Both the position numbers and the translations under genes were made by a program. Below are positions 1-64,000 of a stretch of DNA of 64,000 nt, piece after piece. Source of the DNA: Glaciecola nitratireducens FR1064 (GTDB lineage: Bacteria > Pseudomonadota > Gammaproteobacteria > Enterobacterales > Alteromonadaceae); NCBI RefSeq assembly GCF_000226565.1, contig NC_016041.1, forward strand, positions 2,604,001 to 2,668,000. The letters are read 5' to 3'. The notes under the pieces are model-generated. The model ran no database searches and was not told the origin of the DNA. It saw only the letters and a program-made list of their open reading frames with translations. The stretch's first letter is position 1; the number at the start of each line of letters is the position of its first letter.

Positions 1-916
1 TACCTAACTTAGCTCTGAACGTGGGTAAGTCCTCAATCAACACCGTCACTGTATCGGGCATATCAATCGGAATAATGTCACCTTTTTCAAAATTCATGAG
101 CCGTTCTAGCGTCACGGTAATATCGAGCAAGTGAGTGGTCAAACCCACCTTCACATCCATAATTTCATCACGCAGTGCTTTGCTCCACCTGAAATCAGTA
201 TCTTCTTTGTCGTTTTGCACACCGGCGTCAAGTAACTCGCGAATTGGCTCCAACATCGAATAAGGTAACGAAATATGGAAGTCACCGCCGCCGCCGTCAA
301 GCTCAATATGAAAAGAACTGATCACGACAACCTCTGTAGGGCTGACAATATTCGCCATTGCAGGGTTTACTTCAGAATCTAAATACTCAAAAGACACGTC
401 CATGACAGGTCCCCAAGCTTCTTTATAATCCTCAAAGATGAGCTTTAGCAACATCTGTATGATTCGGCGCTCGGTTGGCGTGAACTCACGCCCTTCAATT
501 TTTGCATGGTAACGGCCGTCACCGCCAAAGAAGTTATCTACCATGATGAAGACCAGTCTGGCTTCCATAGTAATCAGTCCCGTTCCTTTCAGTGGACGGA
601 AACGCACCATGTTTAAGCTGGTAGGGACAAATAATGTGTGGATATATTCACCGAACTTAATCATTTGAATGCCATTAATAGATACTTCCGCCGAACGGCG
701 CATCATATTAAAGAGACTCACTCGCATATGCCGAGCAAACCGTTCATTCACGATTTCCAGCGTTGGCATACGTCCGCGAACAATCCGATCTTGAGAAGAA
801 AAATCGTACTCCATAGCCGAGCCGTCATTCTCGACCTCCTCGATTTCTTCTTCTTCAACATCGTCAACGCCGTGGAGTAGCGCGTCAATTTCGTCTTGTG
901 ATAATAAATCGCTCAC
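1..916 (-). CDS. fliM: flagellar motor switch protein FliM (C-terminus cut by window edge)
   Basis: FliM is the C-ring switch subunit that binds phospho-CheY and links FliG to FliN. About 305 codons are visible. The protein opens with the CheY-binding peptide LSQDEIDALL, followed by an acidic linker, the middle CheC-like domain and most of the C-terminal SpoA domain; the last readable residues are PTFRAKLG. The start is GTG at 916; an ATG that overlaps it runs straight into a stop, so GTG is the only sensible choice. The gene follows fliL by 87 bp in the fliE-to-fliM operon. The missing C-terminus lies off the left edge. Confidence 0.95.
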   Translation of the reverse strand, partial: MSDLLSQDEIDALLHGVDDVEEEEIEEVENDGSAMEYDFSSQDRIVRGRMPTLEIVNERFARHMRVSLFNMMRRSAEVSINGIQMIKFGEYIHTLFVPTSLNMVRFRPLKGTGLITMEARLVFIMVDNFFGGDGRYHAKIEGREFTPTERRIIQMLLKLIFEDYKEAWGPVMDVSFEYLDSEVNPAMANIVSPTEVVVISSFHIELDGGGGDFHISLPYSMLEPIRELLDAGVQNDKEDTDFRWSKALRDEIMDVKVGLTTHLLDITVTLERLMNFEKGDIIPIDMPDTVTVLIEDLPTFRAKLG

Positions 917-1003
917 ATTAATTCTCGTTTTTGCTTACTCAATATTATGAGTAACTTAATTAACTAACCGTAAATATAGCGGCTTTCGCAGATTGGTCTA
1001 TTC

Positions 1004-1522
1004 TTACTGAATAACAAAACCTGTAAACAGCACTTGCTCAACAACCGTCGATTTTTCGAGCTCTCTCATTACTTGACGCACCTGAGAGGTCGCTCGTTCT
1101 TTTAATTCAACTTTGCCAACGTCGGTCACTAGATCATCAGCATTCGACGCACTAAACACTTGCAGCAGAGTACCTTCGATCATAGGAATATGCCGCTTTG
1201 CCAACTCTTCATTGGCTATACCACGCACCATCAACTGCACTTCAATTTGGACAATCCGTTCACGAGCCACGCCGGGCGCATTAAACGTGAAGGGTCTGGG
1301 CATAGCAACATACAAAGCTTGCCCCTCTGCTGGCGCAGCACTTTCAACAGCGTCATTTTGCACTGCACCCGCTTCGCCTTCCACTACCGTAACTTCGTCA
1401 CCCATGAACAAGAAGAAATATGCACCAGCACCACCGGCTAATAAGACGACAACAATAATAATAAGCATTAACTTGCTTTTCTTTTTACCGCCTTCTTCAA
1501 TTTTTAACTCTTCATCTGCCAT
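1004..1522 (-). CDS. fliL: flagellar basal body-associated protein FliL
   Basis: FliL is an inner-membrane protein that surrounds the stator units and supports torque. The 172 residues show the usual plan: a short acidic and lysine-rich cytoplasmic tail, one transmembrane helix at about residues 18-40 followed by a low-complexity linker, and a periplasmic FliL domain ending in VLFTGFVIQ. The gene lies between fliK (185 bp upstream) and fliM in the normal order. Length and architecture are typical. I see no convincing promoter in the spacer to fliK, so it is probably co-transcribed with the operon. Confidence 0.93.
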   Translation of the reverse strand: MADEELKIEEGGKKKSKLMLIIIVVVLLAGGAGAYFFLFMGDEVTVVEGEAGAVQNDAVESAAPAEGQALYVAMPRPFTFNAPGVARERIVQIEVQLMVRGIANEELAKRHIPMIEGTLLQVFSASNADDLVTDVGKVELKERATSQVRQVMRELEKSTVVEQVLFTGFVIQ

Positions 1523-1707
1523 GTGACTTTTCTCTCATATTGGTATTTGGGTGCCTATACATAGAAGGCGCTTCTACAACTTGGTAAGCGCTGCTGTCAG
1601 AATTGTGTCAACGCGCCGTCAATAAACTTACGGCTAATTATACGCCTTTTCTTTGACAGTGTTTTTGTCTTTTTTGCGCCGTTTTTACGTCATTTTCACA
1701 TTCGTCA

Positions 1708-3990
1708 TCAAGCGTAGTAATCAATCCCGCCTATTCTGCCACCGTTGATACGTTGCTCAATAACCGCACCATTATCATTTAAGCCGTCATCGCCTATCTG
1801 TTGATCTGCATGTTGCCCATCGTTTTGTAAACCATCTTGCGATTGTTGTGCCAAATTGCTCGAAGCGTTTGAATTATTTGCAAGACTGCCTTGTTCGGCT
1901 TGTCCATCACGTCCGCGACTCTCTTGCTCAACGGAGGATTGGCCTAGTTCAATGCCTTGCTCTTCAAGCATTTCACGCAATCTTGGAGTCGCTTGATCAA
2001 GCGCTTCACGAGCTTGCTGCGACTGCACAACAAAACTTACTGAGGCGGAATCACCCGACAAGTTAACTTTAATGTTCATACCGCCAAGATCAGGTGGATC
2101 TAACCTAATTTCAGCACTGATATTTCGACTATTCACCATCCAGCGAACTTTTTCAGTTAGCTGTTGCTGGCCTTCAGGCTTAAAAATATTGACTCCTTTA
2201 TCACTCGCCGTCGTTTGCTGAGCTAATCTCGTACTTTCAATTTGCTGTTGTGCGACTTCTTTTATCCCCTGAACTTCATTCAGGCCCGTATTTAAGTAAT
2301 TCTGTTGTTGATTGCTCTGATTTAATGACGTTGCAGCCGCCAAAATATTGCTGACTTGATTCAGCTGCTTTTCCAGAGCAGTGTCAGTATTACCCGTTAC
2401 TTTCACATCAGCGGCAGCGAGCGCATCAGTAACTAAACTTTTTAAATCGATACCAGGCTCTCTGCCTAGTTTTAATTGCTCTTTCATTTCTTTAACACCA
2501 GCCTGCAGTGCGGCAATGAATTCAGTCGATTTACCTTCTGTTTTTAATTCAGATATGACTGATTCTACGCGCTTCGCGATATTATCAATCGCGCTGCTTT
2601 CAGCTTCAGGCGGTAATTTTGCTAGCAGTTCAGTTTGCTTTTTAGTTGATGCTTTATCGACTGGCACAAACAGAGGAGATTCATTGGTTTTTTCAGTTTT
2701 CTCTGGTATTACCTTTGCCTGTTGAGACAAAGTGGCGTTAAGCTGCTCAGTTTCGAGATCGGTCAAATCAGCAGCTTTAGTCTCTGCTGATCCTAGTGGC
2801 TTGGGGACTAAATTTTCATCCGTTTTTATGTTGCTTAAATCAAGAGCGGACGTTTCCTGCGTACTCATTTGTGCATCAACAAGAGCATCTGTCAGTTCGA
2901 TAGATTGACCAAGCACACTCTCACTCTCACTCTCACTCTCAATACTTAACTCGTCGCTCGCTGTTTCATGAGGTATTGGAACAACATATTCATCGTTTGG
3001 TATCTTTGTTGATGCTTGCAAGAAATCCTTGAGTAAATCGGCGTCTTTGAGCGACGCTGCGGATTCATCCTGGACCATAGGGCTAGTATCTTTCTCTTCT
3101 TTCACCATTAACTGGTTCAAAAGTTTTGCAATTGCGGTATCGAGTTCTGCCATGGCTTCGCTGTTTAAGCCTAACGATTCGTCTGCATTGCCGCCTGCCG
3201 CGTTAATTAAAGTGGCTAACTCTTCTTCTGTTAGCCTTATCTCTAAAAACTCAGGATCGGCTCCGGTATTTATTGCGTCAACTGCAGCTGTATTTCCGCT
3301 ATCTTGCGTTTTATTTTCCGACGTTAACGATGCGATTGTTTGTGCAAAGATATCAAGCTTTGATTCTTTATCCTCAACATACAAATCATTAGGAATGACA
3401 TCTTTGGATTCTGATAAATCTTTAACTTGATTCACATAGGAAACCCAATCAAAGTCATCTGTAATATTCTCAGCTTTTAGGCTTGGGTCTGTTGATTCTT
3501 TCTTTGCGTTGGCGCTAAGCTCATTATGATTAATGAGGGCAGCTTCGCCATGCTCTTCTGCGTCCGCGGTATTCAGTTCAGTTTTTGCAGTCGCAATATA
3601 TTGGTTTTTCTCAGTAATGTCGGTTTGCTGACGCGCTTTATCTTCAGCCTTCGTTTCTGCCATTTCTTTGTTACGCTGAATAGTACGTTGTTCTTCATTC
3701 GCTTCATCTATGCTGTTTTGGCGAACTTCGTTGGCGTTATCCTGCGCGTCGCTTTGCTTGCTGCGATCAGATTTCGCGGATGCTCGGTCTGCATCCTGTC
3801 GCGCATTATTACCTGAAGATCGACTGGATTGCTCTTGTTTAGCGAGCGCTTCTTCAAAGGCACTTTTCTGAGCGCTGTTTTCGAATGATGAACTGCTTGC
3901 GTCGCGAGATACCGCTGAAGACAACTTAACGTCTTCAAATGGTAGTTTGTTAGCGGCAATACTTGTTTGAGTAGTGGCAAATTGTTGCAT
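1708..3990 (-). CDS. fliK: flagellar hook-length control protein FliK
   Basis: FliK is a secreted molecular ruler that stops hook growth and switches export specificity. At 760 residues it is longer than enteric FliK (about 400) but within the range of marine gammaproteobacteria. The first 600 residues are low-complexity, rich in Ser, Glu, Ala, Lys and Gln, as expected of the extended ruler part. The C-terminal switch domain at about 610-700 has the conserved SAEIRLDPPDLGGMNIKV-type segment. A Gln/Asn-rich tail follows. A four-copy hexanucleotide repeat at 2917-2940 encodes alternating Ser-Glu. Position between fliJ and fliL supports the call. Confidence 0.92.
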   Translation of the reverse strand: MQQFATTQTSIAANKLPFEDVKLSSAVSRDASSSSFENSAQKSAFEEALAKQEQSSRSSGNNARQDADRASAKSDRSKQSDAQDNANEVRQNSIDEANEEQRTIQRNKEMAETKAEDKARQQTDITEKNQYIATAKTELNTADAEEHGEAALINHNELSANAKKESTDPSLKAENITDDFDWVSYVNQVKDLSESKDVIPNDLYVEDKESKLDIFAQTIASLTSENKTQDSGNTAAVDAINTGADPEFLEIRLTEEELATLINAAGGNADESLGLNSEAMAELDTAIAKLLNQLMVKEEKDTSPMVQDESAASLKDADLLKDFLQASTKIPNDEYVVPIPHETASDELSIESESESESVLGQSIELTDALVDAQMSTQETSALDLSNIKTDENLVPKPLGSAETKAADLTDLETEQLNATLSQQAKVIPEKTEKTNESPLFVPVDKASTKKQTELLAKLPPEAESSAIDNIAKRVESVISELKTEGKSTEFIAALQAGVKEMKEQLKLGREPGIDLKSLVTDALAAADVKVTGNTDTALEKQLNQVSNILAAATSLNQSNQQQNYLNTGLNEVQGIKEVAQQQIESTRLAQQTTASDKGVNIFKPEGQQQLTEKVRWMVNSRNISAEIRLDPPDLGGMNIKVNLSGDSASVSFVVQSQQAREALDQATPRLREMLEEQGIELGQSSVEQESRGRDGQAEQGSLANNSNASSNLAQQSQDGLQNDGQHADQQIGDDGLNDNGAVIEQRINGGRIGGIDYYA
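2917..2940. repeat. hexanucleotide repeat ACTCTC x4 inside fliK
   Basis: Four perfect head-to-tail copies of ACTCTC on the plus strand encode a Ser-Glu run in FliK. The six-base unit keeps the frame, so copy-number change would alter ruler length by two residues and not switch the gene off. Confidence 0.9.
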
Positions 3991-4107
3991 AATACTAATT
4001 TCATCCTGACCGTTTAATTCGGGTTTGTTTAAATTTAATCAATAATTACAACAACTTGAAATATTTTAAACAAATGCTTATAGGATGTTTTGCAAGGGCT
4101 GTACCAA

Positions 4108-4560
4108 CTAGCGCAGAACCGGACCTCTGCGAACGAATTTTTGAATGGCAATTTCGTCAAACATCTGTTGTTCTGCGCGAGATTCGACGGCAATCGCGTC
4201 TTTTGTTTTGGATGCAATCAACATTTCAATGGCTTTACGGCGCTTTTGCTGGTCGAGCCACTGACGTTTGCGCTGATCAGCAACTAAAACGGCTTGACTG
4301 ACAAACTGAATTTGTTGTTCACAGGCTCGGTCGAGTTTTGCGACAAATGATAGGTGCTGATGCAGCTGCTTTGCTTCAACGCCAAGTTTGCCTTTTTGTT
4401 GAATGAGCTTAAGGTAATCGAGACGATATTGCTCAAGGCCGCTTAGTTTCTGCTGGTTATCCTGCAGGTTCTTTGCAGCAAATTGGTAATTTTGCGCCAG
4501 CTTCTGTTCTTTTTTGATTTCAAGTTCAGCAACCATTTGTAACTGTTTTAAATTACTCAT
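4108..4560 (-). CDS. fliJ: flagellar export protein FliJ
   Basis: FliJ is the small coiled-coil protein that inserts into the FliI hexamer and promotes export-gate opening. The 150 residues are almost entirely predicted helix with many Gln, Lys, Leu and Glu residues (for example NLQDNQQKLSGLEQYRLDYL), matching family length and composition. It lies 63 bp after fliI and 117 bp before fliK, the standard position. Sequence identity in this family is low, so the call rests on coiled-coil character, size and context together. Confidence 0.88.
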   Translation of the reverse strand: MSNLKQLQMVAELEIKKEQKLAQNYQFAAKNLQDNQQKLSGLEQYRLDYLKLIQQKGKLGVEAKQLHQHLSFVAKLDRACEQQIQFVSQAVLVADQRKRQWLDQQKRRKAIEMLIASKTKDAIAVESRAEQQMFDEIAIQKFVRRGPVLR

Positions 4561-4623
4561 TGTGATTGCTTATGTTGATTTTTCATTGGCTGGTGCTATC
4601 CACTAAAGTATTCATTTGCTTTA

Positions 4624-5991
4624 CTACCTAGGCTGTTGGGCTTTCTGCCCATGTGCTGACGCTGCATTGAGTCCACCGTTTAATGTGCCCATTGACTCAA
4701 CACATTTCTCAAACGAAATCACTTGTCCCATCGTTTGTTGTAAAAATGCATTGATCGCGGGCTCAGCTGCAATCGATAAATCAATTCTATTGTCAGTGCC
4801 GCGTGCATAGGCACCAATGCTAATGAGATCTTTATTTTGCTGGTAGGTTGAATAGACTTGTTTAATATTGCGCGCTTGAAGCACGTGCTCTTCATTCACT
4901 ACCTGCGGCATAACGCGGCTGATTGATGATTCGATATCAATGGCCGGATAGTGTCCCGACTCGGCTAAACGGCGCGAAAGAACAATATGACCATCTAAAA
5001 TTGCGCGTGCTGAATCAGCGATAGGATCTTGTAAATCATCACCCTCGGTCAATACCGTATAAAAAGCGGTAATAGACCCCTGCAGCTCTGTACCGTTACC
5101 TGCTCGTTCGACCAAGGCAGGTAGTTTTGCAAATACTGACGGTGGATATCCTTTGGTAGCAGGCGGTTCCCCAATGGCTAGGGCTATTTCTCTCTGCGCC
5201 ATTGCGTATCTTGTTAAAGAATCAACTAGCAACAATACATCTTTACCTTGATCTCTGAAGTACTCAGCAATGGTCACAGCAGCTTCACAGCCTTTTAAGC
5301 GCATCAATGGCGAGGTATCTGCAGGAGCCGCAACAACAACAGCCTTTTCTCGCTCTTCGGCAGTCAAAATATCTTGGATAAATTCTTTTACTTCTCGGCC
5401 GCGTTCGCCAATGAGGCCAACCACAACAACATCAGCGGTAGTTCCGCGCGTCATCATGCCCATCAATACACTTTTACCTACACCACTGCCTGCAAATAAT
5501 CCCATTCGCTGGCCTTTGCCCACGGTTAACACGGTATTAATAGCACGCACACCAACATCAAGCGGTTGATTAACAGGTTTACGAGTTAAAGGATTAATCG
5601 GAGGAGGCGTTAATGAAGCTGTTTGTTTGCATTTTATCGGCCCTTTGCCATCGAGGGGTTCACCATTGGCATCAATCACCCGACCTAATAGCTCATCACC
5701 TACAGCGAGTCCGTTATCATGCGATAAAGGCTGAACACGTGAACCAGGAACAATACCCTTAACTGATTCTGTTGGCATTAAATAGGTAACATCGCCAGAA
5801 AAGCCAACAACTTCAGCTTCAATTTGGCCTCGACTTGTTTGCACTAAACAACGTCCACCCACGGGCACTTGGCAACCTACGGCTTCTAGGGTCAACCCTA
5901 CGCCTCTAATCAACTTACCAGAAGAAATAGCCACAGCTTTCGGAACCTGTTCTTGCAATTGCTTTATTTTATCAGCTATTGCGAGGGTCAT
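4624..5991 (-). CDS. fliI: flagellum-specific ATPase FliI
   Basis: FliI is the ATPase of the flagellar type III export apparatus, homologous to the F1 beta subunit. At 455 residues it is full length. Visible features are the N-terminal beta-barrel, Walker A GSGVGKS at about 168-174, a Walker B region [19 protein letters not shown], and the C-terminal helical domain. The start overlaps the end of fliH by 20 bp, which suggests translational coupling of the ATPase with its regulator FliH. Nothing is missing. Confidence 0.97.
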
Positions 5992-6784
5992 GATGCAATC
6001 CTTGGGCGTTTAGAAATTGGGTAAATACATCGGTTGTTCTGCGTTCAATTGACATGTCAACGGCGTTGTTTTGCGTACTAAGCTCACAACCACCGCGCTC
6101 AATAATTGGATTCTCAATCAGCTTCCAATTGTTTTCGGCAATTGCTTCGTCGCCAAAATGTCCCTTGACCATGGCGACATCAACGGGGTGCATTTGAAAT
6201 TGATACTGACTTTCTTGGATCGGAAGCACTTTAATGCCTTCGCTTATGGCGCTTAATAGCACGTCATTTTGCGTGGTAACTTCAACATTAATAACCGCTT
6301 TTGCTAATTTTACAGCAAGGATAACGAGTTCTTTTTCCAGCTCTTGGTTCACTTGCGCCAATGGATTAGCAGCTTGTTCTATAATAGATTGCCAACTTCT
6401 TGCTAACTCGTCCATTTGCTCTTGACCCGCCAACATGCCGTCGGCTAGACCTTGCTCCTTACCCTCAATGCTGCCTTTTTCAAGTCCTTCTTGATTGCCT
6501 TCTGCAAAACCGGTGTCGAAGCCTTGCTGCTTACCCAAAGCAAAACCCTCGTCATAAGCGGCAGCTCTGATTGCTTCAATGTCTTTGGCTGTAAGCGGCT
6601 TAATTTCTTCTTCCACTTCTGGCGGTTCGTACTTCCACGTGCGCGCTTTGTTCAAGGCATTTGTTGTATTACTTTGCACATCAGAATTTACGCTTGGCAA
6701 ATCCCACGTTTTGGCGTCATTAAAAGACTCATTTGAGCTCACTTTAATTGATTGTGCTTGTGGCTTGCTGCTTGAAGTACTCAT
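5972..6784 (-). CDS. fliH: flagellar assembly protein FliH
   Basis: FliH dimers bind FliI and dock it to the C ring. The 270-residue protein has a variable N-terminus, a glycine-repeat segment at about residues 75-120 with successive GxxxG spacings ([14 protein letters not shown] and following), then the C-terminal domain resembling a fused V-ATPase E/G stalk. Its ATG shares a base with the fliG stop codon (TAATG), and its end overlaps fliI by 20 bp, so fliG, fliH and fliI look translationally coupled. Confidence 0.93.
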
Positions 6785-7827
6785 TAGACGAATTCTTCAC
6801 CGCCGCCACCGCCTAGCATGACTTCACCGGCATCAGCTAATCGTCGAGCAATAGACAGAATTTCTTTTTGTGCCGCTTCAACTTCACTCAAGCGTACAGG
6901 CCCCATGGCCTCCAAATCATCGAGCAACATTTCAGCGGCCCGTTTGGACATATTGCCAGTAATTTTGTTACGCAGCTCTTCATCAGCGCCTTTAATGGCT
7001 TTCATTAAGCTTTCTTGTTGAGTTTCACGCAGTATCGCTTGAATACCTCTGTCGTCAACGTCAATCAAATTATCGAATACAAACATTAGATCCTGAATCT
7101 GCTGGCTCATCTCTTCATCAGTTTCACGGATTGCATCCATTAACTGGCCTTCGATATTTGTATCAAGGTAATTCATTATGTTCGCGGCAGATTTCAGTCC
7201 GCCCATCTTCGCAGCTTGCGCGCCGGCTTGACCAGCAAACTGTTTCTCCATGATTTCGTTGAGCTCCTGCAATGCTGCTGGCTGCACTTCTTCAAGATTG
7301 GCAACACGCATCAATAAGTCTAAGCGTACTTTTTCAGGAAACTGCGCCAAAATTTCGGCAGATTGCTCTGGCTCAAGATAAGACATAACAATCGTTTGTA
7401 TTTGCGGGTGTTCGTTACGAATAATGGTGGCTACTTGCTTGGAATCCATCCATTTCAGTGACTCCAGACCTTTAGCACCGCTGCCAGTGAGTATTTGGTC
7501 AAGTAGATGGGCAGCCTTGTCTTCGCCTAGCGCGGAAGTCAATGCTCTGCGCACAAAGTCTTGACTCTTGAAGCCAATGGTCGAGTAATTTTGAATTTCG
7601 TCTATAAAATGCGTATGCACAGCCGTAATTTTGTCCTGCGTCATGTCATCCATAGCCGCCATCGCAGAGCCTAAAGCTTGCACTTGTTTAGGCTCCAAGA
7701 ATTTTAAAATTTGTGCTGCATCATCTTCTGTTAGGCTCAATAATAAAATGGAGGCTTTTTCTACGCCCTCTAGTTTATTGACGTCATACTTTGGTGTTTT
7801 TTCTTTTTCAACAACTGCTTCAGCCAT
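6784..7827 (-). CDS. fliG: flagellar motor switch protein FliG
   Basis: FliG is the rotor component that contacts the stator and transmits torque. The 347 residues cover the N-terminal FliF-binding domain, the middle domain with its EHPQ motif (NEHPQIQTIVMSYL), and the C-terminal domain carrying charged torque residues in DLMFVFDNLIDVDDRGIQ. The C-terminus GGGGEEFV is usual for the marine gammaproteobacterial form. It starts 12 bp after fliF and ends one base into fliH. Full length and intact. Confidence 0.97.
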   Translation of the reverse strand: MAEAVVEKEKTPKYDVNKLEGVEKASILLLSLTEDDAAQILKFLEPKQVQALGSAMAAMDDMTQDKITAVHTHFIDEIQNYSTIGFKSQDFVRRALTSALGEDKAAHLLDQILTGSGAKGLESLKWMDSKQVATIIRNEHPQIQTIVMSYLEPEQSAEILAQFPEKVRLDLLMRVANLEEVQPAALQELNEIMEKQFAGQAGAQAAKMGGLKSAANIMNYLDTNIEGQLMDAIRETDEEMSQQIQDLMFVFDNLIDVDDRGIQAILRETQQESLMKAIKGADEELRNKITGNMSKRAAEMLLDDLEAMGPVRLSEVEAAQKEILSIARRLADAGEVMLGGGGGEEFV

Positions 7828-7839
7828 AAATTTTACTCC

Positions 7840-9534
7840 TTATTCGTCCTGTAATAGCCAGCCACGAACCACTTGTGCTGATAATTCAGGCTCATTGGCA
7901 ACGAGAGCACGTACGGCTTTTAACACATCTTCGTCTTTGCGTAAATTAGGTAACATTAATGAACCATCAGCGGCAAAACCTACCTGTGACTCATCAAATT
8001 CATCGTTTAGGATGGCTAACGGATCTTCACCTAAATCTAGATCAGATTCATCGAACTCATTATCTGCAATGTTGTTCTCAGGGAAGATAAGTTTCATGAG
8101 CATTGGTCTAACCACAAAGAAAATCAGAATAATAATGACCAGTGCGCCCAACACTAACTTGAGTATAGGCATAAAACGGTCTTGTTCCCAGAAAGGTGTT
8201 TCTTTTATTTCGCCCATATCAATTCTGTTAAACGGAATGCTCACCACTTCAAGTGAATCTCCTCGAGTCACATCAAAACCAATGCCTCCCTGCAGCAAGC
8301 GACGAATGTTGAGTACTTGCTCTTGACTCATTGGCGCACTTGTAACGGTGCCATCAGCTGCTGTGACAGATGAATGGTCAACTGCTACGGATACACTCAA
8401 GCGTCGAATAACACCGGTTTGCTGTTTAGTGTGACTAATTGTTGTATCTAATTCGTAATTGCGAGTTTGTTCTTTGCTATTACTGCCTGGTAGTGGCGCT
8501 CCATTGCCGGCCCCGACTGCATTTTCAGGGATAGTAGCGTCCATTGGCGGTTGATTTGATAAGGCGCCAGGAATACCAGCAATAACGTTACCTACATTAC
8601 TTTGTTCGGAAATCATTTCGCTTCGAACAGCAGGCAAATCTGGGTTGTAGCGACGCTGGGTCTGCTCCGTTGCTGTAAAATCCATGGTTACATCAGCTTG
8701 TGCTGTGTAGTTTCCTAGCCCTAAAACAGGAATTAAGATGGAATCAATTTTTTCCATATATTCCGCTTCACGTCTTTTTTCTAACTCGTATTCTTTGCGA
8801 GCAGCTGATGCGCCGGCATCTTGAGATCCTGAATTAAGTAAGCGACCATTGTTGTCTGTTACCGTTACTTTGCTCGGTTCCATGCCCTGCACCGCTGAAG
8901 CGACGATATCTACAATAGAATCTACTTCTTGAGCGCTAACAACATTACCACGACTCGCCGTTACTACTACAGTTGCACTGCCTTTTTTCTCTCTGCGAGC
9001 AAACACATTCTCTTTAGGTAAAGCTAGCAAAACGCGTGCTTTCCCAATACCGTTCATATCTTCTATTGTGCGCGCAATTTGTTGTTCTCGAGCATGTTTC
9101 AATCGCTCCATCTCAACCCGTTGGCTGACTCCAAAACCCATATCTTGCATAATAATATCGGTGCCTTGCGAGGCTTCATTGCTAATCCCTTGGCGCGCCA
9201 TGCCAAATTTTGCGTCATTAAATTGTTCTTCAACGACGTAAACCGTATTTCCTTCAAGCTTGTATTGGATTTCGCTTTGATCAAGAAAGTCTAAAGTTTC
9301 AATGAGCTCTTGAGTAGGCATTTGTGCCAATGGACGATACGTCGGCTCCTTTGACCAAAGAAAGACAAAAATGGCAATAACGATACAAATAACCAAGGTG
9401 ACTACTAAGGTAATTTGACGCACCATTTCAGTCGTACCTAACTGGTCCATAAGAGTCGGTTTGCTTTCAACCGAATCATCCATGCCGTCAAGACTGTTGG
9501 AGAGTGTTAATTCTGTGCTTGTTGCTTCAGCCAC
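7840..9534 (-). CDS. fliF: flagellar MS-ring protein FliF
   Basis: FliF forms the inner-membrane MS ring, the base on which the rod, switch and export gate assemble. The 564-residue protein has a first transmembrane segment at about residues 38-62, the periplasmic ring-building motifs (including PTQELIETLDFLDQSEIQYKL, shown here in part as LIETLDFLDQ), a second transmembrane segment at about 457-478, and the acidic C-terminal tail that binds FliG. It follows fliE by 11 bp and precedes fliG by 12 bp. Confidence 0.97.
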   Translation of the reverse strand: MAEATSTELTLSNSLDGMDDSVESKPTLMDQLGTTEMVRQITLVVTLVICIVIAIFVFLWSKEPTYRPLAQMPTQELIETLDFLDQSEIQYKLEGNTVYVVEEQFNDAKFGMARQGISNEASQGTDIIMQDMGFGVSQRVEMERLKHAREQQIARTIEDMNGIGKARVLLALPKENVFARREKKGSATVVVTASRGNVVSAQEVDSIVDIVASAVQGMEPSKVTVTDNNGRLLNSGSQDAGASAARKEYELEKRREAEYMEKIDSILIPVLGLGNYTAQADVTMDFTATEQTQRRYNPDLPAVRSEMISEQSNVGNVIAGIPGALSNQPPMDATIPENAVGAGNGAPLPGSNSKEQTRNYELDTTISHTKQQTGVIRRLSVSVAVDHSSVTAADGTVTSAPMSQEQVLNIRRLLQGGIGFDVTRGDSLEVVSIPFNRIDMGEIKETPFWEQDRFMPILKLVLGALVIIILIFFVVRPMLMKLIFPENNIADNEFDESDLDLGEDPLAILNDEFDESQVGFAADGSLMLPNLRKDEDVLKAVRALVANEPELSAQVVRGWLLQDE

Positions 9535-9545
9535 GAGTTACTTCC

Positions 9546-9872
9546 TTAAACTGGCATGTTCATTATAGTTTTGTAGGCTTCAAGTACTTTATTGCGCACT
9601 TGCATCGTTGCTTCAAAAGCAATGCCTGACTTCTCTTTAGCAATCATCACGTCAGCTAGGCTTAAATTTGGGTCGCCCATATCGAAAGATTTTTGCATAT
9701 CTCGCGACTCTTTTTGCAGACCGTTAACGTTGTTTAGCGCTTGGCTGAGCATGTCAGAAAATTCGCTTGCAGACCCATTGCCTTGAATTGCTGGCACATC
9801 CATCTTAAGCGGCTTGATATCGCCAACCATCGCTTGCATTTCTTGGTAGATAGCATTTGCTTTAATGTCCAT
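9546..9872 (-). CDS. fliE: flagellar hook-basal body complex protein FliE
   Basis: FliE joins the MS ring to the proximal rod and is the first exported rod component. The 108-residue protein matches family length and ends with the conserved FEATMQVRNKVLEAYKTIMNMPV-type segment. I place the start at the ATG at 9872, eight bases after AGGGG; a GTG one codon upstream is less likely. It is first in the fliEFGHIJKLM operon and has a sigma-54 promoter about 55 bp upstream at 9928-9943. Confidence 0.95.
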   Translation of the reverse strand: MDIKANAIYQEMQAMVGDIKPLKMDVPAIQGNGSASEFSDMLSQALNNVNGLQKESRDMQKSFDMGDPNLSLADVMIAKEKSGIAFEATMQVRNKVLEAYKTIMNMPV

Positions 9873-9927
9873 CACACAACCCCTAGTGTCATAATTTTGA
9901 AGAAATCACTTCGTCTAAGGTCGATTT

Positions 9928-9943
9928 TGCAATTACAGTGCCA
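9928..9943 (-). promoter_or_regulatory. sigma-54 promoter of the fliE operon
   Basis: On the minus strand the sequence TGGCACTGTAATTGCA matches the RpoN consensus TGGCAC-N5-TTGCA exactly, including the GG/GC spacing. It lies about 55 bp upstream of the fliE ATG, as expected for a gene under the RpoN/FlrC cascade. Confidence 0.9.
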
Positions 9944-10007
9944 ATTTATTTAATTCAATTAATTCAATGAGTTGGGTTTTTATTTTTAAGAAGGATTTTT
10001 AGGTGAC

Positions 10008-10035
10008 AAAAAAATGCCGCTAAAGGTTAGCGGCA
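10008..10035 (-). terminator. Rho-independent terminator after flrC
   Basis: An 8 bp perfect stem (TGCCGCTA / TAGCGGCA, loop AAGGT on the plus strand) is followed, reading on the minus strand, by seven T residues. It lies 57 bp beyond the flrC stop and separates flrBC transcription from the fliE promoter. Confidence 0.9.
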
Positions 10036-10091
10036 AATAGGGATTGACATCCTGTCTGTAGTGCTCACAAAAAAGCATGTTGGGAAAGGGC

Positions 10092-11483
10092 TTAGTTAGG
10101 AACTTCAATACCTGAATCACGCATACGAGCAAGTTTGTAACGCAGCGTTCTTGGGCTTATTCCAAGTTTTTCAGCTACATCTTTGCGTTTGCCATTATAG
10201 GCCTGCAGCGCGTCCAAAATAATCTGATGTTCCTGAAATCGAAGTTCCGATCCTAATAAATTTTTATCGACTGCATCGTCGGAGTCTAAAGTATTATTTG
10301 CTATATCTGGGGATGCAGAAGTAAACATAGTGGATGTCGTTCTTTCAACATTATGCGCAGCCTCTATCATTAAGTCTTCATTATCAATTTTGCCATTGTC
10401 GGTTAAAATCAGTGCCCGCTGGATCACATTCTCTAACTCTCTGACGTTGCCAGGCCACGTGTGTTGCATCAGCTTATGCTGCGCAGACATTGTGATATCT
10501 GGAACCGGAATACCTTGAGCAATCGCATGACGTTGAACCATGTGCTTGGCCAACGGGATAATATCGCCAATGCGATGCGCCAGTGGTTGCCAGGTAATTG
10601 GAAACACGTTGAGTCTATAGTATAAATCTTCTCTAAATTTGCCATCATCCACGGCTAACTTTAAATCACGGTTGCTTGTCGCAATTACCCGTACGTTCAA
10701 GGAAATGGTTTTGCGACCACCCAATCGCTCAACTTCTCTTTCTTGCAATACACGCAAAATTTTAGCTTGTAGCGCCAGATCCATTTCAGTAATTTCATCA
10801 AGTAATAAAGTGCCGCCCTGCGCTTGTTCAAATTTACCAGGACACGCTTGAACTGCGCCTGTGAACGCACCTTTTTCATAACCAAATAAGGTGGCTTCCA
10901 ACATGTTTTCAGGAATGGCAGCACAGTTAATCGCAACAAAGGTAGACTGACTACGAGGACTCTGGTCGTGAATATAACGAGACAAGACTTCTTTACCAGA
11001 ACCACTGGGCCCCAAGACCATGACGGTTGCTTCTGATTTCGCCACTTTTCTGGCTAGCTCAAGCATCCGAATACTAGAAGGATCAGCAACAATCGGTGTT
11101 TTTGACTCCACTTTTTGCGCCGGCGCATAGCGTCCGACTAAGTTGAGCAACACCTCTGGAGCAAAGGGTTTAGATAAATAGTCGGTTGCACCGTCGCGCA
11201 TTGCTTGAATGGCATCATCGATATTAGCAAATGCTGTCATCAACAATACAGGGAGCTTTGGATATTTAGCTTTCACACTTTTAAGAAGTGATAATCCGCT
11301 CATTGCGCCCATTTGAATGTCGCTGACGACCAAATCAAACTGATTGTTGTCTGCAAGTTTGAGCATCGCGTTCTCAGCGCAATCAACCGGAGTGACTTGA
11401 TAGCCACCCAATAGCAGTGTGTCGACTAAAGCTTCTCTAAGGCCGTGATCGTCTTCGACTATTAATATTTTGGTTTTACTCAT
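10092..11483 (-). CDS. flrC: sigma-54-dependent flagellar response regulator FlrC
   Basis: FlrC is the NtrC-type activator of mid-tier flagellar genes, phosphorylated by FlrB. The 463 residues comprise a receiver domain with phospho-acceptor Asp55 (DLVVSD), an AAA+ domain with Walker A GPSGSGKE at about 158-165 and the sigma-54 contact motif GAFTGA at 204-209, and a Fis-type helix-turn-helix at the end (KLGISPRTLRYKL). Its start overlaps flrB by 4 bp. Likely targets here are the three minus-strand sigma-54 promoters at fliE, flrB and flgF. Confidence 0.95.
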   Translation of the reverse strand: MSKTKILIVEDDHGLREALVDTLLLGGYQVTPVDCAENAMLKLADNNQFDLVVSDIQMGAMSGLSLLKSVKAKYPKLPVLLMTAFANIDDAIQAMRDGATDYLSKPFAPEVLLNLVGRYAPAQKVESKTPIVADPSSIRMLELARKVAKSEATVMVLGPSGSGKEVLSRYIHDQSPRSQSTFVAINCAAIPENMLEATLFGYEKGAFTGAVQACPGKFEQAQGGTLLLDEITEMDLALQAKILRVLQEREVERLGGRKTISLNVRVIATSNRDLKLAVDDGKFREDLYYRLNVFPITWQPLAHRIGDIIPLAKHMVQRHAIAQGIPVPDITMSAQHKLMQHTWPGNVRELENVIQRALILTDNGKIDNEDLMIEAAHNVERTTSTMFTSASPDIANNTLDSDDAVDKNLLGSELRFQEHQIILDALQAYNGKRKDVAEKLGISPRTLRYKLARMRDSGIEVPN

Positions 11484-12712
11484 ATTGCGACTCCTTGGTG
11501 TACGTCTTTTGAGTATGTTTGGAATTCATTTTTTGGCTGAATGCAGGGCAGCAGTAAGGTAAAGCAAGCGCCTTTACCTTCAATATTATTAGCGGCTTTT
11601 ACTAAGCCGTGATGTGATTTTGCTACCGACTTAACAACAGCCAATCCTAAGCCTGTACCCTGTGTTTTTGTTGTAAAAAAGGGTTCAAAAATACTGTCAA
11701 TTTGATGCTCTGATAAGCCACAGCCTTGATCTTTTATTTGGATACTAATAAAGGGCGCACCATTTTCTTCTACGATGTCGGTAATTATTTCAATAACATC
11801 GCCTTCTTGCGACACTTCAATTGCGTTGTGAAGTAAATTACTAATGGCACCCGTCAACGCCGTTTCATTGCCCATTAACTGGTGCAGTATTGGCTTTTTG
11901 TCTAGTTTTAATTGAATAGACTTGGTCGCCAATAAAGCGTCAACCGCCTCAGCACCGTTAGCCATCACTTGCGATACGGTCAGTGGTGCCACAATTTGCT
12001 GCTCACCACTTTTAGCAAACAGCAGCATGTCATTCACTTGGCTCTCCAGATCTTTCAAGCGATTCTGCAGATTAGTTGTAAAGCGGTCAGCCATCGGGTT
12101 TTTTAAATTCAGTGAACGCAGATTGGCGGCATAAAGCATTGCAGAGGATAGTGGTGTTCTGACTTGGTGCGCCAAAGATGCAACCATTTTTCCTAAAGAA
12201 GATAAACGCTGTAAATGGCTTATACGACTCTGCAGTTCGCGAGTTTCAGTAAGGTCGGTTAATACAATAAGCTGACCCTTTTCTTCAACTAAAGGCGTGA
12301 TCGATATTTTTACTTTGCGGCCATCGCGTAAAGAAACTTCATGTCCATCGTCTGCTTGAGGCTTGAATGAGCGTAAGATAATCTCTCGCCAAAGCTCTTT
12401 TTCCAAAGGCTCGCCCAGTAATTCAGCCGCTTGCTGATTTGCTTGTTTTATGCGGCCTTTTTGATCTAAAACGATAACTCCGGCTGGCATAACCTCTAAC
12501 AAATGATTAAGTCGCTTCGCTTTGTTGTTAAGTTCTTCGACCGTATCGTCGCTTTGCGCCATTTGAGGTTTTGCAATCGCTTCAGCACTGACGCTAACAA
12601 TCGATACCGGCTTTTCTAAACTGACAGGTTTAAAAACCGTACTTTGGCGAGCGCCGAATGAAAATTGATCTTTTGAATCAATGACGAAAAAATTATTGGT
12701 TAACTGCGACAT
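11480..12712 (-). CDS. flrB: flagellar sensor histidine kinase FlrB
   Basis: FlrB is the kinase that activates FlrC. The 410 residues show no transmembrane helix, so it is cytosolic. Order of parts: variable N-terminus, PAS domain at about 65-155, HisKA domain with the phospho-acceptor His182 in SLAHQVRTP, and a HATPase domain with N-box NLLHNAIEVS, G1 box IKDQGCGLS and G2 box TGLGLAVVKS. It sits 148 bp after flrA and has its own sigma-54 promoter at 12753-12768, implying activation by FlrA. Confidence 0.94.
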   Translation of the reverse strand: MSQLTNNFFVIDSKDQFSFGARQSTVFKPVSLEKPVSIVSVSAEAIAKPQMAQSDDTVEELNNKAKRLNHLLEVMPAGVIVLDQKGRIKQANQQAAELLGEPLEKELWREIILRSFKPQADDGHEVSLRDGRKVKISITPLVEEKGQLIVLTDLTETRELQSRISHLQRLSSLGKMVASLAHQVRTPLSSAMLYAANLRSLNLKNPMADRFTTNLQNRLKDLESQVNDMLLFAKSGEQQIVAPLTVSQVMANGAEAVDALLATKSIQLKLDKKPILHQLMGNETALTGAISNLLHNAIEVSQEGDVIEIITDIVEENGAPFISIQIKDQGCGLSEHQIDSIFEPFFTTKTQGTGLGLAVVKSVAKSHHGLVKAANNIEGKGACFTLLLPCIQPKNEFQTYSKDVHQGVAI

Positions 12713-12752
12713 AATCCTATTACTACCTCAACGACTGGATGTGCTGAGATAA

Positions 12753-12768
12753 TGCATGAGACATGCCA
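12753..12768 (-). promoter_or_regulatory. sigma-54 promoter of flrBC
   Basis: The minus-strand sequence TGGCATGTCTCATGCA has GG and GC dinucleotides at the exact -24/-12 spacing. It lies about 40 bp upstream of the flrB start, in the flrA-flrB spacer, as in the known FlrA-activated class II tier. Confidence 0.8.
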
Positions 12769-12860
12769 AAAAATATCTGTATGATTTATATGGAGTTTTA
12801 ACGATTTATAGCACCTTAGTCACTGTCAATAAAATGACTAAGGTGATAAATACTGAAGTG

Positions 12861-14297
12861 TTATTGACGACTTATTTCATATTTACGCATTTTTTCAACC
12901 AAGGTGGTTCTGCGCATACCCAGCTGATCGGCTGCTCTTGCGACAATCCAATCCTGCTGTTCCAATGCTTGTGAAATCAAATTAATTTCGAGATCAGACA
13001 AGTATTCTTTTAAATTTACGCCATCAGATGGTAGCGCAGTATTTAGCACCCCCACCTGACTAGTTTCTGATGTATCCTCAGCGTCGCTCAAGAAAAGCTC
13101 ATTCAGCGCTTCTCGCTCTTGCTGTTCTTCAGATAAGGTGCTTAAAGGAGCAAGAGGTGTATCGCCGTATTGATACTTTATCGGAAGCTCGGTGATACCA
13201 ACTAATTTTTTGGGGTAAAGGATAGCTAAACGCTCAACTAAATTTGATAGTTCTCTCACATTACCTGGCCAAGGGTGCGACATTAAAGAACGCATTGCGT
13301 CATCGTTAAACTTAACGATATTTTCATTGTTGTTTTCCAAGCGATGGGCAAGTTCTTGCAATAACAGAGGAATGTCTGCAGCTCGTTCACGCAGTGCAGG
13401 ACTTTCAATAGGAAAAACATTGATGCGATAGTAAAGATCTTCTCTAAACGTATTTTCGCTGATCATCTCTTCTAAATTACGATGCGTTGCTGCAACAATG
13501 CGCACATCGCAGTTAATGGTTTTAGTACCACCCACTCTTTCAAAAATACGCTCTTGCAGCACGCGAAGCAGTTTTACTTGCATTTGCAGCGGCATATCAC
13601 CAATTTCGTCCAAAAAGAGTGTGCCGCCTTCTGCTAATTCGAAACGCCCTTTACGGGAGCCGATAGCGCCAGTAAACGCGCCTTTCTCATGACCAAACAA
13701 CTCACTTTCCAATAGCTCACCCGGAATAGCGCCACAGTTAACCGGGATAAACGGGCCTTTTTGGCGATTCGACATATAGTGAATATTACGTGCAATAACT
13801 TCTTTACCCGTGCCTGATTCACCAAGAATAAGCACGTTTGCTTCAGATGGCGCAACTTGTTCTATGAGAGAGCGTACCTCTTTAATACCGTTACTATTGC
13901 CGACTAAGCTTCTAAATAATCGTGTTTTGCCGGTAGTTGTGCCAAGAGATGGCGTATTCAGACGATGAAAGTCTTGGCACTTGTTTAGCAACTCGACCAT
14001 GATAGGCTGTGTTATAGGCTCAAAAAGCGACCCCATCATATTTTTATAATTAACTTCAGCGCTTAATTGAAAGCCAATATTCACAAAAGGGATTGCTGGA
14101 AATTTTTCAATGACGTCTTCTGTCAACTCAGGGACTTCACCATCGATGAGAATAGCAACCAAGTCGTTTTTACTCTCAATAGTCTTAATGCAGTGACTAT
14201 AATCGCTATGGCTACAAGCCTCACCCATAAAAGTCAGTATTACATTCAGATTATTTTTACGAACTTCATTGTCGCTGATAATCAGAATTTCCTTCAT
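12861..14297 (-). CDS. flrA: flagellar master regulator FlrA
   Basis: FlrA (FleQ family) is the top sigma-54-dependent activator of flagellar genes and in relatives responds to c-di-GMP and FlhG. The 478 residues have an N-terminal receiver-like domain, an AAA+ domain with Walker A GESGTGKE at about 159-166, GAFTGA at 206-211, and a C-terminal Fis-type helix-turn-helix ([14 protein letters not shown]). It starts 206 bp below the flagellin-like gene. A 13 bp palindrome lies about 80 bp upstream of the start and may be an operator. Confidence 0.95.
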
Positions 14298-14376
14298 TGC
14301 TACCTCAGTTGAGTTTCTTTCTTAGTCGGTGTACGGGCAGTAGATTAATTTTGAACTTCTACTCTTTTTTGTACAT

Positions 14377-14389
14377 GTTATCTGATAAC
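14377..14389. promoter_or_regulatory. 13 bp palindrome upstream of flrA
   Basis: GTTATC-T-GATAAC is a perfect 6 bp inverted repeat around one base, about 80 bp upstream of the flrA ATG. It could be an operator for control of the master regulator. No binding protein is recognisable from sequence. Confidence 0.35.
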
Positions 14390-14403
14390 TAAAGGAATGC
14401 CAT

Positions 14404-14430
14404 CAAAAAAAGCGGCTAAGCCGCTTTTTT
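14404..14430 (-). terminator. Rho-independent terminator after the flagellin-like gene
   Basis: A GC-rich stem AGCGGCT/AGCCGCT is flanked by A and T runs, so it can act on both strands. For the minus strand it lies about 75 bp beyond the stop of the gene ending at 14504. Confidence 0.85.
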
Positions 14431-14503
14431 ATGGTGATATATCGCTGAAAACTAAATCTTAGACCTAATCAAATGTGAAGCTACCGATCAACTTTCAAGA
14501 TAG

Positions 14504-15304
14504 TTAACTCAACAACGCCAAAACTTGCCCCTGCTGCTGATTGGCTTGAGCCTGAACGCTTAAGGACGCTTGCCCTTGCACTTGAGCGGCAGCCATGTCG
14601 CTGGTTGCTTGCGCATAGTCTAAGTCCTGAATACGACTTCTAGCCGATTCAGAATTAATGCTCGATTCCGTTAATACTCGTGCTGCACTCGCAAACTGAT
14701 TTTGCGTCGCGCCGAGGTCGCCACGAAAGCCACCAATAGACGCTAAAGACGCGTCAGCGATATCAAGTGCTTGTTGGCGTGATTCTGCATTTGTAACATC
14801 AATACTGAGTAAATCACTGATAGAGTCGGTAACATTATTCGTTTCAACGTCGATGTTATTACCTGAAGAACTGCCAACGAGAAAACTAATGTCTTGTCCA
14901 CCCGACAGCAGTGGCTTGCCGGCAAAGTTGGTTTGCTCCACCGTTAAGCTGATGTTTTCTTGTAGCGCACTTATTTCACTCTGAAGCGCTTGCCGATCCG
15001 AATCGTTTAGCGCGCCGTTACCAGCCTGCACTGTGAGTTCTCGTATGCGATTGGCGTCATCAGTAATATTCGCTAAGCCCGATTCTGCAACTTGAGCAAG
15101 CGATATACCATCATAAGCGTTAGAGATGGCTTGACGACTACCTTCTGTTTGCGACGTTAAACGATCAATTATAAGCTGCGCGGCTGGACCATCTGCTGCG
15201 CTGTTCACTTGTTTACCCGAGGCTAGCTTTTCCATCAAACTGGATTGTTTTTGTTGAACTTGCTGTAACAAGCTACCCGCATTGTTGTTATCAAACTTTA
15301 TCAT
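14504..15304 (-). CDS. divergent flagellin-like protein
   Basis: The 266-residue product has flagellin D0/D1 helices at both ends: the N-terminal part contains LASGKQVNSAADGPAAQLI and the C-terminal part SARSRIQDLDYAQATSDMA. The start IKFDNNNAGSLLQQVQQKQ is unlike the SLFVNTNVSALNAQ-type opening of the four other flagellins in the window, and it has no sizeable central domain. The ATG at 15304 is chosen because GGAGGT sits just upstream; the longer reading would swallow that ribosome site. It is about 30 kb from the main flagellin array, beside flrA, with its own terminator. It may be a minor filament subunit or a cap/junction-like flagellin. Confidence 0.85.
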   Translation of the reverse strand: MIKFDNNNAGSLLQQVQQKQSSLMEKLASGKQVNSAADGPAAQLIIDRLTSQTEGSRQAISNAYDGISLAQVAESGLANITDDANRIRELTVQAGNGALNDSDRQALQSEISALQENISLTVEQTNFAGKPLLSGGQDISFLVGSSSGNNIDVETNNVTDSISDLLSIDVTNAESRQQALDIADASLASIGGFRGDLGATQNQFASAARVLTESSINSESARSRIQDLDYAQATSDMAAAQVQGQASLSVQAQANQQQGQVLALLS

Positions 15305-15540
15305 CACTACCTCCATTGCTGCTTATTAAGAGCATTTGGATCGTTTTTAGCTCTTCCTCTCATTGAGAGACAAAAACGACATATGGCCATCAACTTTATC
15401 GAAGACTACAATGTATATCCAAAATACAGCACTCCGTATCATGGTATCGGCAGTAAATTAAGGATCTTTAATTTTTTTTCAATTTAATTGCATTAATTAT
15501 TAATTAACGGCAAACACTCAAAGATTAATGGAAGCTGATT

Positions 15541-16713
15541 TCACTCATTGAGGCTGTAAATCTTAGCTTGATAGCGTCTTTCATCATCGGCTACATATGC
15601 AAGTTCTTTTGCTTTTTCCAATGCGTTTCTAGCGGCTCTAAAGCGATTTTGTTTTACATAGATTTTAGCTAAATTATAAAGAGGCTCATGTAAATATGGG
15701 CCATAGCTACTGCTTTTTAATAGATAGCTTTCGGCCAGTTTGTACTCACCTATTTCAAACTGGGCGATGCCACGAGATAGCCAAGTGTATGGGTTGTCAT
15801 CAATAATGTGCTGAATTTTACTTCTTAGTAACGCGGCCCGTTTTGTGTCTCCTGAATTGACTAACATTGTGGCAAAATTATCAATGGCGGAAAATGACAC
15901 TAGGTTATTTTTATCCATGAAATCGTAAACGGTATAGGCGTATTCTGCATGCCCTTTTCGATTGTATAAAATGGCCAGCAAATTTAGGGTTTCAGGATAA
16001 AGTGGATCAATCGCATTTGCCTGCAAAGCATATGCAAAGGCAATATCTAGCTTACCGCTAATAATAGCCTCACTTGCTAGGTTATTCCAATACATGACCA
16101 TCAACTCTTCTGGCGAGACAACTTTCGAAATATAGGAGTCTTTGGTTCTAAAGTAGTCAATAGTAATAGCATTGCTTAACCAAATGTCGCCGCTTGTTTG
16201 CTGAACGTCTATTATCGTTAAATTGACATGTGTAGACACCAGTTGAACGTTCTCATACTCTTGATACGTAGGCGCGCTATTGATTCTATTGTATTGGAAC
16301 CGTAAACCGGCTTCTTTTACAAATGCCGTTGATAAAATAGCCAATGACAAACAGTTACCAGTCCGTTGTTCAAATGCCTCTTTCGCAGTCAGTGTGTCAC
16401 CCTGAAAATTGAACCCTGTGCTGAATTCTTGTATGTAGTTAGCCACTCTCACATGAGGCCTAACTGATTGATTTTGATGAGCGTTGAAGTAGCTTAAGAA
16501 ACGTGTGCGTTGCGACGGCGTCAAGACAAAAATATCATCGGTATTGATGACTTCTTCTTTAAATAAAGCGTGTTGAATTTCGGGTGGACTTGGCAACTCC
16601 GCTGAATCTGGCGCTTGTTCTCTCTCACTGAGCTTGTGATAGTCATTGCTCACACAGGCACTCGTTAAAGCGCTCATTAGTGATATAAGGAAAATGATGC
16701 GAAAAATTTTCAT
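15541..16713 (-). CDS. lipoprotein with transglutaminase-like and TPR domains
   Basis: The 390-residue product starts with a signal peptide and lipobox LTSAC (Cys20), so it is probably an outer- or inner-membrane lipoprotein. Residues 100-190 resemble a transglutaminase-like cysteine protease fold with a plausible triad Cys121 (RTGNCLSLA), His162 (STHVNL) and Asp186 (ITIDYF). Residues about 225-385 are helical repeats of TPR type (AYALQANAIDPLYPETLNLL, then similar units). Substrate is unknown. It is flanked by 236 bp and about 196 bp of spacer, so it is probably a single-gene unit. A link to flagella is suggested only by position. Confidence 0.8.
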   Translation of the reverse strand: MKIFRIIFLISLMSALTSACVSNDYHKLSEREQAPDSAELPSPPEIQHALFKEEVINTDDIFVLTPSQRTRFLSYFNAHQNQSVRPHVRVANYIQEFSTGFNFQGDTLTAKEAFEQRTGNCLSLAILSTAFVKEAGLRFQYNRINSAPTYQEYENVQLVSTHVNLTIIDVQQTSGDIWLSNAITIDYFRTKDSYISKVVSPEELMVMYWNNLASEAIISGKLDIAFAYALQANAIDPLYPETLNLLAILYNRKGHAEYAYTVYDFMDKNNLVSFSAIDNFATMLVNSGDTKRAALLRSKIQHIIDDNPYTWLSRGIAQFEIGEYKLAESYLLKSSSYGPYLHEPLYNLAKIYVKQNRFRAARNALEKAKELAYVADDERRYQAKIYSLNE

Positions 16714-16839
16714 GAAATACTCTCCAAGCGAGCTGCTAATGAAAGAGTAGTCAAATGTGCTGAAAGAGTAAAGTCATTCACGCCGTTTACTCAAAGATAA
16801 TCACTCACAAATTAAGAAAAAGTAGATAATTTCTAAGAT

Positions 16840-16874
16840 AAAAAAGGCAGGTCGTTTGGAAATCAACGCCTGCC
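16840..16874 (-). terminator. Rho-independent terminator ending the glycosylation operon
   Basis: The stem GGCAGG/CCTGCC, extended by CGTT/AACG around a one-base bulge, is followed on the minus strand by a T run. It lies 36 bp beyond the small ORF at 16910 and is the first strong terminator after the long minus-strand gene series that starts at flaG. Confidence 0.85.
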
Positions 16875-16909
16875 GTATAAGCAACGATTCAAGTAAATGC
16901 CTATTGCTA

Positions 16910-17116
16910 TTATGCGGCTATAGGCTTCTTCATCTTTATCAAGGCTATATTGGGAAGCGTCACATAACTATTACGCTCTATGGCGTCCTTTATTGTAAAT
17001 AAAAAGGGCGCAGTGTTGAGCCATCTGGCGCGGATCTGACCAAGCACGGTTCGCCCATAAAAACTGCGCTTTTTTAGTATCGGCATCAAACAACTAGTAC
17101 TCACCAGGATTAACAT
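16910..17116 (-). CDS. doubtful small ORF (68 aa)
   Basis: A 68-codon frame with a possible ribosome site (GAGGGT eight bases before ATG) lies between the cytidylyltransferase gene and the terminator. I recognise no family. The composition is basic with no clear signal peptide or helix pattern. It overlaps a strongly structured DNA stretch at 17006-17075 (GGGCG/CGCCC and GCGCAGT/ACTGCGC arms), so the region may equally be a non-coding structured element and the frame accidental. Confidence 0.3.
   Translation of the reverse strand: MLILVSTSCLMPILKKRSFYGRTVLGQIRARWLNTAPFLFTIKDAIERNSYVTLPNIALIKMKKPIAA
17006..17075. other. nested inverted repeats with flanking T runs
   Basis: Arms GGGCG (17006-17010) with CGCCC (17052-17056), and GCGCAGT (17008-17014) with ACTGCGC (17063-17069), compete for pairing. 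T runs follow on both strands (TTTTTT at 17070 on plus; AAAAA before the arm on plus equals T on minus). This could be an alternative terminator at the end of the cytidylyltransferase transcript or a small structured RNA. Confidence 0.4.
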
Positions 17117-17284
17117 CGCTGTCTACCCTCACTAAAATTATTTGAAACGTAAACTAAATTCAAATCACAACTTTTTTAGGTGTAGGTTGGTAGAGGTTAT
17201 GCAGCATTAATGGCTGTCAACATTGTCGACGCCCTTAATGAAAAAGCAAATCACGCTTTGGTTTTTAATCACTTTACATTTTAC

Positions 17285-18436
17285 TTAGTGCTCAAAGATT
17301 TCAGGATAAACATGCGCTACGTCAGCACGACTTACCGCTAATCTTATCGCAGGCTTAGTGCCTGTCGCCGTTATCCTATGTACTTTGTTCTTGGGCATAA
17401 ATACAAAATCCCCTTGTTTAACCACAGTTTCTTTACCTTCAATTTCCCATATCCATTCGCCAGATATGATATACCACCACTCATTCCAATCAGGATGATA
17501 ATGTTTACGATTGCCTTGCCCAGGAAGTTGAGATATTAGGGTTGCACTATTACTTTCGGTATTCACCAAACGGTGACACCATGACAATTCACTATTTTTG
17601 TTCGCTATCAGATCGGGAATGTGGACTAGAGACAAGTTTTCATGAGCAAAATCCGATTGTTCGATACCGTCTATTTTCAGAATCGAGGGTACATCGGCTT
17701 CACTATGGTGATTTTTTGCTCCCGATTGTCGCTGATAATATTTTGGTTGCTGTGTTGATGCCTGAGATTTGATGTACTGTAACGCAATCTCAGCTAATTT
17801 AAAGTCTTCTTCATTATCAATATCAATGGTGGAAAAGCCCTTCAAGGTGAAATAGCCTGTGTTGCCATCAGGACCATGATAACCGAAACCATTGCTTTGC
17901 ATATTTTGCAAAAAGCTATCTTTATTCCACCCCATCAGCACTGTTGCATAGGAAGAGACTGGCTGCATATCTTGGGAAGAAATATGCGGCTCTTTTGGAC
18001 TGAAATTCACTCCTTTCCCGCCGAACATGCAGGCTATCTGATGGTCAACCGTTGAGACAAGGGTATTATACTTTTGCTCTATCATGGTGCTTACAAAACT
18101 TACAATTTCATTCTCAGTAATAAAGGGCGAAGTTGGTAAAATTTGTATAACAATGTCGGCGCTAACGTTTTTACAAAAATCGAGTAAAAAAGCATCGTTA
18201 TTAGTTTCATCTGTTGCAAATTCAACTGGACGCTGATAAAAACTCGCGCCGTATTCACTCGCAATCTCAGAAAATATGTCATCTTCTGAGTTAATATAAA
18301 CAGCGTCAAACACACCAGAATTAACGGCAGTTTCAACCACGTATGAAATCAAAGGTCTTTCACCTAGTAAACGTAAATTCTTTTTTGGAATACGCTTACT
18401 GCCCATTCTCGCGGGGATCATTGCTACAACTTTCAT
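17285..18436 (-). CDS. acylneuraminate cytidylyltransferase-like enzyme fused to a cupin domain
   Basis: Residues 1-235 form a CMP-sugar synthetase of the NeuA/PseF type, opening with the nucleotide-binding motif IPARMGSKRIPKKN and containing QILPTSPF and DIDNEEDF. Residues about 260-383 are a cupin with motif 1 KHYHPDWNEWWYIISG (HxH and Glu metal ligands) and motif 2 GDFVFMPKNKVHR. The first domain should activate a sugar with CTP; the cupin could be an isomerase, epimerase or sensor on the same sugar. It is last in a tight cassette (9-11 bp after an SDR). It is a second cytidylyltransferase beside PseF at 36517. The ATG at 18436 is preferred over an upstream TTG. Confidence 0.85.
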   Translation of the reverse strand: MKVVAMIPARMGSKRIPKKNLRLLGERPLISYVVETAVNSGVFDAVYINSEDDIFSEIASEYGASFYQRPVEFATDETNNDAFLLDFCKNVSADIVIQILPTSPFITENEIVSFVSTMIEQKYNTLVSTVDHQIACMFGGKGVNFSPKEPHISSQDMQPVSSYATVLMGWNKDSFLQNMQSNGFGYHGPDGNTGYFTLKGFSTIDIDNEEDFKLAEIALQYIKSQASTQQPKYYQRQSGAKNHHSEADVPSILKIDGIEQSDFAHENLSLVHIPDLIANKNSELSWCHRLVNTESNSATLISQLPGQGNRKHYHPDWNEWWYIISGEWIWEIEGKETVVKQGDFVFMPKNKVHRITATGTKPAIRLAVSRADVAHVYPEIFEH

Positions 18437-18447
18437 CAATTAATTAC

Positions 18448-19170
18448 CTATGTACTCGTGAATCCGCCATCAACAATAATGTTTTGAGCGGTAATATACG
18501 TATTGAGATCTGAACATAAAAAAAGCACTACATTGGCTATATCGTCAACACAAGCTAATCGCTTTAATGGAATAGTGCGCGCTATTTCTTTTTGTTTCTC
18601 ATCACTTACCCATCTTTCAATCATCTCGGTGCTCGTTGGCCCTGGAGAAACAGAGTTAACCAAGATGCCATACTCTGCAAGTTCTACAGCAAGTGATCGC
18701 AAAGCCCCAACAAATCCGCTTTTGCTTGAACTGTAGACCACGGAATTAGGTTTTGATACAACAGAAGCTATAGAAGCTATGCCGACAATTTTTCCGTGTT
18801 TTCGACTTTTCATCTGACCGGCTACCGCTGAAAGAATCTTTAGCGGTGAAACTAAATTGACGTCGCAGACAGTTTTTATCGCATCAGCGCTGAGCATGTC
18901 TGCGGGTTCAGGTAAGATTATTCCCGCATTGTGAATAAGGTAATCAAAAGTAAAGTCTTGCTCAATGCACTGGATGAAAGCGTCAACGCTCTCTGCATTG
19001 CTCAAATCCAGAGGCAAAACCGATGGGTCATCTGTGGTCGTTCTCGACGTGCCAACTACATCGCAGCCTGCATTCAATAGTTGATGTTTTACAGCGGCAC
19101 CAATACCTTTCTCACTGCCAATAACCAAAGCGCGTTTATTTGAAAAATCCAAGCGAATATCAGCGCTCAT
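18448..19170 (-). CDS. SDR family oxidoreductase (cassette member 1)
   Basis: A short-chain dehydrogenase of about 240 residues with the nucleotide-binding motif near the start (SEKGIGAAVKHQL, where the usual TGxxxGIG is SEKGIG), an NAG motif (LIHNAGI), catalytic Ser and YSSSKSG in place of the usual YxxxK, and the C-terminal IIVDGGFTS. It overlaps the upstream 2-hydroxyacid dehydrogenase by 11 bp if translated from the ATG at 19170; a GTG at 19179 is possible. The substrate is probably a sugar or cyclitol intermediate of the cassette; the first Gly of the cofactor motif is replaced by Ser, which may affect cofactor binding. Confidence 0.85.
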   Translation of the reverse strand: MSADIRLDFSNKRALVIGSEKGIGAAVKHQLLNAGCDVVGTSRTTTDDPSVLPLDLSNAESVDAFIQCIEQDFTFDYLIHNAGIILPEPADMLSADAIKTVCDVNLVSPLKILSAVAGQMKSRKHGKIVGIASIASVVSKPNSVVYSSSKSGFVGALRSLAVELAEYGILVNSVSPGPTSTEMIERWVSDEKQKEIARTIPLKRLACVDDIANVVLFLCSDLNTYITAQNIIVDGGFTST

Positions 19171-20095
19171 TTGCAGCACCCAGTAGGCTATCGACTAAAT
19201 GAGATATTGCAGAGCGGCCCATCGCTAATGTTGCTTCCGCTGAGTTACCGCCAATGTGCGGCGTACAAACTAAGTTAGGCATGCTTATTAGTTCTTTGTG
19301 CGTTGGTGGTTCCACATCATAGACATCTATTGCTGCGCCATATAGCTGGCCGTTGAGTAAAGCGTCATGCAGGTCTTGCAAATTGACTAGCTCGCCACGT
19401 GCAGTGTTAATAAATATCGGTTTTTTTGTCATTTTATGAAAGGCAGTAGCATCGATAAACTGAACCGTAGAGGTATTCAACGGAGTGTGCAGACTGATAA
19501 TATCAGCTTCTGCATAAATCGTTTCCTTGCCTACTGAAACGACACCATTTTTTTCACAAAACTCATTTATATCAACAACATCATTTGCCAGTACTCTACA
19601 AGCAAAGGGCTTTAGTAAGTGAGTAAGCTCCTGCCCTATATGGCCCATACCAATGATACCAATTGTTTTCCCGTAAAGACTCTGCCCGCCTGACTTATTC
19701 CACTCACCTTTTTTTAGTTGATTAGACGTCGTATATAAATTCCTAATCAGCATTAGCATAAATCCTAAGGCCATTTCAGCAACCGATTGTCTGTTTATGC
19801 CGGCAGTCCATTTTACCGGAATGCCATTTTTCTGGCAGTAGCTTAGATCTATATTATTCAAGCCAACGCCAAATTTTGCGATCACTTTTAGCAAGTTTAC
19901 ATCGTCCAGCACAGGAGCTTGAATCTGTTCCATCGCGACTATAGCACCATCGCAATCGCCCAAAAATTCAATCAGCTCCGATTCGTTTAATAGACGACCA
20001 CTGGTATTAAATCGACAATCTGGGAAGAACGATTGTAATTCGGATTTGAGTGTTTCATTTTTAGCAAATGCCTTTGACGTAACAGCTATTTTCAT
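19160..20095 (-). CDS. D-isomer specific 2-hydroxyacid dehydrogenase (SerA/PGDH-like)
   Basis: The 311 residues show the two-domain NAD-dependent fold: a Rossmann motif GIIGMGHIGQEL at about 145, and the catalytic Arg (NTARGELV), Glu (DVEPP) and His (TPHIGGNS) of the family. All catalytic residues are present. It shares 4 bp with the AroB-like gene and overlaps the next SDR, so it is made as part of a coupled cassette and not as a housekeeping serine enzyme. The likely role is oxidation or reduction of a 2-hydroxy/2-keto acid intermediate; substrate unknown. Confidence 0.85.
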   Translation of the reverse strand: MKIAVTSKAFAKNETLKSELQSFFPDCRFNTSGRLLNESELIEFLGDCDGAIVAMEQIQAPVLDDVNLLKVIAKFGVGLNNIDLSYCQKNGIPVKWTAGINRQSVAEMALGFMLMLIRNLYTTSNQLKKGEWNKSGGQSLYGKTIGIIGMGHIGQELTHLLKPFACRVLANDVVDINEFCEKNGVVSVGKETIYAEADIISLHTPLNTSTVQFIDATAFHKMTKKPIFINTARGELVNLQDLHDALLNGQLYGAAIDVYDVEPPTHKELISMPNLVCTPHIGGNSAEATLAMGRSAISHLVDSLLGAANER

Positions 20096-21159
20096 ACAAA
20101 CCTTAACTCATCAATAATTAACAACATAGCAACTGACACTTCCTGCGGCTTGATATCGTCGGCTTTTATCGCTTCAATCTTGTCGCTACTGGGTATGATC
20201 ATCGTTAAGTCTTTACCAACTCGCTTTTTATCGTTCATCAAGCCTTTGATTATTTCACTTTCGTCAAAATAGGCGGGTTTAAATTCAATAGGCAAGGTCG
20301 GCACAAATAACAAGGCATTTAATCGCGAATAACATGCTCTGGACATTAAGCCTCGACCAAGTGCTACCGCATTCGCGACCATCATACCAACTATCACCGC
20401 AAGACCATGAGGGACTTCATATTGACTCGTCGCTTCCAGCGCATGCCCAAAGCAATGCCCGTAATTGAACAGATTTCGTTTACCTTGGTCGAATTCGTCT
20501 TCTGCGATAAAACTTTGTTTTACCGAAAGTGAGGCTCTAATTGCCTGCATTCGGCTTTCCCGTTTATATAAGTCAGCGACCAATGCCGCTATTTGCTCAA
20601 AATCGGGTTCCCTCCTATCATCTAACAATAGAAATTTGATGACTTCGCCAATCCCGCTGTAATAGTCGCGGTCGTTTAAGGTATCCAGAAAGTCGGGACA
20701 AAGATAAATGATATTGGGTGGATAAAAGCCACCCAATATATTCTTGAATGACTCAAAATTTAACGAGGTTTTACTGCCAACACAGCTATCTGCTTGCGCC
20801 AAAAATGTGGTTGGGACAAAGGTCCAAGGAATGCCTCTATATAGAGTCTGGGCAACAAACCCGGTGACGTCTTGAACAATGCCACCACCGATTGAAATTA
20901 GCTGCATTTTTTTCTTTTCTGGAATAGGCGTCAAAAATCGGTAAACGTCTTGAACATAGTCCAAGGTTTTATTACTTTCAAGCGCATCAATTAGAAAGAC
21001 CCGTTGTTTATCGACATCACGCAATATGTCCGGATAGAGTCTGTTGATGTTGCTATCGCAGACAAATACGGCGTTACTTTTGCTTTTGAGTTCCTGAAAA
21101 AAATCCAGACTTTCAACAAATTTAACCTGATAGTCGTGTATGTTTGATTTGATAATCAT
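20092..21159 (-). CDS. 3-dehydroquinate synthase-like sugar phosphate cyclase
   Basis: The 355 residues belong to the AroB/sugar-phosphate cyclase superfamily, which uses NAD and a divalent metal to close a carbocycle from a sugar phosphate. The NAD motif is SIGGGIVQD, where AroB usually has GGGVVGD. The three metal ligands are present: Glu in SGIGEVIKF, His in FNYGHCFGHALE and His in VPHGLAV. The phosphate/substrate segment reads ADSCVGSKTSLNF, where AroB has SSVGGKTG. Family and context point to a specialised cyclase (of the general kind that makes valiolone, inosose or aminoDHQ) and not to shikimate synthesis. One-base overlap with the SDR gene at 21159. Confidence 0.85.
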   Translation of the reverse strand: MIIKSNIHDYQVKFVESLDFFQELKSKSNAVFVCDSNINRLYPDILRDVDKQRVFLIDALESNKTLDYVQDVYRFLTPIPEKKKMQLISIGGGIVQDVTGFVAQTLYRGIPWTFVPTTFLAQADSCVGSKTSLNFESFKNILGGFYPPNIIYLCPDFLDTLNDRDYYSGIGEVIKFLLLDDRREPDFEQIAALVADLYKRESRMQAIRASLSVKQSFIAEDEFDQGKRNLFNYGHCFGHALEATSQYEVPHGLAVIVGMMVANAVALGRGLMSRACYSRLNALLFVPTLPIEFKPAYFDESEIIKGLMNDKKRVGKDLTMIIPSSDKIEAIKADDIKPQEVSVAMLLIIDELRFV

Positions 21160-21809
21160 TAACTTGTGAACCCTCCATCTATTACTATAGATTGACCTGT
21201 AAGATAAGAATTTGATGGGTCGATAAGGAAAGCCACCGTGCGTGCTATTTCTTCGGGCTTAGCTAAACGCTGACAGGGAATATCCATAAGAATAGCGGCA
21301 AGTTCTTCGCTTGATAGCGATTGTTTAGTTAATTCAGTTTCGGTAAATCCAGGACAAACCGTATTTATCATCACATTATCCGCAGCGAATTCTCTTGCAA
21401 AGCCCTTGGTAAGACCTATCAAGCCGAACTTAGTCCCACTATAAAGTGCTCTCTTTGCTTTTGAGCGAACTCCCCAAATTGAGCTTATATTCACTACTCT
21501 ACCAAATTTGCGCTGCGCCATTTTAGGCAGTAATAACTGCATTAATTGAAGAGGCGCGGCATAGTTTACTTGATTGATGAGATTCATATCGTCGACTGAG
21601 ACTTCTGCTAGTGGCTTAATAATATTGATACCAGCATTGTTTATTAAGGCATCAACTCTCCCCAGCTTCGAACAGTACTCAACGATACTCTCCGGTGAGC
21701 TCAAATCGAGTTCAGAACGAGATGGCGAGAGCACCGTGTGCTCTGTCTCGAGTTTTGTTTTAATAGCAGCGCCAATACCACGGCTAGCGCCAGTTAATAA
21801 AACAATCAT
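21159..21809 (-). CDS. SDR family oxidoreductase (cassette member 2)
   Basis: A 216-residue short-chain dehydrogenase with cofactor motif LTGASRGIGAAI, NAG motif LINNAGI, Ser in NISSIWG and the catalytic YSGTKFG (YxxxK), ending IVIDGGFTS. It is short but complete. It differs from the other cassette SDR (18448) in having all canonical residues. The TAATG junction with the AroB-like gene suggests coupled translation and a shared pathway. Confidence 0.9.
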   Translation of the reverse strand: MIVLLTGASRGIGAAIKTKLETEHTVLSPSRSELDLSSPESIVEYCSKLGRVDALINNAGINIIKPLAEVSVDDMNLINQVNYAAPLQLMQLLLPKMAQRKFGRVVNISSIWGVRSKAKRALYSGTKFGLIGLTKGFAREFAADNVMINTVCPGFTETELTKQSLSSEELAAILMDIPCQRLAKPEEIARTVAFLIDPSNSYLTGQSIVIDGGFTS

Positions 21810-21812
21810 AAA

Positions 21813-22829
21813 TTATTTTCCATAGAAGCCACTCACCGAATATATTTCTTCAATTAAGGAGAGGACTTCCATCGCATCGTCACTGCTTCCGTTTGACACT
21901 TTTTGCTTTTCTGTGATCGCCTTAACAAATTCCTCTAGCTCGAGTTTCCAGCTGTCATCATTTTCAAACCAAATAGTCTGCTCGGCAGGTTTTCCCATTG
22001 CAAAAGTGATGTCTTCGAACTCCCTTTTGCCTGTAACGAGTTTTTCAGGTGCGTAACTGCGTGATTCAGACAAAATACCGTCTAAATTTATAAAACCGTT
22101 TTCAAAACACATTTCAAGTAGAAATTTATGCTTCCATTGAGTCGCACTCGAATGCAGTGAAGCAATGACGCCACCTGATTGTAAAGTCACAAATGCATTG
22201 TCTTCAACTTCAATATCCCAAAAGCTATTCGATAACTGGCTTGCAACGACGTTGAATGAAAGACCACTAAGATGATGAAAAAGATCTAACATGTGAATGC
22301 CTTGATCCATCAATATTCCACCACCAGAATAATTTCGAAAGTTACGCCAATTAGTATGGTAGTCGATGCTGCCTGCCTTTCCATATACTCCCCGCATCCA
22401 GAGTAAATTACCAAGCTCTTTGCTTTGAATGAGTTCTCTCGCTTTGATTACACTGTAATGTAAGCGATGGTTAAAACCATATTTCAAGACGCCTGTTGAG
22501 GCTTTTTCGGCTGCGATAACGAAAGACAGTTCAGCGCAGGTTTTCGCAGGCGGTTTCTCACAGAAAACATGCATCCCTTGCGATAATGCTTTTATGGCGT
22601 ATTCCGCGGCAACATTATTAAAGGCACATATAAATACTGCATCAATGCCTGAGCTCAGCAGTTCGTCAATAGATTTGCTGAGTGTCATTCCACTCGGTAT
22701 TTCAGCAGTTAAATCTGAGTTAGTCTCAAACACTGAACACAATTGAGTATGTGGATTTCGCAATATTTCGCGAGCACGAATTTGTCCCATCTTACCAAAA
22801 CCGGCAATCCCACAACGTATTACCTTCAT
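21813..22829 (-). CDS. Gfo/Idh/MocA family oxidoreductase
   Basis: The 338-residue protein has the N-terminal Rossmann domain (GIAGFGKMGQIRA), the catalytic EKPPAKT motif (family EKP) and the C-terminal alpha/beta domain with GGGILMDQGIHMLDL carrying the catalytic Asp/His pair. This family oxidises or reduces secondary hydroxyls of nucleotide sugars and cyclitols, for example inositol dehydrogenase. It is packed 3 bp after the SIS gene and 3 bp before the SDR, within the candidate cyclitol/sugar cassette. Substrate is unknown. Confidence 0.9.
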   Translation of the reverse strand: MKVIRCGIAGFGKMGQIRAREILRNPHTQLCSVFETNSDLTAEIPSGMTLSKSIDELLSSGIDAVFICAFNNVAAEYAIKALSQGMHVFCEKPPAKTCAELSFVIAAEKASTGVLKYGFNHRLHYSVIKARELIQSKELGNLLWMRGVYGKAGSIDYHTNWRNFRNYSGGGILMDQGIHMLDLFHHLSGLSFNVVASQLSNSFWDIEVEDNAFVTLQSGGVIASLHSSATQWKHKFLLEMCFENGFINLDGILSESRSYAPEKLVTGKREFEDITFAMGKPAEQTIWFENDDSWKLELEEFVKAITEKQKVSNGSSDDAMEVLSLIEEIYSVSGFYGK

Positions 22830-22832
22830 GCC

Positions 22833-23423
22833 CTAGCCTGCATCCGCAAGTTCAGAACTTGACTTTAATTGTTGATAGTATGAAAAGATCACGTGATCGA
22901 CCATCATATGTAAATCTTCGACGACGCCATAATCACCCTTTTCCGTCGCGACGTGGAACGTGTGATCTGCTTTTTGTTTTAATTGACCACCATCAAAACC
23001 AGTCAGACCGACAACCGTGACACCCAATGAATTTGCATAATCTACCGCCTTAACTATGTTAGGCGAGTTGCCGCTGCAAGATATGCCAATCAGTAGGTCT
23101 TTCTTTTTTAAGCGTCCTTCTAGTTGGAGACTGAAAATATTTTCGTAGCCGGTGTCATTTGCGATGGCAGTGCAAACCGCGACGTTATCGCCTAAACTCT
23201 CAACATCAAACTGCCGAATTCCTCTTAATTTAAGACCAACAGCCAAGTCGTTTGCCATATGCGAAGCCGTTGCTGCACTGCCGCCGTTACCCATAACAAA
23301 GATACGACCTCCTCTCTCATGGCACTTTTCTAATGCGCCAATAATGTCTACAATTTCCTGCGGATTAATGCGTGACAATACCTGCTTAATGTTTTCAATG
23401 TAACTTTGCACAAAGCTCAACAT
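22833..23423 (-). CDS. SIS-domain sugar isomerase (phosphoheptose isomerase-like)
   Basis: The 196 residues match the GmhA-type SIS family, which interconverts sedoheptulose 7-phosphate and a manno-heptose 7-phosphate. The phosphate loop is MGNGGSAATASH, the serine loop GISCSGNSPNIV, and the C-terminal metal segment VVEDLHMMVDH. Two metal-site positions differ from E. coli GmhA (Asp where Glu is usual after the first His, Glu where Gln is usual), a pattern seen in paralogues from sugar clusters. It is the first gene of the cassette that ends at 17285, with 162 bp separating it from the gene upstream. Confidence 0.85.
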   Translation of the reverse strand: MLSFVQSYIENIKQVLSRINPQEIVDIIGALEKCHERGGRIFVMGNGGSAATASHMANDLAVGLKLRGIRQFDVESLGDNVAVCTAIANDTGYENIFSLQLEGRLKKKDLLIGISCSGNSPNIVKAVDYANSLGVTVVGLTGFDGGQLKQKADHTFHVATEKGDYGVVEDLHMMVDHVIFSYYQQLKSSSELADAG

Positions 23424-23585
23424 AACTAGTTCCTCAATTACCCTACGACACAGAAAACGAATATTACCTTATCGTTGTTCATGCCCAATTTTTCTATAAA
23501 AAGTCAGTGCGTTTTAAAACACAAACCTCCTGCTTTTAATCACATACTACTGTAAGTACCTGCCACCAAATTGATACTAAATAAG

Positions 23586-25502
23586 TTACTTTTTCACGCA
23601 AATCATCATTTGAGTTGCTTGATGGTAATTTGTCACGCGATGATCAATGACCTTAAAGAAAGTACTGACGTAGTCAGCAAATTCAGAAAATGACCATTCC
23701 CTTTGATGCGCAAAATTACGCGGCGGCCCAGCTTGGAATACTGATGTTTTCGGGTATACCAAGTCTCGGTCTGGAGTAGATAACACTAAATATTTAAAGT
23801 CTTGGGCATTCAAAAATATCAATAAATCATCAGGGTCAACCAGATGCTCGATAATATCAGAACAAATCACTACATCTGCACTGAATACTCGTTCTGAAGT
23901 AAAATCCGAGACTTTCCAGCGTTTATCTGGGTACTTTTGCATCAACAAATCAACGTTAACAGGCAACTCCAAGCCAAGCGTGTTGTATTGACTAAAATAT
24001 TTCATGAATTTGTAGCCCGAACCGGTGCCTACATCCACGATATTTGAGAAACTATTGGTGGTCATTAATCCAAGCGCATGCAGGTAAACTTCCAATTGCC
24101 ATTCATCTTCGCAGTCACTATCGTCGTAGTGATGGTACTTATTTCTTGAAATATATTGTGCAGGAAGAGAGAAATGCTTATCCGGTGAAAATGCAATATG
24201 CTCCCTCTCTTCCAATAAGTTTTTGATTCTGTAGGCAGCTAAATCTGAGGGCGGCACGGTAGACGGCAAATTACATTTTCGAAGTAAAAACTCTTGTGCG
24301 CCAGATCTAACATCACTATATGTTTGCGTGATTTTTGATATTGCTGACGCTAATTCTGTTACGTTTGTAACAGTTTCAAAAGCACCTTCAGGTTCATTAT
24401 ATAAAGGTACTTTTTCGCCATGGGGATTAAAGTAAATGACGGGTTTACCCAACACTAAGGCTTCAAGTAAGACCGTACTGTAACGAGTAATAACAAGCGA
24501 TGACTCACGAATGGTCTGATAGACAGTTTTTGAACTGACGACCTTATTACTGAAATCACCATTATCAGCCGGATGCTGAGAAATAATATAATCCACCTCT
24601 GCTTTCTGACAAGCGTTCAAGACTTGTTCAACCCACTCTTCGCGAACCTCTTCAAACGAACCATAGGTAAAGTTTACGTTAATCATTACCGTCGTCTTGG
24701 CGGGATATTGCACCGTTTCATTATACAATGAGTGTAATTTAGGAAGACCCACTACCGTACATTTCTCTGATTTATGCGATAACGCAGTTAAATCATCCGT
24801 GCCCATTGTTAACACATATTCAACGGTCTCATAAGCCTTGCGATCATAGGAATAATCGGTATCGTTGAAATCTTCGATGCCATCAACCACTCCAATTGTT
24901 AACATGCCCTTATCCTTTTCCGCCTGGATAAATGAGCGACCAAAGCTTGGTTCCCAATCAATTGATGCGACAATACACTGACGCTTTATATTATGCAGTC
25001 CATCTCGTCTAATTCGCGGTATGTCTGCATTCTCAGTGTATCCTTTAGTGATATCTGAATCCGGTCCTCCGCCAATATCTATAATCGCAGAGCTTATGCC
25101 AAATTTGTTTAAGGACCGACTGATCAAGGACATATCGGAAACGTTCGAACGATTGAACGGTAGCAGAAGAACATCAAATTCATCAGAGTTTCTAAGCAAC
25201 GATTCAAAATTTTCAAGCTCAATAAAACTTAATGACGCAGTATCAAAAACATATTTTAAGCCGCTCAAATTTGCACCAATTTCTCTCCAATAATTGGGGC
25301 TATTTATAATGATGCAGTCATACTTTGATGCTTCAGCAGCCTTCACAAAATCGGAGGGCTTTTTATAGCTGTCGTAAAATCCGACAACATTTGCACCGAT
25401 TGCGCTTAGTTCTTTTTGCATCCGCCTTGTAAGGTCATTATCTGGCGCCAACACAATTGACTTTCCAACAAAGGCGTCAATTGCTTTGAACTGATCACTC
25501 AT
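23586..25502 (-). CDS. GT-B-like glycosyl/phosphotransferase fused to a SAM methyltransferase
   Basis: The 638-residue protein has two parts. Residues about 10-420 look like a GT-B transferase of the CDP-glycerol/capsule type, with the donor-site signature ITRYSTVLLEALVLGKPVI at about 338-356. Residues about 455-638 are a class I methyltransferase: motif I VDVGTGSGYKF at about 489, and VVICSDIIEHLVDPDDL. A plausible job is transfer of a sugar to flagellin or to a sugar acceptor, then methyl capping. It sits alone between 162 bp and 215 bp spacers but on the operon strand. The exact donor cannot be read from the sequence. Confidence 0.75.
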   Translation of the reverse strand: MSDQFKAIDAFVGKSIVLAPDNDLTRRMQKELSAIGANVVGFYDSYKKPSDFVKAAEASKYDCIIINSPNYWREIGANLSGLKYVFDTASLSFIELENFESLLRNSDEFDVLLLPFNRSNVSDMSLISRSLNKFGISSAIIDIGGGPDSDITKGYTENADIPRIRRDGLHNIKRQCIVASIDWEPSFGRSFIQAEKDKGMLTIGVVDGIEDFNDTDYSYDRKAYETVEYVLTMGTDDLTALSHKSEKCTVVGLPKLHSLYNETVQYPAKTTVMINVNFTYGSFEEVREEWVEQVLNACQKAEVDYIISQHPADNGDFSNKVVSSKTVYQTIRESSLVITRYSTVLLEALVLGKPVIYFNPHGEKVPLYNEPEGAFETVTNVTELASAISKITQTYSDVRSGAQEFLLRKCNLPSTVPPSDLAAYRIKNLLEEREHIAFSPDKHFSLPAQYISRNKYHHYDDSDCEDEWQLEVYLHALGLMTTNSFSNIVDVGTGSGYKFMKYFSQYNTLGLELPVNVDLLMQKYPDKRWKVSDFTSERVFSADVVICSDIIEHLVDPDDLLIFLNAQDFKYLVLSTPDRDLVYPKTSVFQAGPPRNFAHQREWSFSEFADYVSTFFKVIDHRVTNYHQATQMMICVKK

Positions 25503-25717
25503 CTTTTTCCCCTAACTTAACTATTCTTCAACATCTGCTTTAATAAAATTTTGCTGACAAAGCCATTGATAATGACGATTTTTTTTAATAACTTCAGTTT
25601 ATTACAATATGTTAGCCTCGCATTAGCTTGTACAAAACAAAATGAGGAAGCCGTCAGCGGTTCACTAGTAGATTTCAATGCAATATGTAAACCAATATTT
25701 TTATTTACTCTTTATAT

Positions 25718-26623
25718 TCATTCATCAAACACCTGCGTATTAGTAAGATCTTGTAAACTCCAATCGGGATTCGGTGTTTCCCAATCCCCGTAGTGCTGTT
25801 GCAGGTAATCAGCTGTCCTTGCAGGAATAGGCCAACTGTAGTTGCAGCATAGATAAGATTGGATTGTTGCGTTTAATTCGGCCGGCATTCGAATGCCTCG
25901 AGAAGCAAGGCTGTAGTCACTATATTTATCATCAACATACTTAACGAAGAAATCAACGGCAGGTAATTCGGATGCATTCTCGCACACAATTTTAAACGCA
26001 CGAATAGCATTCTCAGGCACATTACCGAAAGAACCGACAGTAAATAACGTTTGAGCATGCCACTTAGCGTGCGTTTTTAACCAAAGCTGTTGCTCCAGTT
26101 GTGGCAGTGCTTTTTGCACAACTGGAGCGAAACTTGCGTCAATGGCGATGTCTAAATCATCGTCCCAAGGGATTAATTGTTTATCCCGATATAAGCCCAG
26201 CAGTGTGCCCGCATCAATATGATGCTTGACCGAAAGTGCTTTTAAAAATTCACAACAACAAGCAAGAACGTCAAGGGCTCTAGCCGTAGACTTGTGTTCA
26301 TGTTCGAATCGATTTGCAGCCAATAGACGAGAAGGTAAAGGTTTTATTTTGCCCGCTGATAAGAATCGAAGTGATAACAACTGATCCCTAATTTGTTCGA
26401 AAAACTCACTGGCAATAAATAAGGTAGCATGGGAATGTTGACTTAATATCGATGCAGGGAATATCGAGATACCGTCTATATTGGATTGATATTTTGCTTT
26501 GTCATTGTCAATAAAACCCAGTATGCGGTAATTCAATTTGAGGTTTTCGTACGCATTTTGACCCGCAGTGCCTGCTCCAAATATAAATGCATCTTCTTGC
26601 TGTGTGTTGACGTTATTTTTCAT
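25718..26623 (-). CDS. Rossmann-like domain plus LicD family transferase
   Basis: The 301 residues begin with a nucleotide-sugar-binding-like Rossmann segment (FIFGAGTAGQNAYENL, then LGFIDNDKAKYQ) of the kind preceding PglD-type enzymes. From about residue 125 they continue as a LicD domain with HIDAGTLLGLYRD and PWDDDLDIAI, the nucleotidyltransferase-like catalytic signature. LicD proteins transfer phosphocholine or other phospho-groups to glycans. Here it probably decorates the flagellar glycan with a phospho-substituent. It overlaps the GT2 gene by 11 bp. Confidence 0.8.
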   Translation of the reverse strand: MKNNVNTQQEDAFIFGAGTAGQNAYENLKLNYRILGFIDNDKAKYQSNIDGISIFPASILSQHSHATLFIASEFFEQIRDQLLSLRFLSAGKIKPLPSRLLAANRFEHEHKSTARALDVLACCCEFLKALSVKHHIDAGTLLGLYRDKQLIPWDDDLDIAIDASFAPVVQKALPQLEQQLWLKTHAKWHAQTLFTVGSFGNVPENAIRAFKIVCENASELPAVDFFVKYVDDKYSDYSLASRGIRMPAELNATIQSYLCCNYSWPIPARTADYLQQHYGDWETPNPDWSLQDLTNTQVFDE

Positions 26624-27494
26624 AGCGTTCCCATCGGCGCATTAACTCTGTTTCAAAGTTTGGATATTGCTCTGAGTATCGTTGCAACATCACCTTAAAC
26701 GCTTCTTCCAAAATTGTTTTATCTGATGCTGATTGCATGGGTTCATCGTAAACAAAAGCCATATATGCTTGAATTTGAGCTTCTGTCAATTCTTTGGCAT
26801 GCTGCCTTAAGAATACTGCAAATCGTTTTTTATAATGAGCAATACGATAATTAGCATGTTGATAACAGATTGAATTAGCATGCTGACGATAGCAGTATAG
26901 AAATTGCTGCACACTGTAAAGAGAGAAGGTTGGGTCTTGTGTTAAGCGCAGAAAGAAATCTAATTCCTCCAGATGTGTGTGACTCGGAATAAAAGAATGT
27001 TTTTCAAAAACAAGACGATCTGCTAACAAAGAAGCAATTGCTTGGGGCGCTCTACCAAAAAGCATTAGCATTCGGATGTCAGAGTCCAACTCTCGATAAT
27101 GCCAATTTGCTTGCTTTGCACCAAAAAGTGATACCCAGCTGGCGACCACACCCGGCCTATCCAAGCGCTCTAATGCCGCTAGTTGCTTCTCTAACCTTTC
27201 AGGGTGGCTTATGTCATCCGCATCCATTCTCGCAATAATGGGTGATGTAGACCACTCGGTTAGTTCGTTCAATGTTGCTACCAAACCTTGGTTTTGCCGA
27301 GTTCTAATGCATATTCTATTGTCTTTAACTTGCCATTCTCTTAGTTTATCCAACGATTGATCAGTAGAGCCATCATCAATAGCCAATAGCTCCCAATCAG
27401 CATAAGTTTGAGCCTGCAGTGATGCGATAGCTTCATCAATATATTTTTCTGCGTTATATACAGGCATTAGTATCTGTATGGCTTGAATGGACAT
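26613..27494 (-). CDS. family 2 glycosyltransferase
   Basis: A 293-residue GT-A fold inverting transferase: N-terminal ILMPVYNAEKYIDEAI, the DDGSTDQS nucleotide-binding site and the metal-binding ARMDADDISHPERL motif at about 88-101. There is no membrane segment, so it is cytosolic and suited to building a glycan on flagellin before export. It lies 24 bp after the luxC-like gene and overlaps the LicD gene, which implies the three act on the same structure. Donor and acceptor are unknown. Confidence 0.9.
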   Translation of the reverse strand: MSIQAIQILMPVYNAEKYIDEAIASLQAQTYADWELLAIDDGSTDQSLDKLREWQVKDNRICIRTRQNQGLVATLNELTEWSTSPIIARMDADDISHPERLEKQLAALERLDRPGVVASWVSLFGAKQANWHYRELDSDIRMLMLFGRAPQAIASLLADRLVFEKHSFIPSHTHLEELDFFLRLTQDPTFSLYSVQQFLYCYRQHANSICYQHANYRIAHYKKRFAVFLRQHAKELTEAQIQAYMAFVYDEPMQSASDKTILEEAFKVMLQRYSEQYPNFETELMRRWERYEK

Positions 27495-27518
27495 TAAAAA
27501 CTCCCAACGTATTTGATA

Positions 27519-28844
27519 TCAATTGACCGTCATTTGCCTCATTTGGCAAAGCTCGAGTAAAAGTTGATAGCCATCCCATGTAAAGCTGAAGTCAAGCGCT
27601 TGCCCTAGTGGCTGGATTCGATAATTTTGATGGTATAGTGAATCAGATGCACACTTCGCTACATCGTCGGCAGCGAGCCCTTGAATGGCGATTGTTTGCA
27701 ATTTCTCAGGCACACAATTAGCTAATTCCATTAGCACCTGCTGCACTGAGTCGCAGTGCCGAACGTAAAAAAAACCGTTACCTGCATGCCGTTCAATGGA
27801 GCTTGCTGTTAACTTAGGTAAATTGACTGCACTGATACTTCTCAGTTGTATAAGTGCATTTTCAGCCTCGCATTCTTGCGCTATCGCCAAGTTCTGAAGT
27901 GCCACGAGGTGTTCATTCACTCTGCTGATTTGATCCCAAGGCTCGGATGATTGTTGTGCAAGCTCATTGATATGAGCAAACAATATTTTTAACTTTGCCT
28001 GAATCAGTGTCCTCTCGGTCTTGTTCTCATCAATAACGAACAGTACACGTGGTGACGAACATGCTTGCTGTTGAAACGCTTCAGTGTCCCGCCATAACTT
28101 TTGAGCGACCAGTAAGGGTTCAGAGCACAGTTCGGATGCTGCTAACATTGCCACAGAATATTTATCGGCAAATGCAAAATCTCGACATTGTGGTTTACTA
28201 GGGTAAGCCTTAATTTGCTCAACGCTAGCGTCACCGCCCCACATCATTCTGGCATCCGCTATCTGGCAAAGATGTGCGGTCATCGCTGACGTTTTGTCGT
28301 AGCTTATGAAAATATTCCGCCGCGCAATTTCCGCAAATTCAGCTTGTTGAAAGAGCTCATCAAGTAAGCGCAACAATACTATTTTGCTATCAGAGTCTTG
28401 ACTAGCAACTCTCACAATATTTTTGTTACCCATTAATAATGACGCCACCCAACTATACACAAACATGGTGTCGACATTCGCTGGAGTAAAATGCACAACG
28501 CAGCCCAAAGGCTGGTAATCATCGTGATATTGTTGAGCACTTTGAACAGTGTGAAATGATTCGAAAATAGGCGCACTACTTGCGATTTTTTGTTGCAAAT
28601 TGGAGCGCCGCAGCCAAAACCCTAAAGCAACGAGTTCAGATGAATTTCTAAACTCTGTGCCCTTTAATAATCGTGAAGACAAGGCTTGGATGAAGCTCAG
28701 CGTTATGGGGGCGAATAATTCTTCATTAGTTTGTGCAGCAAACTCCTCTAACCAGAGCAATGGTGCCACATTTTCATGTTTGCCATTAGCCAAACTAGTA
28801 ATCGAGGACTTGTCAAAATACGTTAAAAAAGTAGTGTTATCCAT
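27519..28844 (-). CDS. LuxC-like acyl-CoA/acyl-enzyme reductase
   Basis: The 441-residue product belongs to the LuxC family of fatty acyl reductases, an aldehyde-dehydrogenase relative that makes aldehydes from acyl thioesters with NADPH. Recognisable parts are VVHFTPANVDTMFVYSWV, GNKNIVRVAS and the nucleophile region QQACSSPRVLFV with its Cys. The ATG at 28844 overlaps the upstream gene by 8 bp and is better than the longer frame, which would run 31 codons into that gene. There are no luxA/luxB genes nearby, so the role is probably to make or modify an acyl group on the flagellar sugar. Confidence 0.85.
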   Translation of the reverse strand: MDNTTFLTYFDKSSITSLANGKHENVAPLLWLEEFAAQTNEELFAPITLSFIQALSSRLLKGTEFRNSSELVALGFWLRRSNLQQKIASSAPIFESFHTVQSAQQYHDDYQPLGCVVHFTPANVDTMFVYSWVASLLMGNKNIVRVASQDSDSKIVLLRLLDELFQQAEFAEIARRNIFISYDKTSAMTAHLCQIADARMMWGGDASVEQIKAYPSKPQCRDFAFADKYSVAMLAASELCSEPLLVAQKLWRDTEAFQQQACSSPRVLFVIDENKTERTLIQAKLKILFAHINELAQQSSEPWDQISRVNEHLVALQNLAIAQECEAENALIQLRSISAVNLPKLTASSIERHAGNGFFYVRHCDSVQQVLMELANCVPEKLQTIAIQGLAADDVAKCASDSLYHQNYRIQPLGQALDFSFTWDGYQLLLELCQMRQMTVN

Positions 28845-31470
28845 GAGTATCGCTGCACCCCCTAACTTCAACTTTTGGGAGCCGACCGATAACCTCAAAA
28901 TACTTTCCTTTACGCAAGCACGGGCAATTATCTTCACCTAAAATACGACCTAAGTCTTCAGTTAAAATAGTGTGCCCCGGATAGCTGGTAGGCAATGCTG
29001 ATAATACTTGAATTAAGCCAATATCGCCTATGCTTGCCACTGCCAAATCGTGTGGGCGTCGAATAATGACATCGGCCATATTAGGTGCGTGCAAATGCCC
29101 ATGTTCGCATTCAATAAAAATACTGCCAACCTGCTCAGCCATGCCATAAAAGTTATGTACCTGACTGCCTTGAACAACTTCATCGCAGGCCATCTTAAAA
29201 GTGGCATTGTCTACTCGTTTTGATTCTAGCTTTTTCCAGCCACCGCTATGAATAACAAACGCTTTTTGTGCTTTAAAGCTTTTCGCCGAATCTCGAGCAG
29301 GGCTGATTAAATACTCCCATAGCATAAAGGTAAAACCGAAAATCAATATAGGACCGCTGCCATGCTCATCAAAGAACGCGTCTATTGCTTCCCAATTAGG
29401 TGACATATCATCCCGCAATGCATACACATGTTTACGCCCAAAGAATGATAACCCTTGAATACCGGCTGTGCGCGCACTAAAACCACTTCGCCCTTTTGCA
29501 ACAGCTTCAGAGTCAATAATTAGCATCGGCAAGCGCTGTTTCCCGATGACTGACTGCAATATAGTCACCAAGGTTTTGGACTGTCGAGCACTGGTCTCTT
29601 TGTCCAATAAAATTCGCGCTGGCGCTTGCCCTGTCGTACCCGAAGAACTTAACACTTTGAATATTTCCTGCGCTGAGATACTCGACAACTCATGCTGCTT
29701 AAATAATCGAACCGCGATAAAAGGAAGGGCTTCTATCGTGGAAAACGAATAACCGGCCTGCGCGGTAATGCGCTTGTATTCAGGGCAGTTTGCTACATGC
29801 AACTCATGCAGGCTATTAAGCACGGGAACGAGCAGATTTTGTTTCTGTTTTTTATCAAGAGCAAAAGCATCCGCTTGCATCAGCAATTCAAAGTTTTGCT
29901 TGTACTCATCTAAAGTTACGCCCATAAACTTTGCTTTCAAGCTCCGATAGTCGGTTTTACCATTAATTGATAAAGGTATCGACCCAATACTTATCACCTT
30001 TAACGCACTTGGATGGATACCCGTAGTACTTTGTAACGATTTCTTTAAATCCTGCTGTAATTTAGTAATCGCGCTCTGAACATTGAGGTTTTCGCTGCTA
30101 TCCGCAATAGCATCAAGTTCAAGGACGATGATGATTTTCTTATCATTCCCGATTACTGCAACCTTACTCACTGCAGGATAAAGTTTGCCATCGTTGTTAA
30201 CTGGTTTTTCCTGATCTGACGAAATATTTTCAAGCAAGGTGGTTTGTGTTACCGAGGTGACTTTTTGTATACTTCGTTGCACTAGCTCCTCAAGTTGATC
30301 AAGACTAACGCGTTCACCAAATAGTTTAACTATGCGCTTTATTCTGCCGGTGATAAAAAAGTCACCGTCATCGTCTTTATAACCGATATCTCCCGTTGCA
30401 AGCGCAACGATTGGCTCAAAATTGACAAGTTCCGAGCGCTGCTCAGCGTAAGCTAACATCACGTTTCGACCTTGGAAAACGAGTTGACCTTGTTGCTGAC
30501 TATGCGTAATTTCATTGCCCAACTCATCTATGAGCATCAAATGACAGTCAGGAATAGCTTGACCGATCGTATTTGGCTTTTGCAGCAACTTATTAGGGCT
30601 CACAAAGCTCATTCTTGCTGTCGCCTCCGTTTGCCCATACATCACATAAAATTCGATATTGTTGCGTTTAGCAAACTCGGCCAATGTAACTATATTGCTC
30701 TCACTAAGCTTGCCTCCAGCCTGCGTAAAATAGCGCAAATGAGGCATATTCTTGTGTGTAAACTTTAGCCTAATGAGCATGTCATAACTATGCGGAACAC
30801 CCGCAAAACTGGTTACCTGATGCCGTTCAAAACAATCCCAAAACTCTCGTTGCATGATACTAAGCTCGGTCAGCACAATGGATGCACCACAGGCTAGGTG
30901 GGTATTGATAACCGACAGTCCATAGGAGTACAGGAAAGGCAATGTGGTGATGGTGACATCTGAGGCTTGTACCGGCAAATAGGCACAAATAGACTGGCAG
31001 TTGGCGATTAAATTATCATATGACAAAACCACTTGTTTGCTTTCGCCGGTTGAGCCGGATGTGCTTAACAATACGGCGACATCATCTCGAATACTTGGCT
31101 GCTCAAGTTCGCTGTTAACAAAAGACGGTATTATCTGTTCATTTTGTAGAATTAATTCAGGCTTAAACTGAGTTAACAAATCGCTTTTTTCAGTAGCTTT
31201 ATCATCGGTATTTGTAAGAAAGATAATAGCTTGCTTTAGTTGCAGCGCAGCGAGATAGTTAATCATCGTGCTGATGTTATTTTTGGCTACAATAGCAAGC
31301 AAATTTTTACCTGTATTTTCACCATCTTTGGCCGCAACAAGAATATTCCTTAACTGAATTTTCTTTTCTTCGACCTTCGAACCGAGCTGCGCGTAAGTGA
31401 GAACCGTGTCGCCTTCAATACAAGCAACATTATCTTTAAATCGTTCAAGCTGTTCGAAGAAAATAGTCAT
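28837..31470 (-). CDS. acyl-activating enzyme fused to a LuxE-like acyl-protein synthetase
   Basis: The 877-residue protein fuses two adenylate-forming modules. Residues 1-510 are an AMP-dependent ligase with STSGSTGESK at 136-145, YGQTEA at 278-283 and TGD at 359-361. Residues about 545-877 are LuxE-like, with SSSGTTGQ at 608-615 and the family C-terminus GKYFEVIGRLPKVEVRGCSD. The first module probably activates an acid and loads the adjacent carrier protein (32233); the second passes the acyl group to the LuxC-like partner. Adjacent to FabG-like and luxC-like genes with 5 bp and minus 8 bp spacing. Confidence 0.85.
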   Translation of the reverse strand: MTIFFEQLERFKDNVACIEGDTVLTYAQLGSKVEEKKIQLRNILVAAKDGENTGKNLLAIVAKNNISTMINYLAALQLKQAIIFLTNTDDKATEKSDLLTQFKPELILQNEQIIPSFVNSELEQPSIRDDVAVLLSTSGSTGESKQVVLSYDNLIANCQSICAYLPVQASDVTITTLPFLYSYGLSVINTHLACGASIVLTELSIMQREFWDCFERHQVTSFAGVPHSYDMLIRLKFTHKNMPHLRYFTQAGGKLSESNIVTLAEFAKRNNIEFYVMYGQTEATARMSFVSPNKLLQKPNTIGQAIPDCHLMLIDELGNEITHSQQQGQLVFQGRNVMLAYAEQRSELVNFEPIVALATGDIGYKDDDGDFFITGRIKRIVKLFGERVSLDQLEELVQRSIQKVTSVTQTTLLENISSDQEKPVNNDGKLYPAVSKVAVIGNDKKIIIVLELDAIADSSENLNVQSAITKLQQDLKKSLQSTTGIHPSALKVISIGSIPLSINGKTDYRSLKAKFMGVTLDEYKQNFELLMQADAFALDKKQKQNLLVPVLNSLHELHVANCPEYKRITAQAGYSFSTIEALPFIAVRLFKQHELSSISAQEIFKVLSSSGTTGQAPARILLDKETSARQSKTLVTILQSVIGKQRLPMLIIDSEAVAKGRSGFSARTAGIQGLSFFGRKHVYALRDDMSPNWEAIDAFFDEHGSGPILIFGFTFMLWEYLISPARDSAKSFKAQKAFVIHSGGWKKLESKRVDNATFKMACDEVVQGSQVHNFYGMAEQVGSIFIECEHGHLHAPNMADVIIRRPHDLAVASIGDIGLIQVLSALPTSYPGHTILTEDLGRILGEDNCPCLRKGKYFEVIGRLPKVEVRGCSDTHG

Positions 31471-31475
31471 TATTG

Positions 31476-32249
31476 TTAGTTAAGCTTCATCATACCGTCA
31501 ACTTTAATTGTTTGCCCCGTAATATAGGCCGCTTCAGTGCTTAACAAATGCAAAACTAATGCCGAAACATCACTCGGCTTACCTTCATGACCAAGTGCAA
31601 TTTGGGCTAACACCTTTTCACGTTTTTGATCTTGATAAGTGGCTGTCATCTTGGTGTCAATAAAACCTGGCGCAACTGCATTTACGCTAATACCTGAGGG
31701 GGCTAACTCTTTTGCTGCCGATTTCGTCATCCCAAGAAGTGCTGCTTTACTTGTAGCGTAGGCAACTTGCCCTGCCGAACCATCGAGCGCCACAATTGAA
31801 CTAACATTAACAATGCTGCCGCTTTTTTGGCGAGTCATTAAACGCGCTGCAAGCTGCATGTGCTGAAAAGAGGCGGTGACATTCACCGTCATTTGCTGGG
31901 TAAAGTCGCTCAATGATGTCATCCCAAGGGCTGAGTCTTGCATCACGCCCGCATTGTTGACTAATCCCTGCAGTTGCTTTCCTGATTTTCGGATTTCATT
32001 GAACGCGCCTTTGACTTTTTCTGGTTCGGTTACATCGTAAACAAGTGGCTGACAATATTGACTACTGTCAGAGCATTGTTTTTCTAATGTCGATTGTAAG
32101 CTTCTCCAGCTCGCTTGATTACGAACGTTGGCGAACACATACCATCCATGTTGCAAACACGCCGAAACCAAAGCGAGCCCTATTCCACCGGCTGCACCGG
32201 TGATAAGGACAGCTTTGCTTCTTGCATTCAAATTAGAATGAGAGGTCAT
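31476..32249 (-). CDS. 3-oxoacyl-ACP reductase-like SDR (FabG-like)
   Basis: A 257-residue short-chain dehydrogenase with cofactor motif ITGAAGGIGLAL, NNAGV, catalytic Ser (NVSSIVALDGS) and YATSKAAL, ending ITGQTIKVDGMMKLN. Context defines it as FabG-like: it overlaps the acyl carrier protein gene by 17 bp and is followed 5 bp later by the acyl ligase/LuxE fusion. It probably reduces a beta-keto acyl chain on the carrier protein, giving a hydroxyacyl substituent for the flagellar glycan. Confidence 0.88.
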   Translation of the reverse strand: MTSHSNLNARSKAVLITGAAGGIGLALVSACLQHGWYVFANVRNQASWRSLQSTLEKQCSDSSQYCQPLVYDVTEPEKVKGAFNEIRKSGKQLQGLVNNAGVMQDSALGMTSLSDFTQQMTVNVTASFQHMQLAARLMTRQKSGSIVNVSSIVALDGSAGQVAYATSKAALLGMTKSAAKELAPSGISVNAVAPGFIDTKMTATYQDQKREKVLAQIALGHEGKPSDVSALVLHLLSTEAAYITGQTIKVDGMMKLN

Positions 32250-32484
32250 ATTTGCTCATGATTTTTTTCGCTTGCGCGACAGAACTCATATCAATGATAT
32301 CGTCAGTGTCTAACATAAGGTCAAACTGGTCTTCAAGTTCTGCAATAAGGATCATATGTGCCGTTGAATCCCATTCAGAGATTTCGTTATAAGTTAACGA
32401 ATCAGTTACTTGATCCGCTTCGATATTCAGTGCAGTAACGAAGGACTGCACTAGCTTTTCTGTATTATTCAATGTCACTTCCAA
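32233..32484 (-). CDS. acyl carrier protein
   Basis: The 83-residue protein is acidic and helical, with the phosphopantetheine attachment site SEWDSTAHMILI at Ser40. The Thr after the Ser replaces the usual Leu or Val, marking it as a specialised carrier and not the fatty-acid synthase ACP. It is the first gene of the acyl module, 56 bp after the PseH-like gene, and overlaps the FabG-like gene. The partners are the ligase/LuxE fusion and the LuxC-like reductase. Confidence 0.9.
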   Translation of the reverse strand: MEVTLNNTEKLVQSFVTALNIEADQVTDSLTYNEISEWDSTAHMILIAELEDQFDLMLDTDDIIDMSSVAQAKKIMSKYDLSF

Positions 32485-32539
32485 CCTTCTTGGCTTAACT
32501 AATTACATTCACTTTATTGTTAACACAATGCCATTTTGT

Positions 32540-33160
32540 TTATCTACTTTTGCGACGGGACAATAGATTCCGAACTTGTTTTGTCGCTTCAATGTAGTCT
32601 TTGCGCTGCAAAGTAAAACTTATCCACTCTTGTCTTCTCGTCTTGATGTCGCTACTTGATGTTTGTTCAGCAACTTCGGTAAAAAATCGGGATACTTCTT
32701 TATAACCTAGTTTTTCGTTATACGATAACGCTTGTTTGTTGCTGCTATTGACCGTGGCAACAAGTTGCTCAACTTGTAATTCGTCAAAACAGTAATCGCA
32801 AGTTAGTAAACTTGGCGCAAAAGCCAAGATATTATTGCGATAGCTTTCATGTCCTATGTATAAACCGGTTTCGATTTCCTTCGCATTTTCTAAATCGTCG
32901 GTAAAACCGGATACAAAGCTAGTCCCTGTTAACGTAGCGCTGCCCACCGCTTGTCCCTTATAACTAACAAGAAAATGACGCACATGGGTTGCATCTTCTA
33001 GACTGTCAAACCAGGCTTTCTGTTGTTCCTTAGTAATATAACTCGTTGATTTCATCATACTGCGAATATCATCTTTGTTACGCCATTGCCTGAGCGTTTC
33101 GATGTCGCTTTCAACAACCGAACGCAATTCAACACCATATCCTGAAAGTTTATATTGCAT
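32540..33160 (-). CDS. pseH: PseH-like GNAT N-acetyltransferase
   Basis: PseH acetylates the 4-amino group of UDP-4-amino-4,6-dideoxy-AltNAc in the pseudaminic acid pathway. The product, about 206 residues, has a GNAT fold opening with ESDIETLRQWRN and a distal segment NSSNKQALSYNEKLGYKEV, as in PseH and related sugar N-acyltransferases. I use the ATG at 33160; a TTG four codons upstream gives a slightly longer form. It is placed directly after pseG and before the acyl carrier protein, so it may use an acyl-ACP or acetyl-CoA donor. Confidence 0.8.
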   Translation of the reverse strand: MQYKLSGYGVELRSVVESDIETLRQWRNKDDIRSMMKSTSYITKEQQKAWFDSLEDATHVRHFLVSYKGQAVGSATLTGTSFVSGFTDDLENAKEIETGLYIGHESYRNNILAFAPSLLTCDYCFDELQVEQLVATVNSSNKQALSYNEKLGYKEVSRFFTEVAEQTSSSDIKTRRQEWISFTLQRKDYIEATKQVRNLLSRRKSR

Positions 33161-33210
33161 AGAAAAACCCAATCACGTTTAACTTATTGGTAAGCTTAAA
33201 CATATTCTTC

Positions 33211-34281
33211 CTATTGCGCCAACTCATTGAGTGCATTAAGGATATTTTTGCCACCATTGAATGTCAGTTTTCTGTGTTGCTGCCGCGCTTTATTAAATTT
33301 CAACTGAATTTCTGGCTGATTTTGCCAATCAGCAACAATTTTGGCAGCCAGCGCGCTAATATCGACCTGTTTTTGCCATTCGATAATGTCACACCAACCT
33401 TGCTGTGCAGCATGCTGACTAGCGGGCAGCTGATTATCAGCAACAACCACTAATATACTGGGCGTGGCACAAGCCAACAACTCAAACTGAGTGCCACCTG
33501 CGGCGCAAATAGCAAGACGGGCATTTTGCATGAGTATCGCCATTTGTTGCGCATCGTGGATGTGCTCAATCTGCATAGGCGATGTGCTCAAATTATCCTG
33601 CAAACGCCTGTTTAAAGTTTCCTGATGCTGAAACGCGGCGCCTGTCACCACTTTCACTGGTGCTGTGAAACCCTGTTTCTCAAGCTCAATTAACAATTGC
33701 GTTGAATAGTTATGAATATCAGCGCCACCAAAATTGATAAGTAAAGAGTCACGTTCGCTTATCGCAGTAGGATGAAGATTATGAAATTCTTGGCGAAGCA
33801 ATAAATATTCGCTTCCTAAACACAGTTTAGAATGTGTAGCGTTAAGCTCATATTTCAAGCTCAGCGCTGAGTCAGCGCCATTGATAATAATATTTGCACA
33901 ATGTTTTAAACCACTTTGGTAGAACGAGTTGATATCATCGAAATAGGCAAACTTAATGCCGGCATGCTTAATCGCTTGCTGATAAATATGGTCAAATTGA
34001 TAGCCGTCTAATATCAGCACAGCATCATACGTTAGCACTGAAATAAGTTCATTTAACTCTGAATTCGTCGTCTTATCACTATCAGTTTGCAGAGTATTTT
34101 CAAGCATAATAATGCCACTATTGAAGCCCCTTCGCGACTTCAGGAAATCACTCGTTTGTTGTGAACACAAAAAGCTGACTGGAATATTTAAGAGCTGACA
34201 CGCTTCGGCTAAGGCATAGCAACGCATAACATGCCCAAGTCCAATACTTGGATTACCTTCAGCTCGTATAAATAATTGCAT
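33211..34281 (-). CDS. pseG: UDP-sugar hydrolase PseG
   Basis: PseG removes UDP from UDP-2,4-diacetamido-2,4,6-trideoxy-altrose to give the free sugar for PseI. The protein of about 356 residues is a GT-B-like hydrolase beginning MQLFIRAEGNPSIGLGHVMR, with the catalytic His17. The C-terminal half has ICAAGGTQFELLACATPSI. The start at 34281 aligns with the family; the longer frame adds 12 unsupported codons. It lies 71 bp after pseI. Confidence 0.92.
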   Translation of the reverse strand: MQLFIRAEGNPSIGLGHVMRCYALAEACQLLNIPVSFLCSQQTSDFLKSRRGFNSGIIMLENTLQTDSDKTTNSELNELISVLTYDAVLILDGYQFDHIYQQAIKHAGIKFAYFDDINSFYQSGLKHCANIIINGADSALSLKYELNATHSKLCLGSEYLLLRQEFHNLHPTAISERDSLLINFGGADIHNYSTQLLIELEKQGFTAPVKVVTGAAFQHQETLNRRLQDNLSTSPMQIEHIHDAQQMAILMQNARLAICAAGGTQFELLACATPSILVVVADNQLPASQHAAQQGWCDIIEWQKQVDISALAAKIVADWQNQPEIQLKFNKARQQHRKLTFNGGKNILNALNELAQ

Positions 34282-34352
34282 AATGACGAATATAGTTACC
34301 TTGCAAAACGCGTTCAATACTCAGTGTTTATCCACTGTGTGCTTGTTGGAAG

Positions 34353-35432
34353 CTAATCCTTAAGAACCAGTTTAGACCAATTTAGAGCGGTACCTTTAGG
34401 CATATCAACTTTAGCGGTTGAGCCAAGGACGGTCTCAAGATGTTTAGGCGCCAAGCCAAAGGCTGGCCGCACCACTTTGACATGAGAGCGAGACACTATC
34501 TCGCCTGCTTTAATATCTTGGCAAATATAAATTGAACGACGATATTGCTTAGATTTTTCTTCCGCCGCGCTGCCACCATAGGTTACGCATCCCAGCGATT
34601 GCCAGGCGCGTTCAGTTTCTACGACCAAACTAGACAATTCATGCGGTTCTAATGAAAATGCCGCATCGACGCCGCCAGCAGCACGAGACAATACAAAATG
34701 TTTTTCAATCACGCTAGCCTTAAACGCGACACTAGCCACCGACACCCCAATACCAGATGTATGATCTGACAAACCAACCTGACAATTAAAGGCCTCGCGC
34801 ATGTGATTAATGGTCAGCAAATTTGTGTTAATCGGCTGTGCCGGATAAGTACTCGTGCACTTAAGTAAAATAATATCCTCACAGCCCGCGTTCTTGGCTG
34901 TATTAACGGCCTCTTCTATTTCAGAAATAGTCGCCATGCCCGTTGACATAATCATCGGTTTATTTTGTTCAGCGACTTTTTTAATGAGCGGCAAATCGGT
35001 GAGTTCAAACGAGGCAATTTTGTAGCAAGGCACATCTAAATTTGCTAAAAAATCTACCGCATCCTCATCAAATGGCGAACTAAACGCGAGCATTCCTAGA
35101 CTATTGGCCAGTGAAAAAAGCTTTGCGTGCCATTCATAGGGCGTTGCCGCTTTCTTATACAGCGTAAATAATTGCTCTCCTGCCCACAAACTGTCAGCTT
35201 CGTTAATAACGAAATCACCCGAATCAACATCGAGTGTCATACTTTCAGCCGTATAGGTTTGCAGTTTGATGGCATGCGCACCCGCTTTAGCCGCTTCACG
35301 CACCATTTGTTCCGCTAACGCATAATCTTGGCTGTGATTACCACTTAACTCGGCAATAATAAATGGAGGCGATGCTTCACCAATATCGAAGAAAAGATTA
35401 TCACATCCGATCCTAATTGTTTTATTACTCAT
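34353..35432 (-). CDS. pseI: pseudaminic acid synthase PseI
   Basis: PseI condenses the PseG product with phosphoenolpyruvate to form pseudaminic acid. The 359 residues comprise a TIM-barrel NeuB domain (FIIAELSGNHSQDYALAEQM, AIKLQTYTAES, GLSDHTSGIGV) and a C-terminal SAF/antifreeze-like domain (about 295-355). NeuB and PseI look alike; the neighbours pseB, C, F, G and H settle it as PseI. Length and motifs are intact. It is 56 bp from the GT9-like gene. Confidence 0.93.
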   Translation of the reverse strand: MSNKTIRIGCDNLFFDIGEASPPFIIAELSGNHSQDYALAEQMVREAAKAGAHAIKLQTYTAESMTLDVDSGDFVINEADSLWAGEQLFTLYKKAATPYEWHAKLFSLANSLGMLAFSSPFDEDAVDFLANLDVPCYKIASFELTDLPLIKKVAEQNKPMIMSTGMATISEIEEAVNTAKNAGCEDIILLKCTSTYPAQPINTNLLTINHMREAFNCQVGLSDHTSGIGVSVASVAFKASVIEKHFVLSRAAGGVDAAFSLEPHELSSLVVETERAWQSLGCVTYGGSAAEEKSKQYRRSIYICQDIKAGEIVSRSHVKVVRPAFGLAPKHLETVLGSTAKVDMPKGTALNWSKLVLKD

Positions 35433-35488
35433 TGTTATTCCGAATTAGGTGTTTATTAAAATAATGTATATACGTTCCTGAAACATAC

Positions 35489-36520
35489 TTAGTAAACATT
35501 GTCTTCAAGTTGATCCGCACTGCCGTCAAATATTCCTACAACACCTTCAAGTAAAGACTCTACAGTAGCCGGTTGAGCAGACATATCCGTCGCATAATCT
35601 GGCATCAATGTTCTTGGGTCTACCATCCCACTAATAATGAGTGTGGGACAAGCTACTGCTGTCGCCATCCATTGCGGTGCCGAGGGCACCGAAATAAGCA
35701 AGTCGCTCGTTTTCAGCATACTCAAGGTTTCACGCAGCGACTGACTGCCATCAAATTTTGACCACACTTCAAAGCCCGCTTTTTGTAAAGCCTCCTTGAG
35801 CTCATCAGCATAAGGATAATTACGCTCTACCGTTCTTGCTTCTGTCGCCAGCGCAATCACTTTTTTATGCTTTCTTATTTTTGCCAATTTCGTATTTTGT
35901 TTTACGTCAATATGCATGTCGAATTCAATATTTTGCCAGCCACAACAAGTTCGTAAGTAAAACTCGGGATAGCCTTTTTCAGGCAGATATTCAGACTCCC
36001 ACCAAGTGGTGTGCCAGCGCATCATGGAAAACCAAGTGCTTTGCATGTAGTGACTAGCGTCATTCACAAAACTGGGCTGCAATGTTTGATTTTGAAACTG
36101 GTCGATAAGATCTGCAATTGACATTCCGATATAATTGCCTTCCACAGGTTCGCCTGCATCGCGCAAAAATCGTGTCAAAAAACATGGCATAAACCAAGTA
36201 TCTAAATTAATGATTTTTGTGTAAGCCTCACCAATAATAGTTTCCGCCAGACCAATAAAAGTCTCCATGGCTTGAAGGATATCCTGCGGCCATTCTCCCT
36301 GTCGTAAACCATATGTTTTCACATCAGGCTGGGCAAGTGCCATGACCTCTAATCCTGCTGCGTAGGTCAACATGTGGACTTCTGCGTGTGGATATTTTTT
36401 CTTTATATGGCGCACAGCGGGAACGCCAATGCAAGTGACGTCTCCCAAACCTAACATTCGAATGACTAATATCTTATCCGAGGACTCAGGCGACTTGTTG
36501 GTTTTGGCCAACTTGCTCAA
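35489..36520 (-). CDS. GT9-like (ADP-heptose:LPS heptosyltransferase fold) glycosyltransferase
   Basis: The 343-residue protein has the GT9 N-terminal pattern ILVIRMLGLGDVTCIGVPAV and a C-terminal donor-side motif DLLISVPSAPQWMATAVACPTL-like region (for example LLISVPSAPQWMATAV). It is embedded between pseF (4 bp overlap) and pseI, so it is part of the pseudaminic acid operon. Standard Pse pathways do not include a GT9 enzyme. It may add a sugar to flagellin or to pseudaminic acid, or act on LPS. The donor is unknown. Confidence 0.75.
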   Translation of the reverse strand: MSKLAKTNKSPESSDKILVIRMLGLGDVTCIGVPAVRHIKKKYPHAEVHMLTYAAGLEVMALAQPDVKTYGLRQGEWPQDILQAMETFIGLAETIIGEAYTKIINLDTWFMPCFLTRFLRDAGEPVEGNYIGMSIADLIDQFQNQTLQPSFVNDASHYMQSTWFSMMRWHTTWWESEYLPEKGYPEFYLRTCCGWQNIEFDMHIDVKQNTKLAKIRKHKKVIALATEARTVERNYPYADELKEALQKAGFEVWSKFDGSQSLRETLSMLKTSDLLISVPSAPQWMATAVACPTLIISGMVDPRTLMPDYATDMSAQPATVESLLEGVVGIFDGSADQLEDNVY

Positions 36521-37221
36521 TGTGAGCCTCTCTGCTGCAGTGAATATGCTTTATACATCAACTCAGCCCTATCCCAGTCCTCTTGAGTGTCGATATCTTG
36601 AACTAGGTGCCTAGGTAATATAACTGGTATCCCATGCTCTGAAAATATGGGCTTTGATGATAAGTAAGCATCAACTGTTCCCCAATAAAATTGGCCCGCA
36701 TCATGGAATGCCTCGGGTAGATCCTGCGAGCGCTTGTAAATATCTTTCTCAAATGCAGGATAAGCGTAATTTTCTTTTAGAAGCAAAGCTCGTTGAATTG
36801 GAAATGCAAAACTAGTGACCGAATAAGCAAATCCTTTATCTGGGCTGTCTTTCAAGGCTTGTAAACCCTGTTGCAGATATTGAGTTTGTAAAAACGGTGC
36901 TGTCGCGTATATACAGCAGGCAAAATCAAGTGAGCCCAAATTCAGTTGCGCCCATTCGATAGCATGATTTGTTACTGGTCTGGTACCTGTCATATCATCT
37001 GACAGCGACTCTGGGCGCACAAACGGCACAAGTGCCCCGCATTCTTTTGCATAAGCAGCAATTTCGGCATCATCGGTTGAGACTATGATTTCATCAAAAA
37101 CACCCGATTGTTTGGCTACATCAATAGAATAGCCTATCAATGGCTTACCAAAAAAGCGTCGAATATTTTTTTTTGGTATGCGTTTACTGCCGCCTCTAGC
37201 GGGTATTATTGCGATGTTCAA
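36517..37221 (-). CDS. pseF: pseudaminic acid cytidylyltransferase PseF
   Basis: PseF makes CMP-pseudaminic acid from CTP. The 234 residues show the CMP-sugar synthetase motif IPARGGSKRIPKKNIR at the start, IVSTDDAEIA and the C-terminal VQDIDTQEDWDRAELM. It overlaps pseC by 4 bp and the GT9 gene by 4 bp, so it is translationally coupled to both. It is a stand-alone enzyme, unlike the cupin-fused paralogue at 17285. Confidence 0.93.
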   Translation of the reverse strand: MNIAIIPARGGSKRIPKKNIRRFFGKPLIGYSIDVAKQSGVFDEIIVSTDDAEIAAYAKECGALVPFVRPESLSDDMTGTRPVTNHAIEWAQLNLGSLDFACCIYATAPFLQTQYLQQGLQALKDSPDKGFAYSVTSFAFPIQRALLLKENYAYPAFEKDIYKRSQDLPEAFHDAGQFYWGTVDAYLSSKPIFSEHGIPVILPRHLVQDIDTQEDWDRAELMYKAYSLQQRGSH

Positions 37222-38417
37222 TTGAGCACCTCGAATAAAGCATCAACAACAGCTTGTTGGTCGTCCTCTGTCAGTCCTGGGTATATAGGCAATGTAATGG
37301 CGTTTTCATAGAAATGTTCCGCGTGCGGAAAGTCACCCTGTTTAAATCCAATTTGCTGGTAGTATGGCTGCAAATGGATTGGTATGTAGTGCACATTAAC
37401 TCCGATGCCTTTTTCCTGAAGCGCTTCGAACACCTTTTTTCTATTCTTTGACTGAGGATGCTTTACCTGAGCAGTCAGCACCTGCGGATTTAGCTCAATC
37501 ATGAATAAATGCCAGCCGCTTTGATTGTTACTCTCGGACTGCTGCGGCAGAACCAGCGGCAAGGATGCAAGAGCAGTCAGATAAAAATCCGCCTTTGTTT
37601 GGCGAGCGGCAATAAAACCATCTAATTTTTTCAATTGAGATATGCCTAGAGCAGCTTGAAGATCACTCAGGCGATAATTATATCCCAACGATAATTGTTG
37701 GTAATACCAAGGCCCTTGTTGAGATAAATCAACGGCGTTTGAGTCAAATAATCTGCTGTCTCGGGTAATGCCATGCTTGGCAAACTGCATGATTTTTTCG
37801 TTTAGAAGGGCTGAATTCGTCATCACTGCGCCACCTTCGGCGGTGGTGATTGACTTGACTGGATGAAAGCTCAGAACAGCCATATCAGAAAATTGACAAG
37901 AACCTACTTTGTGCCCGTCATAACTGCCGCCTAAGGCATGTGCAGCATCTTCGATTAGGACAATATCGAGCCCTTCAATCAATTTAGCTATTTTGCGCAT
38001 ATCGCAGCTGAAACCGGCAAAATGAACAACAACGATCGCCTTTGGCAAACTATCTCGCTTTTGTGCATGCGCTAGTTTTTGCGCTAACAGTGAAACATCA
38101 AGATTTCGCGTCTGCGGATCCATGTCAACAAAATCGACCGTCGCATTACAATATAATGCACAATTTGCTGAGGCTACAAATGAATTTGGGGTAGTCCAAA
38201 CGATATCGCCCTGACCGACACCTGCAGCTAAGCATGCCACATGCAAGCCAGAGGTTGCGCTGTTAACCGCCGTGCAATATTGTGCTCCAGTGTAGTCGCA
38301 AAGCGCTTGTTCAAACTCTGGAACCTTGCTCCCTTGTGTGAGAAAGTGATTTTCCAGAACGTCTACAACAGCTTCAATATCCTGACTGTCTATATGATGT
38401 TTCCCATATGGAATCAT
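37218..38417 (-). CDS. pseC: UDP-4-amino-4,6-dideoxy-AltNAc aminotransferase PseC
   Basis: PseC is the PLP-dependent aminotransferase acting on the PseB product. The 399 residues have the DegT/DnrJ fold with VNSATSGLHVA, IEDAAHALGG and the PLP-lysine site SFHPVKSITTAEGG. It overlaps pseB by 4 bp and pseF by 4 bp. All expected motifs are present and the length is that of the family. Confidence 0.93.
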   Translation of the reverse strand: MIPYGKHHIDSQDIEAVVDVLENHFLTQGSKVPEFEQALCDYTGAQYCTAVNSATSGLHVACLAAGVGQGDIVWTTPNSFVASANCALYCNATVDFVDMDPQTRNLDVSLLAQKLAHAQKRDSLPKAIVVVHFAGFSCDMRKIAKLIEGLDIVLIEDAAHALGGSYDGHKVGSCQFSDMAVLSFHPVKSITTAEGGAVMTNSALLNEKIMQFAKHGITRDSRLFDSNAVDLSQQGPWYYQQLSLGYNYRLSDLQAALGISQLKKLDGFIAARQTKADFYLTALASLPLVLPQQSESNNQSGWHLFMIELNPQVLTAQVKHPQSKNRKKVFEALQEKGIGVNVHYIPIHLQPYYQQIGFKQGDFPHAEHFYENAITLPIYPGLTEDDQQAVVDALFEVLN

Positions 38418-39412
38418 AGCGTATTTTTGTCCAACTCTTTTAGTTCCTCAACGCTAAGAAAATGATGGTTAGTCCCTGAATGATACTCAAATTTTTCATC
38501 TACATTTTTGCCGACTTCACCCAGTTTATTTTTCGAATAATCAATTGTTTTATCGAAAAACTTAATGGCTGGGGTGATCACAAAGTGATCGTCAAACTCT
38601 AGCGAGTGATGGGCCATTTCTTCAGGCACCATTATTTCGTGTAATTTCTCACCTGGACGTATACCAACCAATTCATGCTCTCGATGTCCACTCATTGCTT
38701 CAACGAGGTCCAAAATCCTGATTGAGGGGATTTTAGGAATAAATATTTCACCGCCTTGCATCCGCTCGAAATTGGTCAACACAAAGTGAACGCCCTCATC
38801 TAGCGTAATCCAAAAACGTGTCATTTCAGCATGAGTTACTGGTAAAACAGTTTTACCCTGCGCTAATAGTTGTCGATAAAATGGCACAACAGAACCGCGT
38901 GAACCAACAACATTGCCATATCGAACGACAGCAAATCGAGGACCATCCGCACCAGCAATATTGTTTGCGGCTACAAACAGTTTATCGGAGGCAAGCTTTG
39001 TCGCACCATATAGATTAACTGGGTTCGCCGCTTTGTCTGTCGACAATGCGATTACGCGATGCACTTTGGCTTCAATACAGGCTTCAATGACGTTTTGTGC
39101 ACCATAGATGTTGGTCTTTATGCATTCGTTCGGATTGTATTCTGCTGCTGGAACTTGTTTAAGTGCGGCTGCATGGATGACATAGTCAACGCCCCGCATT
39201 GCCGTAATAAGGCGACTTCCATCGCGCACGTCGCCGATAAAGTAACGCATGCAAGGGTCTGAGAATTGCTGTTGCATTTCAAACTGTTTGAGCTCATCGC
39301 GGCTGTAAATAATCACTTTTTTCGGTTTGTAGTTCGCCAATATATGAGCTACATAGCGCTTGCCGAAAGAGCCTGTGCCGCCGGTGATTAAAATGGTTTT
39401 ATTATCAAACAT
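38414..39412 (-). CDS. pseB: UDP-GlcNAc 4,6-dehydratase (inverting) PseB
   Basis: PseB starts the pseudaminic acid pathway by dehydrating and C5-epimerising UDP-GlcNAc. The 332 residues are an extended SDR with TGGTGSFGKRYV at the start, the catalytic STDKAANPVNLYGATK segment (Asp-Lys and Tyr) and a NAD-dependent C-terminal half. It is placed 2 bp after the Maf gene, so the glycosyltransferase and the sugar pathway are produced together. Confidence 0.95.
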   Translation of the reverse strand: MFDNKTILITGGTGSFGKRYVAHILANYKPKKVIIYSRDELKQFEMQQQFSDPCMRYFIGDVRDGSRLITAMRGVDYVIHAAALKQVPAAEYNPNECIKTNIYGAQNVIEACIEAKVHRVIALSTDKAANPVNLYGATKLASDKLFVAANNIAGADGPRFAVVRYGNVVGSRGSVVPFYRQLLAQGKTVLPVTHAEMTRFWITLDEGVHFVLTNFERMQGGEIFIPKIPSIRILDLVEAMSGHREHELVGIRPGEKLHEIMVPEEMAHHSLEFDDHFVITPAIKFFDKTIDYSKNKLGEVGKNVDEKFEYHSGTNHHFLSVEELKELDKNTL

Positions 39413-39414
39413 AG

Positions 39415-42400
39415 TTATCTTGCCTTCATATAGACATTCATAATTTTCTCTACATCACGTTGACCTTGCCAACGCAGAAGTAACTCAACAGCAGTAAACT
39501 GTCTATTAACTCGCAAACCTCGAGAACCTGCAGAGTCGAGGCTGGTTGCTGAAACATCAGCTAGCAATGGATTTCGCGGTATTGCAATGTAAGTTTTGTA
39601 ATCGACGAAATTCGACGCTTTTATTTTAGAAACGATATTTTTTTCAATATAATTGAACGAACATGAATCAGTTTCAGATACAAATGCGTCTGAGCTCTCG
39701 TCGATATCAGTATTCATTTCAACGCCTTTATTTTGACGATTCTTTTGCAAACTTTGACCAATCAAAACGGAAGATGCATTTTTTAAGCCAATATCCGAAA
39801 AAAGCAACTTTTCTATAAAAATATGATATTTGTGAATGTCTCTCAAGTGCTTAAGCGCCCACTCGATATGAATAGCTAATGGAGAATATGGAATCAATCC
39901 TTGTTTATAATCTGCTATTTCACTTGTTTCTAAAAGTTGCGGCAAAATTTGGAAGGCAATGCACAGATTCGAATAGTGTGAACTAATAGTAAACCAAGTT
40001 GCTTCGTAAACACCCATAATACAAATTAATACTCTCCCCTTAACATTGTTTGCAACAGCCTCTTGATTGCACTTATCTAATTGGACTAATAATTGTCGCC
40101 ATTCATCTCCGTTCTGAATTAACACCAGTGCAGCGTGGCTCTGACATTCCAGTAAAAAGGAAGGGCTGCTTCCCTGAATTGTTATATTAGTCGCTTGGAT
40201 TTCATGATATTCAGACAATGACGTTACAACTTTCTCAGCTAACATCGACAGGTTTGAGTCAAAACTAATAAGGTTAAAGCGGTGTTCACCCTTCCTAGCC
40301 AATATTAATCTTTCACGAGAACCAGTGAAGCTGCTTGATGTATCAAATAGTTGTTCTGAGGTCCCTAGCAGCAACTTAATATCAGTTAACGTAGCCGACC
40401 ATAGCTCAATTGCCTTATTTGCAATTTCAACAGAAACACTAATTTGTTGATGCATTGCAGCCTTGCTGAGCACTGAGTTTATATAGTTCATTGAACCGTA
40501 TAAATAATAGAAAAACAGAGAGTTACCTCGTTTGTACGACAAGAACAAAAACTGCTTTTGTTTCTCAATAATAGCAAATACATCGTCTTGATCCGTAATT
40601 TCGGTTTTCAGTATTTTTTGCAGCTTAGTGATTTCACCCAGCAATATTTTTTGGTCATATTTTTCAGAAAAATCATGAATAAATTGATTTTCGGGTAAAT
40701 ATTGAAAACAAGTTTTCATGGCATCTATCGTATCTTTCTTTTGCTCTGGAGAACTCATTAGCAAGATGTGATCTATTGGTAAGGCTGTTGTTCCCTCAAT
40801 TTTGGCACCATCACTGGTATTATAACAATCCACTTTAGTCGCAGCTAATGCATCCTCAATAATGGTCTTTGCCAATTTAAATTCGTGTTTGGTGTTCACT
40901 AACGAGCGAAAGTTTCCAGGCACGACTAAACCTGTATTGTTTGCCTCACTGTACTTATAAAGTTCTTTACCTTGTGCATCATAATAGCCAGATTGCGATG
41001 AATGATGCTGTGAACTGTCAACAAAGCCCATATCAATGCCAAACAAGTAGAATTGATGAAAGCCTAATTTCAAGAATAAGTTGATAGCGAAATTACTGAC
41101 GGTAGGAAACGAAAACGAAAGGGCTTCGGCTTTGTTTGTTCCGATGACATTTAGCGCAGAGACAGTCGCTGATTCTCCTTCCTTGAACGCAAACATCACG
41201 TTTTTGTACAAATCACATGTATCAGGGTGGATCCCATTACAACTCAATAATGTTATTTGCTTTAAATAATCGGGATCATTTACGCGGCAAGCCCAATCAT
41301 AGGTCGCTCTGTTAAGTTCTATTTCTGCATGAAAATCAGGCACAATATTATTGCGCTGTAATACTTGAAGTGAGGTGCCACAAGATATCAGTATCGCTTG
41401 AGACTGCAGTTCGCGAATGGTATCTAAACTATAATCAAGCGATGGGCCATTACCAATAAATAAAATAGGAAGTTCTTTTTGTTCTTGATTTAAAAATTGA
41501 CTGGGATCCGCGCGTAAAAACGGGATACCTCTTCGCAAGGCTTCTTTTGTATGCTCTATCGCGTAACAAGCATGGTCGAAGTATTCACCCATCGAAACAA
41601 CAATTTGCAATTGCTCACGAAGTTGCACCGTGGCAGCGTTCAATGCACTGTTGTAGTAGCCTTGATAGAAGAAGGTTTGGCTGAGTACATAAGGCCCAAT
41701 GTTATAAAACTGCCCGAGCAAATCGCGAAATAAGTGTGTACCATCATCGCCAATGTTAATGTATAAATTAGCGCCTTCTTCATCAATTTTAGTTAAGATT
41801 GCAGACCAATCAATCGCGAACAGTGATGCATAGAAAAAGTCTCTATTGGGCTCACAAACAAATAATTTTTCAACGTTACGATTAGCTAACAAGCTTTCTA
41901 ACTGATATCCAGCACCTAAACCAAACATGATTAATGACTTCACGGTATCCGGCAGAAAACCAATTTCTTCCTCTGCTTGCTTCAATAAAAACTCAGTTTT
42001 CTTAACCAATCGGTAATGCAAATAGTGTTTTAGTTTTTCGCCATTGTAGCCCAATATCAAGCCATCTTTATTCGGATATTGCTCAAAATTTTTGTAGCTA
42101 TCGTGACCATCCTGTGAAGGATTTGCCCCATACCAGCAGGCCCCATTGTTACGATTAAATAAGTTAATCTCATCATTTTTATTTTTGACTATAAACCAAG
42201 TTTGAGGCTGATAGTCGACAAATTCCGCGTATATATTTGGATAATACTTTTTAAACGCCTGCAGGTTAGATTGAAACATCGGGTATTCAGCATTAACAGC
42301 CTCGAGTTGCTCAACTTTCTGACAGCCAAGCCAAGGCGGTGTATATTCTGTAAATTTGTTTTGTATCGAAAACGAAGTGTTGGTTGCTAGTAATTGCTCC

Positions 42401-43152
42401 CAAGTGGAAGTGCGCACCGCATGCATGACAGCATCGAATGATGGATGATAGTAGTGTTGAAATAAAGTCGCTTGGTTTATTTCAAAGTGCGTTGCGAGTT
42501 CCGCTAAGTCTTTTACTAAACTAGATGCATCTTTACCTATTTGAAAATATAAACCAATACCACGCTGGCCAACTTTTGCTAATACATTACTCCAGTCTTT
42601 AACCATACAAGCACTTTTGAAATACTGTTTTTCTGGCTCATAAATAATAATGTGTTTTGCTGAGCTGTTGTCCAGCAACCAGTCAATATGGTTACCTAAA
42701 CCAAGTCCTAATACCACCAGAACATCTGATTTACTCATATCTTGTTTGACTTGCATCGCGCTTTGTTGAAACTCAGACAGAAGTTTATCGGCTTCTTTCA
42801 TTTCTGAATGCATCTTACATGGAGCAGCTTGTTCGCTAGCCTCAAAGTTAATACACGCCGAAAACTGGTGCATTTGCTCACATTGCTCAGCAACTTCCTG
42901 TAGCGGCTGCTCTCCGTATAAGGTCCGACCTAGGCCAAAATCAACAATATTGTAATGTTCATCTTTATTCAAAAATATTGAAATATTGCTGCTTTTAATA
43001 TTATTTAGCTCGTCGACTAAATTAGGAATTTGAGAGGCAAAGATTGCTCTATTTTGCTTATAGGTTTTTTCTATATGTGGAGCAGAGCGGGCTTCAATTG
43101 CTTCCTGCACAGCTTCGTTTGAGTGAATATGAACACGGATATCATTCAACAT
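39415..43152 (-). CDS. Maf-family motility-associated flagellin glycosyltransferase, very long
   Basis: Maf (DUF115) proteins transfer pseudaminic or legionaminic acid to flagellin in the cytoplasm. At 1245 residues it is roughly double the size of typical Campylobacter Maf. A repeated module occurs twice: VLVVLGLGLGNHIDWLL at about 144-160 and SLIMFGLGAGYQLESLL at about 406-422, each followed by a CEP/YEP-type strand (IIIYEPEKQYF, LFVCEPNRDFF). The DUF115 core follows from about 550, with ILFIGNGPSLDYSL at 563-576. A long C-terminal helical part completes it. It precedes pseB by 2 bp. Confidence 0.88.
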   Translation of the reverse strand: MLNDIRVHIHSNEAVQEAIEARSAPHIEKTYKQNRAIFASQIPNLVDELNNIKSSNISIFLNKDEHYNIVDFGLGRTLYGEQPLQEVAEQCEQMHQFSACINFEASEQAAPCKMHSEMKEADKLLSEFQQSAMQVKQDMSKSDVLVVLGLGLGNHIDWLLDNSSAKHIIIYEPEKQYFKSACMVKDWSNVLAKVGQRGIGLYFQIGKDASSLVKDLAELATHFEINQATLFQHYYHPSFDAVMHAVRTSTWEQLLATNTSFSIQNKFTEYTPPWLGCQKVEQLEAVNAEYPMFQSNLQAFKKYYPNIYAEFVDYQPQTWFIVKNKNDEINLFNRNNGACWYGANPSQDGHDSYKNFEQYPNKDGLILGYNGEKLKHYLHYRLVKKTEFLLKQAEEEIGFLPDTVKSLIMFGLGAGYQLESLLANRNVEKLFVCEPNRDFFYASLFAIDWSAILTKIDEEGANLYINIGDDGTHLFRDLLGQFYNIGPYVLSQTFFYQGYYNSALNAATVQLREQLQIVVSMGEYFDHACYAIEHTKEALRRGIPFLRADPSQFLNQEQKELPILFIGNGPSLDYSLDTIRELQSQAILISCGTSLQVLQRNNIVPDFHAEIELNRATYDWACRVNDPDYLKQITLLSCNGIHPDTCDLYKNVMFAFKEGESATVSALNVIGTNKAEALSFSFPTVSNFAINLFLKLGFHQFYLFGIDMGFVDSSQHHSSQSGYYDAQGKELYKYSEANNTGLVVPGNFRSLVNTKHEFKLAKTIIEDALAATKVDCYNTSDGAKIEGTTALPIDHILLMSSPEQKKDTIDAMKTCFQYLPENQFIHDFSEKYDQKILLGEITKLQKILKTEITDQDDVFAIIEKQKQFLFLSYKRGNSLFFYYLYGSMNYINSVLSKAAMHQQISVSVEIANKAIELWSATLTDIKLLLGTSEQLFDTSSSFTGSRERLILARKGEHRFNLISFDSNLSMLAEKVVTSLSEYHEIQATNITIQGSSPSFLLECQSHAALVLIQNGDEWRQLLVQLDKCNQEAVANNVKGRVLICIMGVYEATWFTISSHYSNLCIAFQILPQLLETSEIADYKQGLIPYSPLAIHIEWALKHLRDIHKYHIFIEKLLFSDIGLKNASSVLIGQSLQKNRQNKGVEMNTDIDESSDAFVSETDSCSFNYIEKNIVSKIKASNFVDYKTYIAIPRNPLLADVSATSLDSAGSRGLRVNRQFTAVELLLRWQGQRDVEKIMNVYMKAR

Positions 43153-43164
43153 AATTGGGCGTAA

Positions 43165-43476
43165 TCACTTATATTTTTTTACTGCTTTAAGTCCACGTAC
43201 CAGCCCACTTAATTCAGAGAGCGATTCAGTGAAAAGCGCTTTTACAGCACTTTGAAGTCGATTATTTATAGGTATTTCAGATTCTGCGAATAGCTTTCGA
43301 TCATTTGCAGATAAGGTAGCGAGATGAGATTGAATAAATTCATCTCGCTGAGTCACAAGCCTACGGAGTGCCTCGTCGTCGACCGTACTGGCCTCAAGCA
43401 CTGCGTAAATTGATTGATTGATTGCGCCAAGCTCGTCAGGAGTCAGCGCATGGGATAAATAGTCTTCTTTACTCAC
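43165..43476 (-). CDS. FliT/FlaI-like flagellar chaperone
   Basis: The 103-residue protein is mostly helical and lies next to fliS, where Vibrio and Alteromonadales carry flaI or fliT. FliT in enterics chaperones FliD; FlaI is of unknown function. The primary sequence is weakly conserved (PDELGAINQSIYAVLEAS), so the call rests on length, helix content and context. Its start overlaps the end of fliS by 4 bp and it is followed 13 bp later by the Maf gene. Confidence 0.65.
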   Translation of the reverse strand: MSKEDYLSHALTPDELGAINQSIYAVLEASTVDDEALRRLVTQRDEFIQSHLATLSANDRKLFAESEIPINNRLQSAVKALFTESLSELSGLVRGLKAVKKYK

Positions 43477-43901
43477 ACAGATTGGCGTTTTTGACGTTGA
43501 ATTTCGTATGCCTCTTGTTTTGCATCTTCAGGAATACTTGCCCAAGCCGTCTTTATTGGTAATAGCAGATTAATCACTTCGTCCATTATCTGCAAGCTGT
43601 TTTGCATGTTAGCATCCAATAAGCGCTGAACCATAAACTCATATAGTGCATAAAGATTTTGTGCAACTTCGCCGCCAATATCTAAATCCAGTGTGTCTCG
43701 AAGATTAAGTAAAATAGCGCTCACCCTAGACAAATGTTCAGACTTCCCGGCAAAATCTTTTCGTTCCATACAGCCCTTAGCGTAAGCCATACGGTCGAGA
43801 GCACCCTGCATTAACATCAATGTTAAACGGTGAGGATCGGCAGTTGCAATATCTTGTTTTAGATTACCCTTTTTATATGCGTTTATACCTTTAAGCGCCA
43901 T
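43473..43901 (-). CDS. fliS: flagellin export chaperone FliS
   Basis: FliS binds the C-terminal disordered tail of flagellins to prevent premature polymerisation. The 142 residues carry the family segment INAYKKGNLKQDIATADPHRL and a helical core. It is 95 bp downstream of fliD and overlaps the fliT-like gene by 4 bp. Typical length, slightly extended at the C-terminus with a basic tail. Confidence 0.93.
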   Translation of the reverse strand: MALKGINAYKKGNLKQDIATADPHRLTLMLMQGALDRMAYAKGCMERKDFAGKSEHLSRVSAILLNLRDTLDLDIGGEVAQNLYALYEFMVQRLLDANMQNSLQIMDEVINLLLPIKTAWASIPEDAKQEAYEIQRQKRQSV

Positions 43902-43996
43902 ATGGTGTTGCCTCCGAAGAAAATAGAATAGCTGCTTTTTGTGATAACTCAGCTAAGAAAAATATGTTTATTTCGCTATAAGCGTTAATGTTAACG

Positions 43997-45442
43997 CTAA
44001 AATAAGCTTGCTAGCAGCGCCGAGCTTGATTGTTGTAGTCTGGCTACCGTCTGGTCCAGGTTTAGATAACGTCCACGCAATGTCTGTTCAAAGCTAACCA
44101 AACGTAATTCAAAGGCGGCACGATCGTCTAATAGGCGGTCTCGTTGGTCTTTCGCTGCTGTCTCTCTATCGGCTAAGATCCCACTAGATTTAGTATATTG
44201 GTCGATAAAGTCATACAATTTTGTAGCAATACCATCATCGGCCGTAAACAACTTTGACACTTCGTCAAAATTATCTTCTAAGGCATCGCTTAATCTACTT
44301 GCACCTGTTCCGAGACCAAAGTCACTGCTGCCAATTTCGAGTTTACCTTCGCTAGTCAGCTCGATACCAATTTGGAATAAACCACCTAACGCCGATGCTG
44401 ATACTGTGCCGCTTAGAATATTGCCAAGCCCAGCTTGAATGCCTCGAATGGTGAAGTCACCGGCCAGTGCCCCATCCTCTTCTAAGTCCGACTCTCCGTA
44501 CTTGGTTAAGGATCTAATTTCTTCATTGAGCGCATTATAGCTCTCTACAAAGCCTTTAATTTTCTCATCGAGAGCTTCCTGATCGAAACCGATAACCAAC
44601 GTAGAGGATTGAAATTCATCAAGAGAATTTTTCTCAGACACGGCTTTTGCTGTAAACGTGACGTTTTGAATTGTATTTTCGAATTCATTGGTATCGCTTT
44701 GTACCGTAATTCCGTCAATAATAGCTTGAGCATTTTGTGCTGTTTTTGTTGGTACTAGATAAGAGGCCGTTTCCGCAGAATCTGTGGTAGCTATGCGATT
44801 TAGCCCAGCAAGGTTATTATCATTTACGATCGAAAGATCGTTTCCTTCGCCGGTGACTTTGGAACTAATTACAAGCTTGGCACCACCATCAGCAGTACCA
44901 GTATTAATAATGTTGGCCGTAATACCAAAATTGCCCTCGGCTTTGTTAATTTGTTCACGCAGTTGAGCTAGTGTCGCTCCAGCAGCAACGTTGATTGAAA
45001 ACGTGTCGCCAGTGCCACCAATTTTAAATGTGAGTGAACCCGCTGTATCCGTTACTTGGTCGCTAGATGAAGTAAAACCGCCGTTGGCGGCTGTCGCTGA
45101 TTCAATGCGACTTCCGCTTGCCAAACGCTCAACAGTTATCGCGTACTCGCCGGTTAAGGCGCTGTTCGATGCCTCAGCAGTGAATGGTTCGGATTCTTCA
45201 GATGGATTGCGTATCGTCGGTTCGCGACCGGTTAATGATTGATCTTTGCGAAGCTCGTCAACGGAGTCTTTAAATTCGGAGAGTTTTGATTTGAGTTGTC
45301 CGAGACTTGATATCTCGGATTCAATTCTTTCGTCTTGAGCATCTAGACGAGCCGCTTTTGGTGCGCGCTCTGCCTCTAGTAATTGCGATACTAGCCCTTC
45401 AAGGTCTAAACCTGATCCGACCCCTAACGATGAAATGCCCAT
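43997..45442 (-). CDS. fliD: flagellar filament capping protein FliD
   Basis: FliD forms the filament cap that folds incoming flagellin. The 481 residues show the conserved N-terminus ISSLGVGSGLDLEGLVSQL, a variable middle and the C-terminal LLASLF region with heptad helices. It starts 15 bp after flaG and precedes fliS. It is a typical length for the Alteromonadales. It is not glycosylation-related but its operon leads into the Maf and pse genes. Confidence 0.96.
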   Translation of the reverse strand: MGISSLGVGSGLDLEGLVSQLLEAERAPKAARLDAQDERIESEISSLGQLKSKLSEFKDSVDELRKDQSLTGREPTIRNPSEESEPFTAEASNSALTGEYAITVERLASGSRIESATAANGGFTSSSDQVTDTAGSLTFKIGGTGDTFSINVAAGATLAQLREQINKAEGNFGITANIINTGTADGGAKLVISSKVTGEGNDLSIVNDNNLAGLNRIATTDSAETASYLVPTKTAQNAQAIIDGITVQSDTNEFENTIQNVTFTAKAVSEKNSLDEFQSSTLVIGFDQEALDEKIKGFVESYNALNEEIRSLTKYGESDLEEDGALAGDFTIRGIQAGLGNILSGTVSASALGGLFQIGIELTSEGKLEIGSSDFGLGTGASRLSDALEDNFDEVSKLFTADDGIATKLYDFIDQYTKSSGILADRETAAKDQRDRLLDDRAAFELRLVSFEQTLRGRYLNLDQTVARLQQSSSALLASLF

Positions 45443-45457
45443 ATATTACCTCATTAA

Positions 45458-45934
45458 TTAAGCCTGCCCTCTCAGTAGAATACCTGCGCTACTGCCAAAT
45501 TCAGACTGTAATTCGTTTATTCGCTCTGCAAATTTAAGCACTTCCTCGGAAGGAATTTGCCGTATTACATCTCCGGATGCCGCATCTTTGACCGTCACTA
45601 CTGATCTATCCGTTGCTTCATCCACTGAGAATGCAAGTTTGGTATTTCTATTTTGCAAAAACTCGCTAATGTCTACAAGCGCTGACGTAAGTTCAGCCGC
45701 GCTCTCCTCTCGTTTAAGAGTATCGGCCTCAGTTGCAATTGCTTGAGGACTTTGCGTATTTTTTACAGCAGAGTTTTGCTCAGCAGTATTGGTATTAGCA
45801 AACGCATTCTGAGCCTTTGCGCTGTCAGACGATTCGACCTTATCAATCCGTTCAAATACCGGCAATCTTGACGGTTTTAAGAACTCACTTGCAACATTGT
45901 TGCCAGCTTGCGGGATTATTGTGTCCATTTTCAA
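45458..45934 (-). CDS. flaG: flagellar protein FlaG
   Basis: FlaG proteins influence filament length and co-occur with polar flagellins. The 158 residues have a low-complexity N-terminal half and the FlaG domain near the C-terminus with KLAFSVDEATDRSVVTVKDA and IRQIPSEEVLKFAERI. It is 93 bp after the flagellin at 46028 and 15 bp before fliD. Function is inferred from the family. Confidence 0.92.
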   Translation of the reverse strand: MKMDTIIPQAGNNVASEFLKPSRLPVFERIDKVESSDSAKAQNAFANTNTAEQNSAVKNTQSPQAIATEADTLKREESAAELTSALVDISEFLQNRNTKLAFSVDEATDRSVVTVKDAASGDVIRQIPSEEVLKFAERINELQSEFGSSAGILLRGQA

Positions 45935-46027
45935 TTCCTCCTACCAAAAAAGTGTAGCGGTTGCGCCCGTATTGGGGGCAAATCCGCCGTCCAGCGTTAT
46001 ACTATAAAAACATTATCGGTTTCAGCG

Positions 46028-46867
46028 TTAAGCCAATAACGACAGTGCAGCTTGCGGTCTTTGATTGGCCTGACTCAATACCGAAATTGAAGCCTGCTGA
46101 ATAATCTGATTTCGCGTTAGGTCTGCGGTTTCAGCTGCAAAATCAGTGTCACGAATTTGGCTTCTTGCACCGGCTAAATTCTCAGCAATATTAGTTAAGT
46201 TTCGAATAGTCGACTGAAAGCGGTTTTGCAAAGCGCCCAAGTCAGCTCTTACGTTACCTACAGCAGAAATAGCGGTGTCGATACTTGCCAAGGCTGCAGA
46301 TGCCTCGCCAAAAGTTTCAACAGATAGCGAACCAATCCCCAATCCAGTGGCACTAAATCCTGTACCCCCAACTATTTTCGATGCTGATAAATTCACACTG
46401 ATCGTTTGACCACTGTTTGCACCAACCAAGAACGCTGCAGAATACGATGCGTCTAAGATATTCAGGTTGTTGAATTTAGTGTCCGTTGCAATTCGAGAAA
46501 TCTCAGTTTTTAACGCAGCCACTTCTTTTTGCAGGGCAACACGATCGGCTGATGAATTTATACCGTTTTGTGATTGCACCGCCAGTTGGCGGATACGCTG
46601 CAGAGAGTTAGTCGTTTCTGCCAATGCGCCCTCTGCAGTTTGGGTTATCGAAATTGCATCATTAGAGTTTCGTACAGCTTGATTCAACCCTTGCAGTTGA
46701 CTCGTAAGGCGATCTGAAATTTGCAGGCCAGCGGCATCGTCCGACGCACTGTTAATTCTGAAACCCGAAGACAAGCGCTCAAATGACTTATTCAGTGCCT
46801 GGCTTGATTCCGAAAGTTGTCTTTGCGCATTTAACGCAGATGAATTGGTGTTTACAAATAATGACAT
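46028..46867 (-). CDS. flagellin (type A paralogue 1)
   Basis: A filament subunit of 279 residues. The N-terminal D0/D1 (SLFVNTNSSALNAQRQL, LSSGFRINSASDDAAGLQI) and C-terminal D1/D0 (GARSQIRDTDFAAETADLT, ISVLSQANQRPQAALSLLA) are intact, with a short central segment. The start at 46867 has GGAGGT immediately upstream. It closely matches the flagellin at 50783 (for example EISRIATDTKFNN and GFSATGLGIG). It has a near-perfect sigma-28 promoter 200 bp upstream, and a hairpin leader. Ser/Thr residues in the central domain are candidate glycosylation sites. Confidence 0.95.
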   Translation of the reverse strand: MSLFVNTNSSALNAQRQLSESSQALNKSFERLSSGFRINSASDDAAGLQISDRLTSQLQGLNQAVRNSNDAISITQTAEGALAETTNSLQRIRQLAVQSQNGINSSADRVALQKEVAALKTEISRIATDTKFNNLNILDASYSAAFLVGANSGQTISVNLSASKIVGGTGFSATGLGIGSLSVETFGEASAALASIDTAISAVGNVRADLGALQNRFQSTIRNLTNIAENLAGARSQIRDTDFAAETADLTRNQIIQQASISVLSQANQRPQAALSLLA

Positions 46868-46976
46868 ACTACCTCCAATCAAAAAAATCGTATGTGCAAA
46901 GCTCTTTATTAAAATTTCTATTCAAAATTCATCTTCAAAGCGCTTAATCAAACTCATTTTTTAAATCTATTTTTAT

Positions 46977-47005
46977 GCTAACTTGGTTCACTAGGCCAAG
47001 TTAGC
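46977..47005 (-). promoter_or_regulatory. hairpin in flagellin leader
   Basis: A perfect 10 bp stem (GCTAACTTGG / CCAAGTTAGC) with a 9 base loop lies in the leader between the sigma-28 promoter and the flagellin ATG. No T run follows, so it may influence mRNA stability or translation and not end transcription. Confidence 0.55.
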
Positions 47006-47069
47006 AACCTCATCGTCTAGCTGGTTCGACATCAAACCAAAAAAACGTTAAATTACCCCTCGACTAACT

Positions 47070-47096
47070 GTATCGGCGAAAACTATAGAACCTTTA
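47070..47096 (-). promoter_or_regulatory. sigma-28 promoter of the flagellin at 46028
   Basis: On the minus strand TAAA, 15 bases, then GCCGATAC fits the FliA consensus TAAA-N15-GCCGATAA with one mismatch. The leader to the ATG is about 195 bp. Confidence 0.9.
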
Positions 47097-47212
47097 GTCA
47101 TTATTTTAAAAAAATTAAATTAAATGATTAGTTGTTGAAAAATAAGTTTTTTTTGAATAAAAAAACCCTGGATTTATTGACATAAACCGCTGCATTAAGG
47201 AATAAAAATTCT

Positions 47213-47515
47213 TTGGAATACCTCATTTCACTCAGTATCTTTGGTTATTTTTGTCTGTGTTTGTATTCTTATTACGTGCTGAAAAGTGAGACGGCCACAC
47301 ACCAAAAGCACTTTCGCATGGCTGTTACTTGGGGAGTAGTATTAACGCTGTTCGGAATATTCAGCGCTATATTTATAATGGTGGCTTTATTTAGCATGAT
47401 TACGAAGGAATGGGATAGCGGCTTTTTGCTGACAAAAATTCCCGTATTTCTAGGTACTTATATCTCATTTTATATATTCAAAAAATATAAGAAACGATAC
47501 AAAGAGAGTGCATAA
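47213..47515 (+). CDS. small membrane protein, unknown (100 aa)
   Basis: A plus-strand frame with a TTG start and AAGGA about 11 bases before it. The product has two or three hydrophobic helices (about 3-23, 36-62 and 75-90) and a basic C-terminal tail KKYKKRYKESA. I recognise no family. It is the only protein-sized plus-strand reading frame in the flagellin array and lies immediately before a sigma-54-like promoter of the same direction. Codon use is AT-rich. It could be a real small gene or an inserted relic. Confidence 0.5.
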   Translation: MEYLISLSIFGYFCLCLYSYYVLKSETATHQKHFRMAVTWGVVLTLFGIFSAIFIMVALFSMITKEWDSGFLLTKIPVFLGTYISFYIFKKYKKRYKESA

Positions 47516-47560
47516 CAACGTAGTCATTAATGCAAATGAAAAAATCATCTATCATTTAGT

Positions 47561-47576
47561 TGGCACGGTCCATGCT
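47561..47576 (+). promoter_or_regulatory. sigma-54 promoter reading against the flagellins
   Basis: TGGCACGGTCCATGCT on the plus strand fits the RpoN consensus with exact GG/GC spacing. Downstream on the plus strand is no ORF for about 600 bp, so the transcript, if made, would be non-coding and antisense in direction to the flagellin genes. Confidence 0.7.
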
Positions 47577-47633
47577 TAGTAACGGGTGTCGAAGTGAAAA
47601 CTAATATGTTGTTAAGACAACGTATTGGGAAGG

Positions 47634-47664
47634 AAAAAAGGTCGAGCCATAGGGCGGCCCGACC
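47634..47664 (-). terminator. Rho-independent terminator in the flagellin spacer
   Basis: A 9 bp stem (GGTCGAGCC / GGCCCGACC with one G-U pair) and seven-base loop are followed by six T residues on the minus strand. It lies about 550 bp beyond the stop of the flagellin at 48215, so it ends either a very long 3' untranslated region or a separate small RNA. Confidence 0.8.
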
Positions 47665-47703
47665 AACTTGCTCACGTTAGGAGTTGGAGCAAAGCAGTTT
47701 CGT

Positions 47704-47740
47704 CGGCTTGCAGGATTGTAGAACAAGTTACTGGCCTCTC
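47704..47740 (-). other. flagellin-leader-like relic
   Basis: The plus-strand sequence CGGCTTGC..TTGTAGAACAA..TACTGGC.TCTC recurs in the same order and direction in the leader of the flagellin at 50783 (51649-51742), there with two extra internal stretches. No flagellin frame follows here, which suggests a lost paralogue or a recombination scar. Confidence 0.5.
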
Positions 47741-48214
47741 AACCTAAACTTCTATACTCTCAGTCTTGTAAGTCGACATTTTACTTGGTACATGTCGCAA
47801 TTTTGAGTCCGATTCAGTCGTGTAGTATAGCCCTTTTGGCGTACACGTGCGTTATATTATTTTATTCCTAGCTTGCCTTTCGGCTGCCATCCTTGGCAAT
47901 ATAAGCCTCTCAACGCTTTCCAATTAACTAAATCTTTTTAATATATTGGCTTATCAATGTTTATCCGCTATTCAATTTTTTTGTTCGATAGCCTCAACGT
48001 TGTGCTTTACGTTAAGGGCGCAGCGAGCAATTTAATTTGACGGTATTACTATATTAGTTACTTTTCAGTGACAATAAATTGCCGTTTCGGAAAATCATTG
48101 CCGCCGTGCATTATATTACCGCTGCTCGCACTGCGAATCTGACTAAGAATCGACTTACCATCAGTAAACAAAGTAATTCAAACATCAATATCACCTCTTA
48201 GTCTTCGCTGCTAA

Positions 48215-49045
48215 TTAGCCCTGAAGAAGGCTCAATGCCGCTTGTGGGCGCTGGTTAGCCTGAGATAATATCGTTGTGCTTGCCTGCTGAATAATCTGTG
48301 CACGAGTCAATTCGGATGTTTCTTTAGCAAAATCTGTATCTCGTATTTGCGATCTAGCTGCTGATACGTTTTCAGAAATATTAGCTAAGTTTCGAATTGT
48401 TGACTGAAAGCGGTTTTGAATCGCACCCAAGTCTGCTCGCTTGTCATCAATAACTTCTATCGCTAAGTCTATTTGCGCTAGCGCTCTGGATGCGTCGGCC
48501 GGTGTAGCTACACTGAGAGTAGAACTGCCAAATAACCCCAAAGTACCGAATCCGCCAGCACGAGATATATTAACGTTGATCGTCTGACCGGCGTTTGCAC
48601 CCACAAGGAAAGCAGATGAAAAATTCCCTGATAGCACGTTAACACCAGCAAACTGCGTTGTAGTTGTAACTCGACTCATTTCTAATTTCAACGCAGAAAC
48701 TTCTTTTTGCAGCGCTAGACGGTCAGATGTATCGTTAATACCATTTTGAGACTGGATAGCCAGCACTCGAATACGTTGCAATGCGTTCGTTGTTTCTTGC
48801 AGCGCGCCCTCAACGGTTTGCGCTAATGAAATACCGTCATTGGCATTTCTAACAGCCTGGTCGAGACCTTGAATTTGCGATGTCATTCGATCTACGATTT
48901 GTAGTCCTGCAGCATCGTCTTTGGCACTATTGATTCGAAAGCCCGAAGACAATCTCTCAAAAGAGGTATTTAAACTAGATGAAGTATTAAGTAGTTGTCT
49001 TTGTGCATTTAATGCAGACACATTGGTATTTACGAATAAACTCAT
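48215..49045 (-). CDS. flagellin (type B paralogue 1)
   Basis: A 276-residue filament subunit with intact terminal domains (SLFVNTNVSALNAQRQLLN; ARSQIRDTDFAKETSELT; STTILSQANQRPQAALSLLQ). Its middle shares VTTTTQFAGVNVLSGNFSSAF with the flagellin at 49437 and differs from the type A pair. The ATG at 49045 is preceded by TAGGAG. A weaker sigma-28 motif lies about 80 bp upstream at 49123-49149. The 3' side has about 550 bp before the nearest terminator. Confidence 0.95.
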   Translation of the reverse strand: MSLFVNTNVSALNAQRQLLNTSSSLNTSFERLSSGFRINSAKDDAAGLQIVDRMTSQIQGLDQAVRNANDGISLAQTVEGALQETTNALQRIRVLAIQSQNGINDTSDRLALQKEVSALKLEMSRVTTTTQFAGVNVLSGNFSSAFLVGANAGQTINVNISRAGGFGTLGLFGSSTLSVATPADASRALAQIDLAIEVIDDKRADLGAIQNRFQSTIRNLANISENVSAARSQIRDTDFAKETSELTRAQIIQQASTTILSQANQRPQAALSLLQG

Positions 49046-49122
49046 GATAATCTCCTAACGATTTTCAAATTTTCAGTTTTTAATAATTAAGCGCATTTAT
49101 TATTATTTTTACGCATTTTTCA

Positions 49123-49149
49123 TTTTTGGCACACTTGGTGCATTATTTA
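49123..49149 (-). promoter_or_regulatory. weak sigma-28 promoter of the flagellin at 48215
   Basis: The minus strand reads TAAA-N15-GCCAAAAA, six of eight matches in the -10 element. It overlaps a sigma-54-like motif on the plus strand (49126-49141, TGGCACACTTGGTGCA). Confidence 0.55.
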
Positions 49150-49230
49150 AGTCGAGTCATGGACTGACTTATTTTCATCAAGCAATCACTCGCCTGATGA
49201 TGCAATTGCTGTAACAGAGCGAAAGCTCTT

Positions 49231-49303
49231 GCTGACGGACAGGTATGGTGGCCCAGACCTCTATACCTCTCACTACCTCCTGGCATCATTCCTGTCAGTC
49301 AGC
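49231..49303. other. long hairpin with conserved 21 bp core (copy B)
   Basis: Arms GCTGACGGACAGG (49231-49243) and CCTGTCAGTCAGC (49291-49303) pair at 12 of 13 positions. The loop contains ACTACCTCCTGGCATCATTCC (49272-49292), which recurs with one change at 50739-50759, also within a hairpin just beyond a flagellin stop. A small AGAGC-GAAA-GCTCT hairpin precedes it. Confidence 0.6.
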
Positions 49304-49436
49304 AGTTCCCAATTGCTTAGGAAAATCGGTATTTCAGTATTTTTCACCCACACTCGTTTCTCACAAATGTGCCTATCCATCTTTTATAATCTTTTCGTTT
49401 ACCGTCTATTAAGCGCTTAATGGCTATGGTAAAAGC

Positions 49437-50264
49437 TTACTGCAATAGCTGCAGTGCCTGTTGTGCTCTCTGATTAGCTTGACCAAGCACAGTTACACTG
49501 GCTTCTTGGCTAATCTGCAAACGCGTTAACACAGCGGTTTCTTCAGCGAAATCAGTATCTTTGATACGTGACCTAGCTTGTGATGCGTTTTCAGCAACTT
49601 CGGCCAAATTGCGCACACTTGATTGAAAACGGTTTTGCAATGCGCCTAACTCGGCACGCTTTGAATCAATCATCGAAATTGCTGTATCCATAAAGCTTAC
49701 GGCAGCGGAAGCAAGTCCTGCGTTTGCTACTGAGATCTCATCGTTGCCAAAAAGACCTTTAGTGCTAAATCCGCCCTGGCGGGACAAATTGATGGCAATG
49801 AACTGCCCAGAATTTGCGCCGACCAAAAATATGGACGAAAAATTGCCGCTAAGAATGTCAACACCTGCAAATTGTGTCGTCGACGAAACACGGTCGATTT
49901 CAGATTTCAATGCGGACACTTCTTTTTGTAATGCATTTCTATCGTTGGCGGAATTAATTCCGTTTTGGGATTGGATCGCCAGTACTCTAATACGTTGTAA
50001 TGCGTTGGTAATTTCTTGCATCGCGCCTTCGGCGGTTTGTGCAAGTGAAATACCATCATTTGCGTTGCGTACAGCTTGATTCAATCCGTTCACTTGAGTT
50101 GAGATGAGGTCGCTAATTTGTTGACCTGCAGCATCATCTTTTGAACTGTTGATTCTAAAACCAGATGATAAACGTTCATATGCCGTGTCGAGGCGAGTTG
50201 AACTTGTAAAAATCTGGCGCTGTGCTTGCAATGCAGACACATTCGTACTAACGAATAGACTCAC
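49437..50264 (-). CDS. flagellin (type B paralogue 2)
   Basis: A 275-residue flagellin with complete terminal domains (SLFVSTNVSALQAQRQIFT; ARSRIKDTDFAEETAVLT). The middle pairs it with the flagellin at 48215 (VSSTTQFAGVDILSGNFSSIF). It starts with GTG at 50264, unusual here as the other array flagellins use ATG, with TAGGAG just upstream. Its C-terminus ends ANQRAQQALQLLQ. A sigma-28 motif about 245 bp upstream gives it the longest leader of the set. Confidence 0.95.
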   Translation of the reverse strand: MSLFVSTNVSALQAQRQIFTSSTRLDTAYERLSSGFRINSSKDDAAGQQISDLISTQVNGLNQAVRNANDGISLAQTAEGAMQEITNALQRIRVLAIQSQNGINSANDRNALQKEVSALKSEIDRVSSTTQFAGVDILSGNFSSIFLVGANSGQFIAINLSRQGGFSTKGLFGNDEISVANAGLASAAVSFMDTAISMIDSKRAELGALQNRFQSSVRNLAEVAENASQARSRIKDTDFAEETAVLTRLQISQEASVTVLGQANQRAQQALQLLQ

Positions 50265-50510
50265 GATTTTCTCCTAACGATTTATTTGTGTTGAATGGCC
50301 AACCTCTTTGGGTCATTGCTCATTCAGCATTTCGTTTTTTCAGCCTCAATGATTATTATTGTTTTTATGTCTTTCGACTTTCATTGAATCATGTGTTGTC
50401 GCTCTTTGGCGTTTAACATCATGTTGCTGTATGTCACTTCGCTTTATGTTGCTTAGCTTGGTAACGATAAGCGAGAGTATTTATTGTTTTTATCTCCCTG
50501 CTTGAAATAC
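50265..50510 (-). other. leader region of the flagellin at 49437
   Basis: About 245 bp between the sigma-28 promoter and the GTG, with no reading frame. A TGAATG/CATTCA stem enclosing about 25 bases near 50295-50335 may form a hairpin; otherwise I see only AT-rich sequence. Confidence 0.5.
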
Positions 50511-50538
50511 TTATCGTGCAGATACGCGAAAACCTTTA
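50511..50538 (-). promoter_or_regulatory. sigma-28 promoter of the flagellin at 49437
   Basis: The minus strand shows TAAA, 16 bases, CACGATAA. The -10 matches GCCGATAA at six of eight positions and the spacer is one base long of ideal. The distance to the GTG start is about 245 bp. Confidence 0.65.
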
Positions 50539-50645
50539 GTCATTACACTAAATAATTTCTAAAAGAATATGGGGCTGGAGCTATCTAAACTTATAATTCT
50601 TATTAATATCAGTTAGTTAAGCTAACAAAAAACGACAATAATAAA

Positions 50646-50678
50646 TTAAAAAAATAAGCGGCCAGGCAATGCCTGGCC
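50646..50678 (-). terminator. Rho-independent terminator after the flagellin at 50783
   Basis: The stem GGCCAGGC/GCCTGGCC (50660-50667, 50671-50678) is followed on the minus strand by GCTTATTTTTTT. It lies about 105 bp beyond the stop. Confidence 0.85.
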
Positions 50679-50715
50679 TATCGCTCTGGTATACTGAGAG
50701 TGAGCGGACTCTCTG

Positions 50716-50767
50716 CTGTTTGGATTGTGTCGCAAGATACTACCTCCTGGCTTCATTCCCCAAACAG
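50716..50767. other. hairpin with conserved 21 bp core (copy A)
   Basis: Arms CTGTTTGG (50716-50723) and CCAAACAG (50760-50767) enclose ACTACCTCCTGGCTTCATTCC (50739-50759), the core shared with 49272-49292. It lies 16-67 bp beyond the flagellin stop and before the terminator. Confidence 0.55.
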
Positions 50768-50782
50768 TAGGGTCAGTCAGAC

Positions 50783-51622
50783 TTAACCAAGAAGCTGAAG
50801 AGCGGCCTGAGGACGCTGATTAGCCTGTGATAGTATGGTTGTGCTAGCCTGTTGAATGATCTGATTACGTGTCAACTCAGCCGTTTCAGACGCAAAATCT
50901 GTATCACGGATCTGGGATCTTGCGCCAGACACGTTCTCAGAGATATTAGTCAAGTTACGGATAGTTGATTGGAATCGGTTGGTTAATGCACCTAGGTCAG
51001 CTCTTGCGCCACCTATAGAGGAAATAGCGTTGTCAATTGCTACTAGGGCAGCAGAAGCGTCACCAAAGGTTTCTACTGACAATTCACCAATGCCTAAGCC
51101 TGTTGCCGAAAATCCATTGATACCCGGAAGATTGGCACCAGATAGGTTCACAGAGATAGTTTGACCACTGTTTGCACCTACTAAGAACGCAGCTGAGAAG
51201 TTGTTAGTCAACAAGTCAACTTTGTTAAATTGGGTGTCAGTAGCAATTCTTGAAATCTCAGTTTTAAGTGCAGCAACCTCTTTTTGAAGTGCAAGTCGGT
51301 CAGCAGAAGAGTTAATACCATTCTGTGACTGAACTGCTAATTGACGGATTCTTTGTAACGAATTCGTTGTTTCAGACAAAGCGCCTTCAGCAGTTTGCGT
51401 TAACGAAATCGCATCATTCGCGTTTCGAACGGCTTGGTTCAAGCCATTGATTTGCGTAGTCATACGATCCGAAATTTGCAAACCTGCAGCATCATCTGAA
51501 GCACGGTTGATACGGAAACCCGAAGATAAACGTTCGAATGAAGTATTCAAACTGTTTGATGAACTCATTAATTGACGCTGAGCATTCAACGCCGATTGGT
51601 TTGTATTTACGAACAAGGACAT
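50783..51622 (-). CDS. flagellin (type A paralogue 2)
   Basis: A 279-residue filament subunit with intact terminal domains (SLFVNTNQSALNAQRQLMS; ARSQIRDTDFASETAELT; QRPQAALQLLG). It is the closest relative of the flagellin at 46028 (EISRIATDTQFNK, GFSATGLGIGELSVETFG). ATG at 51622 follows AGGAGAG. A strong sigma-28 promoter about 130 bp upstream, a strong ribosome site and a canonical terminator suggest that this is the main filament gene; that is inference. Confidence 0.95.
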   Translation of the reverse strand: MSLFVNTNQSALNAQRQLMSSSNSLNTSFERLSSGFRINRASDDAAGLQISDRMTTQINGLNQAVRNANDAISLTQTAEGALSETTNSLQRIRQLAVQSQNGINSSADRLALQKEVAALKTEISRIATDTQFNKVDLLTNNFSAAFLVGANSGQTISVNLSGANLPGINGFSATGLGIGELSVETFGDASAALVAIDNAISSIGGARADLGALTNRFQSTIRNLTNISENVSGARSQIRDTDFASETAELTRNQIIQQASTTILSQANQRPQAALQLLG

Positions 51623-51750
51623 AAGTCTCTCCTACACTCTCAGTCCAGCGGCTTGCTGGTCGCCGGACGTGACTCCGGTGGTTTAATAACTACTTGTAGA
51701 ACAATAACTATCCAAATGATAAGTTAATGTACTGGCTCTCTCGTTAATGT

Positions 51751-51777
51751 TTATCGACAAGCATTTCATTCCCTTTA
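51751..51777 (-). promoter_or_regulatory. sigma-28 promoter of the flagellin at 50783
   Basis: The minus strand shows TAAA-N15-GTCGATAA, one mismatch in the -10 element and exact spacing. The leader to the ATG is about 130 bp and contains a CCGGAGTCACGTCCGG hairpin and the TTGTTCTACAA palindrome shared with 47.7 kb. Confidence 0.88.
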
Positions 51778-51892
51778 ACTAAAAAGTGCTTTTTTTCTAT
51801 GGTAGCGGCAAATAGTTGCCGCCCTAGTACTTAAGAATGGCCGTTGTAACGATAAATAACCTATTAAAAACAGAACACTACGAGCATTAAGA

Positions 51893-52972
51893 ATGAGAAT
51901 AAATTGGTTGAAAAAAATTTATAATAAAGATCAGCATGATGCCTTCACTGATTTAAATCGTGTAGATAATCAACTCTTAGTTTGTTTTCGCCGAGCAACT
52001 GACCACCACAGCAGTGATGGTAGAATCGTTTTACAAAAGCTTAACCTGCAGGGTCGATTCATTAGTCAAAGTATATTTAATATATTAAACAGTGACTTGC
52101 GGGACCCTAAGATATATGTGTTGCATGACAAAAGCCTAATAATGACCGCTTACGCGCGGGAAACAGTGCGCGATGCAGACGGTAATGAAAGAACGATTAG
52201 TCAAAACACTTATTGGCGAGGCACTCATTCAAACTGCGCCGACAGTATAAATTGGCAGCACCAAGGATTTTTTGCAGAACCCTTTCACTGGTGCTGGCGC
52301 TTAAGCTGGCATGAGCAACACGTTTATAGTCTGGCGTATGAACGAAGAACGGAAAACCTGTATTTATATCACGGGGCTAATTTGAGCGTGTTCACCGCTT
52401 TCGAACGCCCCGTGTTATCTAAAGTTGAACACGGCTTTGGCTACCCGAATGAAAGCGACCTCTGTTTTACTAATAAAAGCTCGCACGTTCAGGCTACTGC
52501 GATAGTTCGCCGAGATGCAGATACATTCACCACAAAACTCGGGAAGAGTGTTACTCCATTTGAGAAGTGGCATTGGCAAGATCTACCTATTTACTTAGCA
52601 AGCCCTCGAATTTTGGCTATTAACAACGACGAGTTTATCATTGCTGCGCGGTATGAACACGGAGCGTTAACTCAACCCTCGCCATTACAAAAACAAGCTC
52701 TTGATTACTATGCTAGCGGCAATGAGAGACTAGACTATTTTGATGATGAATTAAAAACGGGTTTGTTTGCATTAGACAGAGAAACCGAGAAACTTTCATT
52801 TTTATTAGCACTGCCGAGTGCTGACGACAATGGCTACCCTGGTGTTGTTCTTGACGATGCAAGCCCCAACGGAACGCTGGGTCTATGGATTAGTTATTAT
52901 TCAACACCTGAAAAGGGAAAAACTCAGGTTTATGTTGCATACGTCGATAATTTACAACGAACGCTTGTTTAA
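51893..52972 (+). CDS. sialidase-like beta-propeller protein, putative
   Basis: The 359-residue plus-strand product has no signal peptide. It shows repeated strands and motifs seen in glycoside-hydrolase/sialidase beta-propellers (LVCFRRATDHHSSDGRI, DPKIYVLHDKSLIM, SPRILAINNDEFIIAARY, GLWISYYSTPEKGKTQV). Several Arg residues could form the sialidase triad, but I cannot assign them. Enzymes of this type cleave sialic or nonulosonic acids; its location beside flagellins that probably carry pseudaminic acid makes that appealing but unproven. It is oriented opposite to the flagellar genes and starts about 270 bp from the nearest flagellin. Confidence 0.6.
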   Translation: MRINWLKKIYNKDQHDAFTDLNRVDNQLLVCFRRATDHHSSDGRIVLQKLNLQGRFISQSIFNILNSDLRDPKIYVLHDKSLIMTAYARETVRDADGNERTISQNTYWRGTHSNCADSINWQHQGFFAEPFHWCWRLSWHEQHVYSLAYERRTENLYLYHGANLSVFTAFERPVLSKVEHGFGYPNESDLCFTNKSSHVQATAIVRRDADTFTTKLGKSVTPFEKWHWQDLPIYLASPRILAINNDEFIIAARYEHGALTQPSPLQKQALDYYASGNERLDYFDDELKTGLFALDRETEKLSFLLALPSADDNGYPGVVLDDASPNGTLGLWISYYSTPEKGKTQVYVAYVDNLQRTLV

Positions 52973-53033
52973 AATTTTTATTAACACAGCGGTATTGAGA
53001 TGAAAGTATTCCTGAAAAAATTCGGTCGAATAA

Positions 53034-53540
53034 ATGGCGCGTAATCTTAATTACCTACGACGCACGGAATTCAAATATTATCGATACGATAACTTTGCTG
53101 ATCCCAATGCGGTGAATAGTCAACGCCTTTATGCATGGCGGACTAAATTCCATTCGCTAGCATTAAATCATAAAGTAAACAAAAACTGGCAAGTAAAAAG
53201 TCAATTACTGCATGGTTCGACCTTGATGGGAAATAACTTTGTGCATGTCGACTATACTGCTGGATTTTTGCAAAGCACTTATGCGGTATCGGCAACAAGT
53301 AAAATAACAGCGCGAATTGATGTTTTTGATGTGAGTGAGCGCGATGATATTCCAGAAGATATGAATAACAGTTTTGGCCATGCAATAACGCTGAACTATC
53401 AGTACAACATTAATCAACAATGGCGAATTGGGAGTGAAATTCACCTCAATAAAAACACCACATTGAACAGAGGCTCCCTTGGCGTATTGCCACAGCAACA
53501 CGAAAGACAATGGCTGTTTATCGCCGACTATCGATTTTAG
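53034..53540 (+). pseudogene. C-terminal fragment of an outer-membrane porin-like barrel
   Basis: The 168-residue frame has alternating beta strands (YAWRTKFHSLALNHKV, ITARIDVFDVSERDD, AITLNYQYNINQQWRIGSEI) and ends WLFIADYRF with the terminal Phe used by the Bam machine. There is no signal peptide, the frame is closed by an in-frame TAA directly before the ATG, and a separate 14-codon frame overlaps it. It therefore looks like the 3' part of a roughly 400-residue porin whose 5' end was lost. It might be expressed as an orphan but could not reach the outer membrane. Confidence 0.65.
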
Positions 53541-53542
53541 GT

Positions 53543-54304
53543 TTAAAGCTCTCCTAAAAGTTTCAAATCTTGTGGTTTTAGAAGCACTATTTTTCCATAA
53601 CGAATATCTATAAGCTGCTCGTTCTTCAGCTCCTGCAACAACTTATTGATCGTTTGCCGCGATGAGTTCAGCATGCTCGCAAGTGATTCTTGAGAAATAG
53701 TAATTTCCTCGTCTTCAAGCACTAAATTTGATTCAGTTGATGCATTTAATAATGCATTTCGTTGATTGATTGACGAGTTCGCAGATTGACTATTCACTAT
53801 GCCACCCCAACCTTTTGATAAAGTGAGTAAGCGTTTTGCTAATCTTTGTTTTAGCCCCAAACCAGTAGTTTCGTCTAAAAGCGAAAAAAGAGTGCGGATA
53901 CGCTGGCATAGTTGTCTAATGAAGTGAGGATACAGCTCTGGGTGTTCAACCAACAATTGCTGAAAAGCTCCAGCTGGTAACATCAGCAAGCTAGAGTCTG
54001 TTTCTGCAAAAGAATCATGCGTTCTCGGCAAGCCATCAAATAAGGAAATTTCGCCAAACCAGGTGCCAGGTGAAAGCCATGTAAGTACCAGTTCCTTGCC
54101 GTTTTGATTCACATTACTTACTTTTATTTTACCTGTTAATACACAGAACAATCCTTGCGCAGGTGCATTCTTAGCCAATAACTGTTCACCTCGTTTCAAG
54201 TTTTTAACTTTGCAGAGCAATACAAGCTTTTCTATATCAACCGGCGGTAAAGCAGCAAACCAAGGGTTGTTGGCCAGTTGTTCATAGTGAGTTTTGGGTG
54301 ACAT
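53543..54304 (-). CDS. Crp/Fnr family transcriptional regulator
   Basis: The product, about 253 residues, has an N-terminal cyclic-nucleotide-binding-like domain (PAQGLFCVLTGKIKVS, LSPGTWFGEISLFDG) and a C-terminal winged helix (ISQESLASMLNSSRQTINKL). An unusual Asn/Ser-rich linker of about 30 residues (SQSANSSINQRNALLNAS) separates it from the helix-turn-helix. No Fnr-type cysteine cluster is visible. The ATG at 54304 has GGAG seven bases upstream; the longer TTG frame is less likely. It converges with the porin fragment and is divergent from the aldolase gene, which it may regulate. Confidence 0.88.
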   Translation of the reverse strand: MSPKTHYEQLANNPWFAALPPVDIEKLVLLCKVKNLKRGEQLLAKNAPAQGLFCVLTGKIKVSNVNQNGKELVLTWLSPGTWFGEISLFDGLPRTHDSFAETDSSLLMLPAGAFQQLLVEHPELYPHFIRQLCQRIRTLFSLLDETTGLGLKQRLAKRLLTLSKGWGGIVNSQSANSSINQRNALLNASTESNLVLEDEEITISQESLASMLNSSRQTINKLLQELKNEQLIDIRYGKIVLLKPQDLKLLGEL

Positions 54305-54400
54305 GATTGACTCCAATTGTCAAATAGACGACAGTTCAATTCGATAGCATAAGTTAACCTAGTGTTAATAAAAAAGACATTAAAATAAAAGGTAATCAGC

Positions 54401-55153
54401 ATGAGTTCAGTAAAAGAAAATGTCAGTGCGGAAGAATGGCAAGCTCGCGTCGACTTAGCTGCAGCATATAGAATTGTCGCATATTACGGCTGGGATGATT
54501 TAGTGTTCACGCATATTTCAGCGCGCGTTCCAGGCCCCGAGCATCACTTTTTAATTAACCCATACGGCATGATGTTTGACGAAGTCACCGCTTCGAGTTT
54601 GGTAAAAGTGGATATCCATGGTGAAAAAGTCATGCAGTCTGATTATGAAGTAAATCCTGCTGGCTTTATTATTCATAGTGCCGTGCACGAGTCGCGTGAT
54701 GATGCACATTGCGTGATGCACCTGCATACGATTGAAGGAATTGCAGTTTCTACGCTCAAGGACGGACTGCAGCCATTTAGTCAGCAGTCACTCTTCCCTT
54801 TATCTTCATTGTCGTACCACGACTACGAGGGCGTTGCACTAAATCCTGATGAGAAGGCAAGGCTGGTTGCCGACTTGGGTGACACAACGTCTATGATCTT
54901 GCGTAATCATGGCTTATTGACCTGCGGCGCATCGGTTGCAGAAGCCTTCACAGCGATGTTTTTATTACAACGTGCTTGCGAAATTCAATTAAAAGCACAA
55001 GCAACTGGCCTGCCTATGACGTTAATACCTGCTGAGATCTTAGCGGGAATAAAGGTTCAAGCGAAACAAGTAACTCGCTCAGCTGGCGGTTCGTTAGCTT
55101 GGCCGGGTATTTTGCGTAAACTAGACCGTGTTAATCCTGGTTACGCTGATTAG
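54401..55153 (+). CDS. class II aldolase/adducin family protein
   Basis: The 250-residue protein matches the class II aldolase/adducin fold with a zinc site: HLHT in VMHLHTIEG, and NHGLLTCG near residue 168. Members cleave or isomerise sugar phosphates such as fuculose 1-phosphate or ribulose 5-phosphate, although several lack aldolase activity. The start ATG follows AAGGTAATCAGC. It is divergent from the Crp-type regulator across 96 bp and converges on flgL. The substrate is unknown. Confidence 0.85.
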   Translation: MSSVKENVSAEEWQARVDLAAAYRIVAYYGWDDLVFTHISARVPGPEHHFLINPYGMMFDEVTASSLVKVDIHGEKVMQSDYEVNPAGFIIHSAVHESRDDAHCVMHLHTIEGIAVSTLKDGLQPFSQQSLFPLSSLSYHDYEGVALNPDEKARLVADLGDTTSMILRNHGLLTCGASVAEAFTAMFLLQRACEIQLKAQATGLPMTLIPAEILAGIKVQAKQVTRSAGGSLAWPGILRKLDRVNPGYAD

Positions 55154-55193
55154 TGAGCTTAAGGCGAAGCTGTTATTGAAGTTCTCATTGAAG

Positions 55194-55226
55194 ATGTTCG
55201 CCAAGTTAACCTTACTTGGCGAACAT
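55194..55226. terminator. hairpin between convergent aldolase and flgL genes
   Basis: A perfect 13 bp stem (ATGTTCGCCAAGT / ACTTGGCGAACAT) with a seven-base loop lies in the 90 bp between the two stop codons. No T run follows on either strand, so it is a weak or protein-dependent bidirectional terminator. Confidence 0.55.
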
Positions 55227-55243
55227 TGAAAACTGCTTTACCG

Positions 55244-56473
55244 CTAACCGATGTAATCAAATAGTGACAAGTTTGCCACTCTAGGAAAAGATTGGAATGC
55301 TGCCTGAAGCGCAGTTTCTTGCTTGGCAAATTCCGTTGAGGCCTTTGCATAATCGACGTCTTGGATACTAGAACGTGCAGATTGCAAAGACAGGTCACTG
55401 TCTAAATTTGATTCTTTGACCGACTCAGCGATATTTAAGCGCGCTCCAATGGAAGAGCTCTCAAGCGACATTTTTTCTAAACCATTGTCTAAACCTACTA
55501 AGGTATTGTCGATTGCATTGACGAAAGCTGTTTCGGAAATGCTGTCTGAGGTTAATGCAATAAACATATCGTTTAGCGTTTCTGCCAAATTCTTCTTTTC
55601 TGGTCTTTTTAAATCAATTTCAAGTGAATCGCCGACGGCACCTGTGAAATTAAACTCCATACCAGCAAAACGTAGAGGTTTTCCTGATTCAAAGTCTTGT
55701 GTAGAAACAATACTACCTGTACCAATATTGGTGATTGATACTTGGTCCCCTGCTAAAATATCAAAACGATATTGGTTATTTGCCGCATTCACAGGATCGA
55801 AATTTTGCTTATGAAAGTTGTCAAAGCTACCCTGCTCGTCTATGCGCGCAGTGTTAAGCGACAAGCCCGCACTTTGTCCACTTATCTCAAAGTTTAGGCG
55901 CGCGAACACTTCCTGAAAAATAGATTTACCCGAGGAAGTGCTTTGGATCTTCACGCTGTCTGAAATTTGTATTTGATTCTCGCCATCGTCACCTAAAAAA
56001 GACACTTTATTACCACTCGCGCTCGGATTAAATTCAAACGCTTGAGAGGATGACTGATAACCAGCAAAAATGTATTCACCGCTAGCATTGCGGGTATTCA
56101 TCAAATCTAATACTTGATTACGAATTTGTTCTATTTCGGCACCGATCGCTTTTCTATCTTCCTTTCCTAAAATACCGTTACCAGACTGCACAGTTAGTAC
56201 TCGCGCTCTATTTACCACATCGTTAATGCTGCGAAGCGCTGTTTCTTGCTGTTCCAGCGCATTAGTTGCTAAGTCATTATTGCGTTGATATTGCGTGATT
56301 TTGTCTAGCTCTTCTGTCAGGCGAATTACTTGGGCTGCACCGACAGGATCATCACTCGGACGCAGGAGCTTTTTACCGCTTGCCAGCTGCTGCTGAATAT
56401 CGACCAAATTGCCTTGGTTGGTATCAATATTTCTTAAGTTTTGACTATAAATTAAATTTGTCGTTATACGCAT
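55244..56473 (-). CDS. flgL: hook-filament junction protein FlgL
   Basis: FlgL (HAP3) connects the hook to the filament. The 409 residues have flagellin-like ends (ITTNLIYSQNLRNIDTNQGN; ARSSIQDVDYAKASTEFAK) and a variable middle. It lies 6 bp after flgK and is last in the flgFGHIJKL series. Length and motifs are normal. Confidence 0.95.
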   Translation of the reverse strand: MRITTNLIYSQNLRNIDTNQGNLVDIQQQLASGKKLLRPSDDPVGAAQVIRLTEELDKITQYQRNNDLATNALEQQETALRSINDVVNRARVLTVQSGNGILGKEDRKAIGAEIEQIRNQVLDLMNTRNASGEYIFAGYQSSSQAFEFNPSASGNKVSFLGDDGENQIQISDSVKIQSTSSGKSIFQEVFARLNFEISGQSAGLSLNTARIDEQGSFDNFHKQNFDPVNAANNQYRFDILAGDQVSITNIGTGSIVSTQDFESGKPLRFAGMEFNFTGAVGDSLEIDLKRPEKKNLAETLNDMFIALTSDSISETAFVNAIDNTLVGLDNGLEKMSLESSSIGARLNIAESVKESNLDSDLSLQSARSSIQDVDYAKASTEFAKQETALQAAFQSFPRVANLSLFDYIG

Positions 56474-56479
56474 AATTAG

Positions 56480-58630
56480 TTACCTTGATGCTGCTAATAT
56501 CGTGTCAAACAAGGTTTGAGCTGTTGTCAAAATTCTGGCTGCTGCCGCATATGATTGTTGAAACTGTATCAGGTTTGCAGCTTCCTCATCTAAACTCACG
56601 CCAGAAGTAGATTCAAACCAATCTGAAGATTGCGTTTGCAATACTTTTGACGCAGCTAATTCAATTTGTCCATTTGCGGTTAACGCACCAATACTGCCGA
56701 CAATATTTGCGTAGGCTTCGTTAAAAGTGGCTTTGTTACCATTGCTTCCAATACTTTGTCGAACAGTGTCCTCTTGCTGCAGGCTGGCAAGTTCAACGGC
56801 ATTTCGGTTATCCGCAATACCATTGGTATTAAAACTAATATCAAAGGAATCACCGGCTTTCGGGATACCTTCCAAACTGAAATCGTATCCTGGATAGTCA
56901 TCCAGAGCGGCAAAAGCTGCCGGCCAAGGAGGTGCAGTACCATTATCTTTTGCTTGCTGTAGTAAATTTTTTAAATCAGTAACACCGGTAACCGTCGTAA
57001 TAATATTAGGTGGAGACGCGTTATCGAGTACTTGAAATTCCGAGGCACTGGTAAATAAAACAGAGGCTGGAGCACCCACGCTTGTGGGTAAATTTGATGC
57101 ACTTTGAATATCACCCAGGCCATTGAAACCTGAAGCTTTGGAGTTGACCAAGGTATTATCAACGTTGGTATTACTGACCGTTACAGAACGAATAGTCGCG
57201 TCACCTAAGTTGGCCGCGTTAGTATCCACTCTCAAGGGTTTAGCAAAAGCTAAATCTTCACCCCGAGTAGTAGCAAGTTCTAGCTTGTTTGCTGCTGTTC
57301 TTAAGGGTTGAAACAGAAACTGATCGCCAACGGAATAAGATGCACCGCTAGATAACTCAATTTCAATACCGCCAATCAATTTATTGTAGGTTCCAGCTTC
57401 AGCTGTGACCGTTAAAGTTTGCGTTATTGGATTACCTGATTCATCAAGCTGCGCAGTGCCGTCAGTGTTCAACGATGACACTTGCAAATCGAATGTCGGG
57501 GGCGATCCCGCAGGGCTGCTTAACACCTCAATTCGATAATCAGTATTGGTAACATCGCCACCTGCACCAGGTGTAAAGCGACCTTTAACCCCTAAACTTA
57601 AATCAGCGTTATCAGGATAATTGATCCCACGAAACTCAGGAATTGTAAAAATATCGCCACCTAACTGTTGATCAAGGTCCATACCTTGGCGGTTTTGCGT
57701 GTTAAAGGAATCTGCAAGTGCCACGGTCAATTTACCTAAGTCTCGCTGTGATGGCTCTAACACTTCTTCTCGATATCTAAACAACCCTGCAAGAGAACCA
57801 CCCATCTTCTGTTCTTGCACATTGAGAGTGGTATTCGCTTTAGGCGGCGCATAGTTAGTCGATAGTCTCAGTTGAGCGCTGGTTAAATCTGGTTCACCAT
57901 CAATTGCAAGCACGTTAAACGTACCATCGGCCAGCACAAGAGACTCACCTGAAGTGAGATTAACCACAATGCCTAAATCACTGTTTGGACTTGGGCGAGT
58001 TTCAACTGACATGTACTCGGCTAACTTACGAATAGCTAAATCTCGCTCGTTCATGAGCGCTGACGGTGTGTCAACATTACTGCTGTTACCAACAATTTGA
58101 ATCGCTTTGTTTAAGTCACCAATTTGTTTAATTAAGGCATTAGCCGTTCTTACGCTATCATCAATTTGTTGCTCAACTTCTCGTTCTTTCACCGAAATAA
58201 AGTCACCCAAGGTATTCACACGATTAACTAAACCTTGCGCTTGACCCAGAACAGAATCGCGCGAAGTAATGTTAGTTGGATCATCAGCGGCGGTTTGAAT
58301 TGATGCAAAAAATCGAGTAATTGCGCCAGATATTGAATTAGCCTCACTTGCTAACACGTTATCAAGACTTTGAGCACCGTCTAAGAAAGCCTGTGCCTCG
58401 CCCATATTGGTCGTATCGCGGCGCAGTTGATTCATAGCAAATTGGCTCAATACCCGGTCGGTATATCCGCGGTCAACGCCACCGTTCAACTGTGATTTAA
58501 ACTCGGTTCGCTCGCGCACATACCCTTCGGTATTGATATTGGCAATGTTATTACTGGTTGTGTTGAGCAAGCGACTGCTAGCGTTAACCCCAGTTTTCGC
58601 AATTGAAAATAGATCTGCTGTTTTGATCAT
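56480..58630 (-). CDS. flgK: hook-filament junction protein FlgK
   Basis: FlgK (HAP1) is the first hook-filament adaptor. The 716 residues are longer than enteric FlgK (about 550), the extra length being in the central domains. The N-terminus LFSIAKTGVNASSRLLNTTS and C-terminus EEAANLIQFQQSYAAAARIL are conserved. It overlaps flgJ by 4 bp and precedes flgL by 6 bp. Confidence 0.95.
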   Translation of the reverse strand: MIKTADLFSIAKTGVNASSRLLNTTSNNIANINTEGYVRERTEFKSQLNGGVDRGYTDRVLSQFAMNQLRRDTTNMGEAQAFLDGAQSLDNVLASEANSISGAITRFFASIQTAADDPTNITSRDSVLGQAQGLVNRVNTLGDFISVKEREVEQQIDDSVRTANALIKQIGDLNKAIQIVGNSSNVDTPSALMNERDLAIRKLAEYMSVETRPSPNSDLGIVVNLTSGESLVLADGTFNVLAIDGEPDLTSAQLRLSTNYAPPKANTTLNVQEQKMGGSLAGLFRYREEVLEPSQRDLGKLTVALADSFNTQNRQGMDLDQQLGGDIFTIPEFRGINYPDNADLSLGVKGRFTPGAGGDVTNTDYRIEVLSSPAGSPPTFDLQVSSLNTDGTAQLDESGNPITQTLTVTAEAGTYNKLIGGIEIELSSGASYSVGDQFLFQPLRTAANKLELATTRGEDLAFAKPLRVDTNAANLGDATIRSVTVSNTNVDNTLVNSKASGFNGLGDIQSASNLPTSVGAPASVLFTSASEFQVLDNASPPNIITTVTGVTDLKNLLQQAKDNGTAPPWPAAFAALDDYPGYDFSLEGIPKAGDSFDISFNTNGIADNRNAVELASLQQEDTVRQSIGSNGNKATFNEAYANIVGSIGALTANGQIELAASKVLQTQSSDWFESTSGVSLDEEAANLIQFQQSYAAAARILTTAQTLFDTILAASR

Positions 58631-59583
58631 GGTATTAACTCACCCAAAATATTGCCATTAAAAACAGACATGACCTTTTCGGCATACTTTGGATCCGTTG
58701 CATAACCGGCCTCCTGCAGTGCGTTAAAATAGTCTGCTGGTGATTCGGATTTTTGAATCGCTTGTTCGTATCGAGGATTTGTTTTAATGAAGTCGACGTA
58801 GTCCTCCATAGAATGCGTGAATGAGCCATAGCTTCTGAAGGAAGCCTGCTGTTTTTCGGGTACGTTATTGACGAACTCTAAGGTATCGATCGTCGCCTTT
58901 TCGCCATCCCAGCGTTTATCTGCCTTGATACCAAACAAATTATGACTATTTTCACCATCTTTTTTGTGAATTAGGCTTTTACCCCAACCAGTCTCGACGG
59001 CAGCTTGCGCAATCATCGCCTTTGGATCCATATTCAGCTCTTTTGCAGCTTCAACGGCATGAGGATATAGGGCTTTTACAAATTCTTGAGGACTTGCGAA
59101 GCCAGCTTCTTTAAAAGCACTTCCTTTCGCAACATTTTCGTTATTTGTTCCCATCACTCTATCTTGAGCGTTTTGAATAGCGGCAACATTATGCCTATTT
59201 AATACCGATAAATTTCCGTCCGAACGCACGGCACTTGCCGGTATAACACCATTGCCCGGACTCATTTGCTGCATGATCACTTCGGCAAGCCCGATGCTGC
59301 CGTTGGCGCTTAAATCCGTTGCTAACTGCTTATCGTGCATTTCACGATAAAATTTAACTTGTTCAGTACTAAAAGGGCTGTCTTTATCTGCAAGGGCGTC
59401 TTGTGCCTTTCGCATCGATTTGAGCATCATCTGCACAAATATGGCTTCGAATTGTTTGGCTGCCTCTTCCAAAGCGCCTTCATCTCCAGACTGCGCAGCT
59501 TCACGCAATTTGTTAACACTACCCATGTCATGATAGTTGCGCGACATTTCTAATTGAGACTTGGTTGCAGAAGTTAAGTCCAT
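58627..59583 (-). CDS. flgJ: rod-associated peptidoglycan hydrolase FlgJ
   Basis: FlgJ caps the rod and opens peptidoglycan for it. The 318 residues keep both parts: an N-terminal rod-cap domain (FEAIFVQMMLKSMRKAQDAL) and a C-terminal glucosaminidase domain (about 165-318) with QAAVETGWGKSLI containing the catalytic Glu. It overlaps flgK by 4 bp and flgI by one base. Dual-domain FlgJ is standard in gammaproteobacteria. Confidence 0.95.
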   Translation of the reverse strand: MDLTSATKSQLEMSRNYHDMGSVNKLREAAQSGDEGALEEAAKQFEAIFVQMMLKSMRKAQDALADKDSPFSTEQVKFYREMHDKQLATDLSANGSIGLAEVIMQQMSPGNGVIPASAVRSDGNLSVLNRHNVAAIQNAQDRVMGTNNENVAKGSAFKEAGFASPQEFVKALYPHAVEAAKELNMDPKAMIAQAAVETGWGKSLIHKKDGENSHNLFGIKADKRWDGEKATIDTLEFVNNVPEKQQASFRSYGSFTHSMEDYVDFIKTNPRYEQAIQKSESPADYFNALQEAGYATDPKYAEKVMSVFNGNILGELIP

Positions 59584-60722
59584 TAGATGATCACCAATTC
59601 ACCCTGCAGCGCACCGGCTTGACGGAGTGCTTCAAGGATTGCCATTAAGTCACCTGGTGCTGCCCCTATTTCGTTTACTGCGCGCACTAGCTCTTCCAAA
59701 CTGACGCCTGGGTTAAACAAGAACATGCGACTGTCATCAAGCTCCACATCAATGATAGATTGCGGCGTAATAACCGTATTACCATTAGCAAGTGCATTCG
59801 GTTGATCTACCTGCAGGTTTTCAGAAATAGTCACGGTAAGGCCACCATGCGTTATGGCCGCAGGTAAGAGTCTTACATCTTGACCGATAACAATCGTGCC
59901 AGTTCGGCTGTTTATCACAACTCTCGCTGGCGCGCTTGCCGGTTGAAATTCAAAGTTTTCAATCGTGGCCAAAAATCCAACACGTTGACCGCGATCCCGC
60001 GGTGCCGTAACCTTCACAGAAGCGGCATCCATTGGCACAGCAACAGCGGTCCCATTAGAAGCATCAGCACCTAAGCGGCTATTAATGACGTCGGCCAAAG
60101 CTTGTGCTGTGCTGAAGTCAGGCGTGTTTAAATTAAGCGTAAGGTAATCATTTTGCATTAAGCCAGAAGGCACAGCTCTTTCAACAACAGCGCCATTCGC
60201 AATGCGCCCAACAGTAGGAGTATTAGATACTATTCTTGAACCATCATTGCCCTGCGCACCAAAGCCACTGACAACTAAACTGCCCTGAGCTACAGCGTAA
60301 ATTTCGCCATCTAGGCCACGTAAAAAGGTACGCAATAGCGTGCCGCCATTCAAACTTGAGGCTTCACCTACTGAAGAGACAGTCACGTCAATAGTTTGAC
60401 CCGGCTTTGAAAATGCTGGCAGCGTGGCATGTATTGCAACTGCCGCCACGTTTTTAATCTTAGGCTTCACGTTAGCATCCAGTGAAATACCAAAGTTGGA
60501 TAACATGGTTCTAAAACTTTGTTCGGTGAACGGACTTGTTTCGCCGGTGCCAGGGAGACCAACAACCAAGCCATAGCCAACAAGCTGGTTGGCACGAACG
60601 CCCTGAATGGTTGCTAAATCCTTAATGCGCTGAGCCTGCAGTTGAAACGGTGTCAGCAGCAAACTGAAAATAACCGTAGCAGACGTTATCGTTGTGGTAA
60701 AAATAGAACGTAATTTCATCAT
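59583..60722 (-). CDS. flgI: flagellar P-ring protein FlgI
   Basis: FlgI makes the periplasmic P ring around the rod. The 379-residue precursor has a signal peptide (about 1-31, ending LQAQ) and conserved segments [20 protein letters not shown] and the C-terminal [21 protein letters not shown]. It is 6 bp after flgH. Signal and length fit a mature P-ring subunit. Confidence 0.96.
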
Positions 60723-60728
60723 ATAATC

Positions 60729-61421
60729 CTAGAGTGGCCACCACGTTGAAGAGAAGAACTTACTTAACCAGCCTTTTTCTTGAGACTGAGAGAATGAGCC
60801 TTTACCGCTATATTGAATGCGAGCGTTTGCTATTTTGGTAGATTGAATCTGATTAGCAGGCGAAATATCAGCAGGGCGAATCACACCGGTTAAACGGATG
60901 TATTCGTCGCCGTTATTCAGGGTTAACCATTTCTCACCACGAATAATTAAATTTTGATTGGGCAACACTTCAACCACTGTCACCGAAATATTGCCTGACA
61001 GACTATTACTTTGGTTTGCCTGTGCATCTCCTGAGAAGTCATTACTAGCATCAACGCCAAGTTGAATACTTTCTTTACCGATATTAATGACGTTGCCGCC
61101 TAAACCAATAATCGGATTTACATCAACCGTCGATTCCTTACTCGTGCTCGTTCCTGCGGATTTCGATGCGTTGGTATTTTCACTTAATTGCACAGTAATA
61201 ATGTCACCAACACGGCGTGCTTTAACGTCTGAGTAAAGGCTATTTGCCATCGCTTTATTGAATAAACTGCCGTCTTCGACTATGTCATCTCTCGCCATGG
61301 TTGGAATTGCCGGAGCATAATAGGGATCATTGGCAGTCACCGGTTTAACCGCCGTTGACTCGCATCCCGTCAGGCCGCCGATAGCGATGATAAAGAATCC
61401 GATGGATGAAATTAGTCTCAT
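60729..61421 (-). CDS. flgH: flagellar L-ring lipoprotein FlgH
   Basis: FlgH builds the outer-membrane L ring. Translation from the ATG at 61421 (AGGA about eight bases before it) gives 230 residues with a lipoprotein signal MRLISSIGFFIIAIGGLTGC and lipobox Cys. The longer frame would prepend 16 residues and spoil the signal. The core has RRVGDIITVQLSENTNASKS and the C-terminal ARIQYSGKGSF. It starts 10 bp after flgG. Confidence 0.95.
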   Translation of the reverse strand: MRLISSIGFFIIAIGGLTGCESTAVKPVTANDPYYAPAIPTMARDDIVEDGSLFNKAMANSLYSDVKARRVGDIITVQLSENTNASKSAGTSTSKESTVDVNPIIGLGGNVINIGKESIQLGVDASNDFSGDAQANQSNSLSGNISVTVVEVLPNQNLIIRGEKWLTLNNGDEYIRLTGVIRPADISPANQIQSTKIANARIQYSGKGSFSQSQEKGWLSKFFSSTWWPL

Positions 61422-61431
61422 GAGTTTATTC

Positions 61432-62220
61432 CTAAAGTTGCTGTATAACTTGACCAAGCATTTGGTCAACTGACGAAATAACTTTCGAGTTCATTTCATA
61501 TAAACGCTGACTTTCTATTAGATTAACTAGCTCTTCGGTCACGTTAACATTCGATGTTTCAAGCGTACCTTGCGCCACTGTACCTAGCCCCTCTAAACCA
61601 GGTACACCTTGAATTGGCGCACCTGAAACGGCTGTTTCAACATATAAGTTTTGGCCTATTGGCTGCAAACCAACTGGGTTGATAAAGTCGGCAAGGTTTA
61701 ACTGACCTAAAACTTGTGGATTCGCTTGGCCACGCAACTGTGCCGACACTTCACCGTCCTGCGAAATGGTCACCTGCTGCGCATCTTGCGGCAGCGTAAT
61801 AACGGGCTGAAGCACAAAACCTGCACCTGGTGTAACAATATTACCCTGATCATTCAGAGTAAATTGACCGTTGCGTGTGTATGCTAAACTACCGTCAGGT
61901 TGTTGTATTTCGAAAAAGCCACGGCCCTGAATAGACATATCTAGAGCATTATCTGTGGTAAGCAAATTGCCCTGTGTATGAGCTTTTTGTGTCGCCACAA
62001 CCTTTGAACCCGCGCCGAGCATCAAACCAGAGGGAAGCTCTGTATCCGCAGACGAGCGACCGCCTGGTTGATTAATGTTTTGATAAAGTAAATCTTCAAA
62101 AACGGCACGGTCTTTTTTAAAGCCGATCGTACTGGCGTTCGCCAAGTTATTCGAAACCACAGATACATCAGTTTGTGCTGCATCTAATCCTGTTTTTGCT
62201 ATCCATAATGCTGGGTGCAT
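61432..62220 (-). CDS. flgG: distal rod protein FlgG
   Basis: FlgG forms the distal rod. The 262 residues carry the rod/hook N-terminal signature (ALWIAKTGLDAAQTDVSVVSNN) and the C-terminal SNVNVTEELVNLIESQR. Length is typical. It lies 41 bp after flgF. Confidence 0.96.
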   Translation of the reverse strand: MHPALWIAKTGLDAAQTDVSVVSNNLANASTIGFKKDRAVFEDLLYQNINQPGGRSSADTELPSGLMLGAGSKVVATQKAHTQGNLLTTDNALDMSIQGRGFFEIQQPDGSLAYTRNGQFTLNDQGNIVTPGAGFVLQPVITLPQDAQQVTISQDGEVSAQLRGQANPQVLGQLNLADFINPVGLQPIGQNLYVETAVSGAPIQGVPGLEGLGTVAQGTLETSNVNVTEELVNLIESQRLYEMNSKVISSVDQMLGQVIQQL

Positions 62221-62261
62221 AAGAACCTCCGCGAAATATCTTCCGCATAATGACTAATTTA

Positions 62262-63005
62262 TTAAAGTATTCTGAGCAGCGTATTAGAGCTGGTAACCAT
62301 TTGGTCCGCTTTCTTCATCAGCTTGACCTGCATTTCATAATGACGCTGTAAACTGATCATATTGACCATTTCTTCTACCGCGTTGACGTTGGATCCCTCA
62401 AGCATACCCGAAGCAACGCCCACTCTAATGTCTTGTGGCGCAACGCCGCCGTCTTTAAGATCGAACAAACCGTCAGTGCGTCGTTTCATCGTATCAATAG
62501 GTGGATTCACGAGCTTTAGTCGCCCCACTTCGTCAATTTGGTTTTCTGGCGCTCCCTGCAATCGAGCGGTAATACGACCGTCGTTACCTACCGTAATGTT
62601 ACTCACTGGGGTCGGCAAAAACAGCGGGCCGTTTTCACCCATGACTAAATTGCCTTTAGAGTCTTGCAGCGCGCCATCAACCGTCATGGTTAAGCTACCA
62701 CTGCGCGTATAAGCTTCTTCGCCCTGCGGGGTTTGCACTGAAAACCAGCCATCTCCCTGCACGGCAACATCGAGTGAACGACCTGTCGTAATTAATGGTC
62801 CGCTTTCGTAATTGTTTGTCGGACTTTCGGTCATGCTAAACACGCGAGTCGGCAAACCATCGCCGTATGCTGGCATAGCTCGCGCTTGTTCTAACTGCGC
62901 TTTAAAACCGTTGGTCTGCGCATTTGCCAAATTGTTGGCGCGCACAGCCGTAGCAAGAAGGTCTTGCTTGGCACCACTGGCAGCGATATAGAGCATTTTA
63001 TCCAT
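62262..63005 (-). CDS. flgF: proximal rod protein FlgF
   Basis: FlgF is a proximal rod subunit. The 247 residues have the N-terminal rod signature (LYIAASGAKQDLLATAVRAN) and C-terminal GSNVNAVEEMVNMISLQR. A sigma-54 promoter at 63054-63069 lies about 50 bp upstream, so flgFGHIJKL probably has its own start, separate from flgE. Repeats occupy the space further upstream. Confidence 0.95.
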   Translation of the reverse strand: MDKMLYIAASGAKQDLLATAVRANNLANAQTNGFKAQLEQARAMPAYGDGLPTRVFSMTESPTNNYESGPLITTGRSLDVAVQGDGWFSVQTPQGEEAYTRSGSLTMTVDGALQDSKGNLVMGENGPLFLPTPVSNITVGNDGRITARLQGAPENQIDEVGRLKLVNPPIDTMKRRTDGLFDLKDGGVAPQDIRVGVASGMLEGSNVNAVEEMVNMISLQRHYEMQVKLMKKADQMVTSSNTLLRIL

Positions 63006-63053
63006 TGTATTCGACTCTTTTTTGACGTAAATAGATCTGAATACTGTTCTGTC

Positions 63054-63069
63054 TGCAAGGACAATGCCA
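63054..63069 (-). promoter_or_regulatory. sigma-54 promoter of flgF
   Basis: The minus strand reads TGGCATTGTCCTTGCA, an excellent RpoN match with exact -24/-12 spacing, about 50 bp upstream of the flgF ATG. Confidence 0.85.
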
Positions 63070-63100
63070 AGGTGTGTTATTGATTGATTTGGCTTTCTTG

Positions 63101-63140
63101 AGGTTGATTTGGGCTCGGCTAGGTTGATTTGGGCTCCGCA
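63101..63140. repeat. 20 bp tandem repeat, two copies
   Basis: AGGTTGATTTGGGCTC followed by four variable bases occurs twice head to tail, directly beside the 29 bp inverted repeat. A similar partial sequence lies just before it. Confidence 0.75.
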
Positions 63141-63250
63141 AGCATAGTCCCCGTTTCCCCTCAGAAAGTCGCTGCAAGCCCATCCATGGGGCGCTTGGCA
63201 ATCGGCGTCCTGCCGATTGACACTTTCTGAGGGGAAACGGGGACTATGCT
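63141..63250. mobile_element. 29 bp perfect inverted repeat with short core, possible non-autonomous element
   Basis: AGCATAGTCCCCGTTTCCCC and nine further bases (63141-63169) are exactly complementary to 63222-63250. The 52 bp centre contains two smaller palindromes (CCCATCCATGGG and ATCGGCGTCCTGCCGAT). There is no transposase gene. It resembles a REP/MITE-like unit. Confidence 0.6.
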
Positions 63251-63320
63251 CGCTCCTTGGTACATCAACCTTTGTTGTCTCTTTTCAATCGCGTTTTAAA
63301 TTCATGGGCGGAGGGAAAAA

Positions 63321-63485
63321 GAACAAAACATAAAAAAGTCGTGACGCTACTGCAAATGTGAAGAGTATTGAGTAGAGCCCATCCTGCAAAAAACGTCATA
63401 AAACAGGAGTTTTATGAGAGCCTCACAGGGATGTGCTCGCAGCGCTTTTTTGCAGGAAGGGCTCTGCTCAATGCCCTGGATTCGA
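63321..63485. repeat. 165 bp structured direct repeat, copy 1
   Basis: Copy 1 of a repeat with 176 bp period. It contains 27-base complementary outer arms (63367-63393 and 63446-63472, 25 of 27 pairing), an inner 9 bp hairpin with an AGGA loop (63396-63417) and a CACAGGGATGTG hairpin (63424-63435). No reading frame. Confidence 0.85.
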
Positions 63486-63496
63486 AGAACAACCAA

Positions 63497-63661
63497 GAGC
63501 AAAACACCAAAAAATCGTGACGCTACCACAAAAGTGAAGAGTATTGACTAGCACCCATCCTGCAAAAAACGTCATAAAACAGGAGTTTTATGAGAGCGTC
63601 ACAGGGTTGTGCTCGCAGCGCTTTTTTGCAGGATGGGTGCTACTCAATGCTCTGGATTCAA
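63497..63661. repeat. 165 bp structured direct repeat, copy 2
   Basis: Copy 2 has outer arms at 63543-63569 and 63622-63648 (26 of 27 pairing) and the same inner AGGA hairpin (63572-63593). Two base pairs of the outer stem differ from copy 1 on both arms, so pairing is kept. Confidence 0.85.
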
Positions 63662-63672
63662 ATCGCAGACAC

Positions 63673-63696
63673 AAAAAAGCCGACGGAAGAGTCGGC
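63673..63696 (-). terminator. Rho-independent terminator after flgE
   Basis: The stem GCCGAC/GTCGGC with loop GGAAGA is followed on the minus strand by six T residues, 20 bp beyond the flgE stop. It separates flgE from flgF. Confidence 0.88.
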
Positions 63697-63715
63697 ATTT
63701 TTATTTATTTAACGA

Positions 63716-64000
63716 TTACCGGATGTTCAATATCGTCTGGTTAAGCTGGTTGTTAACCTCAAGTGCTCTTGAGTTAGCCTGGAAGTTACGCTGAGCGATG
63801 ATCATGTCGATTAGCTCAGTGGTTAGGTTAACGTTTGCCTGTTCGAGGGCCGAGGAGTTGATGTCACCGAAAGTCCCCGTTGTTGCCTCACCCGCTAGGG
63901 CTTCGCCAGAAAGAATACTTTCTTTCCATGCCGTACCACTTTGCTGCGTTAGACCTTGCTCGTTCGAGAATCGCACCAGTGCCACACGCACGATAGGTTC
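63716..64000 (-). CDS. flgE: flagellar hook protein FlgE (C-terminus only)
   Basis: FlgE is the hook subunit. About 95 C-terminal residues are visible, with FGDINSSALEQANVNLTTEL and MIIAQRNFQANSRALEVNNQ typical of the hook/rod C-terminal domain, ending NQTILNIR. The frame is open at the right edge and the gene continues beyond it. It is followed by a terminator at 63673-63696. Confidence 0.93.
   Translation of the reverse strand, partial: EPIVRVALVRFSNEQGLTQQSGTAWKESILSGEALAGEATTGTFGDINSSALEQANVNLTTELIDMIIAQRNFQANSRALEVNNQLNQTILNIR

Follow-up and report, generated by a model that had tools for sequence, protein, structure and literature searches.

A flagellin-associated seven-gene cassette in Glaciecola nitratireducens with a TIGR04425 protein and a possible PEP-independent route to a CMP-ulosonic acid

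The seven-gene cassette and its surroundings

The stretch of Glaciecola nitratireducens FR1064 DNA analysed here (64,000 nucleotides of NC_016041.1, hereafter the window) carries seven closely packed minus-strand genes at positions 17285-23423. ORF calls on the window confirmed all seven reading frames, and each domain assignment is backed by Pfam matches, which bears out the gene set described in an earlier note. Between adjacent genes there are overlaps of 1, 4 and 20 bases and gaps of 3, 3 and 8 bases. The cassette and the features around it are:

14504..15316, minus strand: flagellin gene, downstream of the cassette (flagellin families)
17285..18439, minus strand: fusion of an N-terminal cytidylyltransferase of the PseF/NeuA/KdsB family (PF02348) with a C-terminal metal-type cupin (PF07883)
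18448..19179, minus strand: SDR1, second short-chain dehydrogenase (PF13561)
19160..20095, minus strand: D-2-hydroxyacid dehydrogenase, phosphoglycerate-dehydrogenase-like (PF02826/PF00389)
20092..21159, minus strand: TIGR04425 AroB-related phospholyase, the AroB-like "cyclase" (446.7 bits, cut-off 400)
21159..21809, minus strand: SDR2, short-chain dehydrogenase, the usual TIGR04425 partner (PF13561)
21813..22829, minus strand: Gfo/Idh/MocA dehydrogenase (PF01408, PF22725)
22833..23423, minus strand: SIS-domain sugar-phosphate isomerase, GmhA-related (PF13580/PF01380)
23586..25502, minus strand: 638-aa glycosyltransferase-like protein with a methyltransferase domain (weak TIGR04396; PF13489 just above cut-off)
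34353-35432: PseI synthase of the neighbouring pse set, outside the cassette
36517-37221: PseF of the window (330 bits)

The best PDB relatives of the SIS protein are phosphoheptose isomerases. The earlier label "GmhA-like" stands for the family, but not for the GmhA equivalog, whose cut-off is 209.45 bits against the 111.9 bits scored here; another protein of this genome (G000:C1:811778) lies right at that cut-off, with 209.4-209.6 bits. Aligned with phosphoheptose isomerase, the positions that we take to be metal-binding or catalytic read H, D in place of E, E in place of Q, and H. The 2-hydroxyacid dehydrogenase has phosphoglycerate dehydrogenases as its best PDB relatives, and its Arg/Glu/His motifs are intact under a strict motif test that 8 of 24 2-hydroxyacid dehydrogenases fail. 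For the cytidylyltransferase, NeuA/CMP-NeuAc synthetases are the best PDB relatives, while its 99.6 bits fall below the PseF equivalog cut-off of 205.7. In cytidylyltransferases of this type, the R-x-Q-D/E motif of nonulosonate enzymes is without its arginines, and their substrate is therefore not necessarily a typical ulosonic acid. A fold search with the cupin returned many generic cupins, including KdgF and phosphomannose isomerases, and nothing specific.

No NeuB-family PEP-condensing synthase was found among the seven genes in the Pfam scan, as the earlier note had stated; the PseI synthase belongs to the neighbouring pse set, in which PseB, PseC, PseF and PseI all score above their cut-offs, while the family search gave no assignment for PseG or PseH. 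Maf and pse genes share the region with the cassette. In five congeners, the fleQ/pse region is present and the cassette absent.

A search for the same gene set in other genomes found it in Alteromonas arenosi (locus L027), with identical genes in identical order beside flagellin, and in genome G668, a further family member (L139), where the order is again identical at 46-67% identity; this shared order indicates a grouping beyond chance and rules out a fortuitous assembly of genes. After the A. arenosi cassette come a flagellin gene and a gene whose product is related to the sigma-54 regulator of the window, and the position of SDR1 is the same in L027 and L139. Partial order recurs in L029, L030 and L031. 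The cytidylyltransferase-cupin fusion is also seen in L027 and L031, and L139 has a counterpart of 380 aa with 64% identity, judged a fusion from its length and match, while L029 and L030 carry separate cupin genes. Moreover, the 638-aa protein, a candidate transferase, accompanies the cassette in L027 (66% identical match) and L030 (57% across the C-terminal half), with no match in L139; its predicted structure had a pLDDT of 39 and was set aside. The flagellin gene that adjoins the cassette both here and in A. arenosi, together with the cassette-free region of the congeners, agrees with the earlier proposal of an unusual CMP-activated product made in a flagellin glycosylation region.

The TIGR04425 family and its genomic neighbourhoods

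The AroB-like protein is a member of NCBIfam TIGR04425 (446.7 bits against a curated cut-off of 400), a hypoth_equivalog named AroB-related putative sugar phosphate phospholyase (cyclizing), whose members occur across many phyla, mostly in MAGs. A non-exhaustive literature search found no assayed member and no mention of TIGR04425 or of an AroB-related sugar phosphate phospholyase, nor, among the papers listed for flagellin and CMP, of heptulosonic acid. The pathway can be called undescribed only with the limit that its key protein already sits in a hypothetical NCBI family.

Of 211 relatives of the TIGR04425 protein, 80 were kept for a survey of loci. The counts exclude L093, L101 and L106, in which no cyclase ORF was called, and L004, a duplicate of L023, so that 77 loci, four further ones (L023-L026) and the window give 82; L137-L139 were added later and stand outside all counts. 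An SDR2-type gene lies at most four genes away in 70 of these 82 loci. In a separate typing of the loci, 12 of the 82 were of neither type. As the potential source of a 2-keto sugar acid, 22 loci have a 2-hydroxyacid dehydrogenase, 33 an HpcH/HpaI aldolase, 6 a NeuB-like synthase and 7 an HMGL-like aldolase, the last a class seeded by length and Pfam-scanned in L078, to which its other members are 36-63% identical (L099 being a 144-aa fragment). Exactly one of the four families is thus present in 68/82 loci, and two together in none. The 14 loci with no source family include several on short contigs, and only 5 of 56 well-flanked loci have none. Source genes make up 68 of 497 near same-strand genes versus 7 of 445 far ones; Fisher p-values for locus counts treat related loci as independent. 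On the best tree the source changes at least 10 times, while the link to the 2-hydroxyacid dehydrogenase comprises only three to four independent switches, with which a sign test is unable to reach significance.

Among the 22 loci with the dehydrogenase, 19 have a Gfo/Idh gene nearby, 10 have a strong cytidylyltransferase within three genes, and 15 have a SIS gene nearby while 7 do not, so that the SIS gene is not a constant partner. DUF386 occurs in four and a cupin in five others, never both; YhcH, an N-acetylneuraminate anomerase, belongs to DUF386 (PMC8141875). The window cyclase falls in a 12-row group (support 100/98) with those of three aldolase loci. All three CDP-dideoxyhexose genes are present in L033 along with the aldolase and a ThDP enzyme; L035 has the latter two. 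L034 carries the aldolase and a cytidylyltransferase in addition to SDR2 and the cyclase, but its 13 kb contain no ThDP enzyme; it would be a hybrid with CTP activation of an aldolase-made acid. In L023, a 261-aa protein (10669-11454) had no Pfam or NCBIfam match at the thresholds used, and its hydratase label was not upheld.

A possible pathway and its alternatives

That the AroB-like gene supplies an extra 3-dehydroquinate synthase to the shikimate pathway and has nothing to do with its neighbours is hardly credible and largely refuted. It shares 32-37% identity with the AroB proteins of relatives and has a full active site, in which all 17 DHQ-synthase positions checked agree with 19/19 AroB rows. 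However, a true aroB is located elsewhere in the genome (G000:C1:519818), the window protein scores 259.8 bits, below the TIGR01357 cut-off of 305, the operon is conserved in other species, and the AroB and TIGR04425 clades are separate (100/99 and 100/98), the 19 AroB rows forming one side of a branch (100/98) that excludes the window protein. At sequence level, the earlier note's own check on a sole, true AroB thus came out in favour of a distinct enzyme. Ring closure on a heptulose phosphate to a valiolone-like cyclitol, followed by tailoring and CMP activation, as that note had suggested, is very unlikely, even though the SIS protein is related to GmhA, a sedoheptulose 7-phosphate enzyme, and the sequence family of the window cyclase takes in ValA (4p53) and 5tpr. 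These two and the EEVS-like L108 have M at position 250 and D or A at 268, where TIGR04425 has K and N in 70/70 typed members; the family keeps K, N and H against M, D/A and other residues in sedoheptulose-7-phosphate cyclases. The EEVS-like and EboD-like rows lie outside on the tree, with long branches and weak placement, TIGR04425 relatives stand beside potential 2-keto-acid sources, and a direct cyclisation would leave the 2-hydroxyacid dehydrogenase without a role.

A 2-keto-acid phosphate is instead the likely substrate of the TIGR04425 protein, and its DHQ-synthase pocket residues, including the equivalents of K250 and R264, which we take to be the carboxylate ligands of DHQ synthase, are kept in 70/70 typed members. 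For the cassette as a whole, we tentatively propose a PEP-independent route to a CMP-2-ulosonic acid, and give the complete open-chain scheme a probability of about 0.4; its reactions, carbon number, product and target are what we infer from the observed gene content, order and location, family membership, residue conservation and neighbour exclusivity. The SIS protein might convert sedoheptulose 7-phosphate, or another ketose phosphate like it, to an aldose phosphate, which Gfo/Idh would oxidize at C1 to a phospho-aldonate, and the 2-hydroxyacid dehydrogenase would then act at C2 to yield 2-keto-heptonate 7-phosphate, the 3-hydroxy analogue of DAHP. The TIGR04425 protein may perform the opening half of the DHQ-synthase reaction, in which NAD transiently oxidizes C5, the phosphate at C7 is lost and C5 is reduced again, most likely giving an open-chain 7-deoxy-2,6-diketo acid whose ring is not closed. 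SDR2 would reduce the C6 ketone remaining once the phosphate is eliminated, the cupin is perhaps an anomerase or tautomerase, and SDR1 may be a tailoring enzyme. The cytidylyltransferase would finally form the predicted CMP-7-deoxy-hept-2-ulosonate, a donor for the flagellar glycan, attachment to flagellin being suggested by gene position. NeuA/PseF-type enzymes activate free ulosonic acids, which agrees with upstream phosphate loss.

The product is probably open-chain and 7-deoxy, and a carbocyclic one is less likely. In the carbocyclic version, which we regard as unlikely, the TIGR04425 protein would close the ring on 2-keto-heptonate 7-phosphate to a hydroxy-dehydroquinate, whose reduction would give a quinate-like cyclitol acid, and CMP would serve for the attachment of that acid. 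Residues cannot separate the two outcomes, since DHQ synthase closes its ring with an equally conserved pocket; the word "cyclizing" in the NCBI name and the resemblance of a tertiary C1-OH beside the carboxylate to the anomeric centre of an ulosonic acid speak for the ring, and the carbocycle would be an isomer of the open-chain product with equal mass. The YerE-like ThDP enzyme of related loci such as L033 and L035 would, however, need an uncyclised 2-keto acid, so the acid must stay open-chain where such a neighbour uses it, and a CMP-linked carbocycle would presumably lack the oxocarbenium chemistry of CMP-sugar transfer. It is likewise rather improbable that a different keto-acid route operates, with another carbon number, step order or direction of the 2-hydroxyacid dehydrogenase (for example, from a hexulosonate, or with a later intermediate reduced), and with a CMP-activated acidic sugar still the product. 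The dehydrogenase loci without a nearby SIS gene and the cytidylyltransferase motif unlike the nonulosonate type would fit such a route, but the DHQ-synthase mechanism uses a pyranose with an exocyclic CH2-OP, which hexulosonate 6-phosphate is unable to form.

Beyond the window, TIGR04425 and its SDR could possibly constitute a general module that deoxygenates the terminal carbon of 2-keto sugar acids in bacterial surface glycans (CH2-O-phosphate to CH3), built on an AroB descendant that eliminates without ring closure; this broader idea is doubtful as yet. With aldolases or NeuB-like synthases as suppliers, it might lead to branched sugars of the caryophyllose kind, and with SIS, Gfo/Idh and 2-hydroxyacid dehydrogenase in that role, to a PEP-independent CMP-7-deoxy-heptulosonic acid on flagellin. 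The reading of the cassette gives a hypothetical enzyme family a testable substrate class, with DAHP, a known metabolite, as a ready surrogate substrate, and joins two different surface-sugar pathways through one module. The proposed route would also be the first CMP-ulosonic acid route whose keto acid comes from oxidation and not from PEP condensation; to our knowledge, after a non-exhaustive search, none has been described earlier.

Comparison with known systems

The window protein belongs to TIGR04425 as already defined, and the present analysis adds a likely substrate class (2-keto-acid phosphates) and the usual SDR partner, and casts doubt on ring closure. It resembles AroB in sequence family and in the 17 active-site positions, but differs in its separate clade, its surface-glycan operons and a reaction proposed to end before the ring closes or without closing it. 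Genes related to the window cyclase and SDR2 also accompany CDP-dideoxyhexose genes, an aldolase and a ThDP enzyme of the YerE-like (acetolactate-synthase-like) kind, as in pathways for the 4-C-branched sugars yersiniose, erwiniose and caryophyllose. None of these enzymes stands beside the window cyclase, where no ThDP enzyme or CDP-dideoxyhexose gene was found up to nine genes away, and activation would use CTP and a NeuA/PseF-type enzyme. Passages of PMC12247030 link caryophyllose to a YerE-like enzyme, and passages of PMC5706390 give it a 6-carbon branch, which would fit an uncyclised 2-keto acid as donor; TIGR04425 might take part in caryophyllose synthesis. The passages searched in the Mycobacterium marinum literature do not mention a TIGR04425-type gene, and a non-exhaustive search, which does not prove absence, found no published link between dehydroquinate synthase and yersiniose.

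The authors of the ebo operon study place EboD near sedoheptulose 7-phosphate users (passages of PMC5133447); compared with what those passages describe, TIGR04425 differs in its DHQ-synthase-like pocket and its partners. With the pathways for pseudaminic and other nonulosonic acids, the cassette shares the CMP-activating superfamily, the flagellin context and the Maf and pse genes of the region, but it has no PEP condensation, and its 2-keto acid would come from aldonate oxidation. In vitamin B6 synthesis, Epd and PdxB convert an aldose phosphate to an aldonate phosphate and then, through a 2-hydroxyacid dehydrogenase, to a 2-keto acid phosphate. The cassette would follow the same series of steps, but with Gfo/Idh as the C1 oxidase and with another fate for the keto acid.

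Gene content and surroundings of the cassette

The candidate CMP-activated sugar cassette and the features discussed with it are as follows.

17285-23423, minus strand: seven genes with, in order, SIS, Gfo/Idh, SDR, DHQ synthase, D-2-hydroxyacid dehydrogenase, SDR, and CTP_transf_3 plus cupin Pfam domains
20092-21159, minus strand: the AroB relative (the cyclase)
21159-21809, minus strand: SDR2, the SDR adjoining the cyclase
25718-33172, separating the cassette from the pse genes: LicD, GT2, LuxC, 877-aa acyl-ligase-like (by appearance), SDR and GNAT genes

The tight, partly overlapping packing described in the earlier note was borne out by ORF positions and Pfam domains: three adjacent pairs overlap, by 1, 4 and 20 bases, and the other three are separated by 3, 3 and 8 bases. 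A 638-aa glycosyltransferase-like and methyltransferase-domain protein lies upstream, while a 390-aa ORF, flagellin and a sigma-54 regulator, called fleQ by its place, lie downstream. In the same region, pseB, pseC, pseF and pseI scored above family cut-offs and a Maf-domain protein is present, and the cassette therefore looks like a second sugar pathway within a pseudaminate flagellin region, where the family search identified neither pseG nor pseH. The GC content of the cassette (0.416) is close to that of the window (0.425). The tie of its product to flagellin is putative. Most of the LicD-to-GNAT block adjoins flagellin in congener L127, and relatives of some of its genes lie next to the cassette of genome G668; this block might perhaps serve acyl decoration of the flagellar glycan.

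Family, distribution and pocket of the cyclase

The cyclase scored 446.7 bits (cut-off 400) against TIGR04425, a hypothetical equivalog described as "AroB-related putative sugar phosphate phospholyase (cyclizing)". The pathway, which had been called undescribed, is coherent and conserved, but its key enzyme family is already named, if only as hypothetical. The true aroB of this genome lies elsewhere (G000:C1:519818), and the tree placement suggested in the earlier note, made with 104 rows, separated 19 AroB from 82 TIGR04425 rows (support 100/98 and 100/99). Three further cyclases (two EboD-like, one EEVS-like, our labels) fell outside both groups on long branches, with unsure placement. Sugar phosphate cyclase branches other than TIGR04425 occur near the window's lineage, EboD-like in congener G001 and order member G054 and EEVS-like in G024 (L107, L108, L109; our labels).

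Genomes with a TIGR04425 hit above cut-off, the window's own counted, numbered 2 among 60 relatives, 4 among 398 from the phylum and 4 among 295 from the family, the last four being this genome, G010, G510 (which carries the Alteromonas arenosi locus, L027) and G668. A search for the seven-gene set elsewhere recovered the identical order in A. arenosi, beside flagellin, and in G668 (L139). The A. arenosi cassette is flanked by the Maf/638-aa pair on one side and by flagellin and a fleQ relative on the other, and a NeuB-family gene is found at G445:C6:391791; no flagellin was present within the 20 kb examined around the G668 cassette. G010 has a variant gene set in an apparent polysaccharide locus, with its cyclase on a different branch; a 261-aa protein adjoining this variant (L023, 10669-11454) had no family match at the thresholds used. 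Given this scattered occurrence and five congeners (G007, G008, G009, G010, whose stretch stops at a contig end, and G012) with fleQ and pse genes but no cassette between, the cassette is a sporadic addition.

Seventeen positions were picked from DHQ synthase, with Aspergillus numbering and residue roles that we take as assumed, and read off an alignment of 19 AroB, 25 set-A and 45 set-B proteins (sets defined by neighbouring genes, below). They agreed with all 19 AroB rows in 25/25 set-A and 45/45 set-B proteins, except at the K197 position and for one gap at two C-terminal lysines. K197 is replaced by H in seven of the 25 set-A cyclases, a possible difference in substrate or mechanism. Alignments of an EEVS-like protein with ValA (4p53) and 5tpr showed M at the K250 position and D or A at the N268 position; R264 is no clean separator, as ValA also has R. 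An active-site residue fingerprint is reported to separate sugar phosphate cyclases of this kind (PMC4426668). Because the DHQ-synthase positions are kept and the M and D/A of other cyclases are absent, the pocket looks DAHP-type, that is, built for a DAHP-like, carboxylate-bearing substrate and not sedoheptulose 7-phosphate.

Neighbouring genes and the substrate class

Relatives were gathered with a five-sequence alignment over the genome collection; the 82 typed loci come from the best 80 of 211, four further loci and the window, and neighbours within four same-strand genes of the cyclase were counted by profile searches. Set A carries 2-hydroxyacid dehydrogenase, Gfo/Idh, SIS, SDR and sometimes a strong cytidylyltransferase, and set B carries glucose-1-phosphate cytidylyltransferase, CDP-glucose 4,6-dehydratase, RfbH (all three above cut-off in L050), HpcH/HpaI aldolase, an acetolactate-synthase-like ThDP enzyme and the same kind of SDR. 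This SDR is near the cyclase in 70 of 82 loci. Several set-B loci without the aldolase have an HMGL-like or NeuB-family protein (L036, L059, L062) in its place; the HMGL-like protein of L078 is nearest to 4-hydroxy-2-oxovalerate aldolase, below cut-off.

Enzymes of the HpcH/HpaI, HMGL-like and NeuB-like families use pyruvate or PEP to form 2-keto-3-deoxy acids, and 2-hydroxyacid dehydrogenases interconvert 2-hydroxy and 2-keto acids; the shared output of these four source families is a 2-keto sugar acid. The source was the dehydrogenase in 22 loci, HpcH/HpaI in 33, HMGL-like in 7, NeuB-like in 6, none in 14, and two or more in 0. Exactly one source was found in 51 of 56 loci having four genes on both sides, and source genes made up 68 of 497 near neighbours versus 7 of 445 far ones. 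A strong cytidylyltransferase lay at most three genes away in 10/22 dehydrogenase loci versus 4/46 with another source. On the best tree, the source requires 10 switches across its four states, and dehydrogenase versus the rest requires 4; over three independent pairs on starred branches, too few to reach significance, Gfo/Idh (mean 2.8) and SIS (1.1) went with the dehydrogenase and the ThDP enzyme the opposite way (1.9). Fisher values on these associations are descriptive only, since related loci were taken as independent.

The earlier note had proposed heptulose phosphate isomerisation and ring closure to a cyclitol before redox tailoring and CMP activation. The DHQ-synthase-like pocket and the neighbours instead point to a 2-keto sugar acid that loses its phosphate by elimination as the likely chemistry. 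On the window cyclase's own branch, L034 (Cycloclasticus symbiont MAG, 1457 onward) combines aldolase, SDR2, cyclase and cytidylyltransferase, a hybrid of both sets whose 13 kb of examined DNA contains no ThDP enzyme. Activation of the keto-acid product by the CTP enzyme would lead one to expect such a combination.

HMGL-like proteins of 533-542 aa occur in L078 (4798-6399), with relatives in L060, L104, L065, L057, L063 and L091; in the L078 protein, the known-family match is confined to the first 260 residues, with none for the C-terminal half. Proteins of one family, roughly 634 aa long, recur in 10 of 25 set-A loci and may transfer the pathway product; the L083 member (12680-14578) had no match in a Pfam scan. 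TIGR04425 relatives with set-B genes are also found in Micrarchaeota (L052), Gracilibacteria and Wirthbacteria MAGs (L032, L046), assigned as binned.

Predicted activation and form of the product

The cytidylyltransferase domain, whose nearest PDB relatives are NeuA-type enzymes, keeps the GSKR and DID motifs, while Ser replaces the arginines of the nonulosonate R-x-Q-D/E, and its substrate is therefore probably not pseudaminate. The cupin domain has an intact H-x-H...E...H set and a fairly confident predicted structure (mean pLDDT 80) with unspecific fold matches. A DUF386 gene takes the place of the cupin in four other loci with the dehydrogenase; YhcH, of the DUF386 family, is reported to open the N-acetylneuraminate ring (PMC8141875), which suggests a similar cupin role and fits an ulosonic acid product.

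The main rival to an open-chain product is a carbocycle formed by ring closure; both have the formula C7H12O7 and a calculated residue mass of 190.05. The tree group of the window cyclase (100/98) holds five other set-A, four set-B and two untyped rows; among its set-B loci, L033 and L035 both have the ThDP enzyme and aldolase, L033 also has the full trio of CDP-sugar genes, and L032 and L034 have no ThDP enzyme in the DNA examined. The donor for a YerE-type ThDP enzyme would be a 2-keto acid, and ring closure would use that acid up. A YerE-like enzyme has been linked to caryophyllose (PMC12247030), described as 3,6-dideoxy-4-C-(1,3,4,5-tetrahydroxyhexyl)-hexose (PMC5706390). We infer, from a correspondence not found stated in the papers examined, that its branch matches a decarboxylated 3,7-dideoxy-heptulosonate, which might arise from an aldolase product by phosphate elimination and ketone reduction. 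By analogy with this branch structure and with the ThDP enzyme of related loci, the same chemistry carried over to the window would give the predicted open-chain 7-deoxy-heptulosonate.
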